Shown: positions 1 to 64,000 of the stretch, one piece after another | Position numbering within the stretch: the first letter of the stretch is position 1 | Layout of the letters: each line of letters starts with the position of its first letter | Origin: Pseudomonas sp. GM78 | GTDB lineage: Bacteria; Pseudomonadota; Gammaproteobacteria; Pseudomonadales; Pseudomonadaceae | Length of the DNA: 64,000 nucleotides | Reading direction: 5' to 3' | Assembly (NCBI RefSeq): GCF_000282475.1 | Contig: NZ_AKJF01000069.1 | Coordinates: forward strand, 1-64,000 | The notes under the pieces: model-generated | Told to the model about the DNA's origin: nothing | The model's input: the letters and a program-made list of their open reading frames with translations, nothing else | Databases searched by the model: none | Position numbers and translations under genes: made by a program

Positions 1-138
1 GGCATGGTGCGCGAAGAGGTTTACTGCCGCCGTTGTGGCGGGCATTTGGGCCATGTCTTCGACGACGGGCCGAAACCGACCGGTTTGCGTTATTGCATGA
101 ACGGTCTGGCGCTCAAGTTCGAGCCCAGGGCCATCTGA
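1..138 (+). CDS. msrB: Peptide-methionine (R)-S-oxide reductase MsrB, C-terminal part
   Basis: The reading frame enters from the left edge and stops at TGA 136-138, so only the last 45 residues are visible. They contain the second zinc-binding CxxC pair (CRRC), the block [11 protein letters not shown] and the catalytic-cysteine motif RYCMN, all typical of MsrB. The enzyme reduces the R epimer of methionine sulfoxide, usually in the cytoplasm, using thioredoxin. The gene lies 20 bp before an msrA-type gene on the same strand, so the two probably form a methionine-repair unit. The start and the first CxxC pair are outside the window. Confidence 0.95.
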
Positions 139-158
139 ATTTCCCAGGAGTCTGTGAC

Positions 159-866
159 ATGAAAAATCTTTTCACCTGGCGCCGCACGCTGTTGGGGCTG
201 GCCGCTGCCGGCATCATCAGCCAATGCTCGGCGTTTTCCTTTGGCGGCGCTGAAGAAGGCGTGCTTCTTCCGCCACCGGCCCTCGACGAAACCACCCAGG
301 CCCGCAGCGAAACCGCGGTGTTCGCTGGTGGTTGCTTCTGGGGTGTGCAAGGGGTGTTCCAGCATGTCAAAGGCGTGAAAAATGCCGTCTCCGGTTACGC
401 CGGTGGCAAAGCCGATACGGCGCAGTACGAGCGCGTCAGCAGCGGCAATACCGGCCATGCGGAATCCGTGGAAGTGACTTTCGACCCGAGCCAGGTCAGC
501 TACGGCACCTTGCTGCAGATCTACTTTTCCGTGGCGCACAACCCGACCGAACTCAATCGCCAGGGGCCGGACACCGGCACCCAGTACCGCTCGGCGATCT
601 TCACCAAGAGCAGCGAGCAGCAACGGGTCGCCCAAGCCTACATTGCCCAGCTCGACTCCGCGCATGCGTTCGATAAGCCGATTGTGACCAAGCTGGAAAG
701 CTTCAACGGTTTTTACCCGGCTGAAGAAGAACACCAGGACTTCCTGACCGAGCACCCGACCTATCCCTACATCGTGATCAACGACTTGCCGAAGGTGGCG
801 CAGCTCAAGCAACTGTACCCGGATCGCTACCAGGAAAAACCGGTGCTGGTGAAGGCGGGGATGTGA
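159..866 (+). CDS. msrA: Exported peptide-methionine (S)-S-oxide reductase MsrA
   Basis: This 235-residue protein carries the MsrA catalytic motif GCFWG near residue 58, followed by GYAGG, GHAE and the TGTQYRS block. The enzyme reduces S-methionine sulfoxide in proteins. I start it at ATG 159, which follows CAGGAG at the usual distance; the frame is open upstream but lacks a ribosome site there. The first 25 residues (RR, then a hydrophobic stretch ending CSAFS) look like a signal peptide, so this copy probably works in the periplasm. The cysteine there does not fit a good lipobox. It directly follows msrB. Confidence 0.93.
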   Translation: MKNLFTWRRTLLGLAAAGIISQCSAFSFGGAEEGVLLPPPALDETTQARSETAVFAGGCFWGVQGVFQHVKGVKNAVSGYAGGKADTAQYERVSSGNTGHAESVEVTFDPSQVSYGTLLQIYFSVAHNPTELNRQGPDTGTQYRSAIFTKSSEQQRVAQAYIAQLDSAHAFDKPIVTKLESFNGFYPAEEEHQDFLTEHPTYPYIVINDLPKVAQLKQLYPDRYQEKPVLVKAGM

Positions 867-872
867 CGGCGG

Positions 873-1886
873 TTATCCGCTGATCACATTCTTGCCGGCG
901 ACTTTCGACCGGTACAGTGCCTGATCGGCCCTGGCCATCAAACCGGTCTGTTGTTCTTCCTCGAAGCGCTGGACCACGCCGAAACTCATGGTCACGTGAA
1001 AGTCGCCCACGCACGGCATCTGCGACAGACCCTGGCGGATGGTTGCGGCCAGAGCCCTGGCCTCGGCCAGCGAGGTATCGGGAAGCACCGCGATGAATTC
1101 ATCGCCGCCCCAACGGGCCAGCAGGTCACCCTCACGCAGGTAGCGCTGCACCCGTTCTACCACCTGTATCAGGGCGGCATCGCCCAAGGCATGGCCGTAG
1201 TGATCGTTGATGCTCTTGAAGTCGTCGATGTCCATGGCGATCAATGACAGCGGCTGTCGGAAGCGCTGGGCCCGCTCGCATTCCTGGCGCAGGGCCTGAT
1301 CCAGGCGATAGCGATTGGCGGTTGACGTCAAGGCATCGGTTTGCGCCAGTTTGCGGTTTTCTTCCAGTTGCTGCTGCAGTTGCTGATTGACCCTGGACAA
1401 TTCGCGGGTGCGTTCTTCGACGATGGCTTCAAGGGACTGATTGCGCCGTTCAAGCGCTTCGAGCAGGCGCTTCTTGTCTTCGATGCTGCGGTGGGCGCCG
1501 ACCATCCGCGCCACCGAACCGTCGGCGTTGCGCGCCAGCACGTGGCCGCGGTCTTCGATCCAGATATAACTGCCGTCGTGGGTGCGGCAACGGTACTCGG
1601 CCTGATACACCGGCGTGCGCTGGCTCAGATAGTCGTCGAACAGGGCCATCACCTGCGGGAAATCATCGGGGTGGATGATGTTTTCCCAGGTCAATACGTT
1701 GTTGTCCAGGGAGTGCGGCGTGTAGCCGAGCATTTCGTACCAGCGGGCGTTGCGGTAGACGAAACCGGTGTTGGCGTTCCAGTCCCAGATACCGTCGCTG
1801 ACCAGCTCCATGATGGTGTGCAGCATGCCTTCGTTCATGTCCGAGACATTGAACTTCAAGGGTTCGATACTCGAAGTCTCTCCCAT
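873..1886 (-). CDS. PAS domain diguanylate cyclase
   Basis: The 337-residue protein has a PAS/PAC sensor region (roughly residues 20-145, including the PAS motif IHPDD and a PAC segment), a short coiled coil around residues 155-185, and a C-terminal GGDEF domain with an intact RWGGDEF active site and the DxxD-type metal residue in MDIDDF. It should make cyclic di-GMP from GTP in response to a signal sensed by the PAS domain. No membrane segment is seen, so it is cytoplasmic. ATG 1886 follows AGGGAG by seven bases and is preferred over an upstream in-frame start. It converges on msrA with a 6-bp gap. Confidence 0.92.
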   Translation of the reverse strand: MGETSSIEPLKFNVSDMNEGMLHTIMELVSDGIWDWNANTGFVYRNARWYEMLGYTPHSLDNNVLTWENIIHPDDFPQVMALFDDYLSQRTPVYQAEYRCRTHDGSYIWIEDRGHVLARNADGSVARMVGAHRSIEDKKRLLEALERRNQSLEAIVEERTRELSRVNQQLQQQLEENRKLAQTDALTSTANRYRLDQALRQECERAQRFRQPLSLIAMDIDDFKSINDHYGHALGDAALIQVVERVQRYLREGDLLARWGGDEFIAVLPDTSLAEARALAATIRQGLSQMPCVGDFHVTMSFGVVQRFEEEQQTGLMARADQALYRSKVAGKNVISG

Positions 1887-1964
1887 TGCTGCTCTCCCTG
1901 GCGCTAGCCTGATAGCCAATGACCTGCTCAGTCAGGGAGATTAGTCCAAGGCCCGGCGAGCCTG

Positions 1965-2870
1965 CTAGTGCTTGCCCCAGATCTGCAGGGCGAAGTCGAC
2001 GAAACGTCGCAATTTCGGCAGCCGGTAGCGGTCCTGGGCATACATCAGGTTCATCGGCCGGCTCGGCGGGGTGAACCCGGGCATCAGCCCCAACAGCTTG
2101 CCGTCCTGGATGTCTTGCTCAACCAGGACATCGGGCATCATCACGATGCCCATGCCGGTTCGTGCCGCTTGATGCAGCCCCGCCGAGCTGTTGATCAGCA
2201 TCGGTCCGCTGACCGCCACCGTGACTTCGCCTTCGGGGCCGGCCAGGCGCCATTCCTTCTCCACCGAGTGCCAGTCATCGCCGGCGGGATAGGCGAAGGA
2301 CAGGCAATCGTGGTGGCGCAGGTCTTCCGGTGTTTGCGGCGCGCCGCGACGGGCCACGTACGCCGGGGAGGCGCACATGGTCAGGGTGTAGTCGACCAGT
2401 GGGCGGGCAATCAGGTTGGACTCCTCGATGGCACCCAGCCGAAAGGCCACGTCCAGACCGTTTTCCAGCAGGTCCGGGCGCCGGTTGGTGAGCATCACGT
2501 CGAGTTTTACCCGGGGGTAGAGCAGGGCGAATTCGCTCAGGGCGGGCGCCAGTTTTTCCGTGCCGAAGGTCAAGGGCGCCGAGATGCGCAACGTGCCGCT
2601 GGGTTCATCCACCGCCTGCTCGGCCAGGCGTTCGGAATCCGCCACCAGCCCCAGCACTTCGAGGCAGCGCTGGTAATACGCAGCGCCGAATTCGGTCAGC
2701 CGCTGGCGCCGGGTCGTGCGGTTGAGCAAGCGCACACCCAGGCGCTGCTCAAGGGCCTTGAGGTGGTTGCCGACCATGGTCGTGGACATTTTGCACTGCG
2801 ATGCAGCGCCGGTCATGCTGCCGGCTTCCACCACTTTGACGTAGACGGTCATTGCCTGGAACAGGTCCAT
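1965..2870 (-). CDS. LysR-family transcriptional regulator
   Basis: A 301-residue LysR protein. The N-terminal winged helix-turn-helix (MDLFQAM through LNRTTRRQRLTEFG, about residues 1-60) is followed by a substrate-binding LysR domain. ATG 2870 is chosen; a TTG two codons upstream is possible. It belongs to the large MDLFQAM subgroup of Pseudomonas LysR regulators, whose ligands are mostly unknown. It is divergent from the aminotransferase gene at 2973, with about 100 bp between them, an arrangement that often means the regulator controls its neighbour. That link is inference from position only. Confidence 0.93.
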   Translation of the reverse strand: MDLFQAMTVYVKVVEAGSMTGAASQCKMSTTMVGNHLKALEQRLGVRLLNRTTRRQRLTEFGAAYYQRCLEVLGLVADSERLAEQAVDEPSGTLRISAPLTFGTEKLAPALSEFALLYPRVKLDVMLTNRRPDLLENGLDVAFRLGAIEESNLIARPLVDYTLTMCASPAYVARRGAPQTPEDLRHHDCLSFAYPAGDDWHSVEKEWRLAGPEGEVTVAVSGPMLINSSAGLHQAARTGMGIVMMPDVLVEQDIQDGKLLGLMPGFTPPSRPMNLMYAQDRYRLPKLRRFVDFALQIWGKH

Positions 2871-2972
2871 TATCAAGCTCGACTTTAAAATGATTGAAGT
2901 ATTGCAGTATTTATCCAGCTCAGGTGGCTAACCATACTGCAAAAACACCGACCCTTGATGGAGCCTGATGCC

Positions 2973-4160
2973 ATGACCGCCGCCTGCCTGATGAGCACTT
3001 ACCAACCCTTGGCCTTGAGTTTCAACAAGGGCCTGGGCACGCGCCTGTGGGACCAGGCCGGTCGTGAATACCTGGACGCGGTGGCCGGGGTGGCGGTGAC
3101 CAACGTCGGGCACTCGCACCCGAAAATCGTCGCGGCCATCAGCGAACAGGCGGGGCTGTTGCTGCACACCTCCAACCTCTACAGCATCGACTGGCAGCAA
3201 CGCCTGGCCCGCCGGTTGACTGGGCTTGCGGGAATGGACCGGGCGTTCTTCAACAACTCCGGGGCCGAGGCCAATGAAACAGCGCTGAAAATCGCCCGGC
3301 TGCACGCTTGGCACAAAGGCATCGAGCAACCCTTGGTGGTGGTCATGGAAAACGCTTTCCATGGCCGCACCCTCGGCACCCTGTCCGCCAGCGATGGCCC
3401 GGCGGTGCGCCTGGCTTTCAACAAGTTGCCGGGGGATTTCGTCAAAGTGCCCTTCGGCGACCTCAAGGCGCTGGACAAGGTGCGCCAGGATCACGGCTCA
3501 CGCATCGTGGCAATCCTGATGGAGCCGATCCAGGGCGAAAGCGGTGTGCAACTGGCACCCCCCGGCTACCTGAAAGCCGTGCGCGAACTCTGCAACCAGC
3601 GATCCTGGTTGCTGATGCTCGACGAAATCCAGACCGGCATCGGCCGGACCGGACAGTGGTTCGCGTTCCAGCACGAAGGCATCGTCCCGGACGTCATGAC
3701 CCTGGCCAAAGGCCTGGGTAACGGCGTCCCGATCGGCGCCTGCCTGGCCCGTGGCAAAGCCGCCGAACTCTTTACCCCGGGCAGCCACGGCAGCACGTTC
3801 GGCGGCAACCCGCTGGCCTGCCGGGTCGGCTGCACGGTGCTGGACATCATCGAGGAGCAAGGCCTGCTGGAAAATGCCCGGCTCCAGGGCGAACGCCTGA
3901 TGAGCAGGCTGCGCATGGAATTGGCGAACCAGGCGAACGTCCTGGCGATCCGCGGCCAGGGCTTGATGATCGGCATCGAACTCAAGCAACCGATCCGCGA
4001 CCTGAGCCTGATCGCTGCCCGGGATCATGGGTTGCTGATCAACGTGACACGGGGGCAAACCATTCGTTTGTTGCCGCCGCTGACGATTGATGAGCGGGAG
4101 GTGGAGATGATTGTCAGGGGGGTGAGTTCAGTAGTGGTATCTGCACATGACAACGCGTAA
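2973..4160 (+). CDS. argD: Acetylornithine/ornithine-type class III aminotransferase
   Basis: This 395-residue protein is a fold-type I, class III PLP enzyme of the ArgD/AstC family. Visible motifs are [13 protein letters not shown] (cofactor phosphate and substrate region), [21 protein letters not shown] and the PLP lysine in TLAKGLGNG. ArgD transfers an amino group between N-acetylornithine and 2-oxoglutarate in arginine synthesis; relatives use succinylornithine or other omega-amines, so the substrate is not certain. ATG 2973 matches the family start [14 protein letters not shown] 2958 is an alternative. The last 33 bp overlap the convergent toxin gene at 4128. Confidence 0.88.
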
Positions 4161-4382
4161 CTCACCGTCTTCGATGGTGTAGACCAGGCGATGTTCAGCC
4201 GTTATCCGGCGCGACCAGAAACCGCTCAAGTTGTGTTTGAGCGGTTCCGGTTTTCCGAGCCCCTCGAACGGTTCACGCAGGATGGCTTTGATCAGCAGGT
4301 TGATGCGTTTGAGTCCTGCCTTATCGTTTTGCTGAAACCAAAGGTAGTCGTCCCAGCCTTCAGGAGTGAACTCGATATTCAT
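4128..4382 (-). CDS. yoeB: YoeB-type mRNA-interferase toxin
   Basis: The 84-residue protein matches the Txe/YoeB family closely: WDDYL near the start, [14 protein letters not shown], the block [15 protein letters not shown], and the C-terminal CRYHY, which holds the catalytic His-Tyr pair. The conserved Glu of GKPEPL and Arg of SRRI are also present, so the toxin looks active. YoeB cuts mRNA in the ribosomal A site. It follows its antitoxin with an ATGA overlap. The 3' end runs 33 bp into the argD-like gene on the other strand, so both genes constrain that stretch. Confidence 0.96.
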
Positions 4383-4633
4383 TCTTCAATGAGTTGCCGA
4401 GACTTGGTTTTCCCGGCGCGCAGGTTGCCAATCGATTTGATCAGGCGCTCAGCATTGGCGGGGGAGCGAAGCAGGTAGGCGGTCTCTTCGAGGGCGTTGT
4501 ATTCCGCCAGCGACATCATCACCACCGGCTCGCCTTTCTGGCGGGTGACCAGCAGCGGGGTGCGGTCTTCATTGACGCGATCCATGGTTTCAGCCAGGTG
4601 CGCGCGTGCGGTGGTGTAATTGATGGTCTGCAT
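4379..4633 (-). CDS. yefM: YefM-type antitoxin (Phd/YefM family)
   Basis: An 84-residue Phd/YefM antitoxin beginning MQTINYTTARAHL, with the family block VTRQKGEPVVMMSLAEYNALEET. The N-terminal part should bind its own operator and the C-terminal part should wrap and block YoeB. ATG 4633 follows GAGGA at six bases; the longer upstream frame lacks a ribosome site. Stop and toxin start overlap (ATGA), giving the usual coupling in which antitoxin is made first. An operator-like repeat lies just upstream (4661-4679). Confidence 0.95.
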   Translation of the reverse strand: MQTINYTTARAHLAETMDRVNEDRTPLLVTRQKGEPVVMMSLAEYNALEETAYLLRSPANAERLIKSIGNLRAGKTKSRQLIEE

Positions 4634-4658
4634 GGTGAAATCCTCGCTTGATGCAAGG

Positions 4659-4687
4659 AACGTACAGAAATCAGTACAGGTTGACAA
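4659..4687 (-). promoter_or_regulatory. Promoter and operator of yefM-yoeB
   Basis: Reading the minus strand, TTGTCA (4682-4687) and TACGTT (4659-4664) are 17 bp apart, a plausible sigma-70 promoter. Between them lie two TGTAC units (in 4661-4679). The YefM operator of E. coli is built on TGTACA cores, so this is the likely autorepression site. Confidence 0.6.
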
Positions 4688-4814
4688 GGCGATAGCTCCG
4701 AATGGTCGTTATGCAGTTGGCGCATCAACGCTTCTCCTGAGTATCGTCGAAATCTCCTCGGGACGTTTCCGAGAACGCTGTAGTCCTTATCTGATGAGAA
4801 GCCGTGAAGATAAA

Positions 4815-5309
4815 TCAATCGGCGTAGTGCATTGCGCTGGCGAAATCGCTGATTTCAGTCCGGCCCATCAATTGAATTCTGCAACCGGCAAACCCTTCGA
4901 ACAGCTGCCGATGGGCCGTATATCCGCTGGACCCATCACGCTGGCGATAGCTCCCCGCCCACTCAACCAGGGCGATCAGGCGTTCGTCGTCGTTGGCTTC
5001 ACGCTGGCGGATATTGGCGACGCAAACCTCGTCGGCAACACACAACCAGATCAGCGCCGTCGTGCGGTGCAGAAGTTCGCTGGCGATCCAGCCATAAACG
5101 CCTTCGATCACCCAGCGCTCTTGCTCCGCCGCGACCCGCGCCAAGGCCAGGGCTTCGGCGCGGGGGCGGGCGATGCTGTGTTCGTCGGACAGCCAGTGAA
5201 CGCGGTCGAGATCGGTCCATGGCACCTGCAATCGCTCGGCCAGGCGTTGCGCCAGCCAGCTTTTGCCGGAACCGGAGTTACCGATGATCAGGGTTCGGGT
5301 GAGGTCCAT
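4815..5309 (-). CDS. P-loop nucleotide kinase-like protein (adenylate kinase / DNA topology modulation FlaR-like)
   Basis: A 164-residue soluble protein with a Walker A loop GNSGSGKS at about residues 10-17, a following WTDLDRVHW segment, and VIEGVYG. This arrangement is typical of small AAA-type kinases annotated as adenylate kinase-like or topology modulation protein. It should bind ATP; the phosphate acceptor is unknown. ATG 5309 is used; GTG 5318 is possible, and neither has a strong ribosome site. The gene is followed on the same strand, after a gap, by yefM-yoeB, but nothing links them functionally. Confidence 0.75.
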   Translation of the reverse strand: MDLTRTLIIGNSGSGKSWLAQRLAERLQVPWTDLDRVHWLSDEHSIARPRAEALALARVAAEQERWVIEGVYGWIASELLHRTTALIWLCVADEVCVANIRQREANDDERLIALVEWAGSYRQRDGSSGYTAHRQLFEGFAGCRIQLMGRTEISDFASAMHYAD

Positions 5310-5325
5310 GAGCGACACCGATCAA

Positions 5326-5417
5326 CTGTAGGAGTGAGCCTGCTCGCGATGGCTGCGTAACATTCAACTAATAGGCTGGCTGATATACCGCTATCGCGAG
5401 CAGGCTCACTCCTACAG
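5326..5417. repeat. REPIN (inverted pair of REP sequences)
   Basis: Two REPs of the GTAGGAGTGAGCCTGCTCGCGAT type face each other with a 40-bp loop, giving an almost perfect inverted repeat. The right half of the loop (GCTGGCTGATATACCGCT) is nearly identical to that of the REPIN at 40909-41006. It lies upstream of the kinase-like gene and downstream of the PhoD-like gene. Confidence 0.9.
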
Positions 5418-5434
5418 GTTTTTAGTCCAGCCCA

Positions 5435-7354
5435 TTAAGCATCATCTTCAGGCGCCACCATTCGCGTCTTCGGCGAGCCATTGGCGTTGTGCTGAAAAAT
5501 ATCCCGTGGCTGCCCTTGTTCATTGAAGTACACCTGGCCGATCCCCGCCGAATTCCACAGCCGTTCGCCCGCTTCAGCATGTTCGGGCACGTGCGGCACG
5601 ATGCGCATGCGCCGGCGCTTGGTCAGCCAGTTCAACGGCGAACGCGGTGAATACAGCCAGCGATTGAGGCGGTCGAACCACTCCAGCAGGGTTGGCGGAA
5701 ATTCGTTCTTGATCCCGCTGCTGGTGATCTGCCAGATGCGCGGGCCGGCCTTGCGGTGGCGGATCAGCACTTCGTAGACGAAGGAGTAATGCACATCGCC
5801 CGACAGCACCACGTAGTTACCCGGCGTGCGCGAGTGGCGGAAAATGTTCAGGATCACCTGGGCCGCGCCGCGATGGGCCATCCAGTTCTCGGCGTCTACC
5901 AGCAGTGGATAACCCAGCCAGCTGAACACCCGTTGTACGGTTTCGATCAGCTTGACGCCGAAGATCGGCGCCGGCGACACGATGATCGCCGAGGGGTGAT
6001 CCAGCAGTTCCTGCTGCAGTTCGCTGAGGGCTTCCCAGTCCAGCAGGCCCGACGGTTGCTTGAGGGTCATCTCGCTGCGCCAGCGCCGGGTGCGGGTGTC
6101 GAGCACCACCATGGCCGGCGTGGTGGGCAGCACGTAGTGCCAGTGCTGGAAGCGCAGCAGCTCATTGATCAGGTCGTCCTGGACATCGCTGTCGAGGTAG
6201 CAATCGTCGCCGGTGGCGCTGAGCGAACGGGTTTTTTCCAGTACGGCGCCGAAGGCATCCGGGTTGTTGCCCCAGCCCTGGCACAGCATGTAGGCAAGCA
6301 GCGCATTGCCGATGATGCGCCGGGAAAACGGATGGCCGTAGGCCGTTTCCTCCCATTGAGCGGAAAGGTTCCAGTCGTCGGTAATGTCGTGGTCATCGAA
6401 AATCATCAACGTCGGCACGTGCGCCAGGGCTCGGGCGACCTTGTCCAGGCCGGCCTTGAACGCGTCGATGCGCGTCTGCTCCAGGGCATAACGCTCGCGC
6501 CGTTCCTTGATCAGTTTCGGCGGTTTTGGCGCGATCAGGGTCCAGGGCGTCGGTGACCAGACCAGCAGGTACATGGCCATCACTTCGGCGAAGGTCACCA
6601 GGTGATTGTCGGCACTGCTGCTGGTGAAAATCGGCTTGCGCGCGCCACCGAAAAAACGCTCGCGCAGGGTTTCGTTGCTTTGCAGCGCCGGCAACAGGTC
6701 CGCGCGGTGGTAGTAACAGGCGGCGTGCCCGTAAAGCTCGGCGCTGTCGCTGACCACGGCGCCCTCCAGATGCTCACCGAACAACCCCAGCCGTTCGATC
6801 AAGGCATGGATCGCCCGCAGGGTCGGCCCGGCGACATCGTCGGCGTAGACCTGATCGCCGCTCATCATCAACAACGCCGGACGGTCAGTGGCCGGGTGGT
6901 CTTGCGCCAACAGCTCATCGACGCACAGCAGCCCGTCGGTCGCCGGGTGATGGGGCTTGCGGCACGAGCCGTGCAGCAACTGCTCGATGCGGCTGCGCAG
7001 GACAAAATTCGGTGCAGTTGCATCGCCGTACAACAGATGCGGCGCCCAGGTGGCGATGCCGGTGCCGTCATCAATCAGCAGGTCGTACTCGATCAATTCA
7101 TCGCAGGGCAGGGCAGCGTCCAGCGCTACATCGATCAGGTGCACGAACGCGTGGGTACCCACGGCGATCACCGTGCATTGCCTGGCATCGAGACGAATAT
7201 CGCCCATGCCCTGCAAGCGCAGCGTCAGCTCCAGCGCTCGCGAACCCACCAGCCACAGCACCAGCCGCGTGGGTTCCAGGCGCCGTAATATCGGGCCGGC
7301 CAGCACAGGGGGCAGGGATTGAGGGTCGTCGGGTAATGGCAGCGCTTGGGACAT
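5435..7354 (-). CDS. PhoD-like metallophosphatase family protein
   Basis: A 639-residue protein with the dimetal phosphoesterase motifs of the PhoD group in order: MSGDQVYADD (about residue 165), IFDDHDITDDWN (about 320) and LSGDVHYSF (about 515). These supply metal ligands and the catalytic site of calcineurin-like enzymes. There is no signal peptide, unlike classical secreted PhoD alkaline phosphatases, so it is probably cytoplasmic; its substrate is unknown. The N-terminal 110 residues form a beta-rich domain seen in this Pseudomonas subfamily. It stands alone, flanked by a REPIN downstream and divergent from a small exported-protein gene. Confidence 0.85.
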   Translation of the reverse strand: MSQALPLPDDPQSLPPVLAGPILRRLEPTRLVLWLVGSRALELTLRLQGMGDIRLDARQCTVIAVGTHAFVHLIDVALDAALPCDELIEYDLLIDDGTGIATWAPHLLYGDATAPNFVLRSRIEQLLHGSCRKPHHPATDGLLCVDELLAQDHPATDRPALLMMSGDQVYADDVAGPTLRAIHALIERLGLFGEHLEGAVVSDSAELYGHAACYYHRADLLPALQSNETLRERFFGGARKPIFTSSSADNHLVTFAEVMAMYLLVWSPTPWTLIAPKPPKLIKERRERYALEQTRIDAFKAGLDKVARALAHVPTLMIFDDHDITDDWNLSAQWEETAYGHPFSRRIIGNALLAYMLCQGWGNNPDAFGAVLEKTRSLSATGDDCYLDSDVQDDLINELLRFQHWHYVLPTTPAMVVLDTRTRRWRSEMTLKQPSGLLDWEALSELQQELLDHPSAIIVSPAPIFGVKLIETVQRVFSWLGYPLLVDAENWMAHRGAAQVILNIFRHSRTPGNYVVLSGDVHYSFVYEVLIRHRKAGPRIWQITSSGIKNEFPPTLLEWFDRLNRWLYSPRSPLNWLTKRRRMRIVPHVPEHAEAGERLWNSAGIGQVYFNEQGQPRDIFQHNANGSPKTRMVAPEDDA

Positions 7355-7470
7355 CCGGGATAAAAACTCTTGGGGGCACAGAGGCGGGGGATGATAACGC
7401 AGCTGACGGCGACACAGGCTAAAGTGAAGCTGCCATGCAGATCGCTGGCGCCCAGCAGAAGAGAGGACCC

Positions 7471-7734
7471 ATGAACAGAATCATCCTGCCGACACTGGCC
7501 ATTTTGCTGCTCGCCCAGGCCCCGGCCCATGCCATCAACGACAAATACCGCAAACAGCTGGAGAAGTCCGGGTGCACCCAGGTCAGCGAGGCGCAGGGCT
7601 GCGATATCCACAAGACCAAGGCCGAAAACGCCAAGGCCGGTTTTGCCAATCCCTCAGTACCTGACGCCGGTGAAAAAACCAAAGACCAGACGATTGACGG
7701 AAAGGAAGCCGCCACCCCGCCGGTCAAAAAGTGA
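7471..7734 (+). CDS. Small exported protein of unknown function
   Basis: An 87-residue protein whose first 20 residues form a clean signal peptide (MNRIILPTLAILLLAQ, then APAHA) with cleavage expected before INDKY. The mature part is charged, holds two cysteines (SGC and QGC) that could form one disulfide, and ends in a lysine- and proline-rich tail. ATG 7471 follows GAGAGGA. I do not recognise a characterised family. It begins a run of three plus-strand genes with the channel at 7771 and the PH-domain gene at 8174. Confidence 0.75.
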   Translation: MNRIILPTLAILLLAQAPAHAINDKYRKQLEKSGCTQVSEAQGCDIHKTKAENAKAGFANPSVPDAGEKTKDQTIDGKEAATPPVKK

Positions 7735-7770
7735 ACAGCCAGGCTCTTCCGCCCCCAGGACACCCACGTC

Positions 7771-8112
7771 ATGAAGCCCGCCCATACTTCGCAGATCCGT
7801 CGAGAGTTCTACAAAGCCGTCGGCTACTACCTTCGAATTGTCTGGCCGATCTTTTCCACCATGCTGGTCGTCATCGTCACGTGCGGCCTGATCATCAGCT
7901 ACCTGGAAGGCTGGGACGCTTTTGACGGCATCTACTTCGGCTTCGTGACCGGGTTGACCATCGGCTATGGCGAACTCGTGCCGAAACTGGCGCTGTCGCG
8001 GATCCTTGCGATATTGCTGGGGTTCAACGGCGTGCTGCTCACGGCGATCTTCGCGGCGATCAGCGTGCGTGCGATCGAGAGTGCGGTACGCACGACCGGC
8101 GGAGAAAAGTAA
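7771..8112 (+). CDS. Two-helix potassium channel family protein
   Basis: This 113-residue protein has the minimal Ion_trans_2 layout: a first membrane helix (about residues 22-46), a pore helix and selectivity-filter-like sequence TIGYGEL (about residues 63-69), and a second helix (about 75-100). The TxGYG signature is that of K+ channels. No regulatory RCK domain follows, so gating is unknown. It starts 36 bp after the small exported-protein gene and may be cotranscribed with it. Confidence 0.85.
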   Translation: MKPAHTSQIRREFYKAVGYYLRIVWPIFSTMLVVIVTCGLIISYLEGWDAFDGIYFGFVTGLTIGYGELVPKLALSRILAILLGFNGVLLTAIFAAISVRAIESAVRTTGGEK

Positions 8113-8173
8113 GACAGGCCCAAGGGCATGAAGTCGTGCTTAGATGCGTGTTTTGACAATCAGGGAGAGACCA

Positions 8174-8542
8174 ATGATCGACTTCAACAACAAGGGATTC
8201 TTCAAGCTCAAGCAAAACGAGGAATACGCCGAACGGGTTGCCGACCTTTTGCTCGACGGCGAAAAGGTCATCGACTCGTACAAATCCATGCGCGACGGCG
8301 TGGTGTTCACCAACAAGCGCATCATCGCGGTGAACGTACAGGGCATCACCGGCAGCAAGAAAGACTTCACCTCGTTGCCGTATAAAAACATCGTGGCGTA
8401 TTCGGTGGAGACTTCGGGGACGTTCGATCTGGATTCTGAGCTGGAGATTTATTTTTCGTCGTTGGGCAAAGTGAAATTCGAATTCACCGGTAAGACCTCG
8501 ATGGTCGAGGTCTCCAAGCTGATCTCCCAGCACCTGCTCTGA
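8174..8542 (+). CDS. Bacterial PH-domain protein
   Basis: A 122-residue soluble protein beginning MIDFNNKGFFKLKQN and containing RDGVVFTNKRIIAVNVQGITG, the pattern of the bacterial pleckstrin-homology family (bPH_1/DUF1696). The domain fills the whole protein. ATG 8174 follows AGGGAGAGA, which decides this start. Such proteins form oligomeric rings in structural studies, but their role is not established. Downstream is a REPIN that separates it from the convergent formate dehydrogenase operon. Confidence 0.85.
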   Translation: MIDFNNKGFFKLKQNEEYAERVADLLLDGEKVIDSYKSMRDGVVFTNKRIIAVNVQGITGSKKDFTSLPYKNIVAYSVETSGTFDLDSELEIYFSSLGKVKFEFTGKTSMVEVSKLISQHLL

Positions 8543-8557
8543 CACTACACACACACC

Positions 8558-8659
8558 CTGTAGGAGCGAGCCTGCTCGCGATGGTCGTTAACGATAACGC
8601 GGGAAGCCTGGCACCCCGCAGTGTTCTCGAGTCCATCGCGAGCAGGCTCGCTCCTACAG
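8558..8659. repeat. REPIN between convergent genes
   Basis: A pair of REPs of the GTAGGAGCGAGCCTGCTCGCGAT type in head-to-head orientation with a loop of about 50 bp. It fills the space between the PH-domain gene and the end of fdsD and may act as a bidirectional transcript end. Confidence 0.9.
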
Positions 8660-8675
8660 GTTTTCGGTCAGCGGG

Positions 8676-8897
8676 CTAAGCCTCCCAGCCCGCCCCACTG
8701 ACCGCCTCTTGCGCCAGCGGGTGCAAGTCCGCGCCCTGATGCGCCGTCTGCCAGGCCAGCAACTCCTTGCGCATACCCGGCGTCCAGTACATCTGCAGAT
8801 GATTACGCACACCGAGTACCCCCAGTTGCCGGTCCGGCTCGCTGGCGAAGTACTGGGCGATCTGGTTGGCCATCTTGATCAGGTTTTCAGTACTCAT
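8676..8897 (-). CDS. fdsD: Formate dehydrogenase delta subunit FdsD
   Basis: A 73-residue protein with the FdsD pattern: LIKMANQIAQYF at the start, then EPDRQL, VRNHLQMYW and PGMRKEL. FdsD is a small subunit of soluble NAD-linked molybdenum formate dehydrogenases; in Rhodobacter and Cupriavidus types it helps maturation or stability. It overlaps the end of fdsA by 4 bp (ATGA), so translation is coupled, and it is the last gene of the operon. Confidence 0.92.
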   Translation of the reverse strand: MSTENLIKMANQIAQYFASEPDRQLGVLGVRNHLQMYWTPGMRKELLAWQTAHQGADLHPLAQEAVSGAGWEA

Positions 8898-11776
8898 CGG
8901 CGCACCTCCGCTTTATCGCCACGGGCCTGACGGCGTTCCTTGAGCAAACGGTGCTGTTCGTCGGTGAATTCCTGGAAGCGTTTTTGCCACTCCGAAGGGT
9001 GGTACACGCGGCTGACCTCCACGGCGGTGACCTTGTACTCCGGACAGTTGGTGGCCCAGTCGGAGTTGTCGGTGGTAATCACGTTGGCCCCCGATTCCGG
9101 GAAGTGGAAGGTGGTGTACACCACGCCCGGCGCAACCCGCTCGGTGACCCGCGCACGCAGCACGGTCTGCCCGGCGCGGCTGCCGATGCCGACCCAATCG
9201 CCTTCGTTGATGCCACGGCTCTCGGCGTCGGTCGGGTGGATTTCCAGGCGGTCTTCATCGTGCCAGGCGACGTTCTCGGTACGCCGGGTCTGGGCGCCGA
9301 CGTTGTATTGGCTGAGGATGCGCCCGGTGGTCAGCAGCAGCGGATAGCGACTGTTGACCTTCTCCTCGGTGGGCACATAGCCGGTGAGCATGAAACGCCC
9401 CTTGCCGCGCACGAACTGCTCGATGTGCATGGTCGGCGTGCCGTCCGGTGCCTCGGCGTTGCACGGCCATTGCAGGCTGCCGTGGCGCTCCAGTTCGGCG
9501 TAGCTGACGTTGGTGAAGGTCGGCGTGAGGCTGGCGATTTCATCCATGATTTCCGATGGGTGCTTGTAGTTCATCGGGTAGCCCAAGGCGTTGGCCAGGG
9601 CCACCGTGCCTTCCCAGTCGGCCTTGCCGCCCAGAGGGTCCATGACCTTGCGTACCCGCGAGATGCGCCGCTCGGCGTTGGTGAAGGTGCCGTCCTTCTC
9701 CAGGAACGAAGCGCCCGGCAGGAACACGTGGGCGAACTTGGCGGTTTCGTTGAGGAAAATGTCCTGCACCACCACGCATTCCATGGCCGACAGGGCCGCG
9801 GTGACGTGCTGGGTATTCGGGTCGCTTTGGGCGATGTCTTCGCCCTGGCAGTACAGGCCCTTGAAACTGCCGGCCAGCGCCGACTCGAACATGTTGGGAA
9901 TACGCAGGCCCGGGTCGGGTTGCAGGGTGACGTTCCACGCCTGTTCAAACTGCGTGCGCACCACTTCGTTGGAGATGTGCCGGTAGCCGGGCAACTCGTG
10001 GGGGAAGGAGCCCATGTCGCAGGAGCCCTGCACGTTGTTCTGCCCCCGCAGCGGGTTCACGCCCACGCCTTCGCGGCCGATGTTGCCGGTGGCCATGGCC
10101 AGGTTGGCGATGCCCATCACCGCGGTGCTGCCCTGGCTGTGCTCGGTGACGCCCAGGCCGTAGTAGATCGCGGCGTTGCCGCCGGTGGCGTACAGGCGAG
10201 CGGCGGCGCGGATGTCGGCAGGGTCTACCCCGCAGACAGGGGCAAGGGCTTCCGGCGAGTTTTCCGCACGGCTGACGAACTCGCTCCAGCGGGCGAAATC
10301 GTTGCCCTCGCAACGGGCGTCGATGAATGGCTGGTCTTGCAGGCCTTCGGTGATGATCACATGGGCCAGGGCGTTGAGCATGGCGACGTTGGTGCCGGGG
10401 CGCAGGGCCAGGTGATATTCGGCGCGGGCGTGCACCGAGTCCACCAGATCGATGCGTCGTGGGTCGATGACGATCAGCCGCGCGCCTTCACGCAGGCGGC
10501 GTTTGAGCTGCGAGGCGAACACCGGGTGCGCGTCGCTGGGGTTGGCGCCCATCACCAGGATCACGTCGGCCTGCATCACCGAGTCGAAACTCTGGGTGCC
10601 GGCGGACTCGCCCAGGGTTTGTTTCAAGCCATAACCGGTCGGCGAGTGGCAGACCCGCGCACAGGTGTCGACGTTGTTGTTACCGAACGCGGCGCGCACC
10701 AGTTTCTGCACCAGATAAGTTTCTTCGTTGGTGCAGCGACTGGAGGTGATGCCACCGATGGAGTCGCGGCCGTACTTTTGCTGCAAACGACGGAATTCGC
10801 TGGCGGCGTAGGTCACCGCTTCATCCCAGCTGACCTCCTGCCACGGGTCGTTGATGTGCTTGCGGATCATCGGCTTGGTGATGCGATCCGGGTGGGTGGC
10901 GTAGCCCCAGGCAAAGCGCCCCTTGACGCAGGAGTGGCCGTGGTTGGCCTGGCCGTTCTTGTCCGGAACCATGCGCACCAGTTGGTCGCCTTTCATCTCG
11001 GCGCGGAACGAGCAGCCCACGCCGCAATAGGCGCAAGTGGTGATTACGCTGCGTTCCGGCTGGCCCAGCTCGACCACGCTTTTTTCCATCAGCGTCGCGG
11101 TAGGGCAGGCCTGCACACAGGCGCCGCAGGACACGCATTCCGAGTCGAGGAAGTTATCACCGCCAGCCGCCGCCACCCGGGATTCAAAACCACGCCCGGT
11201 GATGGTCAGGGCAAAGGTGCCCTGGGTTTCTTCGCAGGCGCGCACGCAACGGTTGCAGACGATGCACTTGCTCGGGTCGTAGTCGAAATAAGGGTTGGAG
11301 GTGTCTTTCACATCCTCCAGATGGTTCTCGCCTTCATAGCCGTAGCGCACCTCGCGCAGGCCGACCTGGCCGGCGACAGTTTGCAGCTCGCAGTTGCCGT
11401 TGGCCGAGCAGGTCAGGCAGTCCAGCGGGTGATCGGAGATGTACAGCTCCATGACATTGCGGCGCAGGGTCGCGAGCTTCGGCGTCTGGGTGTGCACGCT
11501 CATGCCTTCGGTGACCGGCGTGGTGCAGGACGCGGGATAACCGCGCATGCCGTCGATCTCCACCAGGCACATGCGGCAGGAGCCAAAGGCTTCCAGGCTG
11601 TCGGTGGCACAGAGTTTCGGAATGGTGGTGCCCAGCAGCGCCGCGGCGCGCATCACCGAGGTGCCTTCGGGCACGCTGATGCTGCGACCGTCGATGTTCA
11701 GGGTGACTTGTACCTGGCTCTCGCGGGCCGGCGTGCCCAGATCGATATCGGTTTTCGGATCGAATACAGTGATCAT
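8894..11776 (-). CDS. fdsA: NAD-dependent formate dehydrogenase alpha (molybdopterin) subunit
   Basis: This 960-residue subunit oxidises formate to CO2 at a molybdenum bis-MGD site. Domains in order: a 2Fe-2S region (C56, C67, C70, C84), a His/Cys 4Fe-4S site (H116, C120, C123, C129), two ferredoxin-type clusters (C171/174/177/181 and C214/217/220/224), the 4Fe-4S of the catalytic domain (C248, C251, C255, C283), the Mo-ligand cysteine C376 in ARVCHSPT, and a C-terminal MGD-binding domain from about 840. The N-terminal cluster set is like NuoG of complex I. It sits between fdsB and fdsD with 4-bp overlaps on both sides. No fdhD-type sulfurtransferase gene is in the window. Confidence 0.97.
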   Translation of the reverse strand: MITVFDPKTDIDLGTPARESQVQVTLNIDGRSISVPEGTSVMRAAALLGTTIPKLCATDSLEAFGSCRMCLVEIDGMRGYPASCTTPVTEGMSVHTQTPKLATLRRNVMELYISDHPLDCLTCSANGNCELQTVAGQVGLREVRYGYEGENHLEDVKDTSNPYFDYDPSKCIVCNRCVRACEETQGTFALTITGRGFESRVAAAGGDNFLDSECVSCGACVQACPTATLMEKSVVELGQPERSVITTCAYCGVGCSFRAEMKGDQLVRMVPDKNGQANHGHSCVKGRFAWGYATHPDRITKPMIRKHINDPWQEVSWDEAVTYAASEFRRLQQKYGRDSIGGITSSRCTNEETYLVQKLVRAAFGNNNVDTCARVCHSPTGYGLKQTLGESAGTQSFDSVMQADVILVMGANPSDAHPVFASQLKRRLREGARLIVIDPRRIDLVDSVHARAEYHLALRPGTNVAMLNALAHVIITEGLQDQPFIDARCEGNDFARWSEFVSRAENSPEALAPVCGVDPADIRAAARLYATGGNAAIYYGLGVTEHSQGSTAVMGIANLAMATGNIGREGVGVNPLRGQNNVQGSCDMGSFPHELPGYRHISNEVVRTQFEQAWNVTLQPDPGLRIPNMFESALAGSFKGLYCQGEDIAQSDPNTQHVTAALSAMECVVVQDIFLNETAKFAHVFLPGASFLEKDGTFTNAERRISRVRKVMDPLGGKADWEGTVALANALGYPMNYKHPSEIMDEIASLTPTFTNVSYAELERHGSLQWPCNAEAPDGTPTMHIEQFVRGKGRFMLTGYVPTEEKVNSRYPLLLTTGRILSQYNVGAQTRRTENVAWHDEDRLEIHPTDAESRGINEGDWVGIGSRAGQTVLRARVTERVAPGVVYTTFHFPESGANVITTDNSDWATNCPEYKVTAVEVSRVYHPSEWQKRFQEFTDEQHRLLKERRQARGDKAEVRR

Positions 11777-13329
11777 TGCTCGGCCTCCGAGGCTTGCAGA
11801 CCGAAGTCAGCGGGGAAGTACTTGAGGGCACTGGCGACCGGATAGGAGGTCATGCCGCCCAACGCGCACAGCGAACCGTATTGCAGCGTGTCGCACAGGT
11901 CCTTGAGGATGATCACCTGCTGATCACGAGCGGCCTGATCTGGCGCGGCCAGCAGACGGTCGATCACCTCCACGCCCCGGGTCGAACCGATGCGGCAGGG
12001 CGTACATTTGCCGCAGGATTCCTCGGCGCAGAACTGCATGGCGAAGCGCGCCATGTGGGCCATGTCCAATGTGTCATCCGCCACCACCACACCACCGTGA
12101 CCGAGCATCGCGCCGATGGCAGCGAAGGCCTCGTAATCCAGCGGTGTGTCGAATTGCGACGGTGGCACCCAGGCGCCAAGCGGGCCGCCCACCTGCGCGG
12201 CCTTCAGCGGTCGGCCACTGGCGGTACCGCCGCCGTAGTCTTCTACCAGCTCGCGCAGGGTCAGGCCAAAGGCCCGCTCCACCAGACCGCCGTGACGAAT
12301 ATTGCCTGCCAGTTGGAAGGGCATGGTGCCCAGGGAGCGGCCCATGCCGTAGTCGCGATAGAACTGCGCGCCCTTGGCCAGAATCAGCGGCACCGAGGCC
12401 AGGGTCAGCACGTTGTGCACCAGGGTCGGCTGTCCGAACAGGCCTTGCAACGCGGGAATCGGCGGCTTGGCGCGAACGATTCCGCGCTTGCCTTCCAGCG
12501 AGTCCAGCAGCGCGGTTTCTTCACCGCAGATATACGCGCCGGCACCGACTCGCACTTCCATGTCGAAGGCCTGGCCGCTGCCGCCGACATTGGCGCCTAG
12601 ATACCCTGCTTCACGGGCGATGTTCAGCGCCTGGCGCAGTGTGGCCACGGAGTCGGGGTATTCCGATCGTACATAGATGTAGCCGAAGCTGGCGCCGACG
12701 GTTATGCCGGCAATGGCCATGCCTTCGATCAACAGGAAGGGGTCGCCCTCCATCAACATGCGGTCGGCGAAGGTGCCAGAGTCGCCTTCGTCGGCGTTAC
12801 ACACAATGTACTTCTGCGCAGCCTGAGTGCCACGCACCGTGCGCCATTTGATCCCGGCGGGGAAAGCCGCGCCGCCGCGGCCACGCAGGCCCGAATCGAA
12901 CACCGCCGTCGCGGTCTGCTCGCCACCAATGGCGACGGCCCTTGTCAGGCCTTCGAAACCGCCGTGTGCGCGGTAGTCGTCCAGCGACAACGGCCGGGTA
13001 ATACCGGCGCGGGCGAACAGCAGGCGTTGTTGGGATTTGAGATAAGGCAGCTCTTCCACCAGGCCCAGGGCCAGGGGATGGCTGGCGTCTTTTTGCAGCG
13101 CATCGAGCACTGACGGCACATCGTCTGCGGTCAGCGGGCCGAAGCCGATCCGACCTTGCGGACTGTCCACTTCCAGCAGCGGCTCCAGCCAATACAACCC
13201 GCGCGAGCTCGTGCGTTGTAGCTCAAGCGCCAGATTAAGTGCTTTGGCCTGAGTGATCAGCGCGGTGGATACCTCATCGGCCCCCACAGCACGGGCAATC
13301 GAATCACAAGGCAGATAAAGAGTCGGCAT
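11773..13329 (-). CDS. fdsB: NAD-dependent formate dehydrogenase beta subunit (NuoF-like)
   Basis: A 518-residue NuoF/HoxF-like protein that takes electrons from the alpha subunit and reduces NAD+. It has an N-terminal thioredoxin-like stretch (first 120 residues), the FMN/NADH region with GRGGAAFPAG, NADEGDSGTF and GAGAYICGEETAL, and the 4Fe-4S motif ESCGKCTPCR near residue 440. ATG 13329 is chosen because it shares one base with the fdsG stop (TGATG); its own stop overlaps fdsA by 4 bp. The order G-B-A-D is that of known soluble formate dehydrogenase operons. Confidence 0.96.
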   Translation of the reverse strand: MPTLYLPCDSIARAVGADEVSTALITQAKALNLALELQRTSSRGLYWLEPLLEVDSPQGRIGFGPLTADDVPSVLDALQKDASHPLALGLVEELPYLKSQQRLLFARAGITRPLSLDDYRAHGGFEGLTRAVAIGGEQTATAVFDSGLRGRGGAAFPAGIKWRTVRGTQAAQKYIVCNADEGDSGTFADRMLMEGDPFLLIEGMAIAGITVGASFGYIYVRSEYPDSVATLRQALNIAREAGYLGANVGGSGQAFDMEVRVGAGAYICGEETALLDSLEGKRGIVRAKPPIPALQGLFGQPTLVHNVLTLASVPLILAKGAQFYRDYGMGRSLGTMPFQLAGNIRHGGLVERAFGLTLRELVEDYGGGTASGRPLKAAQVGGPLGAWVPPSQFDTPLDYEAFAAIGAMLGHGGVVVADDTLDMAHMARFAMQFCAEESCGKCTPCRIGSTRGVEVIDRLLAAPDQAARDQQVIILKDLCDTLQYGSLCALGGMTSYPVASALKYFPADFGLQASEAEQ

Positions 13330-13805
13330 CACGCGTCCTCCCGGCAAGCATCAAGCAGGGCATCCAGCCGCTCGGCACTGAGCCGCGCATGCACCCGACC
13401 ATCCAGCTCCAGGGCCGGCGAACAAGCACAGGCTCCCAGGCAATAAACGGGGCGCAAACTGATGCTGCCATCGGCGCTGCTGCCGTGATCATCCAGTTGC
13501 AGGCGATCACGCAACTGCGCAGCCAACTGCTCGGCCCCACGGCTCTGGCACGACTCCGCGCGGCACAACCGCAGAATATGGCGGGCCGGCGGCGAGGTAC
13601 GGAAATCATGGTAAAAACTGATCACCCCACGAACCTCCGCCTGACTCAGATTGAGCGCATGAGCAATCTCGGGGACGGCCGCATCGGGGATGTAGCCGAT
13701 GCGTTCCTGAACATCATGAAGAATCGGCAACAGGGCGCCGGGAGTGCCCTTATGGCGCTCCAACAGGGTGTTGACCACAGACAGGTGCAACTCAACATCA
13801 GGCAT
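13329..13805 (-). CDS. fdsG: NAD-dependent formate dehydrogenase gamma subunit (NuoE-like)
   Basis: A 158-residue NuoE-type protein with a thioredoxin-like 2Fe-2S fold. The four cluster cysteines are in CRAESC and CLGACAC. The N-terminal helical part (GALLPILHDVQERIGYIP) is typical of the family. With FdsB it forms the diaphorase module. ATG 13805 follows GAGG; it is the first gene of the operon, so the promoter should lie in 13806-13900, where no clear sigma-70 boxes stand out. Confidence 0.95.
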   Translation of the reverse strand: MPDVELHLSVVNTLLERHKGTPGALLPILHDVQERIGYIPDAAVPEIAHALNLSQAEVRGVISFYHDFRTSPPARHILRLCRAESCQSRGAEQLAAQLRDRLQLDDHGSSADGSISLRPVYCLGACACSPALELDGRVHARLSAERLDALLDACREDA

Positions 13806-14224
13806 TCAGCAATCCTCACGGTCACGGACAAACCAGAAGGTCGTCGGTCGTCCGAAAGTGTCGGCTGCGGCACTCACACCACGTCACGGTATCGTGGCAT
13901 TTTCAGGCCGTTGGCCAGGGCACCCTGAGCGGGCATCTTGTGCGCCCGGCACGGTCTTCGCCGCACCTCTACTGGGCATAAAGGGCAGCTTGCCACGCGG
14001 CTGGTGATTGATCCGCACCAAAGCGACGTGCTCGGTTCTGCCTACGACTATGCATTAAGTCTAGATGAGTGCCGCAGGGGGCGTTCACACGCTGGCCTAA
14101 TGCCAGAAGGGCTTGTCGATGGGTGATGTATAGCAAGCATTGCGGGCAAGAAACAGCATCAGAATAGCGGGTAAATCCAGGGAGCAGAACTCGGACCAAC
14201 AATGCCCACCAGCGAACTACACCC

Positions 14225-14597
14225 CCTGTAGGAGCAAAGCTTGCTCGCGATAGCGCCAGCCCAACCACCATCGATGCTGCAGGTACACCGCAAACCCACT
14301 CAACCACTGGGCCAAACAATGCATGTCAGCTCACTGCAATCCCTGTGGGAGCGGGCTCGCCCGCGATAGCGCCAGCCCAGCCAACATCACTGCTAAAAAC
14401 TACCCACCACCTCTCAACCTCCGCCGCCGCCCGCTCGGGCGAAGTTGACATGCTCATCAGGCTCCGACAGCATCAACCCCAATCGCGCCCGATCCTCTGG
14501 TGCTGGCTCAGTCCGGCATTACGTTCGAGCCTTCTTGTTTATGAAACACGGAAGTTGCCCAAACCAACCCCCCTGTAGGAGCGAGCATGCTCGCGAA
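14225..14597. repeat. Three same-direction REP sequences in a gene-free stretch
   Basis: The stretch 13806-14692 has no convincing gene on either strand. It carries single REPs at 14225-14252 (GTAGGAGCAAAGCTTGCTCG form), 14343-14367 (GTGGGAGCGGGCTCGCCCGCG form) and 14573-14597 (GTAGGAGCGAGCATGCTCGCG form), all in the same direction and from different REP subclasses, so they are not one REPIN. The first two are each followed by the same short flank (ATAGCGCCAGCCCA). Confidence 0.8.
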
Positions 14598-14692
14598 AAA
14601 CTCAAGGCAACCACCACGCCCGCTGAATGCTCAAGCCCCCGCAACCAAACCCGTCCCTACAAGCGTCCTGCCTGACGTCTAAAACGCAAAAG

Positions 14693-15001
14693 CTACCCTT
14701 CAGCCTCGGCCGCCCGCTTGGGCATCGGCGCAACAGCCCGATCCCGCGTAAGCACCTTCACCGCATCATCCACCAACGCCTTACTCATCGAAGTCAGATA
14801 ATGTGCAGCCCAGGCATGCCGGTCGGTATCTCTGGCATAGGCAGCATCTTCAGTCAGCGTCTTGGCCAGGAACAAAAAATCAGAAGCCATCGACAACGCA
14901 TCACCGAGCGGAACACCGCGAGTGACGTGGAACAGTGGTTGATCGGAGCAGTAGATGGCGGGGGTTAAGCCGATGGTTTTGAGTTCGGGTTGTTCAGTCA
15001 T
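14693..15001 (-). CDS. DUF3077 family protein
   Basis: A 102-residue protein with the DUF3077 pattern: LFHVTRGVPLGDALSMASDFLFLAKTL in the middle and a helical AAHYLTSMSKALVDDAVKVL. The family is small, soluble and common in Pseudomonas, with no known function. ATG 15001 follows AGGTGG. Upstream on the same strand lies the conserved two-hairpin element at 15258-15338, and the same element precedes the 52-residue gene at 31656 in the island, so both small genes may share a mode of control. Confidence 0.8.
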   Translation of the reverse strand: MTEQPELKTIGLTPAIYCSDQPLFHVTRGVPLGDALSMASDFLFLAKTLTEDAAYARDTDRHAWAAHYLTSMSKALVDDAVKVLTRDRAVAPMPKRAAEAEG

Positions 15002-15101
15002 TGGCCACCTCCGAGGATGGAGAGGCAATGGGGGAGGGGATTACGCGATTGGGAATCGCATAGAGGGAAAAGCCAAATTTCAAACGGATTGATACTGCGC
15101 A

Positions 15102-15374
15102 TTATCCAACTCCTTGATATGAGGAGCTGTCACGTTCGTTTCCACACGAATGGGTGACAGCTGTGCGCAGGGTGGAAAACCGGGAATCAAGGAAACCGGC
15201 ACGCCCGAAGACGTCCCACGCACAGCCGCCATAACTCACGCCGCAGGCATAAAAAAAAGCGCCGGCAGACGTGATGGGGGCGCTGTTGCGCCTTGAATTA
15301 CACGGGTTTCCACACCCGGTCGCTGAATTGGCAGCGACGGGTGGGAGGGTAACGCGCAGATTTTCGTCCTGCAA
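15102..15374 (-). CDS. Possible small Icd/Ash-like ORF overlapping the two-hairpin element
   Basis: A 90-residue frame (TTG start, no good ribosome site) that covers the structured element. Its segment PPVAANSAT ... RRNSAPITSAGAFFYACGVSYGG is clearly related to the translation of the second copy on the island (PPVAAKSAT ... RRISAPITIAGAFFVPASLRYGG, near 31940-32070). Similar frames in enterobacterial prophages are annotated as Ash or Icd-like cell-division inhibitors. The similarity could equally reflect conservation of the RNA rather than of a protein, so coding status is doubtful. Confidence 0.35.
   Translation of the reverse strand: MQDENLRVTLPPVAANSATGCGNPCNSRRNSAPITSAGAFFYACGVSYGGCAWDVFGRAGFLDSRFSTLRTAVTHSCGNERDSSSYQGVG
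15240..15355 (-). ncRNA. Conserved two-hairpin element, copy 1 (C4 antisense RNA-like)
   Basis: Two inverted repeats, AGCGCC...GGCGCT (15258-15284) and GTCGCTG-AATTGG-CAGCGAC (15319-15338), are kept with the same stems and nearly the same spacing in a second copy at 31966-32060. Flanking A-runs and a GCAAG tail are also shared. The next gene on the minus strand is the DUF3077 gene. C4 RNA of phages P1/P7 has a comparable two-stem layout ahead of icd/ant; assignment to that family is inference. The strand is assumed from the downstream genes. Confidence 0.45.
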
Positions 15375-15595
15375 GCGTCATTCTTTCGATTTGTAGGCGA
15401 GTGAATAAGCAAAATTCGGGTTTGATCTGGGATGCATGGTGCAGTCGGTGTACTTCTAAAAACTTAAATGTGGACGGATCGACGACTTAATAGTAGCTTC
15501 GAGCCATTATTGCCCAGGTACGATACTCTGTTCGGGGCGATAATAGTGTTTTGACTTAACAAGACAGCTACATTCACTGAATTGATGGAGCAGAA

Positions 15596-16660
15596 ATGCA
15601 GATAGAAAAAGGACTTGAGGTAGTTAGGGATTTTGAGTTTGCTGCTGATGCCAATCTTGAAAGGATAATATTTCATATTGTTGGTCCCGACTTCGTATCA
15701 CCGAAGATATTGCTTGAAGTCGAAGACCCTGGGAGTTTTTCCGATTTCTTTATCGCGCGTTTGAAGGAGACGTTGAAAGGTACTGCGTATCACTTTAATG
15801 CGGATGCCTGGGTAAAGCAGCAAGTGATTCAAGCATTAACTAGTGAGCATGCCTTTGTAGACGTTTCAGAGCGGTTGGCAATTAAATTTCAAGAGTTATA
15901 TGCCTCGGATAAACGGTTGGCTCCGGGTGTCCTAATGCTGCTTAAAGTGAAGAGTGGTAGCGATGTTTATGGCGCCATAATCAAATACGATGATATGAGT
16001 GTTGTTTCATATAAAACGGAAGAGATGTCGGGTGGAAAGGCTAAGCCAATACTGAGCCAGTTTTTGAATAATTTTGTTCAAGATAAAAAGGCTGTGCAAA
16101 AATCAGTTCTCATTAATACTATTGACTCGGAATTTTCAAAGGTAATATGTATAGATCGTAGTGGGGCACACGGTGATTTAACTGATAAATTTAAAGACTA
16201 TCTAGAGGTGCATAGATCTTTTTCCACAGAAATGTTGACTGAGCGCCTAGTGGAAGCGTTGATTGAGGTAGGTAAAGCTCATGCTGGAATCATTCCAGCA
16301 GAAATAAGAAAAAAACTAACGGCTAGTGTTAATCAAGCAGTGAAGGATGTCGTAGATTTTGATCCAGAGAATCCTGAAAAACTCCTCGCTGCCGCTTTTG
16401 GAGAGGCACATGCTAATACAGAATTGCAAAAGGCTTTTGAGGGTGCATTAAAGAAAAAGAAAATTTCAAATGAAAAATTTTTGATATCTGTGGAAAGCCT
16501 AAAAATAGCGAAATCAAAGGTAAAGCAAACTTTTGAAGGCATTAGGGTTGTTTATAACAAAAAGCACGAGGATGAAAATTTTATTTCTTTTAGTACTGAG
16601 GGGGGAAGAAAGGTTATAAAGATTATCACGGATGACTACGTGGTTGATGATGATGAATAG
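15596..16660 (+). CDS. Uncharacterised protein, possibly NdpA/YejK-like
   Basis: A 354-residue soluble, charged protein in AT-rich DNA unlike the core genome. No catalytic motif is obvious. The segment FIARLKETLKGTAY ... FVDVSERLAIKFQEL ... APGVLMLLKV ... YGAIIKYDD resembles the layout of the 37-kD nucleoid-associated family (NA37/NdpA), with a similar length, but the match is weak by eye. It ends in an acidic tail (DDYVVDDDE). ATG 15596 follows GGAG. The next gene starts inside its last codons, so the two are a coupled pair of unknown purpose. Confidence 0.7.
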   Translation: MQIEKGLEVVRDFEFAADANLERIIFHIVGPDFVSPKILLEVEDPGSFSDFFIARLKETLKGTAYHFNADAWVKQQVIQALTSEHAFVDVSERLAIKFQELYASDKRLAPGVLMLLKVKSGSDVYGAIIKYDDMSVVSYKTEEMSGGKAKPILSQFLNNFVQDKKAVQKSVLINTIDSEFSKVICIDRSGAHGDLTDKFKDYLEVHRSFSTEMLTERLVEALIEVGKAHAGIIPAEIRKKLTASVNQAVKDVVDFDPENPEKLLAAAFGEAHANTELQKAFEGALKKKKISNEKFLISVESLKIAKSKVKQTFEGIRVVYNKKHEDENFISFSTEGGRKVIKIITDDYVVDDDE

Positions 16661-17987
16661 TCTATTTTCTAAACTGAAATATAGAAGCGAGTCTATAGAT
16701 TCCGCTGTATTCGAACCAGTGGATGTGAACGATGAATCTCTCTACTCAGATTTAAATTCTTTAACTAATACAGCTGAGTTGAGTTTTAGCTTGGTGGCAA
16801 CCGACGAATTTGGTGATGAAATTTCTTTTCCCGTACTCACTATCTTGGAGCTTCCTAAGTTAAGTCGAGTGATGTTTGTTAAGAAAAAAATAAACGGGGT
16901 TGCGTTTTTCTTTTCGCCCACTGGTTTTTTGAGTTGTGCCCTGATTGCTGAGATTTCCCAGTTTGGTGAGGTTTATATTTTTGAACAGGATGTTTCATTT
17001 AGCTCTTTGCTTTGTGATTTTAAGAGTTGGAATTTTCCGGAGCCGCTGCATGCTTCTACCAAGAAACTGGTTGAAGAGGTTGATGCCCGAAAAATAGTTA
17101 GGGATACGACTGGTGAAGTGATACATGCCAGACATGGATTCTGGATTGCACCAGTTATTCCTGATGTTAAAAATAAGCTATATGAAGAGTGGTTGAGGCT
17201 TGCTACGTTCAAAGCGTCAGCATTATTGGCATCGGAAATATGGAGAAAAGATGGTCAATTATTTTTAACGCTTAAAGGGGGGCGAAGTCTAGAGATTGGC
17301 TATGTGAATCCGGGTACTTCGCATAGCAGCGTAGACTTGCATCGGGTGCATATGGCGCTAGATTGGATTTATAGCCAATCTCGGGATGCGGAGGTGCGGC
17401 ATACTCTGATATGTCAGCGGATTTCAACGCAGCGCCATAGAAGTCGTGAAAGTTGGTTGGAGTTTTTGTTAAGGTCAGTGGCATGCGCTCACCAGTCGGC
17501 TAGAGAGGATTACCGAAGTCATATCCATGTTAAGACAGTTGATTTGCTAAAGGCTGTAACGGATATAAGAAAAACGGTTTCAGAAGAGGTAAATAAAATT
17601 GTCGATAGGACTCAGTCGTTAACTACTGGGCTTCTCCGGGATCTCAGTATTTCTTTCACTCTTGTTGCACTTCGACAGGTTTTGATGGCGAAAAATTTTC
17701 TATCGGCTGGAGAGACTAAGTTTTTGCTGTTGGCTAATATTTTTTGGTTGATTGTTAGTGTCTGTCTGTCTGGTTATCAAAATAAGTTGTACTTTAGATC
17801 GCAGATAAAGTTTCGCTACAATTGGAGTAAAAGGGTTATTGGGCTTATTTCTGCGGATGAGTTTTCAGCATTGTCTCGAAAGCCGTTCAAGGACTCTATA
17901 AAGGCGTATAAGAATATAAAAAATTTAGTTAATTTTATTTATGCTTGTTTGGTGATGATTTTGCTCTTCATGGTTTTTTTTAAGTGA
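16647..17987 (+). CDS. Uncharacterised protein with C-terminal membrane segments, partner of the 15596 gene
   Basis: About 446 residues. The first 300 are soluble with no motif I recognise; the C-terminal part has hydrophobic helices at about residues 355-377 (LLLANIFWLIVSVCLSG) and 425-445 (YACLVMILLFMVFF), so the bulk probably faces the cytoplasm as a membrane-anchored domain. Three consecutive ATG codons (16647, 16650, 16653) overlap the end of the upstream gene; I cannot choose between them. Base composition is strongly AT-rich. A soluble protein coupled to a membrane-anchored partner in an accessory block suggests a defence-type module, but no known system is recognised. Confidence 0.7.
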   Translation: MMMNSLFSKLKYRSESIDSAVFEPVDVNDESLYSDLNSLTNTAELSFSLVATDEFGDEISFPVLTILELPKLSRVMFVKKKINGVAFFFSPTGFLSCALIAEISQFGEVYIFEQDVSFSSLLCDFKSWNFPEPLHASTKKLVEEVDARKIVRDTTGEVIHARHGFWIAPVIPDVKNKLYEEWLRLATFKASALLASEIWRKDGQLFLTLKGGRSLEIGYVNPGTSHSSVDLHRVHMALDWIYSQSRDAEVRHTLICQRISTQRHRSRESWLEFLLRSVACAHQSAREDYRSHIHVKTVDLLKAVTDIRKTVSEEVNKIVDRTQSLTTGLLRDLSISFTLVALRQVLMAKNFLSAGETKFLLLANIFWLIVSVCLSGYQNKLYFRSQIKFRYNWSKRVIGLISADEFSALSRKPFKDSIKAYKNIKNLVNFIYACLVMILLFMVFFK

Positions 17988-18194
17988 GGGTGTTATTGCG
18001 TGGTTGTTGATGGTTGAGGTTTCTTCTTTTTATATATTGGTCGCTGCGTGCTATTGCTTTTAAGTTCGTTTGAGATGTTTCGGTGGGGAGTGATTCTTTT
18101 GAATGCCATTTTTCGATAATCATGTTTTTAGGGAAGGGTTAAGTTTGCGCTCGGTCGAGCTTATCTAGCGTTCCTGTTTTTAGGTTGTCTGCTT

Positions 18195-18480
18195 TTATTT
18201 ATTGAATATTTTTAAAGTAATTTTTTGCGCAATTAGTGGAGTATCAAGCTGCTCCATATATTGAGTCCTAGAAAATTCACCCACCAACCTCCCCAGCTCC
18301 CGCCCCAAAGACTTATCCATACCCCCGACAACGCCCAACCCCACACGCTCACCAACCCTCACCTGAATCCCCTCAGCATCCCTCCAGCGCACCAGCAATT
18401 CAAACACATCCCGCTGGTAATCCTCTATGATCAAATCATCACGCAAATTTTCGGACTCAGACCTTCGGAGAAAAGGTGAC
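18195..18480 (-). pseudogene. 5'-truncated copy of the 20719-21048 gene
   Basis: The frame ending at 18195 encodes RDDLIIEDYQRDVFELLVRW ... IQVRVGERVGLG ... DKSLGRELGRLVGEF, clearly homologous to the 109-residue product of 20719-21048. The first 30 or so residues of the family, including the initiator region, are missing; similarity stops near 18470 and no ribosome site or ATG is present. It is therefore a broken duplicate, on the same strand as the intact one and 2.3 kb away. Confidence 0.75.
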
Positions 18481-18661
18481 CAGTTTATTTTTCAATACAG
18501 CCAGTTAAGTCGCAGGAGGTTTGTAGCGGGGTTCAGTCTAGGAGCTGTTTGTCGCGGCTATTTGCAGCCCAAGGTAAAGTGAAAGAATGTGTAGATTTAC
18601 TATTGGATTACTATAAAAATATTTTCTCGTCGTTTTGCGCCTTTTTTTACCAGGTGCGATA

Positions 18662-18988
18662 TTATAAGCAAGCATCACGAAGTTGAATTAGTAACCCAGA
18701 TATAGGAAGGCGTTGCGTTGGCTCATCGTCAAAGATTATTCGGCTCTGATCAGCTTCAGACTTGCACCTTGCGGAAATTCGATGAAGAAGAAAACAAATA
18801 GAGTCGAGGTTGTCCACCGATCTTTCTAACTCAGTGAGCCGTTTTTGCCATTGCTGGATCGCTTCAGTGGTCAAACCATGCAGTTCTGACACACTTGAAA
18901 ATCTATCGTTGACTATAGCGAGCACGTTGCGTTCAGTTTGGACTCGCGAAAAGAAAGAGCCAAAACGGTTAGCTACAGGAGTTTTCAC
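18662..18988 (-). CDS. Small helical protein, third gene of nucleotidyltransferase operon
   Basis: A 108-residue protein, mostly helical by composition, with a heptad-like central part (LTTEAIQQWQKRLTELERSVDNLDSI is the core, residues 38-63). It starts at GTG 18988, behind GAGGTGA, inside the last 20 bp of the nucleotidyltransferase gene, so the two are translationally coupled. No HEPN motif (RxxxxH) or other catalytic signature is visible. It may be a regulatory or antitoxin-like partner; that is inference from size and coupling only. Confidence 0.65.
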   Translation of the reverse strand: MKTPVANRFGSFFSRVQTERNVLAIVNDRFSSVSELHGLTTEAIQQWQKRLTELERSVDNLDSICFLLHRISARCKSEADQSRIIFDDEPTQRLPISGLLIQLRDACL

Positions 18989-19661
18989 GTGTCACCTCAA
19001 TAATGTTTTGTGCCCATTTGCATGCTGATTGAAGACCATCCCTTAGCCTCTCTGTAGCAATAGGAGGTGCAGGTAATCCACGTTGTGATGCATGTCGAGC
19101 GGCGATAAGTGTTTGGTAGAGTTCCTTGCTGCAGGGAGGTGCGAGTTGAAGATGCGCCGACACGTAAAACGGTGCATATCGGTTAAAACAGGGGCGCCCA
19201 AGGATCGAGGAGCTCAACGCCATTCCAATATTGCGAAGAGCAACATAGGCAATTCCCGCTTCATACACCGGAGATTTACTGCCCAGCATGACGGATTGCA
19301 TTACAGATTTGAGCAAGGTATTGAAGTTTGCCGAGTCAACTAAACCTCCAGTATAGGGAGCAGGAAATGGAAAGGTGTGCAGGTCGTCTTCACAAATTTC
19401 CAATCTAGGTAACGGAAGTGCCTCTAGATGTAAATGCCATGCGAATAAATGACCTTCTTTGAACATGCGCTTTAAGTGATCACTAGAATACTCAGCGAAT
19501 GCGCAATTCACTAACATTGCGGACAAGACTTGCGCTTTTGCATAAGCCTGTATCTGGATGTCTGGTACTTTGTCGTAAACCAGAAGCACATCAGTGTCGC
19601 TCATAGGGTCGTGGTCACCTCGCGCAACTGAGCCGAAAAGATATGCTTTAAAATTACTCAT
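18969..19661 (-). CDS. Minimal nucleotidyltransferase-fold protein
   Basis: A 230-residue protein with an N-terminal pol-beta-type nucleotidyltransferase signature, LFGSVARGDHDPMSDTDVLL (residues 8-27), containing the GSxxRG turn and the DxD metal pair. The C-terminal 130 residues are helical, a layout seen in small aminoglycoside-type or MNT enzymes. The substrate is unknown. It follows the pentapeptide membrane gene by 8 bp and overlaps the small downstream gene by 20 bp. It is shorter than typical CD-NTases of CBASS and lacks their recognisable core beyond the signature. Confidence 0.8.
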   Translation of the reverse strand: MSNFKAYLFGSVARGDHDPMSDTDVLLVYDKVPDIQIQAYAKAQVLSAMLVNCAFAEYSSDHLKRMFKEGHLFAWHLHLEALPLPRLEICEDDLHTFPFPAPYTGGLVDSANFNTLLKSVMQSVMLGSKSPVYEAGIAYVALRNIGMALSSSILGRPCFNRYAPFYVSAHLQLAPPCSKELYQTLIAARHASQRGLPAPPIATERLRDGLQSACKWAQNIIEVTRENSCS

Positions 19662-19669
19662 CTCTCAAG

Positions 19670-20506
19670 CTACCTTCTGGATATAAATTTATACAATACA
19701 GGTACAGCTAAACCTATAGATGCGTAGCGCAATATAACCGCGAGTACAGAGGTGAATGGACTGGCTGAAACCTCGGCAGCACTTACATTGGGTAGGTCAA
19801 CATACAATGATGCAAGATAAGATAAGCTCTTAAAATACTGGTGAAGTAATCCGCCAATCGATGCGGTTTCCAGGTTTGTAACCTGTCCAATAGTGTGGAA
19901 AAATCCCAATACCATAAGAAAGAAAATAGTCGATAATGCTAGCCTGCATAGCGACTCACCGTGCCCCCATATATACCGCTCCGCTAATAGACGAACATGA
20001 TGGAGGCGCGCAGCTAGCCGTTGCTGTAGGGAGTACTTCTGATAATATCCAGCGCCTGCATTCGCTATGCCACGCCAATGCTCTATCTCCGTACGAGCCT
20101 CATGGTATACGATATCTGCATCCCACGTTGTATCGCCGATGCTGTGCGTATTTGCTCTTAAGTTATGTAGTAGTTCCCAGCGAACGTTCGGATATGTTGG
20201 GAGGTTGGCCAGAATTTGAGGAACAGGTAATACGCATCGATGGAAATCAACATAGCTGAAGTCGCAGTTCTCGAATGTCGCGGAGCGAAAAATCGATTCG
20301 CGAATTCGTGCTCCAATGAACTTGCAGTTGGTAAAAACTGCTTTATGGAAATAGCCGCGCTCAATGATGCTATACGAGAAATTGCAGTCACTATAGATGA
20401 CTTTCTTACCCTCTATGTCAGGTAAGTAGCGTCCAGAAAAGTCCAGATGCGAGAGTGTGCGTGCCGTACCGGCACCGAGATCGTCTCGAGTTATAAGGCT
20501 TTCCAT
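19670..20506 (-). CDS. Pentapeptide-repeat protein with two C-terminal membrane helices
   Basis: A 278-residue protein. Residues about 15-95 show pentapeptide-like repeats (NFSYSI, VFTNCKFIGARI, TFENCDFSYVDF), which form a right-handed beta helix. A linker with conserved-looking charged helices follows, then two membrane helices (about residues 185-208 and 252-275) with a short re-entrant-like loop between them. This resembles pentapeptide proteins joined to ion-channel domains, but no TxGYG filter is present. ATG 20506 is preferred over an upstream TTG. As first gene of the operon with the nucleotidyltransferase it could be the membrane effector. Confidence 0.75.
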   Translation of the reverse strand: MESLITRDDLGAGTARTLSHLDFSGRYLPDIEGKKVIYSDCNFSYSIIERGYFHKAVFTNCKFIGARIRESIFRSATFENCDFSYVDFHRCVLPVPQILANLPTYPNVRWELLHNLRANTHSIGDTTWDADIVYHEARTEIEHWRGIANAGAGYYQKYSLQQRLAARLHHVRLLAERYIWGHGESLCRLALSTIFFLMVLGFFHTIGQVTNLETASIGGLLHQYFKSLSYLASLYVDLPNVSAAEVSASPFTSVLAVILRYASIGLAVPVLYKFISRR

Positions 20507-20718
20507 GGCTTCGCCGTAGGTAAATGGTCGAGGATAACACAGTAGGTTCAATATAGCAGTGCATCAAGCGGTAATGATCGAAAAATTGGCTGTACCTGAC
20601 TTTTGTCAATGAAAAAAAGATGAGTGAAAAAGGGGGCGGATTAATTATTGGATAAGGCGTGGCGGCCAACGTCTGTCCGGCTAATGGACTTTCCCGCCTT
20701 TTAGGTCGCACGCCTTTT

Positions 20719-21048
20719 TCACTGAATGTCTTTTAGATAATCTTTAAGCGCGATGAGCGGAGCATCAAGCTCTTCCATCGCCTGAATCCCGGCAAATTCC
20801 CCCCCCAACCTCCCCAACTCCCGCCCCAACGGCTTATCCACACTCCCAACAGCCTCCAGCGCCAACCCCACACACTCACCCACCTTCACCTGAATCCCCT
20901 CAACATCCCCCCGCCGCACCAGCAACTCAAACACATCCCGCTGGTAATCACCCATCACCAGGTCATCCCGCAAAATCGGGCTTGAATCTTCCGATTCGTA
21001 AGCCAGCTTGAGGGAGAAGAGGGCGACGGTTTCCAGGTGCAATTCCAT
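20719..21048 (-). CDS. Small conserved Pseudomonas protein of unknown function (intact copy)
   Basis: A 109-residue soluble protein beginning MELHLETVALFSLKLAYESED, then RDDLVMGDYQRDVFELLVR and GRELGRLGGEF. ATG 21048 follows AAGGA. I recognise no domain. A 5'-truncated relative lies at 18195-18480, and the nucleotidyltransferase operon sits between the two copies. It is immediately outside the tRNA-Leu island boundary. Confidence 0.65.
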   Translation of the reverse strand: MELHLETVALFSLKLAYESEDSSPILRDDLVMGDYQRDVFELLVRRGDVEGIQVKVGECVGLALEAVGSVDKPLGRELGRLGGEFAGIQAMEELDAPLIALKDYLKDIQ

Positions 21049-21109
21049 GGGGGGAGTCCTTGTGAAATGTTCCGGCGGTGCGGGTGGTGTGGAGGAGGAG
21101 GGTCAAAAG

Positions 21110-21136
21110 CTTCGCCGGCAAGCCGGCTCCTACAGG
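21110..21136. repeat. Single REP-like sequence
   Basis: A palindromic unit GCCGGCAAGCCGGCTCCTACAGG, a REP variant, between the small gene at 20719 and the displaced tRNA terminator. No partner REP lies nearby. Confidence 0.7.
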
Positions 21137-21170
21137 TCGGCGGCGTACCGGTCACTTTTTGACAGGCGAA

Positions 21171-21197
21171 AAAAAAGGCCTTGCTAAGCAAGACCTT
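21171..21197 (-). terminator. Terminator of the original tRNA-Leu, displaced by the island
   Basis: On the minus strand AAGGTCTTGC-TTA-GCAAGGCCTT is followed by a run of eight T. It lies just after the duplicated tRNA 3' end at 21207-21230, exactly where the terminator of the uninterrupted tRNA gene should be. Confidence 0.8.
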
Positions 21198-21206
21198 TCT
21201 TAATTT

Positions 21207-21230
21207 TGGTGCCCGAGGGAGACTCGAACT
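21207..21230. repeat. Distal attachment site (copy of tRNA-Leu 3' end)
   Basis: TGGTGCCCGAGGGAGACTCGAACT is identical to 34558-34582 except for one missing C in the CCCC run. The missing base would break the acceptor stem, so this copy is an attachment-site remnant rather than part of a working tRNA. Confidence 0.85.
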
Positions 21231-21280
21231 GTGCCTTGCAGAGCTTATGGATAGAGGCTATCAAGTTTTTGTTACGGCTG

Positions 21281-21302
21281 ACTACTCACATTTCTACTCA
21301 CA
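21281..21302. repeat. Paired arm-type repeats at the distal end
   Basis: Two copies of CTACTCACA spaced 12 bp apart. The same decamer TCTACTCACA occurs twice, also 12 bp apart, upstream of the integrase (34424-34445), with an inverted third copy at 34396. They are probable integrase arm-binding sites. Confidence 0.65.
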
Positions 21303-21378
21303 TTTGAATTTGTGACCGTTTTCGATCAGTTCGTAAAGGCCCAGCAGTGTAATTCCCGACACACTGTGTAGATATCAA

Positions 21379-21432
21379 CATAGTGGCGTTTCCACCACAC
21401 CATGTAGTTTTCCACAGTGGCGTTTTCCCCAC
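21379..21432. repeat. Two-copy 20-bp motif near the distal end of the island
   Basis: CATAGTGGCGTTTCCACCAC (21379-21398) and CACAGTGGCGTTTTCCCCAC (21413-21432) are direct repeats 34 bp apart in the 595-bp gene-free stretch 21231-21825. The second is embedded in a CCACAG...CTGTGG inverted repeat. Possible roles are excisionase or packaging sites; nothing else is visible in this stretch. Confidence 0.5.
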
Positions 21433-21825
21433 GCTGTGGCAAAAAACATTTCCTGCGGCGGTGTGCGTGAAAGGCGGGGGCCAACCCTTTTTTTCCGTTG
21501 CCAGGGATCTTTTACGTTCAGAAAAAAGGTTCAATTTTCGGTTTTTGTGAGAAGGGTTTTGACACCATCTGAAATCAATCAGTGGGGCCAGGGGCGGAAT
21601 GGAACCTTAGCCTTTAGGCCTACTCCTGTATGGGTCTGGCCGGTGTTATTCGCTCGCGTGCCCCAAATACACCCCAAAGCTGGAAAGCGCTATCAGCCAT
21701 CGGCTGGCATTTGGTTTCCCAAGAGGATCCGGTTTTTGCGTCTAAGCCCTTCCGGTCAGGTGTCTGATTTGAGGCCGCTTTCGTCTATAAACGTTAGTAG
21801 GGATGACTAAGACTGATCCTCCTTG

Positions 21826-24180
21826 CTACTGGTTTGGTAAAAACTCAGCGTAGATAAAGGATATTAGCTTGCGCGCTATGTTTCGTTGATCTTCAATGTT
21901 GTTACTTTGCCAAATATGATGAGTGGGATTCAAAACTATTCTGAATTGATGTGCTGTGTTCGCTACCGTATCTGAAATTATCTTGCATGATCGTAATTTA
22001 TCAATGCGGTCTGAGAGGTTGAATTCGGTAATTTTGTTCTTGGCTATTTGTTCCGCAAATCTGAGTGATAACTCTATTTCAAAAAATACACGTAAATCCG
22101 CAGCGCTATGGTTGTCGGTTCCGCCCGCGATGAACTCGAAAATCTTGGTCCTACGCTTTTCATGTTCTGTTGAAATGAAAGTGTCAACGTCCGGCAATTC
22201 AAGGTCTGACGATCGCTCGGTCTTAGTTATAGCGATGAGTTTTATTGGAAGTTGATTTCTGTAGACATTAAGGAACGCAGCAATGCCATATTCGAAATGA
22301 CTTAATATTAATATTTGGCGGACACTTTTTGACAGCTCTACTATTTCCATGTGTGCTGAAGTCATCCGATTACAGTCGAAGGATGTAATGGGGTCATCTA
22401 GTATCACGATAGAGTTCTCCATTTTCCCTGGCTCGCTCTCGATTACTCCGGCCCAAAATACCGATAGAGCTAGTGCCCTTCTATCTGATTCGCTAAATAC
22501 CTGTTCAAGGTTTCTTTCTGAAATATCATGGCCCCGATATTTAACCTTTAGATAAAATATCGGCGTATGTCCTTTGTTGTCTTCGCCCTTGGCTAACTCA
22601 AAATCCTCGCTGCCGAATTTTTCAAAATACTCATTTATTTTTCGAAAGTAACGAGTTAGAAAATCACTTTGCTCTGCCACCAATTCTAAATTAAGAGTTG
22701 GTATTTCTTTCGAAAGAAACTTGAGTCTAGTTAAAATTGAGCTGTACTCTTTGCATTGTGGCTCGAGTTTGATTCTAGAGATTTTCGTGTTTATTGTTTT
22801 GCCCAAATCGACAATTTCGTTCATTCCGCGTTCAAGGTCGTCAATGTTGACTGTCGCTTTAAACTGCGCGATGGCGGTATTAGCATGTTCGACAAAGCTG
22901 TCGTAGTTGTGGCACAGCGTAGAAAGCCGTTGCTCAATCTGAATCAACCCAAGGTCATCTGCGGCAGGTAGCTCTAGGTTGGGGGTCTCTCTCTTTCTAG
23001 CCACTGTAGCGGATAATGAATCAAAGAAAATTGGCCACTGAGAGTCCCACTCCTTTATGGCGGCTGTGATTTCATCCTCCACGCCCTCGATAAACTTTAT
23101 CACGTTTGAAAAATAATCTGAGTTTTCTAATTCAGGGTAGCTCGCGAGTGGCTCTTTGTTGCGGGTTATTAATGATGCTAATTGGGCAGTGTTTGGCTTT
23201 TTGATTGCGGAAATGCTGGTATTTAAGGAGTCATTTATTCTTCTGGAATTTGTCTCAAAGGAAGTATCAAAGCTGTGCTCGTAGATGTCTATAAGTTCAA
23301 GTGCGTCTAGGGATAGGTGCTGTCCACAAAACAGGCAATCATCACCTTTACGGAAATATAAACCTTGCCGTATCCAGGCCTCGGCGCCTCGATCACCTTT
23401 AAAAGTATGGGCTATATGATCTGCTACAGCTTTCCGGGCGGTTTCTTGATGCGACTTCATTGATTCATTTAGCGTCGCGTTTATCGCCTTTAGACCCTGG
23501 CTAAAATCTTTTTGCCAGTTTGTCGTCTCTAGCTCTTTTCGAGTGCTGATTTTCTGAATGCTTCCTCGCTGTTTCTTCAGTGCATCGTAATCCGAGCGCA
23601 AAATTGCTACTTTTTCTTCCAGCGTCTCGATGGGCTCTAAAATTTCAAGTTCTAAAAAAGAGGGAAGGTCAGTTATCTCTCTGAAAGCATGAGCTGTAAT
23701 CTTCCCAAGGTCACGTGTGAGCTCGTTTTTTAATTTGTTTTTCTCGGTAATGATTTTGGTTTTGGCTACGCCTTGTTCGCCTAGGATGAAGGCGCTAAAT
23801 GCTTCTTTTGTCGCTCGCGTAAATTGGCGAGAGGAGAATAAATTCTTGTGGTAAAAGCCATCATCAAAAACATGAAGACTGAGTTCGCTAGGAAAATTTC
23901 TGCTCCACTCGCCATTCGCATATCTGACAATTGTTTCGGGTTGCGACTCTCCTGCGAAACTCAGCTCGATTTTCTGAGGTGTAGAATCCGAGGGTATGGT
24001 TGTCCTGGCTTTGATAATCGATGTGTCAGAGGTGCGTAGGCTCGAGAATATGTCGCCCAGAGTGGATTTGCCGTAGGTATTCAGGCCGTAGATAAAAGTA
24101 ATGGGGCCAAACTCGATCTTTGGAGGCGCGCACTCTCGGAATCGTCCTACATTTTGAATTAATCGAATTCGTTTTAACAT
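21826..24180 (-). CDS. AAA_13/SMC-like ATPase with zinc hook, RloC/PrrC-like
   Basis: A 784-residue protein with an ABC/SMC-type split ATPase: Walker A-like GLNTYGKST (residues 32-40), signature-like FSESDRRALALSVFWA (about 575), Walker B IVILDDPITSFD (about 605) and an H-loop ILSHFE. Coiled coils from about 140-260 and 290-530 flank a CxxC hook (C282, C285 in DCLFCGQ), as in Rad50 and RloC. The C-terminal part has an R-x3-E pair (R697, E701) and downstream histidines (H744, H754, H755), reminiscent of the PrrC/RloC anticodon-nuclease triad. RloC cuts tRNA during phage infection; here that function is inference. The gene is AT-rich, the last cargo gene of the island. Confidence 0.8.
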   Translation of the reverse strand: MLKRIRLIQNVGRFRECAPPKIEFGPITFIYGLNTYGKSTLGDIFSSLRTSDTSIIKARTTIPSDSTPQKIELSFAGESQPETIVRYANGEWSRNFPSELSLHVFDDGFYHKNLFSSRQFTRATKEAFSAFILGEQGVAKTKIITEKNKLKNELTRDLGKITAHAFREITDLPSFLELEILEPIETLEEKVAILRSDYDALKKQRGSIQKISTRKELETTNWQKDFSQGLKAINATLNESMKSHQETARKAVADHIAHTFKGDRGAEAWIRQGLYFRKGDDCLFCGQHLSLDALELIDIYEHSFDTSFETNSRRINDSLNTSISAIKKPNTAQLASLITRNKEPLASYPELENSDYFSNVIKFIEGVEDEITAAIKEWDSQWPIFFDSLSATVARKRETPNLELPAADDLGLIQIEQRLSTLCHNYDSFVEHANTAIAQFKATVNIDDLERGMNEIVDLGKTINTKISRIKLEPQCKEYSSILTRLKFLSKEIPTLNLELVAEQSDFLTRYFRKINEYFEKFGSEDFELAKGEDNKGHTPIFYLKVKYRGHDISERNLEQVFSESDRRALALSVFWAGVIESEPGKMENSIVILDDPITSFDCNRMTSAHMEIVELSKSVRQILILSHFEYGIAAFLNVYRNQLPIKLIAITKTERSSDLELPDVDTFISTEHEKRRTKIFEFIAGGTDNHSAADLRVFFEIELSLRFAEQIAKNKITEFNLSDRIDKLRSCKIISDTVANTAHQFRIVLNPTHHIWQSNNIEDQRNIARKLISFIYAEFLPNQ

Positions 24181-25284
24181 AACGAGCGTCCGTTCTCTGG
24201 TGGGGGCTTGAAGCGCTTACTATGCGCATCTCCTCGCCCTCACGGCAATCCTTAGCCCAGAAATTTCGACTCGGTTGAGCCTGACGGAATGTTGTTACGC
24301 AAGCAGCGTTCAGATGGGAGGTGCAGAACCAACCCGCTCCCACCTCCCCACTCGCAGCTCCAAGCTGAAATAATTGCCGCAAATACTAAGGCGAGACCAA
24401 TGGCCGTCCGCAGGCTGTCAGCGCATTTGCTGCCTAAAATCACCGGCGCTATTCACATCCAAGTAGGGCAAGGTGGATCACCCAATTAATCCGTGATTAT
24501 GTTGCGCTCGCTGTGGATTATGGCGAAAACAATGGTCCGGTCTTTGGAGTCATGCATGCACTGCTCGAAGCCGGGAAATAGCACCGAGAGCCCGCGGCCT
24601 GCTCAACGGCCTATCTACTTCCATCAAAAGCTTACGTCCGAACCTGGTGACCAGGTCGACCTTGAGGTCGGACCGTGCGCAGCCGCTCATTGGGTGCGTA
24701 ATTCATACGCTGTCCTGCGCAGATAGAGGCACTGATGATCGAACGCCCACATTCCCGCTGATCGATACAGATGGGAACTGGGTTGCCACTTACATTGGTC
24801 TTACGGGCGGTGGATTCCAGGCTGCGAATTGTGATGAATTTGTGGCGCGGGTAAATGGGTAGATCGCTTTCATAAGATCGGCAGCGATGCGAGCCTCCTC
24901 TGTGAATTGAGGTCCGTCAATTCCTTCTCTCCCACCCTTGACGATGGTGGTGACGTACCAGACGTGATTTCCGATGACATGAGGTTTAGCGATTAAGTCC
25001 GTCACTTGGCAAGCTGCCTGGAAGCGTTCTTGCTGACCGAGAATGGAGGGGGCTCCGTTAACATCGCCTTTAACAAAATCTGAAATTTTTAACAGCCAAA
25101 ATACTGTTGAAAAGCAGGCACAGCCCTTGTTCTTGGTGCGTCTGGCAATGGTTGAGGTTTGCAGAGCTTTAACAGACTGTTAACAAAAATCCTGAGAGGG
25201 GAAAAAAATCTCCACGTGCGGTCGGGGGCGGTGTCCTGTGCGCAAGCTTCTACGGTTTCGACCCGCCCCCACCGACTAGCCAGA
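24181..25284. other. 1.1-kb stretch without a confident gene; contains an open frame lacking a start
   Basis: No standard gene is supported here. On the minus strand, however, one frame stays open from 25179 down to a stop at 24790-24792 (129 codons) and its translation looks protein-like (KGCACFSTVFWLLKISDF, then QERFQAACQVTDLIAKPHVI). The first ATG/GTG/TTG in it is GTG 25005, deep inside; a CTG lies at 25164. It may be a decayed gene or use an unusual start. The plus strand shows only short fragments. Confidence 0.4.
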
Positions 25285-25488
25285 TCAGTAGATCGGATCG
25301 ATCGTAGGCGGATTGGTCCGAAGCGCTTCGATTGCCTCCTGGTGGCTCATGCCACTGGCCAGCAGCTCGTCAATCTCCTTGCGGATCTTGTCGCGGCACG
25401 CAGCTTGATAGAGCAGAGCGCGGCTGTGCGCGATCTGATTGAGCGCTTGCTGGATTGGCTTGGGTAGGGGTTCAGGTTGCTGATACAT
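25285..25488 (-). CDS. Small protein downstream of the capsid gene
   Basis: A 67-residue protein: a proline-rich start (MYQQPEPLPKPIQQALNQI) followed by a helical, charged part with the pattern DKIRKEIDELLASGMSHQEAIEAL. ATG 25488 follows GAGGG. It starts 51 bp after the capsid gene on the same strand and could be a minor head-related or regulatory protein; I recognise no family. Confidence 0.55.
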   Translation of the reverse strand: MYQQPEPLPKPIQQALNQIAHSRALLYQAACRDKIRKEIDELLASGMSHQEAIEALRTNPPTIDPIY

Positions 25489-25539
25489 AGCTAGCCCTCG
25501 GCGATGGCGCAGAGTTGCGCCATCACTCTCAATGATTGG

Positions 25540-26787
25540 TTACGGGGTTGGGGTCAGGCTGACCAGGCGCATCGATGTCGGGGCATACACCGCCAGACCT
25601 GCCCGCATCTCGGCCAAGATCGTGACCAGGTTGCGCCGGAAGTTATTGCCATCGTGTCGGCTGGCTTCCACTGTGACTTCCTGCCGATCGAGCAGAGCAG
25701 TAGTCGAAGTATCCAGCACCAGGGCGCCGAGCTCCGGCATCCCCATCGTCACCACGACGGGAGTACCCCACAAGCTTGGCGGCGCCGGGTCTCGCGGGGT
25801 ACCGATCACGTACTGGCCATCACCACCATCAGCGGTATCAGCCCGCTCACTCTCGATGGCGAACCAATCGCGTGGATTCATCACGATCACATTGGGGTTC
25901 CAGCCAAGAGCTTTGAGATCAGTGAGGGCCAGCCCAACGCGATCGACTGGCTTGCCGGTGGTGATGCCGGCGGCTGGGGCCTGGGCGATGAAGCCCAAGA
26001 TCTCGCCATCACCGCCGTCGCCCGCGAGCAGCTCTTGCTCGAGCTTCTGCCGTACACCGACGCTCATCAGCAGGCCGACCTGTTGCTCGAGCTGGCTGTT
26101 GTCGTTGAGGACTTGCAGGCTCGCCGGGATCCAGGTGGCGATGGTTGCGATCTCTGCTCGGGAAAGCTTGGTAGGCAATTGGCCCTCTGACTTCTCGTCG
26201 CCTTCCTTTGTCTGGTAAGCGGCTCCGCTCAGATAGCCATCGAGCTGCACATACTCGTAAGTAGAACCTTCGACGGGCACGATCGGCAGTACGTCCAGGA
26301 GGCTGAGTCGAGGTTGTGGAATCCCTTGGATACCAGGTGCCCGAACCGGCGCCGTAGGATAGCTGGTAGAGCCTGCGGTCCCCTTGCCCGGGTTTGTCAC
26401 CGCAGCACGGACGCCGGCCGTGACAGTAATGCGCCCGGTGGACTTTTGGCCCGCTCTGATGTTGCCGAGCCCTTCAGTCTCGGTTATTGCAGCGCTGACG
26501 ACGTTGATTTCTTTTGCGTGCGGATCGGTGACTTGCTTCAGTCCGCCGGCAACGGCACGTTGTTCCAGCTCCAGCAGACGGGCGTGGAATTCGCCCTGCT
26601 TCTCGCCGTGGCCCTCGATGGTTTCCTTGTGTGCTTTGAGCGCGGTTACCACTTGGCCGATGTCGTGATCCATTTCTGTAATCTCTTGGGTGATTGTTTG
26701 CAGCACCTGCCGACTCTCCGTCGGTTGCTGATTCGCGGCCAGGGAAGCTCGCAGCTTGTCCCAGCTTTTCTGGTGTGTGGTGGTCAT
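25540..26787 (-). CDS. HK97-fold phage major capsid protein
   Basis: A 415-residue HK97-family capsid protein. Residues 1 to about 100 are helical and glutamine-rich (the delta or scaffold-like domain of such proteins), followed by the shell domain with family features such as LLDVLPIVPVEGSTYEYVQ, ATIATWIPASLQVL, VIVMNPRDWFAIE and FRRNLVTILAEMRAGLAVYAP. It would form hexamers and pentamers of a procapsid. No prohead protease, portal or terminase gene is seen beside it, which is unusual: the satellite may combine its own shell protein with helper head and packaging proteins, or the other genes were lost. Confidence 0.9.
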   Translation of the reverse strand: MTTTHQKSWDKLRASLAANQQPTESRQVLQTITQEITEMDHDIGQVVTALKAHKETIEGHGEKQGEFHARLLELEQRAVAGGLKQVTDPHAKEINVVSAAITETEGLGNIRAGQKSTGRITVTAGVRAAVTNPGKGTAGSTSYPTAPVRAPGIQGIPQPRLSLLDVLPIVPVEGSTYEYVQLDGYLSGAAYQTKEGDEKSEGQLPTKLSRAEIATIATWIPASLQVLNDNSQLEQQVGLLMSVGVRQKLEQELLAGDGGDGEILGFIAQAPAAGITTGKPVDRVGLALTDLKALGWNPNVIVMNPRDWFAIESERADTADGGDGQYVIGTPRDPAPPSLWGTPVVVTMGMPELGALVLDTSTTALLDRQEVTVEASRHDGNNFRRNLVTILAEMRAGLAVYAPTSMRLVSLTPTP

Positions 26788-26927
26788 CGGGCGATCCCAT
26801 TGGATGTTATGGGCGCCTCAACAGCGCAGGGCGTGAAGAGGCGTTTCATTCCCCCAGCGCATGGCGTGAGTTCATGCCGACTACGTTATGCGCGCACGCC
26901 AATACCAGTCTTCGGCTAACTTAGGCG

Positions 26928-27161
26928 TTATGCGGCGGTATCCGTCGCGAAGCGTGCGATATCGGTGATTTTGTAGAACCTTCGGTTGCCTCGGCGCACG
27001 AAGGGAATGGGTGCTAGGCCGTCGGCGGCTAGCCTACGCAGATAGCTCGGGGCGTATCCCAGCAGATCGGCCGTAGCCGGTTCCGGCACCAGGCCCCCGA
27101 TCAGTGGAACGACGCCGGCGGCGGCCAGGCGTGTGGCAATTTCGTCTTCAATGCTGCTCAT
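26928..27161 (-). CDS. Small helix-turn-helix DNA-binding protein
   Basis: A 77-residue protein with an AlpA/excisionase-like HTH: TADLLGYAPSYLRRLAADGL, then PFVRRGNRRFYKITDIARF. A strong AGGAGGT precedes two adjacent ATG codons; the second (27161) has better spacing. Its start lies within the end of a 41-residue ORF (27148-27273). It probably regulates the capsid-side genes or acts as a directionality factor for one of the two recombinases. Confidence 0.75.
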   Translation of the reverse strand: MSSIEDEIATRLAAAGVVPLIGGLVPEPATADLLGYAPSYLRRLAADGLAPIPFVRRGNRRFYKITDIARFATDTAA

Positions 27162-27273
27162 CATTCCACCTCCTACTGGGTTCCATCTTTCGCATGAGCG
27201 TGAACAACGCCAAGCGACTCTTCAGCAGGTTGCAGATCGTGGCTTTGCATGCCTCGGATAGTTTCTGTGGCAT
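27148..27273 (-). CDS. Very small coupled ORF (41 residues)
   Basis: ATG 27273 shares a base with the TAA of the upstream gene (TAATG), and its stop lies 13 bp inside the downstream HTH gene, so it fits the overlapping-gene style of this island. The product (MPQKLSEACKATICNLL at the start) is basic with two cysteines and no family I know. GAGG precedes the start at short distance. The evidence is position and coupling. Confidence 0.5.
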   Translation of the reverse strand: MPQKLSEACKATICNLLKSRLALFTLMRKMEPSRRWNDEQH

Positions 27274-27473
27274 TACCTCAACTCCATCTCACGGGCTATC
27301 TGATCCACATCGATGCCGCGATCCAGCGCACGCTGTGCGTCGCGTACCATTGAGCGAATGGCTTGCTGTTCAAGGTGCTCAGCCATGATCGACGCCTTGC
27401 GCGCAATCATGGTGGCCAACGTGGTAGGGAACGGTTCGCGGCGCGGTCGGCTGTAGTCGGTGTTGTCGTTCAT
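27273..27473 (-). CDS. Small helical protein downstream of second integrase
   Basis: A 66-residue charged, probably helical protein (LATMIARKASIMAEHLEQQA, then QRALDRGIDVDQIAREMEL). It starts 6 bp after the stop of the recombinase gene and ends in a TAATG junction with the next ORF, so it belongs to the same transcript. The function is unknown. Confidence 0.6.
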   Translation of the reverse strand: MNDNTDYSRPRREPFPTTLATMIARKASIMAEHLEQQAIRSMVRDAQRALDRGIDVDQIAREMELR

Positions 27474-27478
27474 GGCAT

Positions 27479-28768
27479 TTACATACTCCCCTGTAGTGGA
27501 ATGCTAATTTCGCTGAGCGCCGTGTTTTCTATGGTCTGTAGCGGTTCTCTCGAATTTTTCTGTCTCACGTTTGTCTCGGCGCCAACGGCACTCAGGCCGT
27601 AGTCATCGAGACGGTCATGCCACTTCTCCAATGCCTGGCGCTTTAGGGTTTCGGCGGTGGTGTGGATGTAAGTCGCGTCCATGTTCTTCAGGGCGTGGTT
27701 CACCAGCATCTCGCCCACCAGGTAATCAATGCCCAGATCCATCCACGCGGTTCGAGCCACCTTGCGCAGGTCATGGCTTGTCCACTGGTGATGACTTAGG
27801 GAGGCGAACACGGCGGTGGCTGTGGTGGCCGTCATGGCGCTGCGGCGAATGCCGGGGAACACGTACGCGCCTTGGTAGCCGCTCGCTTGTTGGCGAGCCC
27901 GGTACCGCTGCAGCAGGGCGCAGACTTGCCCAGTCAACGGCAGCAGGTGTTCCGCTTTGGTCTTCGTATCGGCCTGCGGTATGAACCACTGACCGGTGCC
28001 TAGGTTGACGTTGCGCCACAGCGCCATACGGGTTTCTCCGAGCCGCGTGCCGTGGCACAGCATCATCAGTGCCAACATGGCCTCTGTGGGCCGGGAGTCG
28101 AATGCCTCTGACACCTTGGCCAGTACTTCCGGAAGATCGTCACCGCGCAAGCGTGAGGGCTTGGGCCTGATGCGCGCGGAAACGAAGTCGCTGAATTTCA
28201 GCCCTGTCATCGGATTGAGGCGAAGCAGTCCGAGGCGGTGGGCCTGGCGCATTGCTACGGCCAGCACGTTGTAGACCAGGCGTACGAACGACAGCGCATA
28301 CCGCTCCTGCAGTGGCCACATCAGCAGGTTATCGAGTGACGATTTATTCAGATCGGCGAGTGGCAGATTGGCAAGCCTCGGCACCAGGTGACAGGACAGC
28401 GCCGACTTTGCCCCGGCCTTTCGCTTGGCGGAAAGACTACGGTCGCGCAGCATCCGGTCGGTGTACCAGAGCAGCAGGTCGCCCGTCGTCACCCAGGCGT
28501 TTTCGGTTGAGGACGCGTCCGGATCGACAGCCCTGCGCACTAGGATCGCGGGAAGTGCCGACTGCATCAGCTTGGCGTTGATTCCGGGATAGTTGCCGGC
28601 CTTGCCCCACTTGCCGCGCACCACCACATGCCAGGAGCCCTTGGTACGATCGGACGTGGAATAGCGAAAGCGCAGCTCAGGAAACCGTGGGTCGCGCAAC
28701 TGGCGCACCTGGCCAGCTGCCTGCTTGCGGATCTCGGCATCGGTAAGTGTGACGTGCAGCGTGGTCAT
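27479..28768 (-). CDS. Second tyrosine recombinase / integrase-like protein
   Basis: A 429-residue tyrosine recombinase, different from the tRNA-proximal integrase. Catalytic residues are visible in order: Arg in CHGTRLGE, His-x-x-Arg in SHDLRKVAR, the VNHALKNMD block and the nucleophile in DATYIHT. ATG 28768 follows GAGG at eight bases. It lies in the middle of the island, far from either attachment site, next to the capsid-side genes. It could be the integrase of a formerly separate element, or an internal invertase or resolvase. Its 5' region has several overlapping hairpins (28798-28874). Confidence 0.88.
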   Translation of the reverse strand: MTTLHVTLTDAEIRKQAAGQVRQLRDPRFPELRFRYSTSDRTKGSWHVVVRGKWGKAGNYPGINAKLMQSALPAILVRRAVDPDASSTENAWVTTGDLLLWYTDRMLRDRSLSAKRKAGAKSALSCHLVPRLANLPLADLNKSSLDNLLMWPLQERYALSFVRLVYNVLAVAMRQAHRLGLLRLNPMTGLKFSDFVSARIRPKPSRLRGDDLPEVLAKVSEAFDSRPTEAMLALMMLCHGTRLGETRMALWRNVNLGTGQWFIPQADTKTKAEHLLPLTGQVCALLQRYRARQQASGYQGAYVFPGIRRSAMTATTATAVFASLSHHQWTSHDLRKVARTAWMDLGIDYLVGEMLVNHALKNMDATYIHTTAETLKRQALEKWHDRLDDYGLSAVGAETNVRQKNSREPLQTIENTALSEISIPLQGSM

Positions 28769-28797
28769 GATTCCAGCCTCAAGATAATTCCTCAAAT

Positions 28798-28874
28798 TGA
28801 TGTGAGAAGATGCGCTCACATCAGAGCGCATCCCTCAAACCCACAGCGGGGTGTCGTTTCGCGCAACGACACCC
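28798..28874 (-). promoter_or_regulatory. Overlapping hairpins upstream of the second recombinase
   Basis: Three inverted repeats: TGATGTGAG...CTCACATCA (28798-28823), TGCGCTC-ACATCA-GAGCGCA (28811-28830) and GGGTGTCGTT-TCGCGC-AACGACACCC (28849-28874). The first two share bases and cannot form together. No T-run follows, so they are not simple terminators. They could be an operator plus a leader switch. Confidence 0.45.
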
Positions 28875-28882
28875 ATCGATAA

Positions 28883-29026
28883 TTACGCAAGCAAATGAGT
28901 ATTAGAGTGAGCAATCGCTAACGACCAGGTAACGGTGCGAGCGTTAGTGGTCTTTCTCATTGGTGGTTGATGGCGGGTGTCCTCTAAAAAGGCCGCCGCC
29001 CTCGATGCAACCAAATCTGGATGCAT
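28883..29026 (-). CDS. Possible 47-residue protein
   Basis: ATG 29026 follows GAGGGTGAAGAG, a fair ribosome site, and the frame runs 47 codons (MHPDLVASRAAAFLEDTRH at the start). The composition is basic with no recognisable domain. It lies between the 29102 gene and the hairpins before the second recombinase. It may simply be chance. Confidence 0.35.
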   Translation of the reverse strand: MHPDLVASRAAAFLEDTRHQPPMRKTTNARTVTWSLAIAHSNTHLLA

Positions 29027-29101
29027 CTCTTCACCCTCAATCTGAGATCGGCGCCGTTGGTGGATGGCGCGGATCTGCGCCATCCAACAATGGTATTTGG
29101 C

Positions 29102-29392
29102 CTATACAAGGTCGGCCTGCGGCCAGCGCCAACGGATTGCATCAATGGCTTCTGCTCGCGTCATGGGTTCCCCGATCATCGTGCAGAGCGGCTTGCCGTT
29201 GCTCATGACCTGCCAATGACAGCGGCGCTCAATCCCATCATTCGATGCCAACTCAGCCAGCAGTTCGAGCCGGTGGTTTTTGATGTAGGCGCGCACCTGG
29301 TCATTGAGCTTGCTTGCGGGCGAGACCCGAACGCGCTTTCCGCTCAATTTTGCCGCGAACCCGAGATTGAGCAGGTAAGCGAGGGCGGCCAT
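29102..29392 (-). CDS. Small protein with TubC-docking-like N-terminus, end of replication operon
   Basis: A 96-residue protein. The first 45 residues (LAYLLNLGFAAKLSGKRVRV then KLNDQVRAYIKNHRLELL) resemble the small TubC-type docking fold common in proteins beside satellite and phage primases; the C-terminal part (MTRAEAIDAIRWRWPQA) is conserved-looking but unassigned. The ATG shares one base with the stop of the helicase gene (TGATG), so it is translationally coupled to it and probably assists replication. Confidence 0.65.
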   Translation of the reverse strand: MAALAYLLNLGFAAKLSGKRVRVSPASKLNDQVRAYIKNHRLELLAELASNDGIERRCHWQVMSNGKPLCTMIGEPMTRAEAIDAIRWRWPQADLV

Positions 29393-30690
29393 CAAATCTC
29401 CTCCGAATCGGCATCGTCCAAGGTCGGGAGGTGCGTGCCATCAGGGAGTGGACCTTTGAGGTATTGGCTCCATTCGTGCCCTTTTTCCTCGTTCGTGCCC
29501 ACGTTATTTACTGGGCACGAATGAGATTCCGAGGGCACGAATGGAGGAAACGGCACGAATGGGCCTTCTGCTTGGGGCAGTGACCAGAAGGACTTCACTT
29601 CCTTTTTGTTGCCCGTCCTGATCGCCACCACAGACAACTTTTCCCGCGCCCGCCGAATCTGCTTTTCGGTGTAGCCGTTGCGCTTCATCAAGGCTTTGGC
29701 TTCGTTACTTTCGAGCGGGTTGTCTTTCAATATTCGGTGCAGGCAATCGGCAGGGTCATCCGGGTCTGCCGTCTCGTCGTCACCCGCTGTTTCAACTTCC
29801 CCCAGAATTTCGCGGGCACTCCCTTGGATAGCAGCACCCCACAGCACACGGGTGGTTTCGATTCCGCCACTGATATCGACTGGCTCGATGGTGTAGGTCA
29901 CGCCGCCTTCATCGGTACCGATGTTGGATTTAGCCCGCGCCAATACACGCTGGTCTGAGTCTTCTTGCTTAGCGGCCACCAGCACTGTCCGGGCCAGCGC
30001 GGAGAAAGCTTGCGAACCAATGACGCGATCAGTCGGAGAGGAACCCGCACCGCCCTTGGCGAAGTGACTGATACCGACCACGGCGCAGAGATTGGCCTCG
30101 GCGAAGTCCACCACACCTTGCAAGCCGCGGCGCACGTCATTGGCTTTGTGCATGTCCCCCTTCACAGCACTGACCACCGGATCGAGCATCAGCAATGACA
30201 CACCGCCCAGCTCGCGCACGGTGTCGCGTAGTAAACCGATGTCGTTCGATGGATCGAAGGGGTCAGCTTCACCCTGAGCGTTGAGGCGCCCTTGAATGAC
30301 GTGCACCCGCGATAAGTCAGCACCGGCAGCGATCAGGCGCGGCACCAGCGTGTCGGCTGGGTCATCCTCACTCGACCAAATGAGCGCGTTGCCGCGCTCT
30401 GGGCAAATCTCACCATCTGGCCAGCGTCCGCCTGTGGTTATGGTCGCGATCAAGCTAATGAGCAGCGTGGTCTTCCCGGTACCACCAGCGCCAGCAAGGA
30501 TGTGCAACTTGCCCTTGGCCAACCAGCCAGGCCACAGCCAGCGAATAGCCACCGGTTTGATATTGACGGCGCTGACTGCGTTTACTTTCCATACGGTAGG
30601 CGCGATGGGCACTGCTTTGAGACTGGTTCCCTGTGGGGGCGGGCTGATCGGATCTTTCCACTGATCTGCAAATCGATCTTTATTGTTCAT
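29392..30690 (-). CDS. RepA-like hexameric ATPase / helicase of the satellite
   Basis: A 432-residue AAA_25 (RecA-fold) protein related to plasmid RepA helicases. Residues 60-75 hold Walker A (AGAGGTGKTT); Walker B-like LLMLDPV follows near 165 and VVGISHFAKG near 205. The C-terminal 130 residues form a winged-helix-like segment (NEAKALMKRNGYTEKQIRRA) and a repetitive tail with PFVPFPPFVP. The DNA coding for that tail is also an iteron array (29471-29563), so origin and gene overlap. It starts in an ATGA overlap with the CHC2 gene; together the pair would give primase/helicase activity for autonomous satellite replication. Confidence 0.88.
   Translation of the reverse strand: MNNKDRFADQWKDPISPPPQGTSLKAVPIAPTVWKVNAVSAVNIKPVAIRWLWPGWLAKGKLHILAGAGGTGKTTLLISLIATITTGGRWPDGEICPERGNALIWSSEDDPADTLVPRLIAAGADLSRVHVIQGRLNAQGEADPFDPSNDIGLLRDTVRELGGVSLLMLDPVVSAVKGDMHKANDVRRGLQGVVDFAEANLCAVVGISHFAKGGAGSSPTDRVIGSQAFSALARTVLVAAKQEDSDQRVLARAKSNIGTDEGGVTYTIEPVDISGGIETTRVLWGAAIQGSAREILGEVETAGDDETADPDDPADCLHRILKDNPLESNEAKALMKRNGYTEKQIRRAREKLSVVAIRTGNKKEVKSFWSLPQAEGPFVPFPPFVPSESHSCPVNNVGTNEEKGHEWSQYLKGPLPDGTHLPTLDDADSEEI
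29471..29563. repeat. Iteron array A inside the helicase gene
   Basis: Five copies of the core GGCACGAA(T/C): inverted at 29471-29481 and 29491-29502, direct at 29512-29524, 29533-29544 and 29552-29563, about 20 bp apart. The same inverted-inverted-direct-direct-direct layout occurs at 32098-32188. It is a candidate replication-initiator binding site. Confidence 0.65.
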
Positions 30691-31097
30691 TGGACCCCCA
30701 GACGCTGTTTGGCGAGGTTGAAGCGTTGCAGATCGTCCTCGGACAATTTCCCTGTATCGAGCAGCGATTTGCCGATTAGGTAAACTGCGCGCTCATGTTC
30801 AATGGCCTGCTTACTTGGCCCGCGACGTGGTTGCTTTGAGCCAGGAAACAAATCGCGTAACTCCAGACCGATAGCCGAAACGATATTTTGAGCGGTACAC
30901 CCGGCCCAGCACTTGAGTAAAACAGTACCGTCCGAAGTTTCGCTAATAGCCAAACTTGGATTTTTGTCATCATGTGCAGGGCAGCAGGCCTTCCACTTTT
31001 GCGCACCAGCAGGTTTAACTTTATCGAGACAACTAAGGACTTTATCCAGACAAGCCGATCCCGTCAGCGCAACTGGGCGCTGTTGATAATTCGTCAT
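30687..31097 (-). CDS. CHC2-type zinc-finger primase-like protein
   Basis: A 136-residue protein with the primase zinc-ribbon signature CCPAHDDKNPSLAI ... LLKCWAGC (residues 38-67), where the Cys, His and the CxxGC pair bind zinc and contact template DNA. The length covers only the zinc domain plus a helical tail; no TOPRIM domain is present, so it probably works with the ATPase encoded immediately downstream. Its stop overlaps that gene by 4 bp (ATGA). Confidence 0.85.
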   Translation of the reverse strand: MTNYQQRPVALTGSACLDKVLSCLDKVKPAGAQKWKACCPAHDDKNPSLAISETSDGTVLLKCWAGCTAQNIVSAIGLELRDLFPGSKQPRRGPSKQAIEHERAVYLIGKSLLDTGKLSEDDLQRFNLAKQRLGVQ

Positions 31098-31099
31098 TG

Positions 31100-31351
31100 T
31101 TAGGTCCTTAGACTAAGAGTGTTAAGTTTTTCACTCAGGCTTTTAACATCACAATCAATCATGTTGTGATAGTCGTGGGCCAAGTATTGAGCAACGCCTG
31201 CTAGACGCACGGCATGATCTTCATGGCATTGTTTGAGTGAACTGCTGATCGCCCAAGCAAGGGAATCAAACCACCCGATGTATTCACGGGCACATTCCAA
31301 CTGATTGATGGCGTCGTTTGCGATAGTAGCGACGGTCGCTTGCTTGTTCAT
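31100..31351 (-). CDS. Small protein of the satellite replication operon
   Basis: An 83-residue helical protein (ANDAINQLECAREYIGWFD, then LAHDYHNMIDCDVKSLSEKL). It overlaps the upstream gene by 4 bp (ATGA) and ends 2 bp before the CHC2 gene. Similar-sized proteins occur at this place in Pseudomonas satellites and prophages, but I do not recognise a described function. Confidence 0.6.
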   Translation of the reverse strand: MNKQATVATIANDAINQLECAREYIGWFDSLAWAISSSLKQCHEDHAVRLAGVAQYLAHDYHNMIDCDVKSLSEKLNTLSLRT

Positions 31352-31659
31352 CGCGCATCCCCACCGTTTACTTCGCTCCGGTTACCAATCACGCCAAAGG
31401 AGGCGCCTAGGTGACGATGCCGCCAGCAGAAATTGCCACTGAAAGTGCGTATCTGTTCGATGTGCCGTGCGATATCGCAGGCCAGTTCGTTGTTGTAACC
31501 ACCCATAGCCGGTATCACGAACGTCAGTAGGATTTTTTCCAGCTTTCCGTGCTCCTCCCTGGCGAAGTTCATGGAGGCCATGTCATGCGCATCTAGCGTC
31601 GCGTCAGAGAGGATTACACCTTCGATTGCCACGACGGCCGGTAAGGTCTGCAGCTTCAT
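31348..31659 (-). CDS. Small protein of the satellite replication operon
   Basis: A 103-residue protein (MKLQTLPAVVAIEGVILSDA at the start; cysteine and histidine in FCWRHRHLGASFGVIG near the end). It overlaps both neighbours through ATGA junctions (31656-31659 and 31348-31351). The C-terminal sequence resembles short proteins seen between AlpA and primase genes in Pseudomonas elements; the function is unknown. Confidence 0.6.
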   Translation of the reverse strand: MKLQTLPAVVAIEGVILSDATLDAHDMASMNFAREEHGKLEKILLTFVIPAMGGYNNELACDIARHIEQIRTFSGNFCWRHRHLGASFGVIGNRSEVNGGDAR

Positions 31660-31814
31660 TGCTCACCCCCTTGGGATTTCAGGGCGCGGACTTGATCCAT
31701 ATGGTGGTTATAGCGTTTCAAGCGAACGGAAAGGGACGAGTTTGCTCGGAGGGCGCTCAGAGCCATGCGGCGGTGAGCCAGTGCGCGGATTTTGGACGGA
31801 ATGAAGGTGGTCAT
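31656..31814 (-). CDS. 52-residue basic protein, first gene of the replication operon
   Basis: MTTFIPSKIRALAHRRMALS starts a basic, arginine-rich helical protein of 52 residues. ATG 31814 follows GGAG at eight bases; although a longer frame is open upstream through the two-hairpin element, this start has the ribosome site. The stop overlaps the next gene (ATGA). Located directly after the conserved two-hairpin element, it parallels the DUF3077 gene after copy 1 of that element. Confidence 0.7.
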   Translation of the reverse strand: MTTFIPSKIRALAHRRMALSALRANSSLSVRLKRYNHHMDQVRALKSQGGEQ

Positions 31815-31965
31815 GGATGTAGCTCCGTTTACTTCACTGGAGCCACCGCGTTCTGCCGCCAAGCAGATAAGGGTGGCGAGTTGCATAGGATTGGCGGACC
31901 GGGGTAAACGGAGCCCGGCGCACCCTAAGGTGCTCCTACACAACCCGCCATAACGCAATGATGCG

Positions 31966-32060
31966 GGCACAAAAAAAGCGCCTGCAATCGTGATGGGGGC
32001 GCTGATGCGCCGTCTACTGATCGACCCGCCAAGGTCGGTCGCTGATTTGGCAGCGACAGG
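31966..32060 (-). ncRNA. Conserved two-hairpin element, copy 2 (C4 antisense RNA-like)
   Basis: Stems AGCGCC...GGCGCT (31977-32003) and GTCGCTG-ATTTGG-CAGCGAC (32038-32057) match copy 1 at 15258-15338 in stem sequence and order, while loops and linker differ. A run of A precedes the first stem and GCAAG follows in both. It lies between the AlpA gene and the first gene of the replication operon, a suitable place for an RNA that controls that operon. Confidence 0.5.
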
Positions 32061-32097
32061 GGGACGATACAGTGGGTAATTTTTCGGTGCAAGTCTT

Positions 32098-32188
32098 ACT
32101 CGTGCCCTTTTTTTCCACTCGTGCCCACGCATAAGGGTGGGCACGAGAGAGAAAAGTGGGCACGAGTAAGAAAAAAGGGCATGAGTGG
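32098..32188. repeat. Iteron array B between AlpA and the replication operon
   Basis: Five copies of GGGCACGAG(T/A): inverted at 32098-32107 and 32116-32128, direct at 32137-32148, 32156-32167 and 32177-32188 (the last as GGGCATGAG), about 20 bp apart. The middle pair forms an 11-bp stem. The layout matches array A. It is probably the main origin, being noncoding and beside AT-rich tracts. Confidence 0.7.
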
Positions 32189-32242
32189 AGGTCTGCAAAA
32201 TCATTGCATACCAACTTCGTGGCGACCTTGAAAGGGCATCCA

Positions 32243-32452
32243 TTACGCCACCTCGCCACGGCATTCGGCGATGCGCTCAGCTACCCAAGTATCGACCTCG
32301 GATTGCACCCAAACGACATGGCCTGGTGCCAGTTTCACCTGAGCAGGAAACGTACCGGCCTTGATGCGGCGATACAGTTCCGACTGACTCAGGGATGTGA
32401 TCGACAGGACTTCTTTGATGCGGATAAAGCGGCGGGGTTCTTGAGTAGTCAT
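32243..32452 (-). CDS. alpA: AlpA-family regulator
   Basis: A 69-residue AlpA/excisionase-type protein: RFIRIKEVLSITSLSQSELYRRIKAGTFP then KLAPGHVVWVQSEVDTWVAERI (the first block spans residues 8-36). AlpA proteins activate integrase or satellite genes and are a hallmark of P4-like and Gram-negative PICI elements. ATG 32452 is preceded by AGGA and lies in the family start position. The origin-like iterons lie directly downstream of its stop. Confidence 0.92.
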   Translation of the reverse strand: MTTQEPRRFIRIKEVLSITSLSQSELYRRIKAGTFPAQVKLAPGHVVWVQSEVDTWVAERIAECRGEVA

Positions 32453-32574
32453 TCCTAGCGCCTCCTTGGGCGTTCTGGGGATGACCAATATTGTTCCGGC
32501 TTGGCTGTATAAAAAATCAGTAAATCGCGACGTTAAAATAGTTTTCCATCACGTCAAATACCATTTCCGATGCG

Positions 32575-33162
32575 CTAGCCAGGTTTTTTGGAGCGACCTG
32601 GCTTCATGGCATGACTTGGCGCAACTGGCCTGATCCACTTTCTTACGGCATCCGGGTCTTTAGGTAGGAAGCGTTCGAGGCCGTTGGCATGCAGCTCCGC
32701 GTAAACAAGTTGGGCCATATCTCCGATCCTGATTCCTCCCTCGAGATCATCAGCCCATTTCCGTTGTGCGACTTCTCTAGCTTGCGCCGCCGCTTCGGCT
32801 AGAGCCTTGTTTCTCGCATTGATCCCCTTGAATGAAGCCATTTCTCGGTTAATCGCTTGGGAGCTGGTCTGGATGACTGTTTCAAGAAGTGCAGTTGCCA
32901 GGGTCATCATTGCGATGTTAATTCCTTTGGCAATTTCGTCACTTTCAGCAGAAATTGTTTCCAGAAGCTCAAACGCACAATCAATATTCCGGTGAAACTC
33001 AGGTGATACGGGGCTGCCTTGTTTTCCGTGTAACCTGAATATGTCAATTATTTCGCTCATAGGAATTAAACCCTTGCTCTCTAGAGAGCTGGAGAGTTTT
33101 GAAATAACTTCATCAATGTGAATACCAATTCTGCGCTGAGTCGGAGTGTCAAGCTCTTCCAT
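32575..33162 (-). CDS. Uncharacterised protein coupled to the integrase gene
   Basis: A 195-residue, mostly helical soluble protein with a basic C-terminus (KPGRSKKPG). ATG 33162 shares a base with the integrase stop (TAATG) and follows AGGAGAG, so it is cotranscribed with int. The central part (ARNKALAEAAAQAREVAQRKWADDL) looks like a coiled helix. Proteins of this kind accompany P4-type integrases in Pseudomonas islands; no role is known. It might assist excision or be cargo. Confidence 0.65.
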   Translation of the reverse strand: MEELDTPTQRRIGIHIDEVISKLSSSLESKGLIPMSEIIDIFRLHGKQGSPVSPEFHRNIDCAFELLETISAESDEIAKGINIAMMTLATALLETVIQTSSQAINREMASFKGINARNKALAEAAAQAREVAQRKWADDLEGGIRIGDMAQLVYAELHANGLERFLPKDPDAVRKWIRPVAPSHAMKPGRSKKPG

Positions 33163-34370
33163 TAATTCGCTCTCCTGATGGAAGCCACATTCGCGCCAGT
33201 GCAGATCGCGTCTATGGCGTCGGCCCACTCCTGCATCATCTTGCGTCGCTGTGGTAAGTAATGGGCATGGTTGTATGTGTCGCGGATTTCGTCTTGGTCG
33301 CCGTGGGCAAGTTGGCGCTCGATCCAGTCCCGGTTATAGCCTCGGCTGTTCAGTTCGGTACTTAGCAGGTGGCGGAATCCGTGGCCGGTCTGCCGACCCT
33401 CATAGCCGATCTGGTGTAGGGCCTTGTTCACTGTGTTCTCCGACTGGGGGCGTTCGCGGTTATTGCGCCCAGGGAAGGCGATGGGATAACTGCCGGTAAT
33501 TTCCTTGAGCTCCAGCAGCGTGGCCACAGCTTGGCGGGGCAAGGGCACGATGTGCGGTCGACGGGCTTTCATCCGGGCGGCGGGGATTGTCCAGGTGGCT
33601 GACTCAAGGTCGAACTCCTCCCACGGCGCAAGCCGCAACTCACCAGGGCGCACGCCAGTGAGCAGTAGCAAGCGCACGGCCATACGGGTCATCACGTCGC
33701 ACTTGGCGGCATCCAGCTTGCTCAGCAAGGTAGGGATCTCCGATAGCGGGACGTGCGGGTGGTTTTTCGTCCTCGGTGCGATAGCGGCGACTACGTCCAG
33801 GTCTGTGGCTGGATTGGAGTCCACCGACCCCTTGGCCAGGCCATAGCGGAATATCTGGCTCAGCCACTGGCGAACCTTTCCGGCGACGTTGAGTGCGCCG
33901 CGCTTTTCCACCTGGCGCACTAGGGCGACCAGGTCGGGCCGAGTGATCTCTTGCAGTGGACGCTGGCCAATGGCCGAGAGAATGTCAGCCTCAAGGTATT
34001 GCAGCGCCTTGGCGGCAGTGGAGGGCGCCCAACGGGGAGAGTTGTAGGAGTACCACTCGCGGGCCAGCTCTTCGAAGATGTGGACGTGAGCGGCCTGGGC
34101 GCGCTTCTCGTCTTGCTTGTGCGTGGTGGGGTCGATGCCATCGGCCAGCAGGCGGCGGGCATCTTCGCGGCGCTCCCTGGCCTTGGCCAAGGTGACGGCG
34201 GGGTAAGCCCCCAATCCCATCATTTTCGCTTTACCGCCGAAACGGTAGCGGAATCGCCAGAGTTTCGAACCGTTGGGGGTGACTTCCAGGCACAGGCCCG
34301 CGGCGTCGGTCAGTCGGTAGAGTTTTTCGCGGGGCTTGGCAGTGCGAGCCGCTGTATCGGTGAGAGCCAC
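33162..34370 (-). CDS. int: P4/CP4-57-type tyrosine integrase
   Basis: A 402-residue integrase with the N-terminal DUF4102 arm-binding domain (residues 1-90, LTDAAGLCLEVTPNGSKLWR), a SAM-like core-binding domain and a C-terminal catalytic domain: Arg in TGVRPGELR, His-x-x-Arg in HGFRHLLST, His in LAHGDQDEIR and Tyr in DTYNHAHY. It starts at GTG 34370 and reads away from the tRNA-Leu 3' end, the standard arrangement for tRNA-targeted P4-like islands. It should integrate and excise the element at the 25-bp tRNA identity segment. Confidence 0.95.
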   Translation of the reverse strand: MALTDTAARTAKPREKLYRLTDAAGLCLEVTPNGSKLWRFRYRFGGKAKMMGLGAYPAVTLAKARERREDARRLLADGIDPTTHKQDEKRAQAAHVHIFEELAREWYSYNSPRWAPSTAAKALQYLEADILSAIGQRPLQEITRPDLVALVRQVEKRGALNVAGKVRQWLSQIFRYGLAKGSVDSNPATDLDVVAAIAPRTKNHPHVPLSEIPTLLSKLDAAKCDVMTRMAVRLLLLTGVRPGELRLAPWEEFDLESATWTIPAARMKARRPHIVPLPRQAVATLLELKEITGSYPIAFPGRNNRERPQSENTVNKALHQIGYEGRQTGHGFRHLLSTELNSRGYNRDWIERQLAHGDQDEIRDTYNHAHYLPQRRKMMQEWADAIDAICTGANVASIRRAN

Positions 34371-34395
34371 GGCGGTAGCCTCTTGGCGGTGAAAA

Positions 34396-34445
34396 TGTGA
34401 GTAGAGATTTTGACCGAACTCGATCTACTCACAAATCTACTCACA
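34396..34445. repeat. Arm-type repeats beside the integrase
   Basis: TGTGAGTAGA at 34396-34405 and two inverted copies TCTACTCACA at 34424-34433 and 34436-34445. The pair with 12-bp spacing recurs at the other end of the island (21281-21302). They lie between the integrase start and the tRNA terminator and may also regulate int transcription. Confidence 0.65.
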
Positions 34446-34487
34446 TAAAACCGGGCTTACAAGGGAACCGCTGGGAATCGTAGGCAC

Positions 34488-34512
34488 AAAAAAACCGGCT
34501 CAAGGGCCGGTT
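34488..34512 (-). terminator. Terminator downstream of tRNA-Leu
   Basis: On the minus strand AACCGGC-CCTTGA-GCCGGTT is followed by T residues. It lies 46 bp past the tRNA 3' end, inside the island, so the element brought a replacement terminator for the tRNA it occupies. Confidence 0.8.
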
Positions 34513-34557
34513 TCTCTGATGTTCAGGGTCTGGTAGGGACCGCTGGACATATATACA

Positions 34558-34642
34558 TGGTGCCCCGAGGGAGACTCGAACTCCCACTCCTTTCGAAAAC
34601 GGATTTTGAATCCGCCGCGTCTACCAATTCCGCCATCAGGGC
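34558..34642 (-). tRNA. tRNA-Leu(CAA)
   Basis: The 85-nt minus-strand sequence from GCCCTGATGGCGG to CACCA folds as a class II tRNA: acceptor GCCCTGA with TCGGGGC, anticodon stem GCGGA/TCCGT with loop TTCAAAA (anticodon CAA, leucine), a long variable arm, and T arm GGGAG-TTCGAGT-CTCCC. CCA is encoded. The 3' 25 nt are the island attachment site. Confidence 0.95.
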
Positions 34643-34653
34643 AATGGCGGCGG

Positions 34654-34682
34654 AGTATAGAGATGAGATAACCGTCGGTCAA
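34654..34682 (-). promoter_or_regulatory. Promoter of tRNA-Leu
   Basis: Minus strand TTGACC (34677-34682), 17 bp, then TATACT (34654-34659), ending 12 bp before the tRNA 5' end: a near-ideal sigma-70 promoter. Confidence 0.8.
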
Positions 34683-34747
34683 TCAGGTACATGGAGAATT
34701 TTTGATATTTCCGCTAGACTTCCCGGCCCTGCTAGACGAACCCCATC

Positions 34748-36927
<2,180 letters not shown>

Positions 36928-36970
36928 GTTTTCTGACCCCAAGATTCAACATTTGCAACTGGAGTGCTAA

Positions 36971-37306
36971 ATGAGCTTTTTTATCTCGAATGCCATGGCA
37001 GACGCTGCTGCACCTGCGGCAGGCCCAATGGGTGGCGGTTTTGAGTGGATTTTCCTGGTCGGCTTCCTGGTCATCTTCTATCTGATGATCTGGCGTCCAC
37101 AGGCCAAGCGCGCCAAAGAGCAGAAGAACCTGCTGAGCAGCCTGCAGAAAGGCGACGAAGTCGTGACCACCGGCGGCATCGCCGGCAAGATCACCAAAGT
37201 GGCCGACGATTTCGTGGTCCTGGAAGTTTCCGACACCGTCGAAATGAAATTCCAGAAAGGCGCCATCGCCGCCACGCTGCCAAAAGGCACGCTCAAAGCG
37301 ATCTAA
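36971..37306 (+). CDS. yajC: Sec translocase subunit YajC
   Basis: A 111-residue membrane protein with one helix (WIFLVGFLVIFYLMIWRP, about residues 24-41) followed by the conserved QAKRAKEQKNLLSSLQKGD and VVTTGGIAGKI segments. YajC associates with SecDF and YidC in the inner membrane. It stands between tgt and secD in the conserved order. A GC-rich hairpin without T-run (37329-37349) lies between it and secD. Confidence 0.97.
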   Translation: MSFFISNAMADAAAPAAGPMGGGFEWIFLVGFLVIFYLMIWRPQAKRAKEQKNLLSSLQKGDEVVTTGGIAGKITKVADDFVVLEVSDTVEMKFQKGAIAATLPKGTLKAI

Positions 37307-37328
37307 GTTTCAACTTCTACTCAATCGA

Positions 37329-37349
37329 CGGGGCGCGCAAGGCGCCCCG
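37329..37349 (+). promoter_or_regulatory. Stable hairpin in the yajC-secD spacer
   Basis: CGGGGCGC-GCAAG-GCGCCCCG forms a perfect 8-bp stem 20 bp before the secD start. With no following T-run it is unlikely to terminate; it may protect the 3' end of yajC mRNA or tune secD translation. Confidence 0.5.
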
Positions 37350-37369
37350 CGTCATAAGCGGGCGGCGTG

Positions 37370-39238
37370 ATGCTGAACAAATACCCTCTGTGGAAATACA
37401 TTCTGATCCTGGCGGTGCTGGCGATCGGTCTGATTTATTCCGCTCCCAATCTTTATCCTGATGACCCGGCCATTCAGGTCAGCGGTGCAAGCACTGCACT
37501 GCAGGTCAATCAGGCTGATCTGGACCGTGTGAGCGCTGCGCTCAAGGAATCCGGGATCAACGTCAAGGCTGCCACCCTGGCTGCCAACGGCAAGGGCGGC
37601 TTGATTCGCCTGACCAAGGCTGAAGACCAGCTGCCGGCCAAAGACGTAGTGCGCAAGGCATTGGGTGATGACTACGTCGTTGCACTGAACCTGGCACAAA
37701 CCACCCCGCAATGGCTGCGCAGCCTGGGCGCGCACCCGATGAAGCTGGGCCTGGACTTGTCCGGTGGTGTGCACTTCCTGCTGGAAGTGGACATGGACAA
37801 AGCCCTCGATGCACGCTTGAAAGTGTACGAAGGCGATGTAAAGAGCCTGTTGCGTAAAGAGAAACTGCGCTATCGCAGCCTGCCGCAACTGGGTGGTGCC
37901 ATTCAGCTGGGTTTCAGTGATGAAGCGTCCCGCGAACAGGCCCGCACCATCATCCGCAAGAACTTCAACGATTTCGACATTGTTCCGGCCGACCTCAATG
38001 GCCAACCGGTGCTGCGTCTGGCGATGACCCCGGCCAAGCTGGCGGAAATCCGCGAATACTCCATCAAGCAGAACTTGACCACGGTACGTAACCGCGTCAA
38101 CGAGCTGGGTGTTGCCGAACCTATCGTCCAGCGTCAGGGCGCCAACCGCATCGTGGTTGAGCTGCCGGGCGTGCAGGACACTGCCGAAGCCAAGCGTATC
38201 CTCGGCAAGACGGCCAACCTGGAATTCCGTCTGGCCGCTGAGCCGGGTGCTTCGAAAGCCACTTCCGAATCCTTCGAGTTCCGTGAGGGCAATCGTCCTG
38301 CTGCGCTGATCGAGCGTGGCCTGATCATCACTGGTGACCAGGTAACTGACGCCAAGGCCGGTTTCGGCGAGCACGGTACGCCAGAAGTGAACATCCGCCT
38401 GGATGGCCATGGTGGCGAGTTGATGAGCCGCGCGACCCGTTCGAACGTCGGTCGCAGCATGGCGGTGATCTTCATTGAGCAGCGTCCGGTCACCACTTAC
38501 ACCAAGCAAGTGGTTGATGGCGTCGAGAAAGACGTAGCGGTGCAGTCGTTCAAGGAAGAGAAGAAAATCATCAGCCTGGCGACCATCCAGTCGCCGCTGG
38601 GTGCGCAATTCCGTATCACCGGCCTGAACGGCCAGGGCGAGTCGTCCGAACTGGCGCTGCTGCTGCGTGCCGGTGGCCTGGCCGCGCCGATGTACTTCGC
38701 TGAAGAACGCACCATTGGCCCGAGCCTGGGTGCGGACAACATCACCAAGGGTATCGATGCATCGCTGTGGGGCATGCTGTTCGTCTCGCTGTTCATCATC
38801 GCCATCTACCGCTTCTTCGGCATCATCGCCACCGTCGCGCTGGCGGTGAACATGGTGATGCTGCTGGCCCTGATGTCGCTGCTGGGTGCAACGCTGACCC
38901 TGCCGGGTATCGCCGGTATCGTGTTGACCATGGGCATGGCGGTCGACGCCAACGTGCTGATCTTCTCGCGGATTCGTGAAGAGATCGCCGCGGGCATGAG
39001 CGTGCAGCGCGCAATCAACGAAGGCTTCGGCCGGGCATTTACTGCGATTCTCGACGCCAACCTGACCACGTTGCTGGTCGGCGGCATCCTGTTTGCCATG
39101 GGCACCGGCCCAGTCAAGGGCTTCGCAGTGACCATGTCCCTCGGGATCTTTACCTCGATGTTCACGGCCATCATGGTGACCCGCGCGATGGTCAACCTGA
39201 TCTTCGGCGGACGTGACTTCAAGAAGTTGTGGATTTAA
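37370..39238 (+). CDS. secD: Protein translocase subunit SecD
   Basis: A 622-residue SecD. The N-terminal membrane helix (YILILAVLAIGLIYSAPNLYP) is followed by the large periplasmic P1 region (with LKLGLDLSGGVHFLLEVD-type D1 motif at about 127) and five C-terminal membrane helices from about residue 460, including GMAVDANVLIFSRIREE. SecDF uses the proton gradient to pull preproteins across the membrane after SecA action. ATG 37370 is chosen over the adjacent GTG. It is followed by secF with a 9-bp gap. Confidence 0.97.
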   Translation: MLNKYPLWKYILILAVLAIGLIYSAPNLYPDDPAIQVSGASTALQVNQADLDRVSAALKESGINVKAATLAANGKGGLIRLTKAEDQLPAKDVVRKALGDDYVVALNLAQTTPQWLRSLGAHPMKLGLDLSGGVHFLLEVDMDKALDARLKVYEGDVKSLLRKEKLRYRSLPQLGGAIQLGFSDEASREQARTIIRKNFNDFDIVPADLNGQPVLRLAMTPAKLAEIREYSIKQNLTTVRNRVNELGVAEPIVQRQGANRIVVELPGVQDTAEAKRILGKTANLEFRLAAEPGASKATSESFEFREGNRPAALIERGLIITGDQVTDAKAGFGEHGTPEVNIRLDGHGGELMSRATRSNVGRSMAVIFIEQRPVTTYTKQVVDGVEKDVAVQSFKEEKKIISLATIQSPLGAQFRITGLNGQGESSELALLLRAGGLAAPMYFAEERTIGPSLGADNITKGIDASLWGMLFVSLFIIAIYRFFGIIATVALAVNMVMLLALMSLLGATLTLPGIAGIVLTMGMAVDANVLIFSRIREEIAAGMSVQRAINEGFGRAFTAILDANLTTLLVGGILFAMGTGPVKGFAVTMSLGIFTSMFTAIMVTRAMVNLIFGGRDFKKLWI

Positions 39239-39247
39239 GGGGCTGCC

Positions 39248-40162
39248 ATGTTACGTACAATCAACTTCATGGGCGTTCGCAACTTTGCGTTCGGCGTCAC
39301 ATTGTTCCTTACCGTGCTGGCCTTGTTCAGCGTCGCCACCAAGGGCATGAACTGGGGCCTGGACTTCACCGGCGGTACGCTCATCGAGCTGACCTACGAG
39401 CGTCCGGCCGATGTCACCAAGGTGCGTGAACAACTGGTTACCGCCGGTTATCACGAAGCCATCGTGCAGAACTTCGGTGCCACTACCGACCTGCTGGTGC
39501 GTATGCCAGGTGAAGACCCGCAACTGGGTCACCAGGTGGCTGAAGCGCTGCAGAAAGTCGGCGGCGAAAACCCGGCGACGGTCAAGCGCGTCGAGTTCGT
39601 CGGCCCGCAGGTGGGTGAAGAGCTGCGCGACCAGGGCGGCCTCGGCATGCTGATGGCGCTGGGCGGCATCCTGATCTACCTGGCGTTCCGCTTTCAGTGG
39701 AAGTTTGCGGTCGGTGCGATCGTTTCCCTGATCCACGACGTGATCGTGACCATCGGTATCCTGTCGTTCTTCCAGATCACCTTCGACCTGACGGTGCTGG
39801 CGGCGGTACTGGCGATCATCGGTTACTCGCTCAACGACACCATCGTGGTATTCGACCGGGTTCGTGAGAACTTCCGGGTACTGCGCAAGGCCAGCCTGAT
39901 CGAGAACATCAACATCTCGACCACGCAAACCCTGCTGCGCACCATGGCCACCTCGATCTCCACCTTGCTGGCGATCGCGGCCCTGTTGTTCTTCGGTGGC
40001 GACAACCTGTTCGGCTTCTCCATCGCCCTGTTCATCGGTGTTCTGGCGGGTACCTACTCGTCGATCTACATCGCCAACGTGGTGCTGATCTGGCTGAACC
40101 TGAGTTCTGAAGACCTGATTCCTGCGGCCAACACCGAGAAGGAAATCGACGACCGTCCTTGA
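39248..40162 (+). CDS. secF: Protein translocase subunit SecF
   Basis: A 304-residue SecF with an N-terminal helix, the GLDFTGGTLIELTYE motif of the first periplasmic domain, and five further helices containing YSLNDTIVVFDRVRENFR, the conserved SecF signature. It pairs with SecD. The transcript ends at the terminator 40191-40222. Confidence 0.97.
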   Translation: MLRTINFMGVRNFAFGVTLFLTVLALFSVATKGMNWGLDFTGGTLIELTYERPADVTKVREQLVTAGYHEAIVQNFGATTDLLVRMPGEDPQLGHQVAEALQKVGGENPATVKRVEFVGPQVGEELRDQGGLGMLMALGGILIYLAFRFQWKFAVGAIVSLIHDVIVTIGILSFFQITFDLTVLAAVLAIIGYSLNDTIVVFDRVRENFRVLRKASLIENINISTTQTLLRTMATSISTLLAIAALLFFGGDNLFGFSIALFIGVLAGTYSSIYIANVVLIWLNLSSEDLIPAANTEKEIDDRP

Positions 40163-40190
40163 GTGAAGCTTCTTCCAGGGATGTAGTCCA

Positions 40191-40222
40191 AAAAGGCGCG
40201 AGTTGAACTCGCGCCTTTTTTT
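40191..40222 (+). terminator. Terminator of queA-tgt-yajC-secDF
   Basis: AAAGGCGCGAGTT-GAACTCGCGCCTTTTTTT: a 12-bp stem with T-run, 28 bp past the secF stop. Confidence 0.92.
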
Positions 40223-40280
40223 ATGCTCCAAGGCTAGGAGAAGAGCGGTTAATCCCGCCTGTGATGGTAAGGAGGTTCAT

Positions 40281-40832
40281 GTGAACAAGTCGATGCTGGT
40301 TGGTGCTGTACTGGGTGCTGTCGGTGTGACTGCCGGTGGTGCTGTGGCCACCTACAGTCTGGTTAAAGATAACGGCCCTGAGTATGCGCAAGTGCTCGCC
40401 GTTGAACCGATCAAGACACAAATCAAGACTCCACGTGAAGTGTGCAAGGATGTAGCGGTCACCCGGCAGGCGCCGGTCAAAGATCAACACCAGATCGCCG
40501 GTACCGTGGTAGGTGCGCTGGCGGGTGGTTTGCTGGGTAACCAGATCGGCGGCGGCACCGGCAAGAAGATTGCCACGGTTGCAGGCGCTGTCGGTGGTGG
40601 TTATGCCGGAAACAAGGTTCAGGAAGGCATGCAGGAGCGTGACACCTACACCACGACCCAGACCCGTTGTAATACGGTGCATGACATCAGCGACAAGGTT
40701 GTAGGTTACGACGTGCGTTATTCGCTGGATGGCAAGGAAGGCAAGGTGCGCATGGATCGCGATCCGGGGAACCAGATCCCTGTGGATAAAGAGGGCAAGT
40801 TGATCTTGTCGGAGAATCAGCAGGCGCATTGA
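40281..40832 (+). CDS. Glycine-zipper 2TM domain protein
   Basis: A 183-residue envelope protein beginning at GTG 40281 behind TAAGGAGG. An N-terminal hydrophobic segment (SMLVGAVLGAVGVTAGGAVAT) anchors it; residues 75-110 form the glycine-zipper motif (GTVVGALAGGLLGNQIGGG and AGAVGGGYAGNKV) of the Rickettsia 17-kDa-antigen-like family. Two cysteines (VCKD, RCNTV) could form a disulfide. Such proteins sit in the cell envelope; the precise role is unknown. It has its own terminator. Confidence 0.88.
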   Translation: MNKSMLVGAVLGAVGVTAGGAVATYSLVKDNGPEYAQVLAVEPIKTQIKTPREVCKDVAVTRQAPVKDQHQIAGTVVGALAGGLLGNQIGGGTGKKIATVAGAVGGGYAGNKVQEGMQERDTYTTTQTRCNTVHDISDKVVGYDVRYSLDGKEGKVRMDRDPGNQIPVDKEGKLILSENQQAH

Positions 40833-40856
40833 TCCGCTGAAGTGAGATTGAAAAAG

Positions 40857-40880
40857 AAGCACCCTGCGGGGTGCTTTTTT
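40857..40880 (+). terminator. Terminator of the glycine-zipper gene
   Basis: AGCACCC-TGC-GGGTGCT followed by six T, 24 bp past the stop codon. Confidence 0.9.
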
Positions 40881-40908
40881 ATGCCCGCGATTTCCGCATC
40901 ACCACCAA

Positions 40909-41006
40909 CCCCTGTAGGAGTGAGCCTGCTCGCGATAGCGGTCTGTCATCCAAAATAAATGCTGGCTGATACACCGCTATCGCGAGCAGGCTCACTCCTA
41001 CAGGGG
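40909..41006. repeat. REPIN between convergent genes
   Basis: A head-to-head pair of GTAGGAGTGAGCCTGCTCGCGAT REPs; the stem extends into the loop (ATAGCGGT/ACCGCTAT). The loop half GCTGGCTGATACACCGCT is shared with the REPIN at 5326-5417. Confidence 0.92.
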
Positions 41007-41027
41007 GCTGTGGTGAATTCCAGGCAT

Positions 41028-41056
41028 AAAAAAAGCACCCCGAAGGGTGCTTTTTC
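41028..41056 (-). terminator. Terminator of suhB
   Basis: AAAAAGCACCC-TTCG-GGGTGCTTTTTTT on the minus strand, directly after the suhB stop; T-runs on both sides make it bidirectional. Confidence 0.88.
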
Positions 41057-41071
41057 TGTCGCTTGGGGCGC

Positions 41072-41890
41072 TTAGCGCTTCAGCGAGGCCGGCAGGTGCG
41101 GCTGGATGGCCGTCAGGACTGCCTTGAAGCATTTGGTGTTGCCGGCAACGACGTGGCCTTTTTCAAGGAAGTCGTGACCGCCGGTGAAGTCGCTCACCAG
41201 GCCGCCTGCTTCCTGGATCAGCAGGGCGCCTGCCGCCATGTCCCACTCGGACAGGCCCGACTCCCAGAAGGCGTCGAAGCGGCCGGCAGCCACGTAGGCC
41301 AGGTCCAGGCTCGCCGAGCCAGCGCGACGGATGCCGGCAGTCTGGCCTACCAGGGCGCGGAACATGCCCAGGTAGTTGTCGAGGTTGTCCATCTGGTCGT
41401 CACGGAACGGGAAGCCGGTACCCAGCAGGGCGCCGTCCAGGCTGGTACGGCCGCTGACGCGCAGGCGACGGCCGTTCAGTTGGGCGCCGCGACCACGGCT
41501 GGCGGTGAATTCTTCCTGGCGAACCGGGTCCAGGACAACGGCGTGTTCCAGGCGACCGCGGTATTTGCAGGCGATGCTGACAGCGAAGTGAGGAATGCCG
41601 CGCAGGAAGTTGGTGGTGCCGTCCAGCGGATCGATGATCCACAGGTACTCTTCGCCTTCGATGCCGGAGCCGGCGTGCATCCCGGTTTCTTCACCAAGGA
41701 TCGAGTGATTCGGGTACGCCTTGCGCAGCGCGTCGATGATTTTCTGTTCAGCGGCGCGGTCCACCTCGGATACGTAATCCTTGGCGTCTTTTTCGTCGAC
41801 CTTGATGGTATCCAGGCGCTCGATGGAGCGGAAGATCAATTCACTGGCGCTGCGGGCGGCGCGCAGCGCGATATTCAGCATGGGCTGCAT
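41072..41890 (-). CDS. suhB: Inositol-1-monophosphatase SuhB
   Basis: A 272-residue member of the lithium-sensitive phosphatase family with GEETG, the metal site WIIDPLDGTTNF (about residues 83-94) and the C-terminal WDMAAGALLIQEAGG. Beside its phosphatase activity, SuhB works as an rRNA antitermination/ribosome-maturation factor and, in Pseudomonas, affects virulence gene control. It is divergent from trmJ, with a 145-bp shared promoter region. Confidence 0.96.
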   Translation of the reverse strand: MQPMLNIALRAARSASELIFRSIERLDTIKVDEKDAKDYVSEVDRAAEQKIIDALRKAYPNHSILGEETGMHAGSGIEGEEYLWIIDPLDGTTNFLRGIPHFAVSIACKYRGRLEHAVVLDPVRQEEFTASRGRGAQLNGRRLRVSGRTSLDGALLGTGFPFRDDQMDNLDNYLGMFRALVGQTAGIRRAGSASLDLAYVAAGRFDAFWESGLSEWDMAAGALLIQEAGGLVSDFTGGHDFLEKGHVVAGNTKCFKAVLTAIQPHLPASLKR

Positions 41891-42035
41891 GGATGTGTCA
41901 CCTAAGGTTGTTAAAGAAAGCCGGGCATTCTATCAGAAAGTTTCTACAGGAGAAGGACGACGTTCGCTTTCATGGCTTAACGGTAGTGAGCGCTGTAAGA
42001 TTCTGCTCCCGATAATGTGTTCGAGAGCGCCTCCC

Positions 42036-42806
42036 TTGCTGCAAAACATTCGTGTCGTCCTGGTCAATACCAGCCATCCGGGCAATATCGGCGGGACCGC
42101 GCGCGCCATGAAAAACATGGGGCTGTCGCGCCTGGTGCTGGTCGAACCACGCCTGTTCCCGCACCACGAGGCCGATGCCCGCGCTTCCGGTGCCGGTGAC
42201 ATCCTTGAAAAGGCGCAAGTCGTCGCCACCTTGGAAGATGCCCTGGTCGGTTGCAATCTGGTGCTGGGCACCAGCGCTCGCGACCGGCGGATTCCCTGGC
42301 CGCTGCTCGATCCGCGCGAATGCGGGACCAAAGTGGTCGAGGAAGCCGGGCAGGGCGCCGAGATCGCCCTGGTGTTCGGTCGTGAAGATTCCGGCCTGAC
42401 CAATGACGAGCTGCAGCGATGTCACTATCACGTGCACATCCCATCCGACCCTGAGTTCAGTTCGCTGAACCTTGGGGCGGCGGTGCAGGTGTTGAGTTAT
42501 GAGGTGCGCATGGCCTGGCTGGCCGCCCAAGGTCAGCCAACCAAGGTCGAGAAGGAAGAAGTGGCATCGGTCAAAAGCGCTGAGCTGGCGACCATGGATG
42601 AGCTGGAGCGATTCTATGAGCACCTGGAACAAACCCTGGTGGCCATCGAATTCCTCGACCCGGAAAAGCCACGGCACTTGATGGCGCGCCTGCGCCGGTT
42701 GTACGGACGCAGCTCGGTCAGCCGGGCGGAAATGAATATTTTGCGTGGCATCCTCACGGAAACCCAGAAAGCGGCCCGTGGTGAGCTTCTTAAGCGGAAG
42801 GATTAA
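42036..42806 (+). CDS. trmJ: tRNA (Cm32/Um32) methyltransferase TrmJ
   Basis: A 256-residue SPOUT methyltransferase: [25 protein letters not shown] at the N-terminus (shown residues 4-28), [26 protein letters not shown] and the knot motif [21 protein letters not shown]. It methylates the ribose of nucleotide 32 in several tRNAs. TTG 42036 gives the family start MLQNIRVV and is preferred; ATG 42015 is also in frame. The last codon overlaps cysE (TAATG). Confidence 0.92.
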
Positions 42807-42808
42807 TG

Positions 42809-43585
42809 ATGTTTGAGCGTTTGCGTGAAGATATCCAGAGCGTATTCCATCGAGACCCGGCGGCGCGTAACGCTTTTGAAGTCCTGACTTGCTACCCAGG
42901 TATGCATGCCATCTGGGTTCACCGCCTGTCGGCAATGTTGTGGCGCGCGGACCTGAAATGGCTGGCTCGGCTGGTGTCGAACTTCGGCCGCTGGCTGACC
43001 GGGATCGAGATTCATCCGGGGGCCAAGGTCGGTCGGCGTTTCTTCATTGACCATGGCATGGGCATCGTCATTGGCGAGACCGCTGAAATCGGCGACGACG
43101 TGACCATTTACCAGGGCGTGACCCTGGGCGGCACTAGCTGGAACAAGGGCAAGCGTCACCCGACCCTGGGTGATGGCGTGGTGGTCGGGGCGGGCGCCAA
43201 GGTGCTCGGTCCGTTCACTGTCGGTGCGGGTGCCAAGGTCGGCTCCAACGCCGTGGTGACCAAGGAGGTGCCTCCGGGTGCCACGGTGGTGGGTATTCCG
43301 GGGCGGATCATCGTCAAGCCCGACCAGGAACTGGACGCCAAGCGCAAGGCCATGGCCGAGAAGATCGGCTTCGATGCCTATGGTGTGACTGAAGACATGC
43401 CAGACCCGGTGGCGCGTGCCATCAACCAGTTGCTCGACCACCTGCAGGCGGTCGACGGGCGCCTGGAGGGGATGTGCGGGGCGTTGAAGGATCTGGGCAG
43501 TAATTACTGTGCCAAGGATCTGCCTGAACTGCGCGAAGAAGATTTCGCCTGTGTGAAGGACAAGGATCAGAGTCAGGCCAGCTAG
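42809..43585 (+). CDS. cysE: Serine O-acetyltransferase CysE
   Basis: A 258-residue CysE: N-terminal helical domain ([21 protein letters not shown]) followed by a left-handed beta helix of hexapeptide repeats ([32 protein letters not shown] in residues 66-105, and [14 protein letters not shown]). It makes O-acetylserine for cysteine synthesis, the sulfur source used by IscS further downstream. ATG 42809 has better spacing to GGAAGG than ATG 42806. A REPIN separates it from iscR. Confidence 0.95.
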
Positions 43586-43598
43586 ACCGAGTCGACTT

Positions 43599-43692
43599 CA
43601 TCGCGGGCAAGCCCGCTCCCACAGGGATTTTCGGTATTCACACAATTTGTGCTTCACCCGAAACCTTGTGGGAGCGGGCTTGCCCGCGATGA
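43599..43692. repeat. REPIN of opposite orientation between cysE and iscR
   Basis: Two GTGGGAGCGGGCTTGCCCGCGAT-type REPs arranged tail-to-tail (CCCGCTCCCAC on the left, GTGGGAGCGGG on the right), the reverse of the pairs at 5326, 8558, 40909 and 58830. Confidence 0.9.
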
Positions 43693-43760
43693 ACGATAAC
43701 GCGGTACTGCTGGCTGTTTGGGGTCAGCCTTTGCTATGATGCGGCCGCTCTTTTGCGGGT

Positions 43761-43818
43761 AAACCTGACTAAAGTACTAGGTCTTATAGTTGACTTAAAT
43801 ACTCGGGAATTGCATACT
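43761..43818 (+). promoter_or_regulatory. iscR promoter with tandem IscR type 1 sites
   Basis: TTGACT (43790-43795), 17 bp, CATACT (43813-43818) form a promoter 32 bp before iscR. The site ATAGTTGACTTAAATACTC (43786-43804, continuing GGGAAT) fits the IscR type 1 pattern and covers the -35 box. A second match with TGACT at 43766-43770 and TACTAGGT lies exactly 25 bp upstream. Confidence 0.75.
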
Positions 43819-43849
43819 CGCCTCATTCCGAACTCCGTGGTAATTGTCC

Positions 43850-44341
43850 ATGCGACTGACTACAAAAGGCCGATACGCCGTGACCGCCATGCTCGACCTG
43901 GCGTTGCACGCGCAGCACGGGCCCGTGTCCCTGGCCGATATCTCCGAGCGCCAAGGCATCTCCCTGTCCTACCTCGAGCAGCTGTTTGCCAAATTGCGCC
44001 GCAGCAATCTGGTGTCCAGCGTTCGCGGTCCAGGCGGTGGCTACCAGCTGTCACGCGACATGCAAGGTATCCAGGTCGCCCAGGTGATCGATGCGGTGAA
44101 CGAATCGGTCGATGCAACCAAATGCCAGGGCCAGGGTGATTGCCATCAAGGCGACACCTGCCTGACCCACCACTTGTGGTGCGATCTGAGCCTGCAGATT
44201 CACGAATTTCTGAGCGGTATCAGCTTGGCTGACCTTGTGACTCGCCGTGAGGTGCAAGAAGTAGCCCAGCGTCAGGATCAACGCCGTTGCAACAGCAAGG
44301 CGCCACGCCTGGACAAGATTGAAGCGTCCGCCGTCGAATGA
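43850..44341 (+). CDS. iscR: Fe-S cluster regulator IscR
   Basis: A 163-residue Rrf2-family regulator starting [19 protein letters not shown]. The winged helix ([19 protein letters not shown]) is followed by the cluster ligands C92, C98, C104 and H107 in the segment [18 protein letters not shown]. With a 2Fe-2S cluster it represses the isc operon; the tandem type 1 sites just upstream show this autocontrol. It is the first gene of the isc operon. Confidence 0.97.
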
Positions 44342-44391
44342 CAGCCAGAGAGCTAGCGGCACGCCAGCCAGCCTGATTTAGGAGATAGTCC

Positions 44392-45606
44392 ATGAAATTG
44401 CCGATTTACCTTGATTACTCTGCGACTACCCCGGTTGATCCGCGTGTCGCGCAAAAGATGAGTGAATGCCTGCTGGTCGACGGAAACTTCGGTAACCCGG
44501 CGTCCCGTTCCCACGTGTTTGGCTGGAAAGCCGAAGAGTCCGTCGAAAACGCCCGTCGTCAGGTGGCCGACCTGGTCAATGCCGACCCACGCGAAATCGT
44601 CTGGACTTCCGGTGCCACCGAATCCGACAACCTGGCAATCAAGGGTGCGGCACATTTCTATGCCACCAAAGGCAAGCACCTGATCACCACCAAGATCGAG
44701 CACAAGGCTGTCCTGGACACCATGCGCCAGCTGGAGCGTGAAGGTTTCGAAGTGACCTACATCGAGCCTCGCACCGACGGTCTGGTTACACCTGAGATGA
44801 TCGAAGCCGAACTGCGCGACGACACCATCCTGGTGTCGGTGATGCACGTGAACAACGAAATCGGCACCATCAACGACATCGCGGCGATTGGCGAACTGCT
44901 TCGTTCCAAGGGCATCCTGTTCCACGTCGACGCCGCTCAGTCCACCGGCAAGGTCGAGATTGACCTGCAGAAGCTGAAAGTCGACATGATGTCGTTCTCC
45001 GCCCACAAGACCTACGGTCCTAAAGGCATCGGCGCCCTGTACGTCAGCCGCAAGCCGCGCGTACGTATCGAAGCGACCATGCACGGCGGCGGTCACGAGC
45101 GCGGCATGCGTTCGGGTACCCTGGCGACCCACCAGATCGTCGGCATGGGCGAAGCTTTCCGTGTGGCCAAGGAAGACATGGCTGCCGAGAACGTGCGCAT
45201 CAAGGCCTTGAGCGACCGTTTCTACAAGCAGGTCGAGCACCTGGAAGAGCTGTACGTCAACGGCAGCCTGACTGCCCGCGTACCGCACAACCTGAACCTG
45301 AGCTTCAACTACGTCGAAGGCGAGTCGCTGATCATGGCGCTCAAGGACCTGGCGGTATCGTCCGGTTCGGCCTGCACCTCGGCGTCGCTTGAGCCTTCGT
45401 ACGTACTGCGCGCCCTGGGCCGCAACGACGAACTGGCACACAGCTCGATCCGCTTCACCTTCGGCCGTTTCACCACCGAAGAAGAAATCGATTATGCCGC
45501 GCAGAAAGTCTGCGAGGCCGTTACCAAGCTGCGCGCTTTGTCGCCGCTGTGGGACATGTACAAAGACGGCGTCGATATCTCGAAGATCGAGTGGGCGGCA
45601 CACTAA
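44392..45606 (+). CDS. iscS: Cysteine desulfurase IscS
   Basis: A 404-residue PLP enzyme, colinear with E. coli Isc[14 protein letters not shown] at the N-terminus, PLP-lysine motif [12 protein letters not shown] (Lys at about 206) and the mobile-loop cysteine [13 protein letters not shown] (about 328). It takes sulfur from cysteine and hands it to IscU, TusA and ThiI. It lies 50 bp after iscR. Confidence 0.98.
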
Positions 45607-45628
45607 ACAAAGAAGCCGCCGGATACAG

Positions 45629-45668
45629 CTCCTGTAGCGACGCGGCGACTGACGCAGCGCAGCTACAG
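45629..45668 (+). promoter_or_regulatory. Hairpin in the iscS-iscU spacer
   Basis: CCTGTAGC...GCTACAGG is an inverted repeat with a GC-rich interior in the 100-bp spacer between iscS and iscU. There is no T-run. It may be a small mRNA-processing or partial-attenuation structure; a REP origin is possible because of CTGTAG ends. Confidence 0.4.
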
Positions 45669-45707
45669 GGTCTCAAGAGCGGCCCTGATGAGTGAGGATT
45701 GAGAATC

Positions 45708-46094
45708 ATGGCTTACAGCGAAAAGGTCATCGACCACTACGAAAACCCGCGCAACGTCGGCAAGATGGACGCGGAAGATCCTGATGTCGGCACCGGCATG
45801 GTCGGCGCTCCGGCGTGCGGCGACGTGATGCGCCTGCAGATCAAGGTCAACGACGCCGGCATCATCGAAGATGCCAAGTTCAAGACCTACGGCTGCGGTT
45901 CGGCTATTGCTTCCAGCTCCCTCGCCACCGAGTGGATGAAGGGCAAGACCCTGGATGAAGCGGAAACCATCAAGAACACCCAGCTGGCTGAAGAGCTGGC
46001 TCTGCCGCCAGTGAAAATTCACTGCTCGGTACTCGCCGAAGACGCCATCAAGGCGGCCGTTCGCGATTACAAGCAGAAGAAAGGCTTGATCTGA
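45708..46094 (+). CDS. iscU: Fe-S scaffold protein IscU
   Basis: A 128-residue IscU with the three cluster cysteines in [16 protein letters not shown] and [12 protein letters not shown] and the HscA-recognition motif LPPVK. Clusters are built here with sulfur from IscS and electrons from ferredoxin. ATG 45708 gives the family start [18 protein letters not shown]. Confidence 0.98.
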
Positions 46095-46128
46095 ATTTCA
46101 GTTTTTGGCGACGAGTAAGGAGTCACCG

Positions 46129-46452
46129 ATGGCTATCAGCATGACAGAAGCGGCTGCTCGGCACGTGCGACGCTCCCTTGACGGGCGCGGCAAAGGTGAG
46201 GGGATTCGCCTGGGTGTTCGCACCACGGGCTGCTCCGGCCTTGCCTACGTGCTGGAGTTTGTCGACGAGGTGGTTGCAGAGGACCAGGTGTTCGAGAGTC
46301 ACGGCGAGAAAGTGATCATCGACCCGAAAAGCCTGGCCTACCTGGACGGCACCGAGCTCGATTTCGTCAAGGAAGGGTTGAACGAAGGCTTCAAGTTCAA
46401 CAACCCCAACGTGCGCGGTGAATGTGGCTGCGGCGAAAGCTTCAACATCTGA
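46129..46452 (+). CDS. iscA: A-type Fe-S carrier IscA
   Basis: A 107-residue A-type carrier with the three conserved cysteines in TTGCSGLAY and [10 protein letters not shown]. It passes iron or clusters to target proteins. ATG 46129 is preceded by AAGGAGT; the longer frame lacks a ribosome site. Confidence 0.97.
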
Positions 46453-46460
46453 GGCTTGTC

Positions 46461-46982
46461 GTGGGTACTCCTTGTCATTTCGCTTTATTCGAGCTGCAAC
46501 CGAGCTTCAACCTGGATCTCGACCAGCTGGCTACGCGCTACCGTGAGTTGGCGCGCAGTGTTCACCCAGACCGCTTTGCCGACGCTTCCGAGCGGGAGCA
46601 GCGGCTGGCGCTAGAGCAATCCGCGAGCCTCAACGAGGCCTACCAGACGCTCAAGAGTCCACCCAAGCGCGCGCGTTACCTGCTCGCCTTGAATGGTGGC
46701 GAGTTGCCGCTGGAGGTCACGGTGCATGATCCGGAGTTTCTTCTGCAACAGATGGAGTTGCGCGAAGAGCTCGAAGACCTGCAGGACAGCGCCGACCTCA
46801 ATGGCGTTGCCGTCTTCAAGCGCCGCCTGAAAGTGGCCCAGGAAAAACTGAACGACAGTTTCGCAGCCTGCTGGAATGATGCAGCGCAACGTGAACAGGC
46901 CGAACGCCTGATGCGGCGCATGCAGTTCCTCGACAAGCTGACCTACGAAGTGCGCCAGTTAGAAGAGCGCCTCGACGATTAA
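46461..46982 (+). CDS. hscB: Co-chaperone HscB
   Basis: A 173-residue J-domain protein with HPDRFADAS (the HPD loop at about residue 33) and a C-terminal three-helix domain that holds IscU. It stimulates the HscA ATPase. The start is GTG 46461, behind GAGG, giving [16 protein letters not shown]; an upstream frame overlapping iscA has no ribosome site. Confidence 0.95.
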
Positions 46983-47033
46983 CCCAGTGCCGCTCCGGTC
47001 GCACGCCTGATATACAGATAAGTCCTGATAACG

Positions 47034-48896
47034 ATGGCCCTACTGCAGATCGCCGAACCCGGCCAAAGTCCTCAACCGCACCAGCGTCGCCTGGCTGTGG
47101 GGATCGACTTGGGCACTACCAATTCGCTGGTCGCTGCGTTGCGCAGTGGTCTTTCCGAGCCTCTGGCTGACGCGCAAGGGCAGGTCATCCTGCCGTCTGC
47201 CGTGCGCTACCACGCCGATCGCGTCGAGGTTGGCGAATCCGCCAAGCTGGCTGCCGCCACCGATCCCTTGAACACCGTGCTGTCGGTCAAGCGCTTGATG
47301 GGTCGTGGTCTGTCCGACGTCAAGCAGCTTGGCGATCAGTTGCCGTACCGCTTTGTCGGTGGCGAGTCGCACATGCCGTTCATCGACACGGTCCAGGGCC
47401 CGAAAAGCCCGGTCGAAGTGTCGGCCGATATCCTCAAGGTCCTGCGCCAGCGCGCGGAAGCGACCCTGGGCGGTGAACTGGTAGGGGCGGTGATCACCGT
47501 ACCGGCCTATTTCGACGACGCCCAGCGCCAAGCCACCAAGGACGCGGCCAAGCTGGCCGGCCTGAACGTGCTGCGCTTGCTCAACGAGCCGACCGCAGCG
47601 GCGGTGGCTTACGGTCTGGACCAGCATGCCGAAGGCCTGGTGGCGATTTATGACCTGGGCGGCGGTACCTTCGATATTTCGATTCTGCGCCTGACTGGCG
47701 GTGTGTTCGAAGTTTTGGCTACCGGTGGCGACAGCGCCCTGGGCGGCGATGACTTCGACCACGCGATCGCTGGCTGGATCATCGAGAGCGCCGGCCTGTC
47801 CGCCAATCTCGATCCGGGTGCGCAGCGTCAACTGCTGCAAACGGCCTGCGCTGCCAAAGAAGCCCTGACCAACGCCTCGTCGGTCGAAGTGGCTCATGGC
47901 GACTGGAAAGCCGAGCTGACCCGCGAAGCCTTTGATGCCTTGATCGAGCCGATGGTCGCGCGCAGCCTGAAAGCCTGCCGCCGTGCGGTGCGCGATTCCG
48001 GTGTCGAACTGGAAGACGTGCATGCGGTGGTCATGGTCGGCGGTTCGACGCGCGTGCCGCGCGTTCGCGAAGCCGTCGCTGAAGCCTTCGGGCGTCAGCC
48101 ATTGACTGAAATCGACCCGGATCAAGTGGTGGCCATCGGTGCCGCGATCCAGGCCGATACCCTGGCCGGCAACAAGCGCGATGGCGATGAATTGCTGTTG
48201 CTGGACGTGATTCCGTTGTCCCTGGGCCTGGAAACCATGGGCGGCCTGATGGAGAAGGTGATTCCACGCAACACCACCATCCCCGTCGCTCGCGCCCAGG
48301 ACTTCACCACATACAAAGATGGCCAGTCGGCCATGGCGATCCACGTGTTGCAGGGCGAGCGCGAGCTGATCAGCGACTGCCGCTCCCTGGCGCGCTTCGA
48401 ACTGCGCGGTATTCCGGCGATGGTGGCGGGCGCGGCGAAGATTCGCGTGACCTTCCAGGTCGATGCCGATGGCTTGCTCAGTGTTTCCGCTCGCGAATTG
48501 GGTTCGGGCGTCGAAGCCAGCATCCAGGTCAAGCCGTCCTACGGCCTGACCGACGGCGAAATCGCCAAGATGCTCAAGGATTCGTTCCAGCACGCCAATG
48601 ACGACAAGGTTGCCCGCGTTCTGCGTGAGCAGCAGGTCGATGCCCAGCGCTTGATCGAAGCGGTGCAGGGCGCCCTCGAAGCCGACGGCGACCGCCTGCT
48701 CGATGCCGAAGAGCGCATGGTCATTGAATTGCAGATGCAGGAACTGACCGAACTGATGAAAGGTTCCGATGGTTTTGCCATCGAGCAGCAGACCAAGCGT
48801 CTGTCGCAAGTGACCGACGCTTTTGCCGCCCGTCGCATGGACTTGACCGTGAAAGCCGCGCTGTCGGGGCGCAACCTGAATGAGATTGAGGAATAA
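47034..48896 (+). CDS. hscA: Hsp70-type chaperone HscA
   Basis: A 620-residue DnaK-family chaperone dedicated to Fe-S transfer from IscU. The ATPase domain shows [42 protein letters not shown] and [14 protein letters not shown]; the substrate-binding domain starts near residue 390 ([14 protein letters not shown]). It follows hscB by 51 bp and precedes fdx by 2 bp. Confidence 0.97.
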
Positions 48897-48898
48897 CG

Positions 48899-49240
48899 AT
48901 GCCGCAGGTCATTTTTCTGCCACATGAGAAGTTTTGCCCGGAAGGCATGGTTGTTGAGGCTGAGACCGGTATTTCCATCCTCGAGCTGGCTCACGAACAC
49001 CATATCGAGATGGAAAGTGCCTGTGGCGGCGTCTGCGCCTGCACCACCTGCCACTGCATCATCCGCGAGGGTTTCGACTCGCTGGAAGAGGCTGATGAGC
49101 TGGAAGAAGACTACCTTGATAAGGCTTGGGGCCTTGAGCGTGAGTCGCGCCTGGGCTGTCAGGCCAAGGTCGGCACCGAAGACCTGACCGTCGAAATTCC
49201 GAAGTACTCGCTCAACCACGCAGCCGAAGCGCCGCACTGA
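48899..49240 (+). CDS. fdx: ISC-type 2Fe-2S ferredoxin
   Basis: A 113-residue adrenodoxin-type ferredoxin. The cluster cysteines are in ACGGVCACTTCHC (C-x5-C-x2-C) and in RLGCQAKV. It donates electrons to the IscS-IscU complex. The acidic stretch EEADELEEDYLDKAWG is the partner-binding helix. Confidence 0.97.
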   Translation: MPQVIFLPHEKFCPEGMVVEAETGISILELAHEHHIEMESACGGVCACTTCHCIIREGFDSLEEADELEEDYLDKAWGLERESRLGCQAKVGTEDLTVEIPKYSLNHAAEAPH

Positions 49241-49254
49241 TTCAAGGAACTGTC

Positions 49255-49455
49255 ATGAGTCTCAAGTGGACTGATGTGCTGGAAATCGCGATCCAGCTGG
49301 CTGAAAGCAAGCCCGATGTTGACCCTTTGTCGGTCAACTTCGTCGATCTGCGCAAATGGGTGATGGAATTGCCCGAGTTCGACGATTTGCCTGAGCATTG
49401 TGGCGAAAAGATCCTGGAGGCCATTCAGGCCCACTGGATCGAAGAACGCGACTGA
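49255..49455 (+). CDS. iscX: IscX (YfhJ) iron-binding regulator of IscS
   Basis: A 66-residue acidic protein: MSLKWTDVLEIAIQL, then DPLSVNFVDLRKWV and CGEKILEAIQ. IscX binds IscS and iron and modulates desulfurase rate. It is the last gene of the isc operon; a hairpin with T-run follows at 49485-49507. Confidence 0.96.
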   Translation: MSLKWTDVLEIAIQLAESKPDVDPLSVNFVDLRKWVMELPEFDDLPEHCGEKILEAIQAHWIEERD

Positions 49456-49484
49456 GCCACGCTGCAGGTTAGGCAATACCCAAG

Positions 49485-49513
49485 AACCCGCGTATAATTC
49501 GCGGGTTTAATTT
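49485..49513 (+). terminator. Terminator of the isc operon, with a TATAAT in its loop
   Basis: AACCCGCG-TATAATT-CGCGGGTT followed by TAATTTTT. The loop holds a perfect -10 hexamer (49493-49498), and TTAGGC at 49469-49474 is 18 bp upstream, so it may also serve as the ndk promoter. Confidence 0.75.
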
Positions 49514-49543
49514 TTCGCAAATTACCGTTTCTGGAGTTACACC

Positions 49544-49969
49544 ATGGCTGTTCAACGTACTTTCTCCATCATCAAGCCTGACGCCGTTGCTAAAAACGTG
49601 ATCGGCGAGATCACCACTCGTTTCGAAAAAGCTGGCCTGCGCGTTGTAGCTTCGAAACTGAAGCAACTGTCCAAAGCAGAAGCCGAAGGCTTCTACGCTG
49701 AGCACAGCGCTCGTGGTTTCTTCAACGACCTGGTTGCTTTCATGATCTCCGGTCCAGTTGTTGTTCAGGTTCTGGAAGGCGAAAACGCTATCGCTCTGAA
49801 CCGTGAGCTGATGGGCGCTACCAACCCTAAAGAAGCAGCTGCTGGCACCATCCGTGCTGACTTCGCTGACTCGATCGACGCCAACGCCGTACACGGTTCG
49901 GACTCCGAAGCCGCTGCCGCTCGCGAAATCTCGTACTTCTTCGCAGCTACTGAAGTAACCACTCGCTAA
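49544..49969 (+). CDS. ndk: Nucleoside diphosphate kinase
   Basis: A 141-residue NDK that balances NTP pools by phosphate transfer through an active-site histidine. Motifs: [27 protein letters not shown], the [14 protein letters not shown] loop and the catalytic NAVHGSDS. Complete and typical. Codons are visibly biased to the highly expressed set. It lies between isc and rlmN. Confidence 0.98.
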
Positions 49970-49997
49970 GCATTGGCTTAAGAGTGAAGGTGAATCC

Positions 49998-51140
49998 ATG
50001 ACTACATCGACTGTAAAAACTAACCTGCTGGGTCTGACTCAACAGGAAATGGAAAAATTCTTCGACTCAATCGGGGAGAAGCGTTTCCGTGCCGGTCAGG
50101 TAATGAAATGGATTCACCACTTTGGCGTCGATGATTTCGACGCCATGACGAACGTCAGCAAGGCCTTGCGCGAGAAGCTCAAGGCTGTTGCTGAGGTCCG
50201 TGGTCCGGAAGTGGTCAGCGAGGACATCTCCAGCGACGGCACCCGCAAATGGGTGGTGCGCGTGGCGTCCGGCAGCTGCGTCGAGACCGTGTACATTCCC
50301 CAGGGCAAACGCGGCACCTTGTGCGTTTCGTCCCAGGCAGGCTGTGCCCTGGATTGCAGTTTCTGCTCCACCGGCAAGCAAGGTTTCAACAGCAACCTCA
50401 CCGCCGCCGAAGTCATCGGCCAGGTGTGGATTGCCAACAAATCCTTTGGCAGCGTCCCGGCAACCGTCGACCGTGCCATCACCAACGTGGTGATGATGGG
50501 CATGGGTGAGCCGCTGCTGAACTTCGACAACGTCATCGCCGCCATGCACCTGATGATGGACGACCTGGGCTACGGCATTTCCAAGCGCCGCGTGACCCTG
50601 TCGACCTCAGGCGTAGTGCCGATGATCGATGAGCTGTCCAAGCACATCGACGTCTCCCTGGCGTTGTCCCTGCACGCACCGAATGACGCATTGCGTAACC
50701 AATTGGTGCCGATCAACAAGAAGTATCCGCTTAAGATGCTCCTCGAGTCGTGCCAGCGCTACATGTCGTCCCTGGGCGAAAAGCGCGTGCTGACCATCGA
50801 GTACACCTTGCTCAAAGACGTCAATGACAAGGTTGAGCACGCTGTGGAAATGATCGAGCTGCTCAAGAACATCCCGTGCAAGATCAACCTGATCCCGTTC
50901 AACCCGTTCCCGCATTCCGGGTACGAGCGGCCGAGCAACAACGCCATCCGCCGGTTCCAGGATCAGCTTCATCATGCCGGTTTCAACGTCACCGTCCGCA
51001 CCACCCGTGGTGAAGACATCGACGCGGCCTGTGGTCAATTGGTAGGGCAGGTGCTGGATCGCACCCGTCGCAGCGAACGTTATATCGCCGTGCGTGAACT
51101 GAACGCCGACAACGATATGGCTTCGAACGCTGCGAAGTAA
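49998..51140 (+). CDS. rlmN: Dual-specificity rRNA/tRNA m2A methyltransferase RlmN
   Basis: A 380-residue radical SAM enzyme that methylates A2503 of 23S rRNA and A37 of some tRNAs. The cluster motif [14 protein letters not shown] (about residues 115-128) follows [16 protein letters not shown] and the C-terminal catalytic cysteine in DAACGQL are present. It precedes pilF by 16 bp as in other pseudomonads. Confidence 0.98.
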
Positions 51141-51156
51141 TCAAGAGAGGATCTCC

Positions 51157-51915
51157 ATGTCCCTGCGCTTTGCGCTGCTTTTGCTAATGGCCAGCCTGTG
51201 CGCTGGCTGTGTGCTTTCGGGCGACTACAACCCGATGAAGACCAGCAAAGGCCGTGACGAGGCGCGCGAGGCCTACGTGCAACTGGGCATCGGTTATTTG
51301 CAACAGGGCATGACCGAGCGCGCAAAAGTGCCGCTGAAGAAGGCGCTGGATCTGGACGCCGCAGACCCGGACGCCAATGCGGCGCTGGGGTTGGTGTTCC
51401 AGGCCGAGATGGAGCCGGAGCTGGCTGACCAGCATTTTCGCAAGGCGCTGTCTTCCCGTCCCGCCGATGCGCGAATCCTCAACAACTACGGCAGCTTTCT
51501 CTTCGAGCAGAAACGTTACAAGGAAGCCTACGAGCGCTTCGAACAGGCCGCTGCCGATACCCTGTATCCTGAGCGTTCGCGGGTGTTCGAGAACCTCGGC
51601 ATGACCGCGTCGATGCTCGGCCAGCGTGAGTTGGCCCAGCAACAACTGGAAAAAGCCCTGCGTTTGAATCGACAACAGCCTCGGGCATTGTTGGAAATGG
51701 CTGAGTTGTCTTACGAAGACAGGCATTATGTGCCCGCGCGTGACTATTACGACCGTTTTAGCCTGCTTACCGAGCAAAATGCACGTAGTCTATTGCTCGG
51801 CATTCGCCTGGCAAAAGTGTTTGATGATCGCGACAAGGCCGCCAGTGCGGGCCTGCAATTAAAACGACTCTATCCCGGTACACCGGAATATCAGCAATAC
51901 CTGTCGGAGCAATGA
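51157..51915 (+). CDS. pilF: Type IV pilus pilotin lipoprotein PilF
   Basis: A 252-residue lipoprotein: signal peptide with lipobox LCAGC (lipidated Cys at about 19) followed by about six TPR units (AREAYVQLGIGYLQQGMTER, ANAALGLVFQAEMEPELADQ, ILNNYGSFLFEQKRYKEAYE and so on). PilF guides assembly of the PilQ secretin in the outer membrane. Its stop overlaps the start of rodZ. Confidence 0.95.
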   Translation: MSLRFALLLLMASLCAGCVLSGDYNPMKTSKGRDEAREAYVQLGIGYLQQGMTERAKVPLKKALDLDAADPDANAALGLVFQAEMEPELADQHFRKALSSRPADARILNNYGSFLFEQKRYKEAYERFEQAAADTLYPERSRVFENLGMTASMLGQRELAQQQLEKALRLNRQQPRALLEMAELSYEDRHYVPARDYYDRFSLLTEQNARSLLLGIRLAKVFDDRDKAASAGLQLKRLYPGTPEYQQYLSEQ

Positions 51916-52934
51916 TGAAAGCGGCGCATCCCGAAGTTGTAGCAGCGAATCGCGTTAACCCCGGTGAGACCTTGCGCCAGGCCCGCGAAAGCAATGGCTG
52001 GTCGCTGGCCGAAGTGGCCCTCAAGCTCAACCTTACCGTCAATTCACTGAGCAATCTGGAAGCCGGTGAGTTCGACAAGCTGCCAGGGCATACCTTCGCC
52101 CGCGGCTATATTCGCGCCTATGCCAAATTGTTCGGCATGGACCAGGCCGTCCTGGTCCAGCAGTTCGACCAATCCACCGGTACCGACTCCAAGGGCAGCA
52201 GTGTTCACAGCCTGGGCCGTATCGAAGAGCCAGTGCGCGTGTCCCACACCATTCTGCGCATTGTCAGCCTGTTGTTGCTGGTGGCCGTAGTAGGTGGCGG
52301 TTTTGTCTGGTGGCAGGACCAGACGTCGCTGCGTACCAAGGACCTGATCAGCCTGACCCCGGAACACGTGGAAGTCGAAGGCGCCGACGGCACCACCCAG
52401 ATTCATCCGCTGGACGAGCCGGAAGACCAGGCTGTTGCCGAGGGCCAGGCTGAAACCACAACGGCCCTGGCATTGCCGCAGGCCGACACCGCGACCCAGG
52501 CACCGACTGAAACGCCAGCGCCGGCACCTGTAGCATCGGCCGTGACCGCTCCGCTCGTTGCCACACCTGTGACGCCAGCGCCGGCTGCTCCTGCTGTTGC
52601 AGCGCCAGTGGTGGCTGTACCGGTTGCTCCAAGTGCTCCAGCGCCAACCGCTGCGGCTCCAGCACTAGCACCAGCAGCACCTGCGGTAGCTGGCCAGGGC
52701 CAGGTCCAACTGCAGTTCACCGCCGACTGCTGGACCCAGGTGACCGACGGAAACGGCAAGGTGCTGTTGAGCGGTCTGAAGCGTAAAGGCGAAAGCGTTT
52801 CCCTCAATGGCAAGCCGCCGTTTTCCGTGCGCCTGGGTTATGCCCGCGGCGCGCAGGTCAGCTACAACGGTCAGGCGGTCAATGTCGCTCCGTTCACCAG
52901 TGGCGAGACTGCTCGCCTGAAGTTGGGTCAATAA
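51915..52934 (+). CDS. rodZ: Cytoskeleton/cell-shape protein RodZ
   Basis: A 339-residue protein: cytoplasmic HTH_25 domain (GETLRQARESNGWSLAEVAL, residues 15-85), one membrane helix (ILRIVSLLLLVAVVGGGFVWW, about 115-135), a long proline/alanine-rich linker (about 190-265) and a C-terminal DUF4115 domain. RodZ links MreB to the wall-elongation machinery. ATG 51915 has better ribosome-site spacing than ATG 51912. The low-complexity linker length is likely to vary between strains. Confidence 0.93.
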   Translation: MKAAHPEVVAANRVNPGETLRQARESNGWSLAEVALKLNLTVNSLSNLEAGEFDKLPGHTFARGYIRAYAKLFGMDQAVLVQQFDQSTGTDSKGSSVHSLGRIEEPVRVSHTILRIVSLLLLVAVVGGGFVWWQDQTSLRTKDLISLTPEHVEVEGADGTTQIHPLDEPEDQAVAEGQAETTTALALPQADTATQAPTETPAPAPVASAVTAPLVATPVTPAPAAPAVAAPVVAVPVAPSAPAPTAAAPALAPAAPAVAGQGQVQLQFTADCWTQVTDGNGKVLLSGLKRKGESVSLNGKPPFSVRLGYARGAQVSYNGQAVNVAPFTSGETARLKLGQ

Positions 52935-52937
52935 GTC

Positions 52938-54047
52938 ATGCACGGCGAATCTCCAATCAAACGTCGCGAATCGCGCAAGATCTGGGTCGGTAATGTACCT
53001 GTTGGCGGCGATGCGCCCATCGCTGTGCAAAGCATGACCAACAGCGACACCAACGACGTCGCTGCGACTGTTGCGCAAATCAATCGCCTGGAAGCAGCCG
53101 GTGTCGATATCGTGCGGGTATCCGTGCCGGATATGGACGCCGCCGAGGCCTTCGGCAAGATCAAGCAGCTGGTCAAGGTGCCCTTGGTCGCCGACATTCA
53201 CTTCGACTACCGCATTGCCTTGCGCGTGGCCGAACTGGGTGTTGACTGCCTGCGGATCAACCCGGGCAACATCGGTCGCGAAGACCGTGTGCGCGCGGTG
53301 GTCGATGCTGCCCGCGATCGCGGCATTCCGATCCGTATCGGCGTGAACGCCGGCTCCCTGGAAAAAGACCTGCAGAAAAAATACGGCGAGCCGACCCCGG
53401 CTGCGCTGGTCGAATCGGCGTTGCGCCACGTCGAACACCTCGAGCGCCTGAACTTCCAGGACTTCAAGGTGAGCGTGAAAGCCTCCGACGTGTTCATGGC
53501 CGTCGAAGCCTACCGCTTGCTGGCCAAGGAAATCGTCCAGCCGCTGCACCTGGGGATCACCGAAGCCGGTGGTTTGCGTTCAGGCACAGTGAAATCTGCC
53601 GTGGGCCTCGGTATGCTGCTCGCCGAAGGGATTGGCGATACCATTCGCATCTCGTTGGCGGCTGACCCGGTCGAGGAAGTGAAAGTCGGCTACGACATTC
53701 TCAAGTCCCTGCATCTGCGTTCCCGTGGCATCAACTTCATCGCCTGCCCGAGCTGCTCGCGGCAGAACTTCGATGTGGTCAAGACCATGAACGAGCTGGA
53801 AGGGCGCCTTGAAGACCTGCTGGTGCCGCTGGATGTCGCGGTCATCGGTTGCGTGGTCAACGGGCCGGGCGAAGCCAAGGAAGCCCATATCGGCTTGACC
53901 GGCGGCACGCCAAACCTGATTTACATCGACGGCAAGCCGTCGCAGAAACTGACGAATGACAATCTGGTGGATGAGCTTGAACGCTTGATCCGCCAGAAAG
54001 CGGCCGAGAAGGTCGAGGCTGAAGCAGCGGTTATCGCTCGCGGCTAA
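52938..54047 (+). CDS. ispG: 4-hydroxy-3-methylbut-2-enyl diphosphate synthase IspG
   Basis: A 369-residue 4Fe-4S enzyme of the MEP isoprenoid pathway. TIM-barrel motifs [24 protein letters not shown] and LRINPGNIG are followed by the cluster site [11 protein letters not shown] and [11 protein letters not shown]. It converts MEcPP to HMBPP with reduced ferredoxin or flavodoxin, and it depends on the isc genes encoded upstream. Confidence 0.98.
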
Positions 54048-54083
54048 GCCCGACGACGCGCCGAACGAATTTAAGGATTTAAT

Positions 54084-55373
54084 GTGAGCAAGTCTCTGCA
54101 AGCCATTCGTGGCATGAACGACATCCTGCCCGAACAGACCCCCCTGTGGCGTCATTTCGAAGGCACCGTTTCGCGCCTGCTGGATAACTACGGTTACAAG
54201 CAGATCCGCATGCCGATCGTCGAGTTCACCGAGCTGTTCAAGCGCTCCATCGGTGAAGTGACCGACATCGTCGAAAAAGAGATGTACACCTTCGACGACC
54301 GTAACGGCGATTCCCTGACCCTGCGCCCTGAAGGGACCGCAGCCTGCGTGCGTGCCGTGCTCGAACACGGCATCACCGGCGGTGGCCAGGTGCAGAAACT
54401 CTGGTACATCGGCCCGATGTTCCGCCACGAACGTCCGCAGAAAGGCCGTTATCGCCAGTTCCACCAGATCGGCGTCGAAGTGTTCAACCTCGACGGTCCG
54501 GACATCGATGCCGAGCTGATCGTGCTGACCTGGCGCCTGTGGGGCGAGCTGGGCATCCGCGATGCGGTCAAGCTCGAACTCAACAGCCTGGGTACCAGCG
54601 AGTCCCGTGGCCGTTATCGTGAAGCGCTGGTCGAGTTCCTGTCCGGTCACCTGGACAAGCTGGACGAAGACAGCCAGCGCCGCCTGAAGACCAACCCGTT
54701 GCGGGTCCTGGACACCAAGAACGCCGACACACAGGCGATTCTGGTCGATGCGCCGAAGATGGCCGATTACCTCGACGAAGAATCCCGCGTGCACTTCGAG
54801 GGCCTCAAGGCTCGGCTGGACGCCGCCGGCATTCCTTATGTGATCAACCCGAAGCTGGTTCGCGGGCTGGACTACTACAGCAAGACCGTTTTCGAATGGG
54901 TCACCGACAAGCTCGGCGCCCAGGGCACCGTGTGTGCCGGTGGTCGTTACGACGGCCTGGTCGAGCAGATGGGCGGCAAGCCTACTGCCGGCGTCGGTTT
55001 CGCCATGGGCATCGAGCGCCTGGTATTGCTGCTCGAAACCCTGGAGCAGATCCCGGAAGAAATCTCCCGTCAGGTCGACGTCTACCTCTGCGCCTTTGGT
55101 GAAGAAGCCGAGCTGGCTGGCCTGGCCCTGGCCGAGCGCGTGCGCGACCAGTTGCCCAACCTGCGCCTGCAAGTGAATGCCGGTGCCGGCAGCTTCAAAA
55201 GCCAGTTCAAGAAAGCCGACAAGAGCGGTGCGCTGTACGCACTGATCCTCGGTGACGACGAGATGGCCCAGCAAGTGGTAGGTTTCAAACCCCTGCGTGG
55301 CCAGGGCGAACAACAAAGCATTGCCTGGGATGCGCTTGCTGCACACCTGGCCACCTGCGTCGTGCAGGGTTGA
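54084..55373 (+). CDS. hisS: Histidyl-tRNA synthetase
   Basis: A 429-residue class II synthetase starting at GTG 54084. Motif 2 lies in [17 protein letters not shown], the histidine-specific motifs in [15 protein letters not shown] and [14 protein letters not shown], and motif 3 in [11 protein letters not shown]. The C-terminal anticodon domain begins near 330. Confidence 0.98.
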
Positions 55374-55414
55374 AGCTGTCTTAACAGCCGAATTAGCGAT
55401 TAAGGAGTATTGGG

Positions 55415-56056
55415 GTGTCGAGTACCGAAGACGAACAGCTGGCGGATTTTAAGGAATGGTGGTCACGCAACGGCAAGCCCCTGGTCACTGGCGGCCTGTT
55501 GGCGCTGGTCATCGTGTTCGGTTGGCAGGCGTTCCAGAAGTATCAGAGCAACCAGTCGCAAGGCGCCTCGATGCTCTATCAGCAATTGCTCGAAACCACG
55601 CTGACGCCTGACGGCAAGCCGGATGCGGCGCGTGTTTCGGACCTGGCCGGCAAGCTCAACAGCGAGTTCGGCGGCAGTGCCTATGCGCAGTACGGCAGCC
55701 TGTTCGTGGCGAAAGTCGCGGTCGACAGTGGCAAGCTCGATGACGCAGCCACTGAGCTCAAAGCCATCGTCGCCAAGCCAGCCAACCCGGCACTGGGCGA
55801 AATCGCCCGTCAGCGCCTGGCGCAGGTGCTGGCCGCGCAGACCAAGGTCGATGAAGCCCTGAAGCTGCTGGAAGGCGATGCCGACAAGGCCTTCCTGGCC
55901 ACTCGCGAAGAACTCAAGGGCGACCTGCTGGTGCAGCTGGGTCGTACCGACGAAGCGCACGCGGCGTATCAAAAAGCCAAGGCGGCACTGTCGGATGAAG
56001 CGGCGGTCGGTGGCCTGCAAATCAAGCTGGACGACCTGGCCAAAGGGGATGCGTGA
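55415..56056 (+). CDS. yfgM: YfgM-type TPR membrane protein
   Basis: A 213-residue protein with a cytoplasmic N-terminus, one membrane helix (PLVTGGLLALVIVFGWQAF, about residues 22-40) and a periplasmic TPR-like domain. YfgM associates with the SecYEG/PpiD chaperone network. GTG 55415 follows AAGGAGT. It overlaps the start of bamB, consistent with joint envelope function. Confidence 0.93.
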   Translation: MSSTEDEQLADFKEWWSRNGKPLVTGGLLALVIVFGWQAFQKYQSNQSQGASMLYQQLLETTLTPDGKPDAARVSDLAGKLNSEFGGSAYAQYGSLFVAKVAVDSGKLDDAATELKAIVAKPANPALGEIARQRLAQVLAAQTKVDEALKLLEGDADKAFLATREELKGDLLVQLGRTDEAHAAYQKAKAALSDEAAVGGLQIKLDDLAKGDA

Positions 56057-57200
56057 CGTGATCCGTTGGAAGCATGCAGCATTGCTGGCCCTGGCCATTT
56101 TGGCCGCGGGTTGCAGCAGCAACAGCAAGAAAGAATTGCCACCGGCCGAGTTGACCGACTTCAAGGAAGAAGTGGTCCTGCAAAAGCAGTGGAGTCGTTC
56201 GATCGGTGACGGTCAGGGCGAAACCTACAACATGCTCGTTCCGGCCATCGATGGCGATACCATCTATGCCGCCGATGTCACCGGTGTGGTGATGGCGCTG
56301 GATCGCAGCAACGGCGACGTCAAATGGAAGAAAGATCTCGAACTGCCTGTTTCCGGCGCCGTTGGCGTGGGTTACGGTCTGCTGACGATCGGTACGATCA
56401 AGGGTGAAATCGTTGCCCTGGACGCCATCAACGGCGAAGAGAAATGGCGCGCTCGCGTGTCCAGTGAAGTCCTCGCACCACCCGCCAACAATGGCGATGT
56501 GGTCGTGGTGCAGACCCAGGACGACCGTTTGATCGGTCTGGATGCCGCCACCGGCAACCAACGCTGGTTGTATGACAGCACGCCTGCGGTACTGACCCTG
56601 CGCGGCACCAGCGCACCGATCGTGACCAACCGCCTCGCGGTGGCTGGCTTCTCGACCGGTAAAGTGGTCGCTCTCGACATCTCCAACGGCGTGCCGGTGT
56701 GGGAACAGCGTGTAGCGATCCCGCAAGGTCGTTCGGAACTGGAACGCGTTGTCGACATCGACGGTGGCTTGCTGCTGTCCGGCGAGACAATTTATGTCGC
56801 CAGCTACCAGGGTCGCGTAGCGGCACTGGACCTGCAAAGCGGTCGGCAACTCTGGCAGCGTGATGCTTCCAGCTACGCCGGTGTCGCCCAGGGTTTCGGC
56901 AGCGTCTATGTGAGCCTGTCCTCGGGCACTGTTGAAGGCGTCGACGAGCGTTCCACCACAGCCTTGTGGAGCAACGATTCGCTGGCTCGCCGTCAACTGT
57001 CGGCTCCGGAAGTGTTCTCCAGCTACGTTGCAGTCGGTGACCTGGAAGGTTACCTGCACCTGTTGAGTCAGGTGGACGGCCGATTCGTCGGCCGTGAGCG
57101 CATCGACAGCGACGGCCTGCGTGCGCGTCCGCTGGTGGTGGGTGACACGATTTATGTCTATGGCAACAGCGGCAAACTGGAAGCCCTGACCATTAAGTAA
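56049..57200 (+). CDS. bamB: Outer-membrane assembly lipoprotein BamB
   Basis: A 383-residue lipoprotein: signal peptide ending in LAAGC, then an eight-bladed PQQ-like beta propeller with repeated units such as GVVMALDRSNGDVKWKKDL, GEIVALDAINGEEKWRARV and GRVAALDLQSGRQLWQRD. It is part of the BAM complex and binds BamA. ATG 56049 overlaps yfgM by 8 bp; GTG 56058 is an alternative start. Confidence 0.95.
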   Translation: MRDVIRWKHAALLALAILAAGCSSNSKKELPPAELTDFKEEVVLQKQWSRSIGDGQGETYNMLVPAIDGDTIYAADVTGVVMALDRSNGDVKWKKDLELPVSGAVGVGYGLLTIGTIKGEIVALDAINGEEKWRARVSSEVLAPPANNGDVVVVQTQDDRLIGLDAATGNQRWLYDSTPAVLTLRGTSAPIVTNRLAVAGFSTGKVVALDISNGVPVWEQRVAIPQGRSELERVVDIDGGLLLSGETIYVASYQGRVAALDLQSGRQLWQRDASSYAGVAQGFGSVYVSLSSGTVEGVDERSTTALWSNDSLARRQLSAPEVFSSYVAVGDLEGYLHLLSQVDGRFVGRERIDSDGLRARPLVVGDTIYVYGNSGKLEALTIK

Positions 57201-57213
57201 AGGTTTGACTATG

Positions 57214-57308
57214 CTTGGGGTTAATCCCCAAGCGGCCCCGTTCTTCGGGGCTCGCAGCGCTTACAGGCGCTGCCCCGAGCACCAGCCGCTGCCTCGCAGC
57301 GGCTTTTG
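57214..57308 (+). terminator. Four consecutive hairpins between bamB and der, the last a terminator
   Basis: CTTGGGG/CCCCAAG (57214-57232), GGCCCCG/CGGGGC (about 57235-57251), GCAGCGC/GGCGCTGC (57254-57272) and AGCCGCTG-CCTC-GCAGCGGCT followed by TTTTGTATTTT (57284-57308). Only the last has the terminator T-run. Confidence 0.75.
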
Positions 57309-57339
57309 TATTTTCTGAAATAACGAAGTGGAGAGCCGC

Positions 57340-58812
57340 ATGGTTCCCGTAATCGCCCTGGTGGGCCGACCGAACGTCGGCAAGTCCACCTTGTTCAACC
57401 GCCTGACCAGGACTCGCGACGCCATCGTCGGCGACTTGTCCGGTCTGACCCGTGATCGCCAGTACGGTGAGGCCAAGTGGCAAGGGCGTTCCTACATTCT
57501 GGTCGACACCGGCGGTATCTCCGGTGACGAGCACGGTATGGACGAAAAAATGGCCGAGCAGTCGCTGCTGGCCATTGAAGAAGCGGATGTTGTTCTGTTC
57601 CTGGTAGATGCCAAGGCCGGTTTCACCGCCGCCGACCAGATGATCGCCGAGCATTTGCGTAAACGTAACAAGCGTTCCCACGTGGTCGCCAACAAGGTCG
57701 ACAACATCGACCCGGAAATGGCCCGCGCTGAATTCGCCCCGCTGGGCATGGGCCACGCGATCCCGATCGCCGGTGCTCACGGACGTGGCATCACCCAGCT
57801 GCTGGAAATTGCCCTGGGCGACTTCCCGAAAGACGAAGACGAGCCGCAAGAAGGCGAAGAAGAAGAGGACGTCGCTGAAGGCGAGGAAGCCAAGCGCATT
57901 CCTGGCCCGAGCGAAAAAGACGGGATCAAGATCGCCATCATCGGTCGCCCGAACGTCGGCAAGTCGACCCTGGTCAACCGCATGCTCGGTGAAGACCGGG
58001 TAATCGTGTATGACCAACCCGGCACCACCCGCGACAGCATCTACATCCCGTTCGAACGTAACGAGGAGAAGTACACGCTGATCGACACCGCCGGTGTGCG
58101 CAAGCGCGGCAAGATCCACGAAGAAGTCGAAAAGTTCTCCGTGGTCAAAACCCTGCAAGCGATCAAAGACGCCAACGTGGTGATCTTCGTGATGGACGCC
58201 CGCGAAGGCGTGGTGGACCACGACCTCAACCTGCTGGGCTTTGCCATCGAGTCGGGTCGTGCGCTGGTTATCGCGATCAACAAGTGGGACGGCATGACGC
58301 CGAGCGAGCGCGACTTCGTGAAGGTCGAGCTGCAACGTCGACTGTTCTTCGTTGACTACGCCGACATCCACTTCATCTCGGCCCTGCACGGCACTGGCGT
58401 GGGCAACCTCTACGCCTCGGTGCAGAACTCGTTCAAGTCCGCGGTCACCCGCTGGCCGACCAACCGTCTGACCCAGATTCTGGAAGACGCGGTTGGCGAG
58501 CACGCACCGCCCATGGTCAACAACCGCCGGATCAAGCTGCGTTACGCCCACTTGGGTGGTGCGAACCCGCCGATCATCGTGATCCACGGTAACCAGATCG
58601 AGAAGGTGCCGAAGTCTTACGTTCGTTACCTGGAAAACACTTATCGCCGTGTGCTCAAGCTGGTCGGTACGCCGATCCGCATCGAGTTCAAGGGCGGTGA
58701 GAACCCGTACGAAGGCAACAAGAACTCGCTGACAGACCGCCAGGTCAACAAGAAGCGTCGCTTGATGTCGCACCACAAGAAAGCCGACAAGAAGCGCCGC
58801 GACAAGCGCTGA
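57340..58812 (+). CDS. der: Ribosome-assembly GTPase Der
   Basis: A 490-residue EngA/Der protein with two tandem G domains: [14 protein letters not shown] plus DTGG (first, residues 8-165) and [14 protein letters not shown] plus [14 protein letters not shown] (second, about 200-370), an acidic linker ([19 protein letters not shown]) and a C-terminal KH-like domain. It matures the 50S subunit. ATG 57340 gives [12 protein letters not shown]; the upstream GTG is less likely. Confidence 0.98.
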
Positions 58813-58829
58813 TTCAAGGCTTTCCCGGC

Positions 58830-58924
58830 TCCTGTGGGAGCGGGCTTGCCCGCGATGGCAGCGCTGCGGTGCATCAGGCGCACCGTGTTGTCGTTCATCG
58901 CGGGCAAGCCACGCTCCCACAGGA
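58830..58924. repeat. REPIN downstream of der
   Basis: GTGGGAGCGGGCTTGCCCGCGAT on the left and its inverted partner on the right, which carries a small insertion (CAAGCCACGCTCCCAC), with a GC-rich loop of about 45 bp. Confidence 0.9.
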
Positions 58925-58936
58925 TCGGGGTTGAAC

Positions 58937-58961
58937 AAAGGGCGCTGCTGGCGCCCTTTTT
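58937..58961 (+). terminator. Terminator of der
   Basis: AAAGGGCGC-TGCTG-GCGCCCTTTTT, 125 bp after der and beyond the REPIN. Confidence 0.85.
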
Positions 58962-59036
58962 CATGCCTGCCGTTTGGGCTATCCTCGGGCTCTCCCGCGC
59001 CGCCGTTAGAGCCGGGTGTAGAGCAGGGAGTCCTCG

Positions 59037-60185
59037 ATGATCACCAGTAAGCTGCCAAATGTCGGCATCACCATCTTCACGCAGATGTCTCAGCTCGCGG
59101 CGCAAACCGGGGCGCTCAACCTGTCCCAGGGTTTTCCCGATTTCGCCGCGCCGCAGGCCCTGTGCGATGCGGTCGGTCGGCATATTGCCAATGGCCACAA
59201 CCAATACTCGCCAATGACCGGCCTGCCGGTACTGCGTCAGCAGATCGTGGCGAAAATCGCCCGCAGCTACGGCGTCACTGTCGATGTGGACAGCGAAGTG
59301 ACCGTGACGCCTGGTGCGACCGAGGCGATTTTCTGCGCCATTCAGGCCGTTATCCACAGCGGTGACGAAGTCATCTTGTTCGATCCGGCTTACGACAGTT
59401 ACGAACCCTCGGTTGAACTGGCCGGTGGCCGTTGTGTTCACGTGCAACTGGGACTGGGCGACTTCAGCATCGATTTCCAGAAACTCGCCGAGGCACTGAG
59501 CCCGCGTACGCGGATGATCATCCTCAATACCCCGCACAATCCCAGCGGCGCACTGATCAACCGTGCCGAGCTGGACCAACTGGCGGCGTTGATCCGCGAT
59601 CGCGATATCTACGTGATCAGCGATGAGGTCTACGAACACCTGGTCTACGACGGTGTGCCCCACGTCAGTGTGCTGGCCCATGAAGAGCTGTATCAGCGCG
59701 CCTTCGTGGTCAGTTCCTTCGGCAAGACCTACCACGTCACCGGCTGGAAAACCGGCTACGTGGTCGCGCCGCCGGCCCTGACGTCAGAGCTGCGCAAGGT
59801 GCACCAGTATGTGAATTTCTGCGGCGTCACTCCGCTGCAGTATGCGTTGGCCGACTTCATGGCCGAACACCCGGAGCACGTGGAAGAGTTGCCGGCGTTC
59901 TATCAGGCCAAGCGCGACCTGTTCTGCGATCTGTTGGTGCCCTCGCGCTTCAGTTTCACCCGGGTAAGCGGTACTTATTTCCAGTTGGTCGATTACTCGC
60001 AGATCCGTCCTGACCTCAATGACGTCGAGATGGCGCTGTGGATGACCCGTGAACATGGCGTTGCGAGCATCCCGATCTCGGTGTTCTACCAGACGCCACC
60101 GGTCGGCCAGCGCCTGGTGCGTCTGTGCTTTGCCAAACGTGAGGAGACCCTGCGTGAAGCAGCGGAAAAACTATGCGTGATCTGA
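59037..60185 (+). CDS. Class I/II aminotransferase, YbdL/methionine-type
   Basis: A 382-residue fold-type I PLP enzyme of the kynurenine/glutamine transaminase K group: LNLSQGFPDF, GATEAIFCAIQAV, NTPHNPSGAL, ISDEVYEHLVYD and the PLP lysine in SSFGKTYHVTGWK. E. coli YbdL uses methionine and aromatic amino acids. It overlaps by 13 bp a nitrilase-family gene of the omega-amidase type; that pair converts glutamine-dependent transamination into an irreversible reaction, for example in recycling the 2-oxo acid of methionine. Confidence 0.9.
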   Translation: MITSKLPNVGITIFTQMSQLAAQTGALNLSQGFPDFAAPQALCDAVGRHIANGHNQYSPMTGLPVLRQQIVAKIARSYGVTVDVDSEVTVTPGATEAIFCAIQAVIHSGDEVILFDPAYDSYEPSVELAGGRCVHVQLGLGDFSIDFQKLAEALSPRTRMIILNTPHNPSGALINRAELDQLAALIRDRDIYVISDEVYEHLVYDGVPHVSVLAHEELYQRAFVVSSFGKTYHVTGWKTGYVVAPPALTSELRKVHQYVNFCGVTPLQYALADFMAEHPEHVEELPAFYQAKRDLFCDLLVPSRFSFTRVSGTYFQLVDYSQIRPDLNDVEMALWMTREHGVASIPISVFYQTPPVGQRLVRLCFAKREETLREAAEKLCVI

Positions 60186-60964
60186 GTGCGCTGCCGAACC
60201 TGACCGTTGCACTGATCCAGACCACCCTGGCCTGGCACGATCGCCAGGCCAACCTGGAGCATTTCGAACCGTTGCTGGAACAGGCTCGCGGCGCGGACCT
60301 GATCATTCTGCCGGAGATGTTCACCACCGGTTTCTCGATGGAGTCCGAGACCCTCGCCGAAGCGGAAAACGGGCCGACCAGTAAATGGCTGCGGGCCCAG
60401 GCGGCAAAATTGGATGCGGTGATCACCGGTAGCGTGATCGTACAGGCCGCTGATGGCAGCCATCGCAACCGCCTGTTGTGGGCGCGGCCGGACGGCGAAG
60501 TGTGGCACTACGACAAGCGTCACCTGTTCCGCATGGCCGGCGAGCACAATCACTACACCCCGGGCGAGCGCCAGGTGCAGTTCGAGCTCAAGGGCTGGCG
60601 GGTGCGGCCGCTGATTTGCTACGACTTGCGCTTCCCGGTGTGGAGCCGTGACCCGCAGGACACGGACTTGCTGCTGTACACGGCGAACTGGCCGGGCGCA
60701 CGGCGTCAGCACTGGAATAGATTGCTGCCGGCACGGGCGATCGAGAACCTGTGCTACGTGGCGGCGGTTAACCGCGTCGGCACCGATGGCAAAGGCTTTG
60801 CCTATACCGGGGACAGCCAGGTGCTGGATTTCCAGGGCGAGACCTTGCTCAGCGCGGGGGAGGCGGACGGGGTGTTCAAGGTGGTGCTGGAGGCGGCGGA
60901 ACTGGCGGCTTATCGCACGCGTTTTCCGGCGAATCTGGATGCCGATACCTTCGAGTTCACCTGA
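60173..60964 (+). CDS. Omega-amidase (YafV-like, nitrilase superfamily)
   Basis: A 263-residue nitrilase-superfamily amidase with the Glu-Lys-Cys triad in LILPEMFTTGF, YDKRHLFRM and PLICYDLRFPVW. YafV-type enzymes hydrolyse 2-oxoglutaramate to 2-oxoglutarate and ammonia. The start lies inside the end of the aminotransferase gene, matching the known partnership of glutamine transaminases with omega-amidase. Confidence 0.92.
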   Translation: MRDLSALPNLTVALIQTTLAWHDRQANLEHFEPLLEQARGADLIILPEMFTTGFSMESETLAEAENGPTSKWLRAQAAKLDAVITGSVIVQAADGSHRNRLLWARPDGEVWHYDKRHLFRMAGEHNHYTPGERQVQFELKGWRVRPLICYDLRFPVWSRDPQDTDLLLYTANWPGARRQHWNRLLPARAIENLCYVAAVNRVGTDGKGFAYTGDSQVLDFQGETLLSAGEADGVFKVVLEAAELAAYRTRFPANLDADTFEFT

Positions 60965-60981
60965 GATTGCTGCTGCCTGAG

Positions 60982-61085
60982 CCGGCCCCTTCGCGGGCAA
61001 GCCCGCTCCCACAGGTTATTCTGGTGTACATGACATCGAATACACATCGATCACTGTGGGAGCGGGCTTGCCCGCGAAGGGGCCG
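60982..61085. repeat. REPIN of opposite orientation
   Basis: CGCGGGCAAGCCCGCTCCCACAG on the left and CTGTGGGAGCGGGCTTGCCCGCG on the right, tail-to-tail, with flanks CCGGCCCCTT/AAGGGGCCGG extending the stem. Confidence 0.92.
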
Positions 61086-61116
61086 GGACAGGCAACACAA
61101 AAAACTACAGGCAAAC

Positions 61117-61151
61117 AAAAAGGCCCCGAGGTTCGCACCCCGGGGCCTTTT
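61117..61151 (-). terminator. Bidirectional terminator downstream of leuA
   Basis: AAAAGGCCCCG ... CGGGGCCTTTT, an 11-bp stem with A- and T-runs on both sides, between the end of leuA and the REPIN. Confidence 0.9.
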
Positions 61152-61167
61152 GCATTGCGGTGAAGAC

Positions 61168-62847
61168 TTACGCCGCTTTCGCTTCCGGCTGGCTCAACGA
61201 GCGGTTCAGCGCGCTGAACAGGGCCTTGAAGCTGGCGGTGGTGATGTTTTCATCGATACCCACGCCGTGCACCGCACGCTCGCCATTCACGCGCAGTTCA
61301 ATGTAGGCCGCCGCCTTGGCATTGGTGCCCGCGCCGATGGCGTGTTCGTTGTAGTCCATGATTTCCACCGGGATCGGCAGGCCGGCCACCAGTGCTTCCA
61401 GGGCGCCGTTGCCCTTGCCGCGCCAGTGCAGGTTGGTTTCGCCCTGGCCTTTGCTGGCCACTTCCACTTCGACGGCGCTGTGGCCGTTTTCTTCCTGCAG
61501 GCGATGGCTGACCAGCGCGTACGGGGTGTTGGCCTGCAAGTACTCGCTGTGCAACAGCGCGTGGATTTGCTGGGCGGTCATTTCCAGGCCCAGGCGATCG
61601 GTTTCACGCTGCACGACCTGGCTGAACTCGATCTGCATGCGGCGAGGCAGGCTGATGCCGTATTCCTGTTCCAACAGGTAGGCGATGCCGCCCTTGCCCG
61701 ACTGGCTGTTGACGCGGATGACCGCCTCGTAGCTGCGGCCGATGTCGGCCGGGTCGATCGGCAGGTAAGGCACTTCCCACAGGGCATCGGATTTCTGCTG
61801 GGCGAAGCCCTTGCGGATCGCGTCCTGGTGCGAGCCGGAGAATGCGGTGTGCACCAGGTCGCCAACGTATGGGTGGCGCGGGTGAACCTGGATCTGGTTG
61901 CACTCTTCGACGACTTTGCGCACGCCGTCGATGTCAGAGAAGTCCAGCTCAGGGTTCAGGCCTTGGGTGTACATGTTCAGGGCCACGGTCACCAGGTCGA
62001 CGTTACCGGTGCGCTCGCCGTTGCCGAACAGGCAGCCTTCGACGCGATCGGCGCCAGCCATCAGGCCCAGCTCGGTGGCGGCCACGCCAGTGCCACGGTC
62101 GTTGTGGGTGTGCAGGCTGATGATCACGCTGTCACGACGGTTGATGTGACGGCCGAACCATTCGATCTGGTCGGCATAGATGTTCGGGGTCGCGCATTCG
62201 ACGGTGGCCGGCAGGTTGAGGATCATCTTGTGCTCGGGCGTCGGGTTCCAGACTTCGATCACCGCGTCGCAGACTTCCTTGGCGAACTCCAGTTCGGTGG
62301 CGCTGAAGGTTTCCGGGGAGTACTGGAAGGTCCACTCGGTTTCCGGCTGCTGGGCGGCATATTTGACGAACAGCTTGGCCGCGTTTACAGCGATTTCCTT
62401 GACCCCTTCCAGGTCCTGGTTGAAGACGATGCGGCGGAAAGAAGGAGAAGTGGCGTTGTACAGGTGAACGATGGCTTTTTTCGCGCCACGCAGGGATTCG
62501 AAAGTACGCGCGATCAAATCTTCACGTGCCTGGGTCAATACCTGGATGGTGGTGTCGTCCGGGATATGACCGTCTTCGATCAGGGTGCGTACGAAGTCGA
62601 AATCGGTCTGCGAGGCGGACGGGAACGACGCTTCGATTTCCTTCACGCCGACCTGCACCAGGGTTTTCCAGAAGCGCAGCTTCTTGACGGCGTCCATCGG
62701 TTCGATCAGCGACTGGTTGCCATCGCGCAGATCGGAGCTGCACCAGATTGGCGCGGCAGTGATGGTCTTCGACGGCCAGGTGCGGTCCGGGAGATCGATG
62801 GTCGGGAACGCGCGGTATTTCGAAGACGGGTCTTTGAGCATGCTCAT
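61168..62847 (-). CDS. leuA: 2-isopropylmalate synthase LeuA (long form)
   Basis: A 559-residue enzyme that condenses acetyl-CoA with 2-oxoisovalerate, the first step of leucine synthesis. Motifs: [17 protein letters not shown] (catalytic Arg-Asp), [17 protein letters not shown] (metal His pair) and [15 protein letters not shown], then the C-terminal regulatory LeuA dimer domain from about 430. The length fits the LeuA type 2 group. The terminator lies downstream; a leader ORF candidate lies upstream. Confidence 0.97.
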
Positions 62848-62938
62848 CGGGAAATCCTTATTGTGTTGGCCGAAAAAAGGCGGCCTGCCGGTGGATCAAA
62901 ATGTTCTTGGAGTAACGCTTGGGATGAGGCGCCGCGAT

Positions 62939-63016
62939 TCAGCCCGGCAGTCGTGCACTGACAAGGCACAGACTGCGGTGCTGACGAAGCTGAATGAGGG
63001 TGTGAGAGGTTTTCAT
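62939..63016 (-). CDS. Possible leader peptide upstream of leuA
   Basis: A 25-codon frame (MKTSHTLIQLRQHRSLCLV at the start, ending RLPG) with five leucine codons, preceded by AGGG at eight bases, 92 bp before the leuA start. A weak stem followed by six T lies between it and leuA (about 62868-62888). It could be a leucine attenuator, but the terminator stem is poor, so this is tentative. The rest of 62848-63241 shows no gene. Confidence 0.35.
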   Translation of the reverse strand: MKTSHTLIQLRQHRSLCLVSARLPG

Positions 63017-63241
63017 GCCTTCAACCCTAACCGCGGGGGGGAAGGATGGCAAGCGGTCGAAAAAAATTGAGAGGAATCCTCTTTAGGGCTTATTTATCGA
63101 GATTTTATTGCTCGGCATAAGCCTGATCTTCAGGTTGTTTGCGCGAGGTTTGAGTGATGCGCAATCGACGGATTGAGCGACCGCGTCCTCGCAGTGGGGC
63201 TATTCTTCTTTAAAGCCCCGACGGGCAAGCGGGAGTCGGCG

Positions 63242-63598
63242 ATGAACGAGTCCGATTGGAAACAGTATTGCGTATTGCGTCCGGTGGCCCATGAGCGGAT
63301 GTGCACCCGGATCATGACCGACGTTGAAAAGATCGTGCTGGACAAGAGTATTGCGCCCTATGAGCGGATAGACGCCAGCGAAGAATTGCTCAAGGCCGGT
63401 CAAAAAGAGCTGTATTGGGCGTTTGGCGTGTTCAGGTTTTCACGCCATGAAGCGCGTTCGCATTTGCTTGGGTTGTGTGCGCGGGAGTTGATTACGGCGG
63501 AGGAGTTGAGCTGGTTTTCAGTGGAGACCCAGGAGTGGGTCAGGCATTGTCTGGCGGACCGGGAAGTCCATGGGATCGAGGATCTGGAGGCTGAGTAA
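63242..63598 (+). CDS. Uncharacterised small soluble protein
   Basis: A 118-residue protein starting MNESDWKQYCVLRPVAHERM at ATG 63242 behind GGGAG; the longer frame has no ribosome site. The body is helical with four cysteines spread over it and an acidic tail (HGIEDLEAE). No domain is recognised. It stands alone between the leuA upstream region and a REPIN. Confidence 0.65.
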   Translation: MNESDWKQYCVLRPVAHERMCTRIMTDVEKIVLDKSIAPYERIDASEELLKAGQKELYWAFGVFRFSRHEARSHLLGLCARELITAEELSWFSVETQEWVRHCLADREVHGIEDLEAE

Positions 63599-63617
63599 AT
63601 GGTCGCCTGTGATGCCG

Positions 63618-63711
63618 CCTTCGCGGGCAAGCCCGCTCCCACAGTGACCGAGGTGAACATGATTTTTGTGTACACCGCCAATCCCTGTGGGAGCGGGCTT
63701 GCCCGCGAAGG
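63618..63711. repeat. REPIN of opposite orientation
   Basis: Tail-to-tail pair CGCGGGCAAGCCCGCTCCCACAG / CTGTGGGAGCGGGCTTGCCCGCG, the same class as 43599 and 60982, between the convergent small gene and peptidase gene. Confidence 0.92.
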
Positions 63712-63732
63712 GGCCATCAGCCATACACAGGA

Positions 63733-64000
63733 TCAGGGTTGGAATGCCCCGATAAATATCGCCGGATCCACTCGCGCATCATTCAGGCTGACATTCCAGT
63801 GCATATGCGGCCCCGTCGCCCGTCCCGTCGCACCGACTTTGCCAACCACCCCACCACGCGCCAGCTGCTGCCCAACCTTCACATCGATCTTCGACATATG
63901 ACAGAACATGCTGATAAAGCCCTGGCCATGATCGACAAACACCGTGTTGCCATTGAAAAAGTAGTTACCAATCAAGATCACCTTGCCCGCGGCCGGGGTC
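63733..64000 (-). CDS. M23-family peptidase, C-terminal part
   Basis: The frame enters from the right edge and ends at 63733; 89 residues are visible. They show the end of a LytM/M23 zinc endopeptidase domain: NGNTVFVDHGQG, MFCHMSKIDVKVGQQL, GKVGATGRATGPHMHWNVSLN, with catalytic and zinc histidines in CHMS and HMHW. Such enzymes cut peptidoglycan cross-links or act as amidase activators. The N-terminal part and any signal peptide are outside the window. Confidence 0.92.
   Translation of the reverse strand, partial: TPAAGKVILIGNYFFNGNTVFVDHGQGFISMFCHMSKIDVKVGQQLARGGVVGKVGATGRATGPHMHWNVSLNDARVDPAIFIGAFQP

What the first reader, a model, noticed from the sequence alone, without database searches (positions are those of the whole stretch)
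32098..32188. Five-copy iteron array between alpA and the replication operon: candidate satellite origin
Seen: GGGCACGAG cores in the order inverted, inverted, direct, direct, direct, about 20 bp apart, in a noncoding gap next to A/T tracts. Known: P4 satellites start replication at ori and a second site, crr, both made of iterons bound by their own primase/helicase. Inference: this is the origin, bound by the RepA-like protein (29392) or its partner.
Basis: partly seen in the sequence, partly recalled or inferred. Interest (0 to 1): 0.75.

Follow-up and report, generated by a model that had tools for sequence, protein, structure and literature searches.

The report
Two matched replication-protein arrays in satellite
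A bacterial mobile island carries two matching sets of short DNA repeats, one in a gap and one hidden inside the end of its replication gene, and the repeats' spelling changes in step with the DNA-reading part of that gene's protein, so they are very probably its docking sites for copying the island.

Summary
The array is real: five GGGCACGAG-type sites at 32099-32185, order - - + + +, steps 19/21/19/19. It is half of the story. A second array (B, 29473-29559), same order and nearly the same steps, lies inside the 3' coding end of the RepA-like gene (29392-30690). Both recur in related islands. Base 9 of the iteron (G, A or C) differs between islands and corresponds, 24 of 24 for array A, with residues 342 and 359 of RepA's C-terminal winged helix (start of recognition helix, and wing, in an AlphaFold model). 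No variable column of the RepA ATPase domain or of eight other tested island genes does so, including the primase-like gene between array A and repA. Array A sits upstream of a C4-antisense-RNA leader, recalling phage P4's ori and crr in layout, though RepA and the element are not P4-like. Array B is more widespread: 70 of 87 distinct RepA relatives have a repeat set in the coding 3' end, and two type-I islands have intact B but no A. Best reading: A and B are the two RepA docking sites of a bipartite origin, B the core. RepA binding is strongly inferred; origin activity is untested. New variant of a known kind.

The parts
32099..32185 (.). Array A: five iterons, 32099-32107(-), 32118-32126(-), 32139-32147(+), 32158-32166(+), 32177-32185(+, one mismatch); base 9 = G
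   Evidence: a cluster of at least 3 sites at this place in 24 of 27 type-I elements
29473..29559 (.). Array B: five iterons, 29473-29481(-), 29492-29500(-), 29513-29521(+), 29533-29541(+), 29551-29559(+, one mismatch), inside the repA coding sequence; base 9 = A
29392..30690 (-). repA: AAA_25 helicase with RSF1010-RepA-like fold, a C-terminal winged helix and a tail encoded by array B
   Evidence: Pfam AAA_25 5.5e-34; TMt 0.65-0.67 to RSF1010 RepA, highest of the 50 rows shown
29572..29760 (-). Coding region of the RepA winged helix (residues 311-373), inferred iteron reader; residue 342 opens the third helix, 359 lies in the wing
   Evidence: AlphaFold models; covariation
30687..31097 (-). 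Zn-ribbon primase-like protein, upstream neighbour of repA
   Evidence: Pfam Zn_ribbon_DnaG 8.7e-5, below its cut-off; PHROG DNA primase 1.3e-16
31869..31955 (-). C4 antisense RNA (RF01695)
   Evidence: 82.2 bits, gathering 45
32018..32070 (-). c4-a1b1, target of C4 antisense RNA (RF03163)
   Evidence: 51.3 bits, gathering 46.7
32064..32092 (-). Candidate leader promoter TTGCAC-N17-TATCGT between array A and the C4 target
   Evidence: TTGCnn-N17-TATCGT in 14 of 23 elements examined; not found by the consensus scan
32243..32488 (-). alpA (excisionase/activator family)
   Evidence: Pfam Phage_AlpA 7.7e-17
33162..34370 (-). Tyrosine integrase next to tRNA-Leu (34558-34642)
34564..34582 (+). 19-bp repeat at the tRNA-Leu 3' end, candidate att site
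21212..21230 (+). Other copy of the 19-bp repeat, candidate far end of the 13.4-kb island

Best explanation
Arrays A and B are the two docking sites of the island's own replication protein. RepA, an RSF1010-RepA-like helicase with a C-terminal winged helix, reads each ~9-bp iteron with the recognition helix and wing; several copies assemble on each array about two helical turns apart. B, in the last ~200 coding nt of repA, is the core origin shared by most of the family; A, about 1.4 kb upstream of repA at the C4-controlled leader, is a second cis site, so that initiation works as in phage P4, which has two iteron clusters (ori and crr). Shown: both arrays, their conservation, their linkage to RepA and the covariation with its winged helix. 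Inferred: binding, helicase loading, A-B looping, start of replication. In this particular island A matches the type of its RepA and B does not, so A may carry more of the load here.
For: The pattern was met only beside RepA relatives: 8 of 396 genus genomes, 0 reversed-control matches. Array-A base 9 corresponds one to one with residue 342 (E/Q/A) and 359 (T/S/E) as G/C/A in 24 of 24 elements. Control: none of about 113 variable ATPase columns and 1190 variable columns of eight other genes determines the base. In the three elements where A and B disagree (window, L050, L068), A follows the winged helix. The ATPase tree needs 7 base changes, the winged-helix tree 2; L050 and L053 have 97% identical ATPase domains but differ together in the two residues and in the array. 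A further element found only by its array (L134) follows residue 359. Array-B copies are read in different codon frames yet mostly share base 9. 70 of 87 distinct RepA ORFs have 4 or more copies of a 9-mer (1 mismatch) in the last 200 coding nt against 21 of 337 control windows. Distant L178, with other iterons, has matching arrays at the upstream place and the repA end and a C4 RNA. Layout resembles P4 ori/crr.
Against: No experiment. Tree-controlled pairs are few: 1-2 on supported branches (3-5 on all), in the same direction but unable to reach 0.05; 14 of 21 inner branches of the ATPase tree are unsupported. Two columns at the end of the ATPase part (247, 274) and one integrase column also exceed 1 bit. 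Residue 342 fails as predictor in four elements with base A in array B: L037, L042, L099 and L134; 359 holds there. The window's own B (base A) mismatches its G-type RepA. The fifth B site deviates (base A) in six G-type elements. No A+T-rich block directly at either array; the spacer between the inverted sets is not A+T-rich in G215 and G163 (strings). Array A was not found in L037, L042 and L099, so it is not essential to every island. No sequence similarity of the winged helix to P4 alpha. The 87 ORFs include close relatives; 17 of 87 show no such set.
Confidence: 0.62

Rival explanations
1. RepA binds both arrays, but array A is a regulatory site: RepA bound there controls the C4-leader promoter just downstream, so that B alone is the origin and A sets rep expression.
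For: A lies upstream of a promoter-like TTGCnn-N17-TATCGT ahead of the C4 target (14 of 23 elements). In L037 and L099 no array A is found and what reads by eye as the end of an AlpA-like frame is followed almost directly by the promoter-like site (tblastn with the window's AlpA did not find it there). B is at the usual PICI origin place (PMC6092414, passages).
Against: A does not overlap the promoter-like site, and the distance from the last iteron to the -35 varies (7, 13, 16, 18, 24, 27, 48 bp; one of 23 elements gave none), with no fixed phase. A has the site number and geometry of B, more than a simple operator needs.
Confidence: 0.25
2. The arrays act as RNA: each inverted half pairs with the other to form a long hairpin in the transcript (attenuator or antisense element), and the base-9 changes are compensatory.
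For: Both fold strongly as RNA (-53.5 and -55 kcal/mol, z -10.9 and -8.6). The fifth site, outside the hairpin, deviates in base 9 in six G-type B arrays.
Against: Inverted protein sites fold this way regardless. In other arrays the fifth site does carry the element's base (window A and B, L037, L059, L060, L099). An RNA model does not predict covariation with a winged helix encoded 1.4 kb or more away. Rfam finds no family over the arrays and there is no terminator-like site. I did not run a pair-covariation count.
Confidence: 0.04
3. The match of A and B is only gene conversion or recent duplication between repeats; the link to the winged helix is hitch-hiking of adjacent B.
For: A and B share long exact runs in some elements (71 nt inverted in L059; 56 nt in L072).
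Against: Where A and B disagree, A follows the winged helix although B is adjacent to it. The two genes between A and repA that could be tested (30687 and 31348) show only background association; 31100 was found in too few elements. An element's own B is the closest B to its A in only 6 of 22 compared; in the window the longest exact A-B run is 13 nt.
Confidence: 0.05
4. Packaging, partition or recombination sites bound by another protein (terminase, integrase, AlpA).
For: The island carries two integrases, AlpA and an HK97 capsid gene.
Against: AlpA, second integrase and capsid columns stay under 1 bit of association with the base and the first integrase has one column at 1.06, none complete; the array tracks RepA. 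No terminase gene of the window was tested.
Confidence: 0.04

Closest known systems
Phage P4 ori + crr (NC_001609)
   Same: Two clusters of one iteron type in one satellite; one just 3' of the replication gene (crr 4291-4590 beside alpha 4636-6969), the other upstream near the AlpA-type gene (ori 9086-9809; ORF88 8764-9030). Binding by alpha and antisense-RNA control of the P4 leader are recalled.
   Different: Iteron TGTTCACC, not GGGCACGA; ori lies beyond the AlpA-type gene, here A lies between alpA and the leader; crr is outside alpha, here B is inside repA; alpha is one primase-helicase, here a separate Zn-ribbon protein and an RSF1010-like RepA; no sequence similarity of the DNA-binding domain.
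Gram-negative PICI origins (PMC6092414, passages seen)
   Same: Two iteron sets at the 3' end of the rep gene; int and alpA present.
   Different: The passages describe one origin 3' of the gene with an A+T-rich region between the sets; here the array is coding, the middle is short and not always A+T-rich, and a second matched array exists.
RSF1010 RepA
   Same: Helicase fold: highest target-normalised score among the 50 Foldseek rows shown.
   Different: Here a C-terminal winged helix and a tail are added; that RSF1010 iterons are bound by RepC is recalled.
Vibrio PLE satellite RepA and iterons (PMC7145576, passages seen)
   Same: Satellite-encoded initiator with its own iterons.
   Different: RepA_N-family initiator with iterons in a non-coding region (NCR3).

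Membership tests
Bipartite P4-type origin (ori + crr) | Two separate clusters of the same iteron in one element | tested here: met
   in the window the two clusters differ at base 9
Bipartite P4-type origin (ori + crr) | One cluster immediately 3' of the replication gene | tested here: inconclusive
   Array B is at the 3' end but inside the coding sequence; P4 crr is outside alpha
Bipartite P4-type origin (ori + crr) | Same iteron sequence as P4 type 1 | tested here: not met
   GGGCACGA against TGTTCACC
Bipartite P4-type origin (ori + crr) | Both sites needed in cis for replication | not testable with these tools
   needs a replication assay
P4-like satellite family | int, psu, delta, sid, alpA, epsilon, alpha (PMC8628076, passages seen) | tested here: not met
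   Of 16 island ORFs scanned in Pfam (E up to 0.01) only integrase and AlpA of this set matched; short ORFs were not scanned and the family's own models were not on hand
Gram-negative PICI | Integrase with own att site, alpA, rep module in one direction | tested here: met
   the ends rest on one 19-bp repeat pair
Gram-negative PICI | Iteron origin immediately 3' of rep | tested here: inconclusive
   iterons at the 3' end of rep (array B), but inside the gene; origin function untested
Gram-negative PICI | A+T-rich segment between the two iteron sets | tested here: inconclusive
   Window B middle is A+T-rich over 12 nt, but not in G215 or G163 (strings); at 100-nt scale arrays have GC 0.48-0.59 and the nearest lower stretch, 32450-32599 (0.41-0.44), is 270 bp from A
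Gram-negative PICI | Induction and packaging by a helper phage | not testable with these tools
   needs culture
RSF1010-type RepA helicase | RecA-like helicase fold of RepA | tested here: met
   Foldseek TMt 0.65-0.67; weak profile hit to 1g8y, 3.4e-4; hexamer not tested
C4 antisense RNA system | C4 RNA with its a1/b1 target in the same leader | tested here: met
   transcription not tested

The most novel reading that the evidence does not exclude
A gene-embedded origin and a distant twin form one evolving unit: the last codons of a helicase gene double as its own iteron array, a second copy sits at the antisense-RNA immunity leader, and a winged-helix code (T/E/S at one wing residue, G/A/C in the iteron) is swapped between satellites together with the distant array, making isolated replication-specificity groups and tying replication start to immunity control.
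Probability: 0.35. Interest if true: 0.8.

Novelty: new variant of a known kind. Interest (0 to 1): 0.62.

Why it matters
It gives a Pseudomonas satellite-like family a concrete origin architecture and a candidate protein-DNA recognition code that can be tested with a few natural proteins and oligonucleotides. It shows a replication gene whose coding end is also a DNA docking array, a feature widespread in this helicase family. It suggests how such islands could form replication-compatibility groups, and puts replication and antisense-RNA control side by side in one leader.

Tried and rejected

Rows dropped: for residue columns, the 3 of 27 elements without array A, and columns with more than 3 gaps; identical RepA rows collapsed (57 loci, 53 distinct); gene 31100 not tested (6 elements); L052 and L073 left out of the A-B comparison (22 of 24). 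Base 9 was set by me as the majority of sites: L050, L056 and L057 have deviating sites in A, L050 and L068 have mixed B, L056's B is degenerate, and L073's B value comes from a cluster 5.1 kb downstream of repA's start.

Literature: the listings (top rows only) showed no paper on this RepA or these arrays; the library is partial, so this is no proof of absence from print. cfPICI work was seen only as listings. SaPI origin work (Ubeda et al. 2012) was seen only as a reference; its content is recalled.

Full report
OBSERVATION. The five sites are present as described: 32099(-), 32118(-), 32139(+), 32158(+), 32177(+, one mismatch). Exact GGGCACGA is found 10 times against 3.44 expected, 0 of 100 shuffles as many; with one mismatch the window as a whole shows no excess. 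Eight of the ten exact copies fall in two clusters. The second cluster, array B, 29473-29559, has the same orientation order and nearly the same steps (19, 21, 20, 18) and lies inside the 3' coding end of the RepA-like gene.

SETTING. A 19-bp repeat at the tRNA-Leu 3' end (34564-34582) recurs at 21212-21230, suggesting a 13.4-kb island with integrase, alpA, a rep operon, a second integrase, an HTH gene, an HK97 capsid gene and a candidate defence gene. That it is a phage satellite is inferred from this content. Rfam places a C4 antisense RNA at 31869-31955 and its a1/b1 target at 32018-32070, both on the minus strand, between array A and the rep operon. Among relatives, C4 was found in 8 of 9 type-I loci scanned (not L042) and in 4 of 15 RepA-bearing others (L092, L095, L178, L186). 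A promoter-like TTGCAC-N17-TATCGT lies between array A and the C4 target; TTGCnn-N17-TATCGT is the best site in 14 of 23 elements, a weaker one in 8, none in L056. In P4, by its record, crr lies just 3' of alpha and ori lies upstream near the AlpA-type gene, both with type-1 iterons, so the layout is similar, while iterons, RepA and gene content differ.

RELATIVES. RepA relatives occur in 26 of 398 genus genomes at E 0.001, many of them distant. Of 57 loci (53 distinct RepA), 27 have GGGCACGA-type clusters; 24 have array A and three do not (L037, L042, L099). In L042 array B is also degenerate and one search shows stops in that gene; in L073 no array is found in the repA end and a cluster lies 5.1 kb downstream of its start; arrays in L056 are degenerate. 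In L037 and L099 what reads by eye as the end of an AlpA-like frame is followed almost directly by the promoter-like site, so array A looks like an inserted block; the window's AlpA did not find a match there by tblastn. The cluster pattern was met in 8 of 396 genus genomes, each time beside a RepA relative, with no reversed-control match; G072, which has degenerate arrays, was missed.

COVARIATION. Base 9 of the iteron is G, A or C by element. For the 24 elements with array A (G 9, C 9, A 6), RepA residues 342 (E/A/Q) and 359 (T/E/S) correspond one to one with G/A/C. Nine residues between 306 and 368 determine the base. None of about 113 variable ATPase columns (residues 30-300; two boundary residues may be counted twice) and none of 1190 variable columns of eight other genes (11 to 23 elements each) does; residues 247 and 274 and one integrase column exceed 1 bit. 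The primase-like gene between array A and repA has mean information 0.22 and maximum 0.83 bits against a ceiling of 1.57. Array B agrees with A in 21 of 24, counting the displaced L073 cluster and degenerate L056; in the other three (window, L050, L068) A agrees with the winged helix. The three elements without A have B base A and E359; L134, found by its array alone, also has E359 and base A. Residue 342 does not predict these four. The ATPase tree needs 7 changes of base, the winged-helix tree 2, but 14 of 21 inner branches of the former are unsupported. Among 15 representatives under 95% identity, the nearest ATPase relative has a different base in 9. Supported independent pairs number only 1-2 and cannot reach significance.

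STRUCTURE. AlphaFold gives helices 313-321, 328-337, 342-352 and a wing 355-359/366-370; the domain alone gives three helices and a wing at mean pLDDT 83.6. Residue 342 opens the third (recognition) helix and 359 lies in the wing. By E-value the first Foldseek rows for the whole model are Rad51 filaments; RSF1010 RepA has the highest target-normalised score of the 50 rows shown. The C-terminal part matches general winged-helix proteins.

CODING ARRAY. In the window's array B the five iterons put base 9 on codon positions 1, 1, 3, 2 and 3, yet all carry A; in other elements most copies agree, though the fifth B site deviates in six G-type elements. This points to constraint on DNA rather than on a peptide repeat. 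Across 87 distinct RepA ORFs (close relatives included) the last 200 coding nt hold at least 4 copies of one 9-mer in 70, against 21 of 337 windows elsewhere in the same genes; at least 5 in 37 against 1 of 337. Iteron sequences differ widely. A second array outside repA's end was found in 18 of 19 type-I loci and 3 of 46 others that were long enough; of the three, L178 has it upstream of a C4 RNA, the other two lie inside the gene. Phage Phipami28 has a primase relative followed by a different 516-aa gene (annotated hypothetical; replication type is my reading), which also holds four copies of an inverted repeat word in its 3' coding end.

EVOLUTION. In 18 of 22 elements compared, A and B align best as inverted copies; exact shared runs reach 71 nt in L059 and 56 nt in L072, but only 13 nt in the window, and an element's own B is the closest B to its A in only 6 of 22. 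L059 carries two iteron types at both places. The window combines an ATPase domain nearest L068 (A-type) with a G-type winged helix and G-type array A, while its B stays A-type.

VERDICT. RepA docking is strongly inferred (my estimate 0.9); a bipartite origin with B as core and A as second site is the best reading (0.62), a leader operator for A the main rival (0.25).

Noticed in passing
window 21826-24180 (-): AAA_13 protein matching PADLOC candidate defence family PDC-S06 (1107 bits) at the far end of the island.
   Followed up: no
window 27479-28831 (-) and 25540-26787 (-): A second tyrosine integrase and an HK97 capsid gene downstream of repA; tblastn matches in 19 and 18 of 27 type-I loci.
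   Followed up: partly
L059 4683-4850 and 8067-8300: P. massiliensis island carries two different iteron types side by side at both array places, in inverted orientation; possibly an intermediate of a specificity switch.
   Followed up: partly
L142 6206-6338: Pseudomonas phage Phipami28: a different gene beside the primase relative also holds an inverted repeat set (ATCCGCGA) in its 3' coding end, with C4 RNA and its target upstream.
   Followed up: partly
window 29102-29395 (-): Small conserved ORF directly after repA, found in 25 of 27 type-I loci, no Pfam match.
   Followed up: no
window 29473-29559: The window's array B is A-type while its array A and RepA are G-type: a natural mismatch.
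   Followed up: partly
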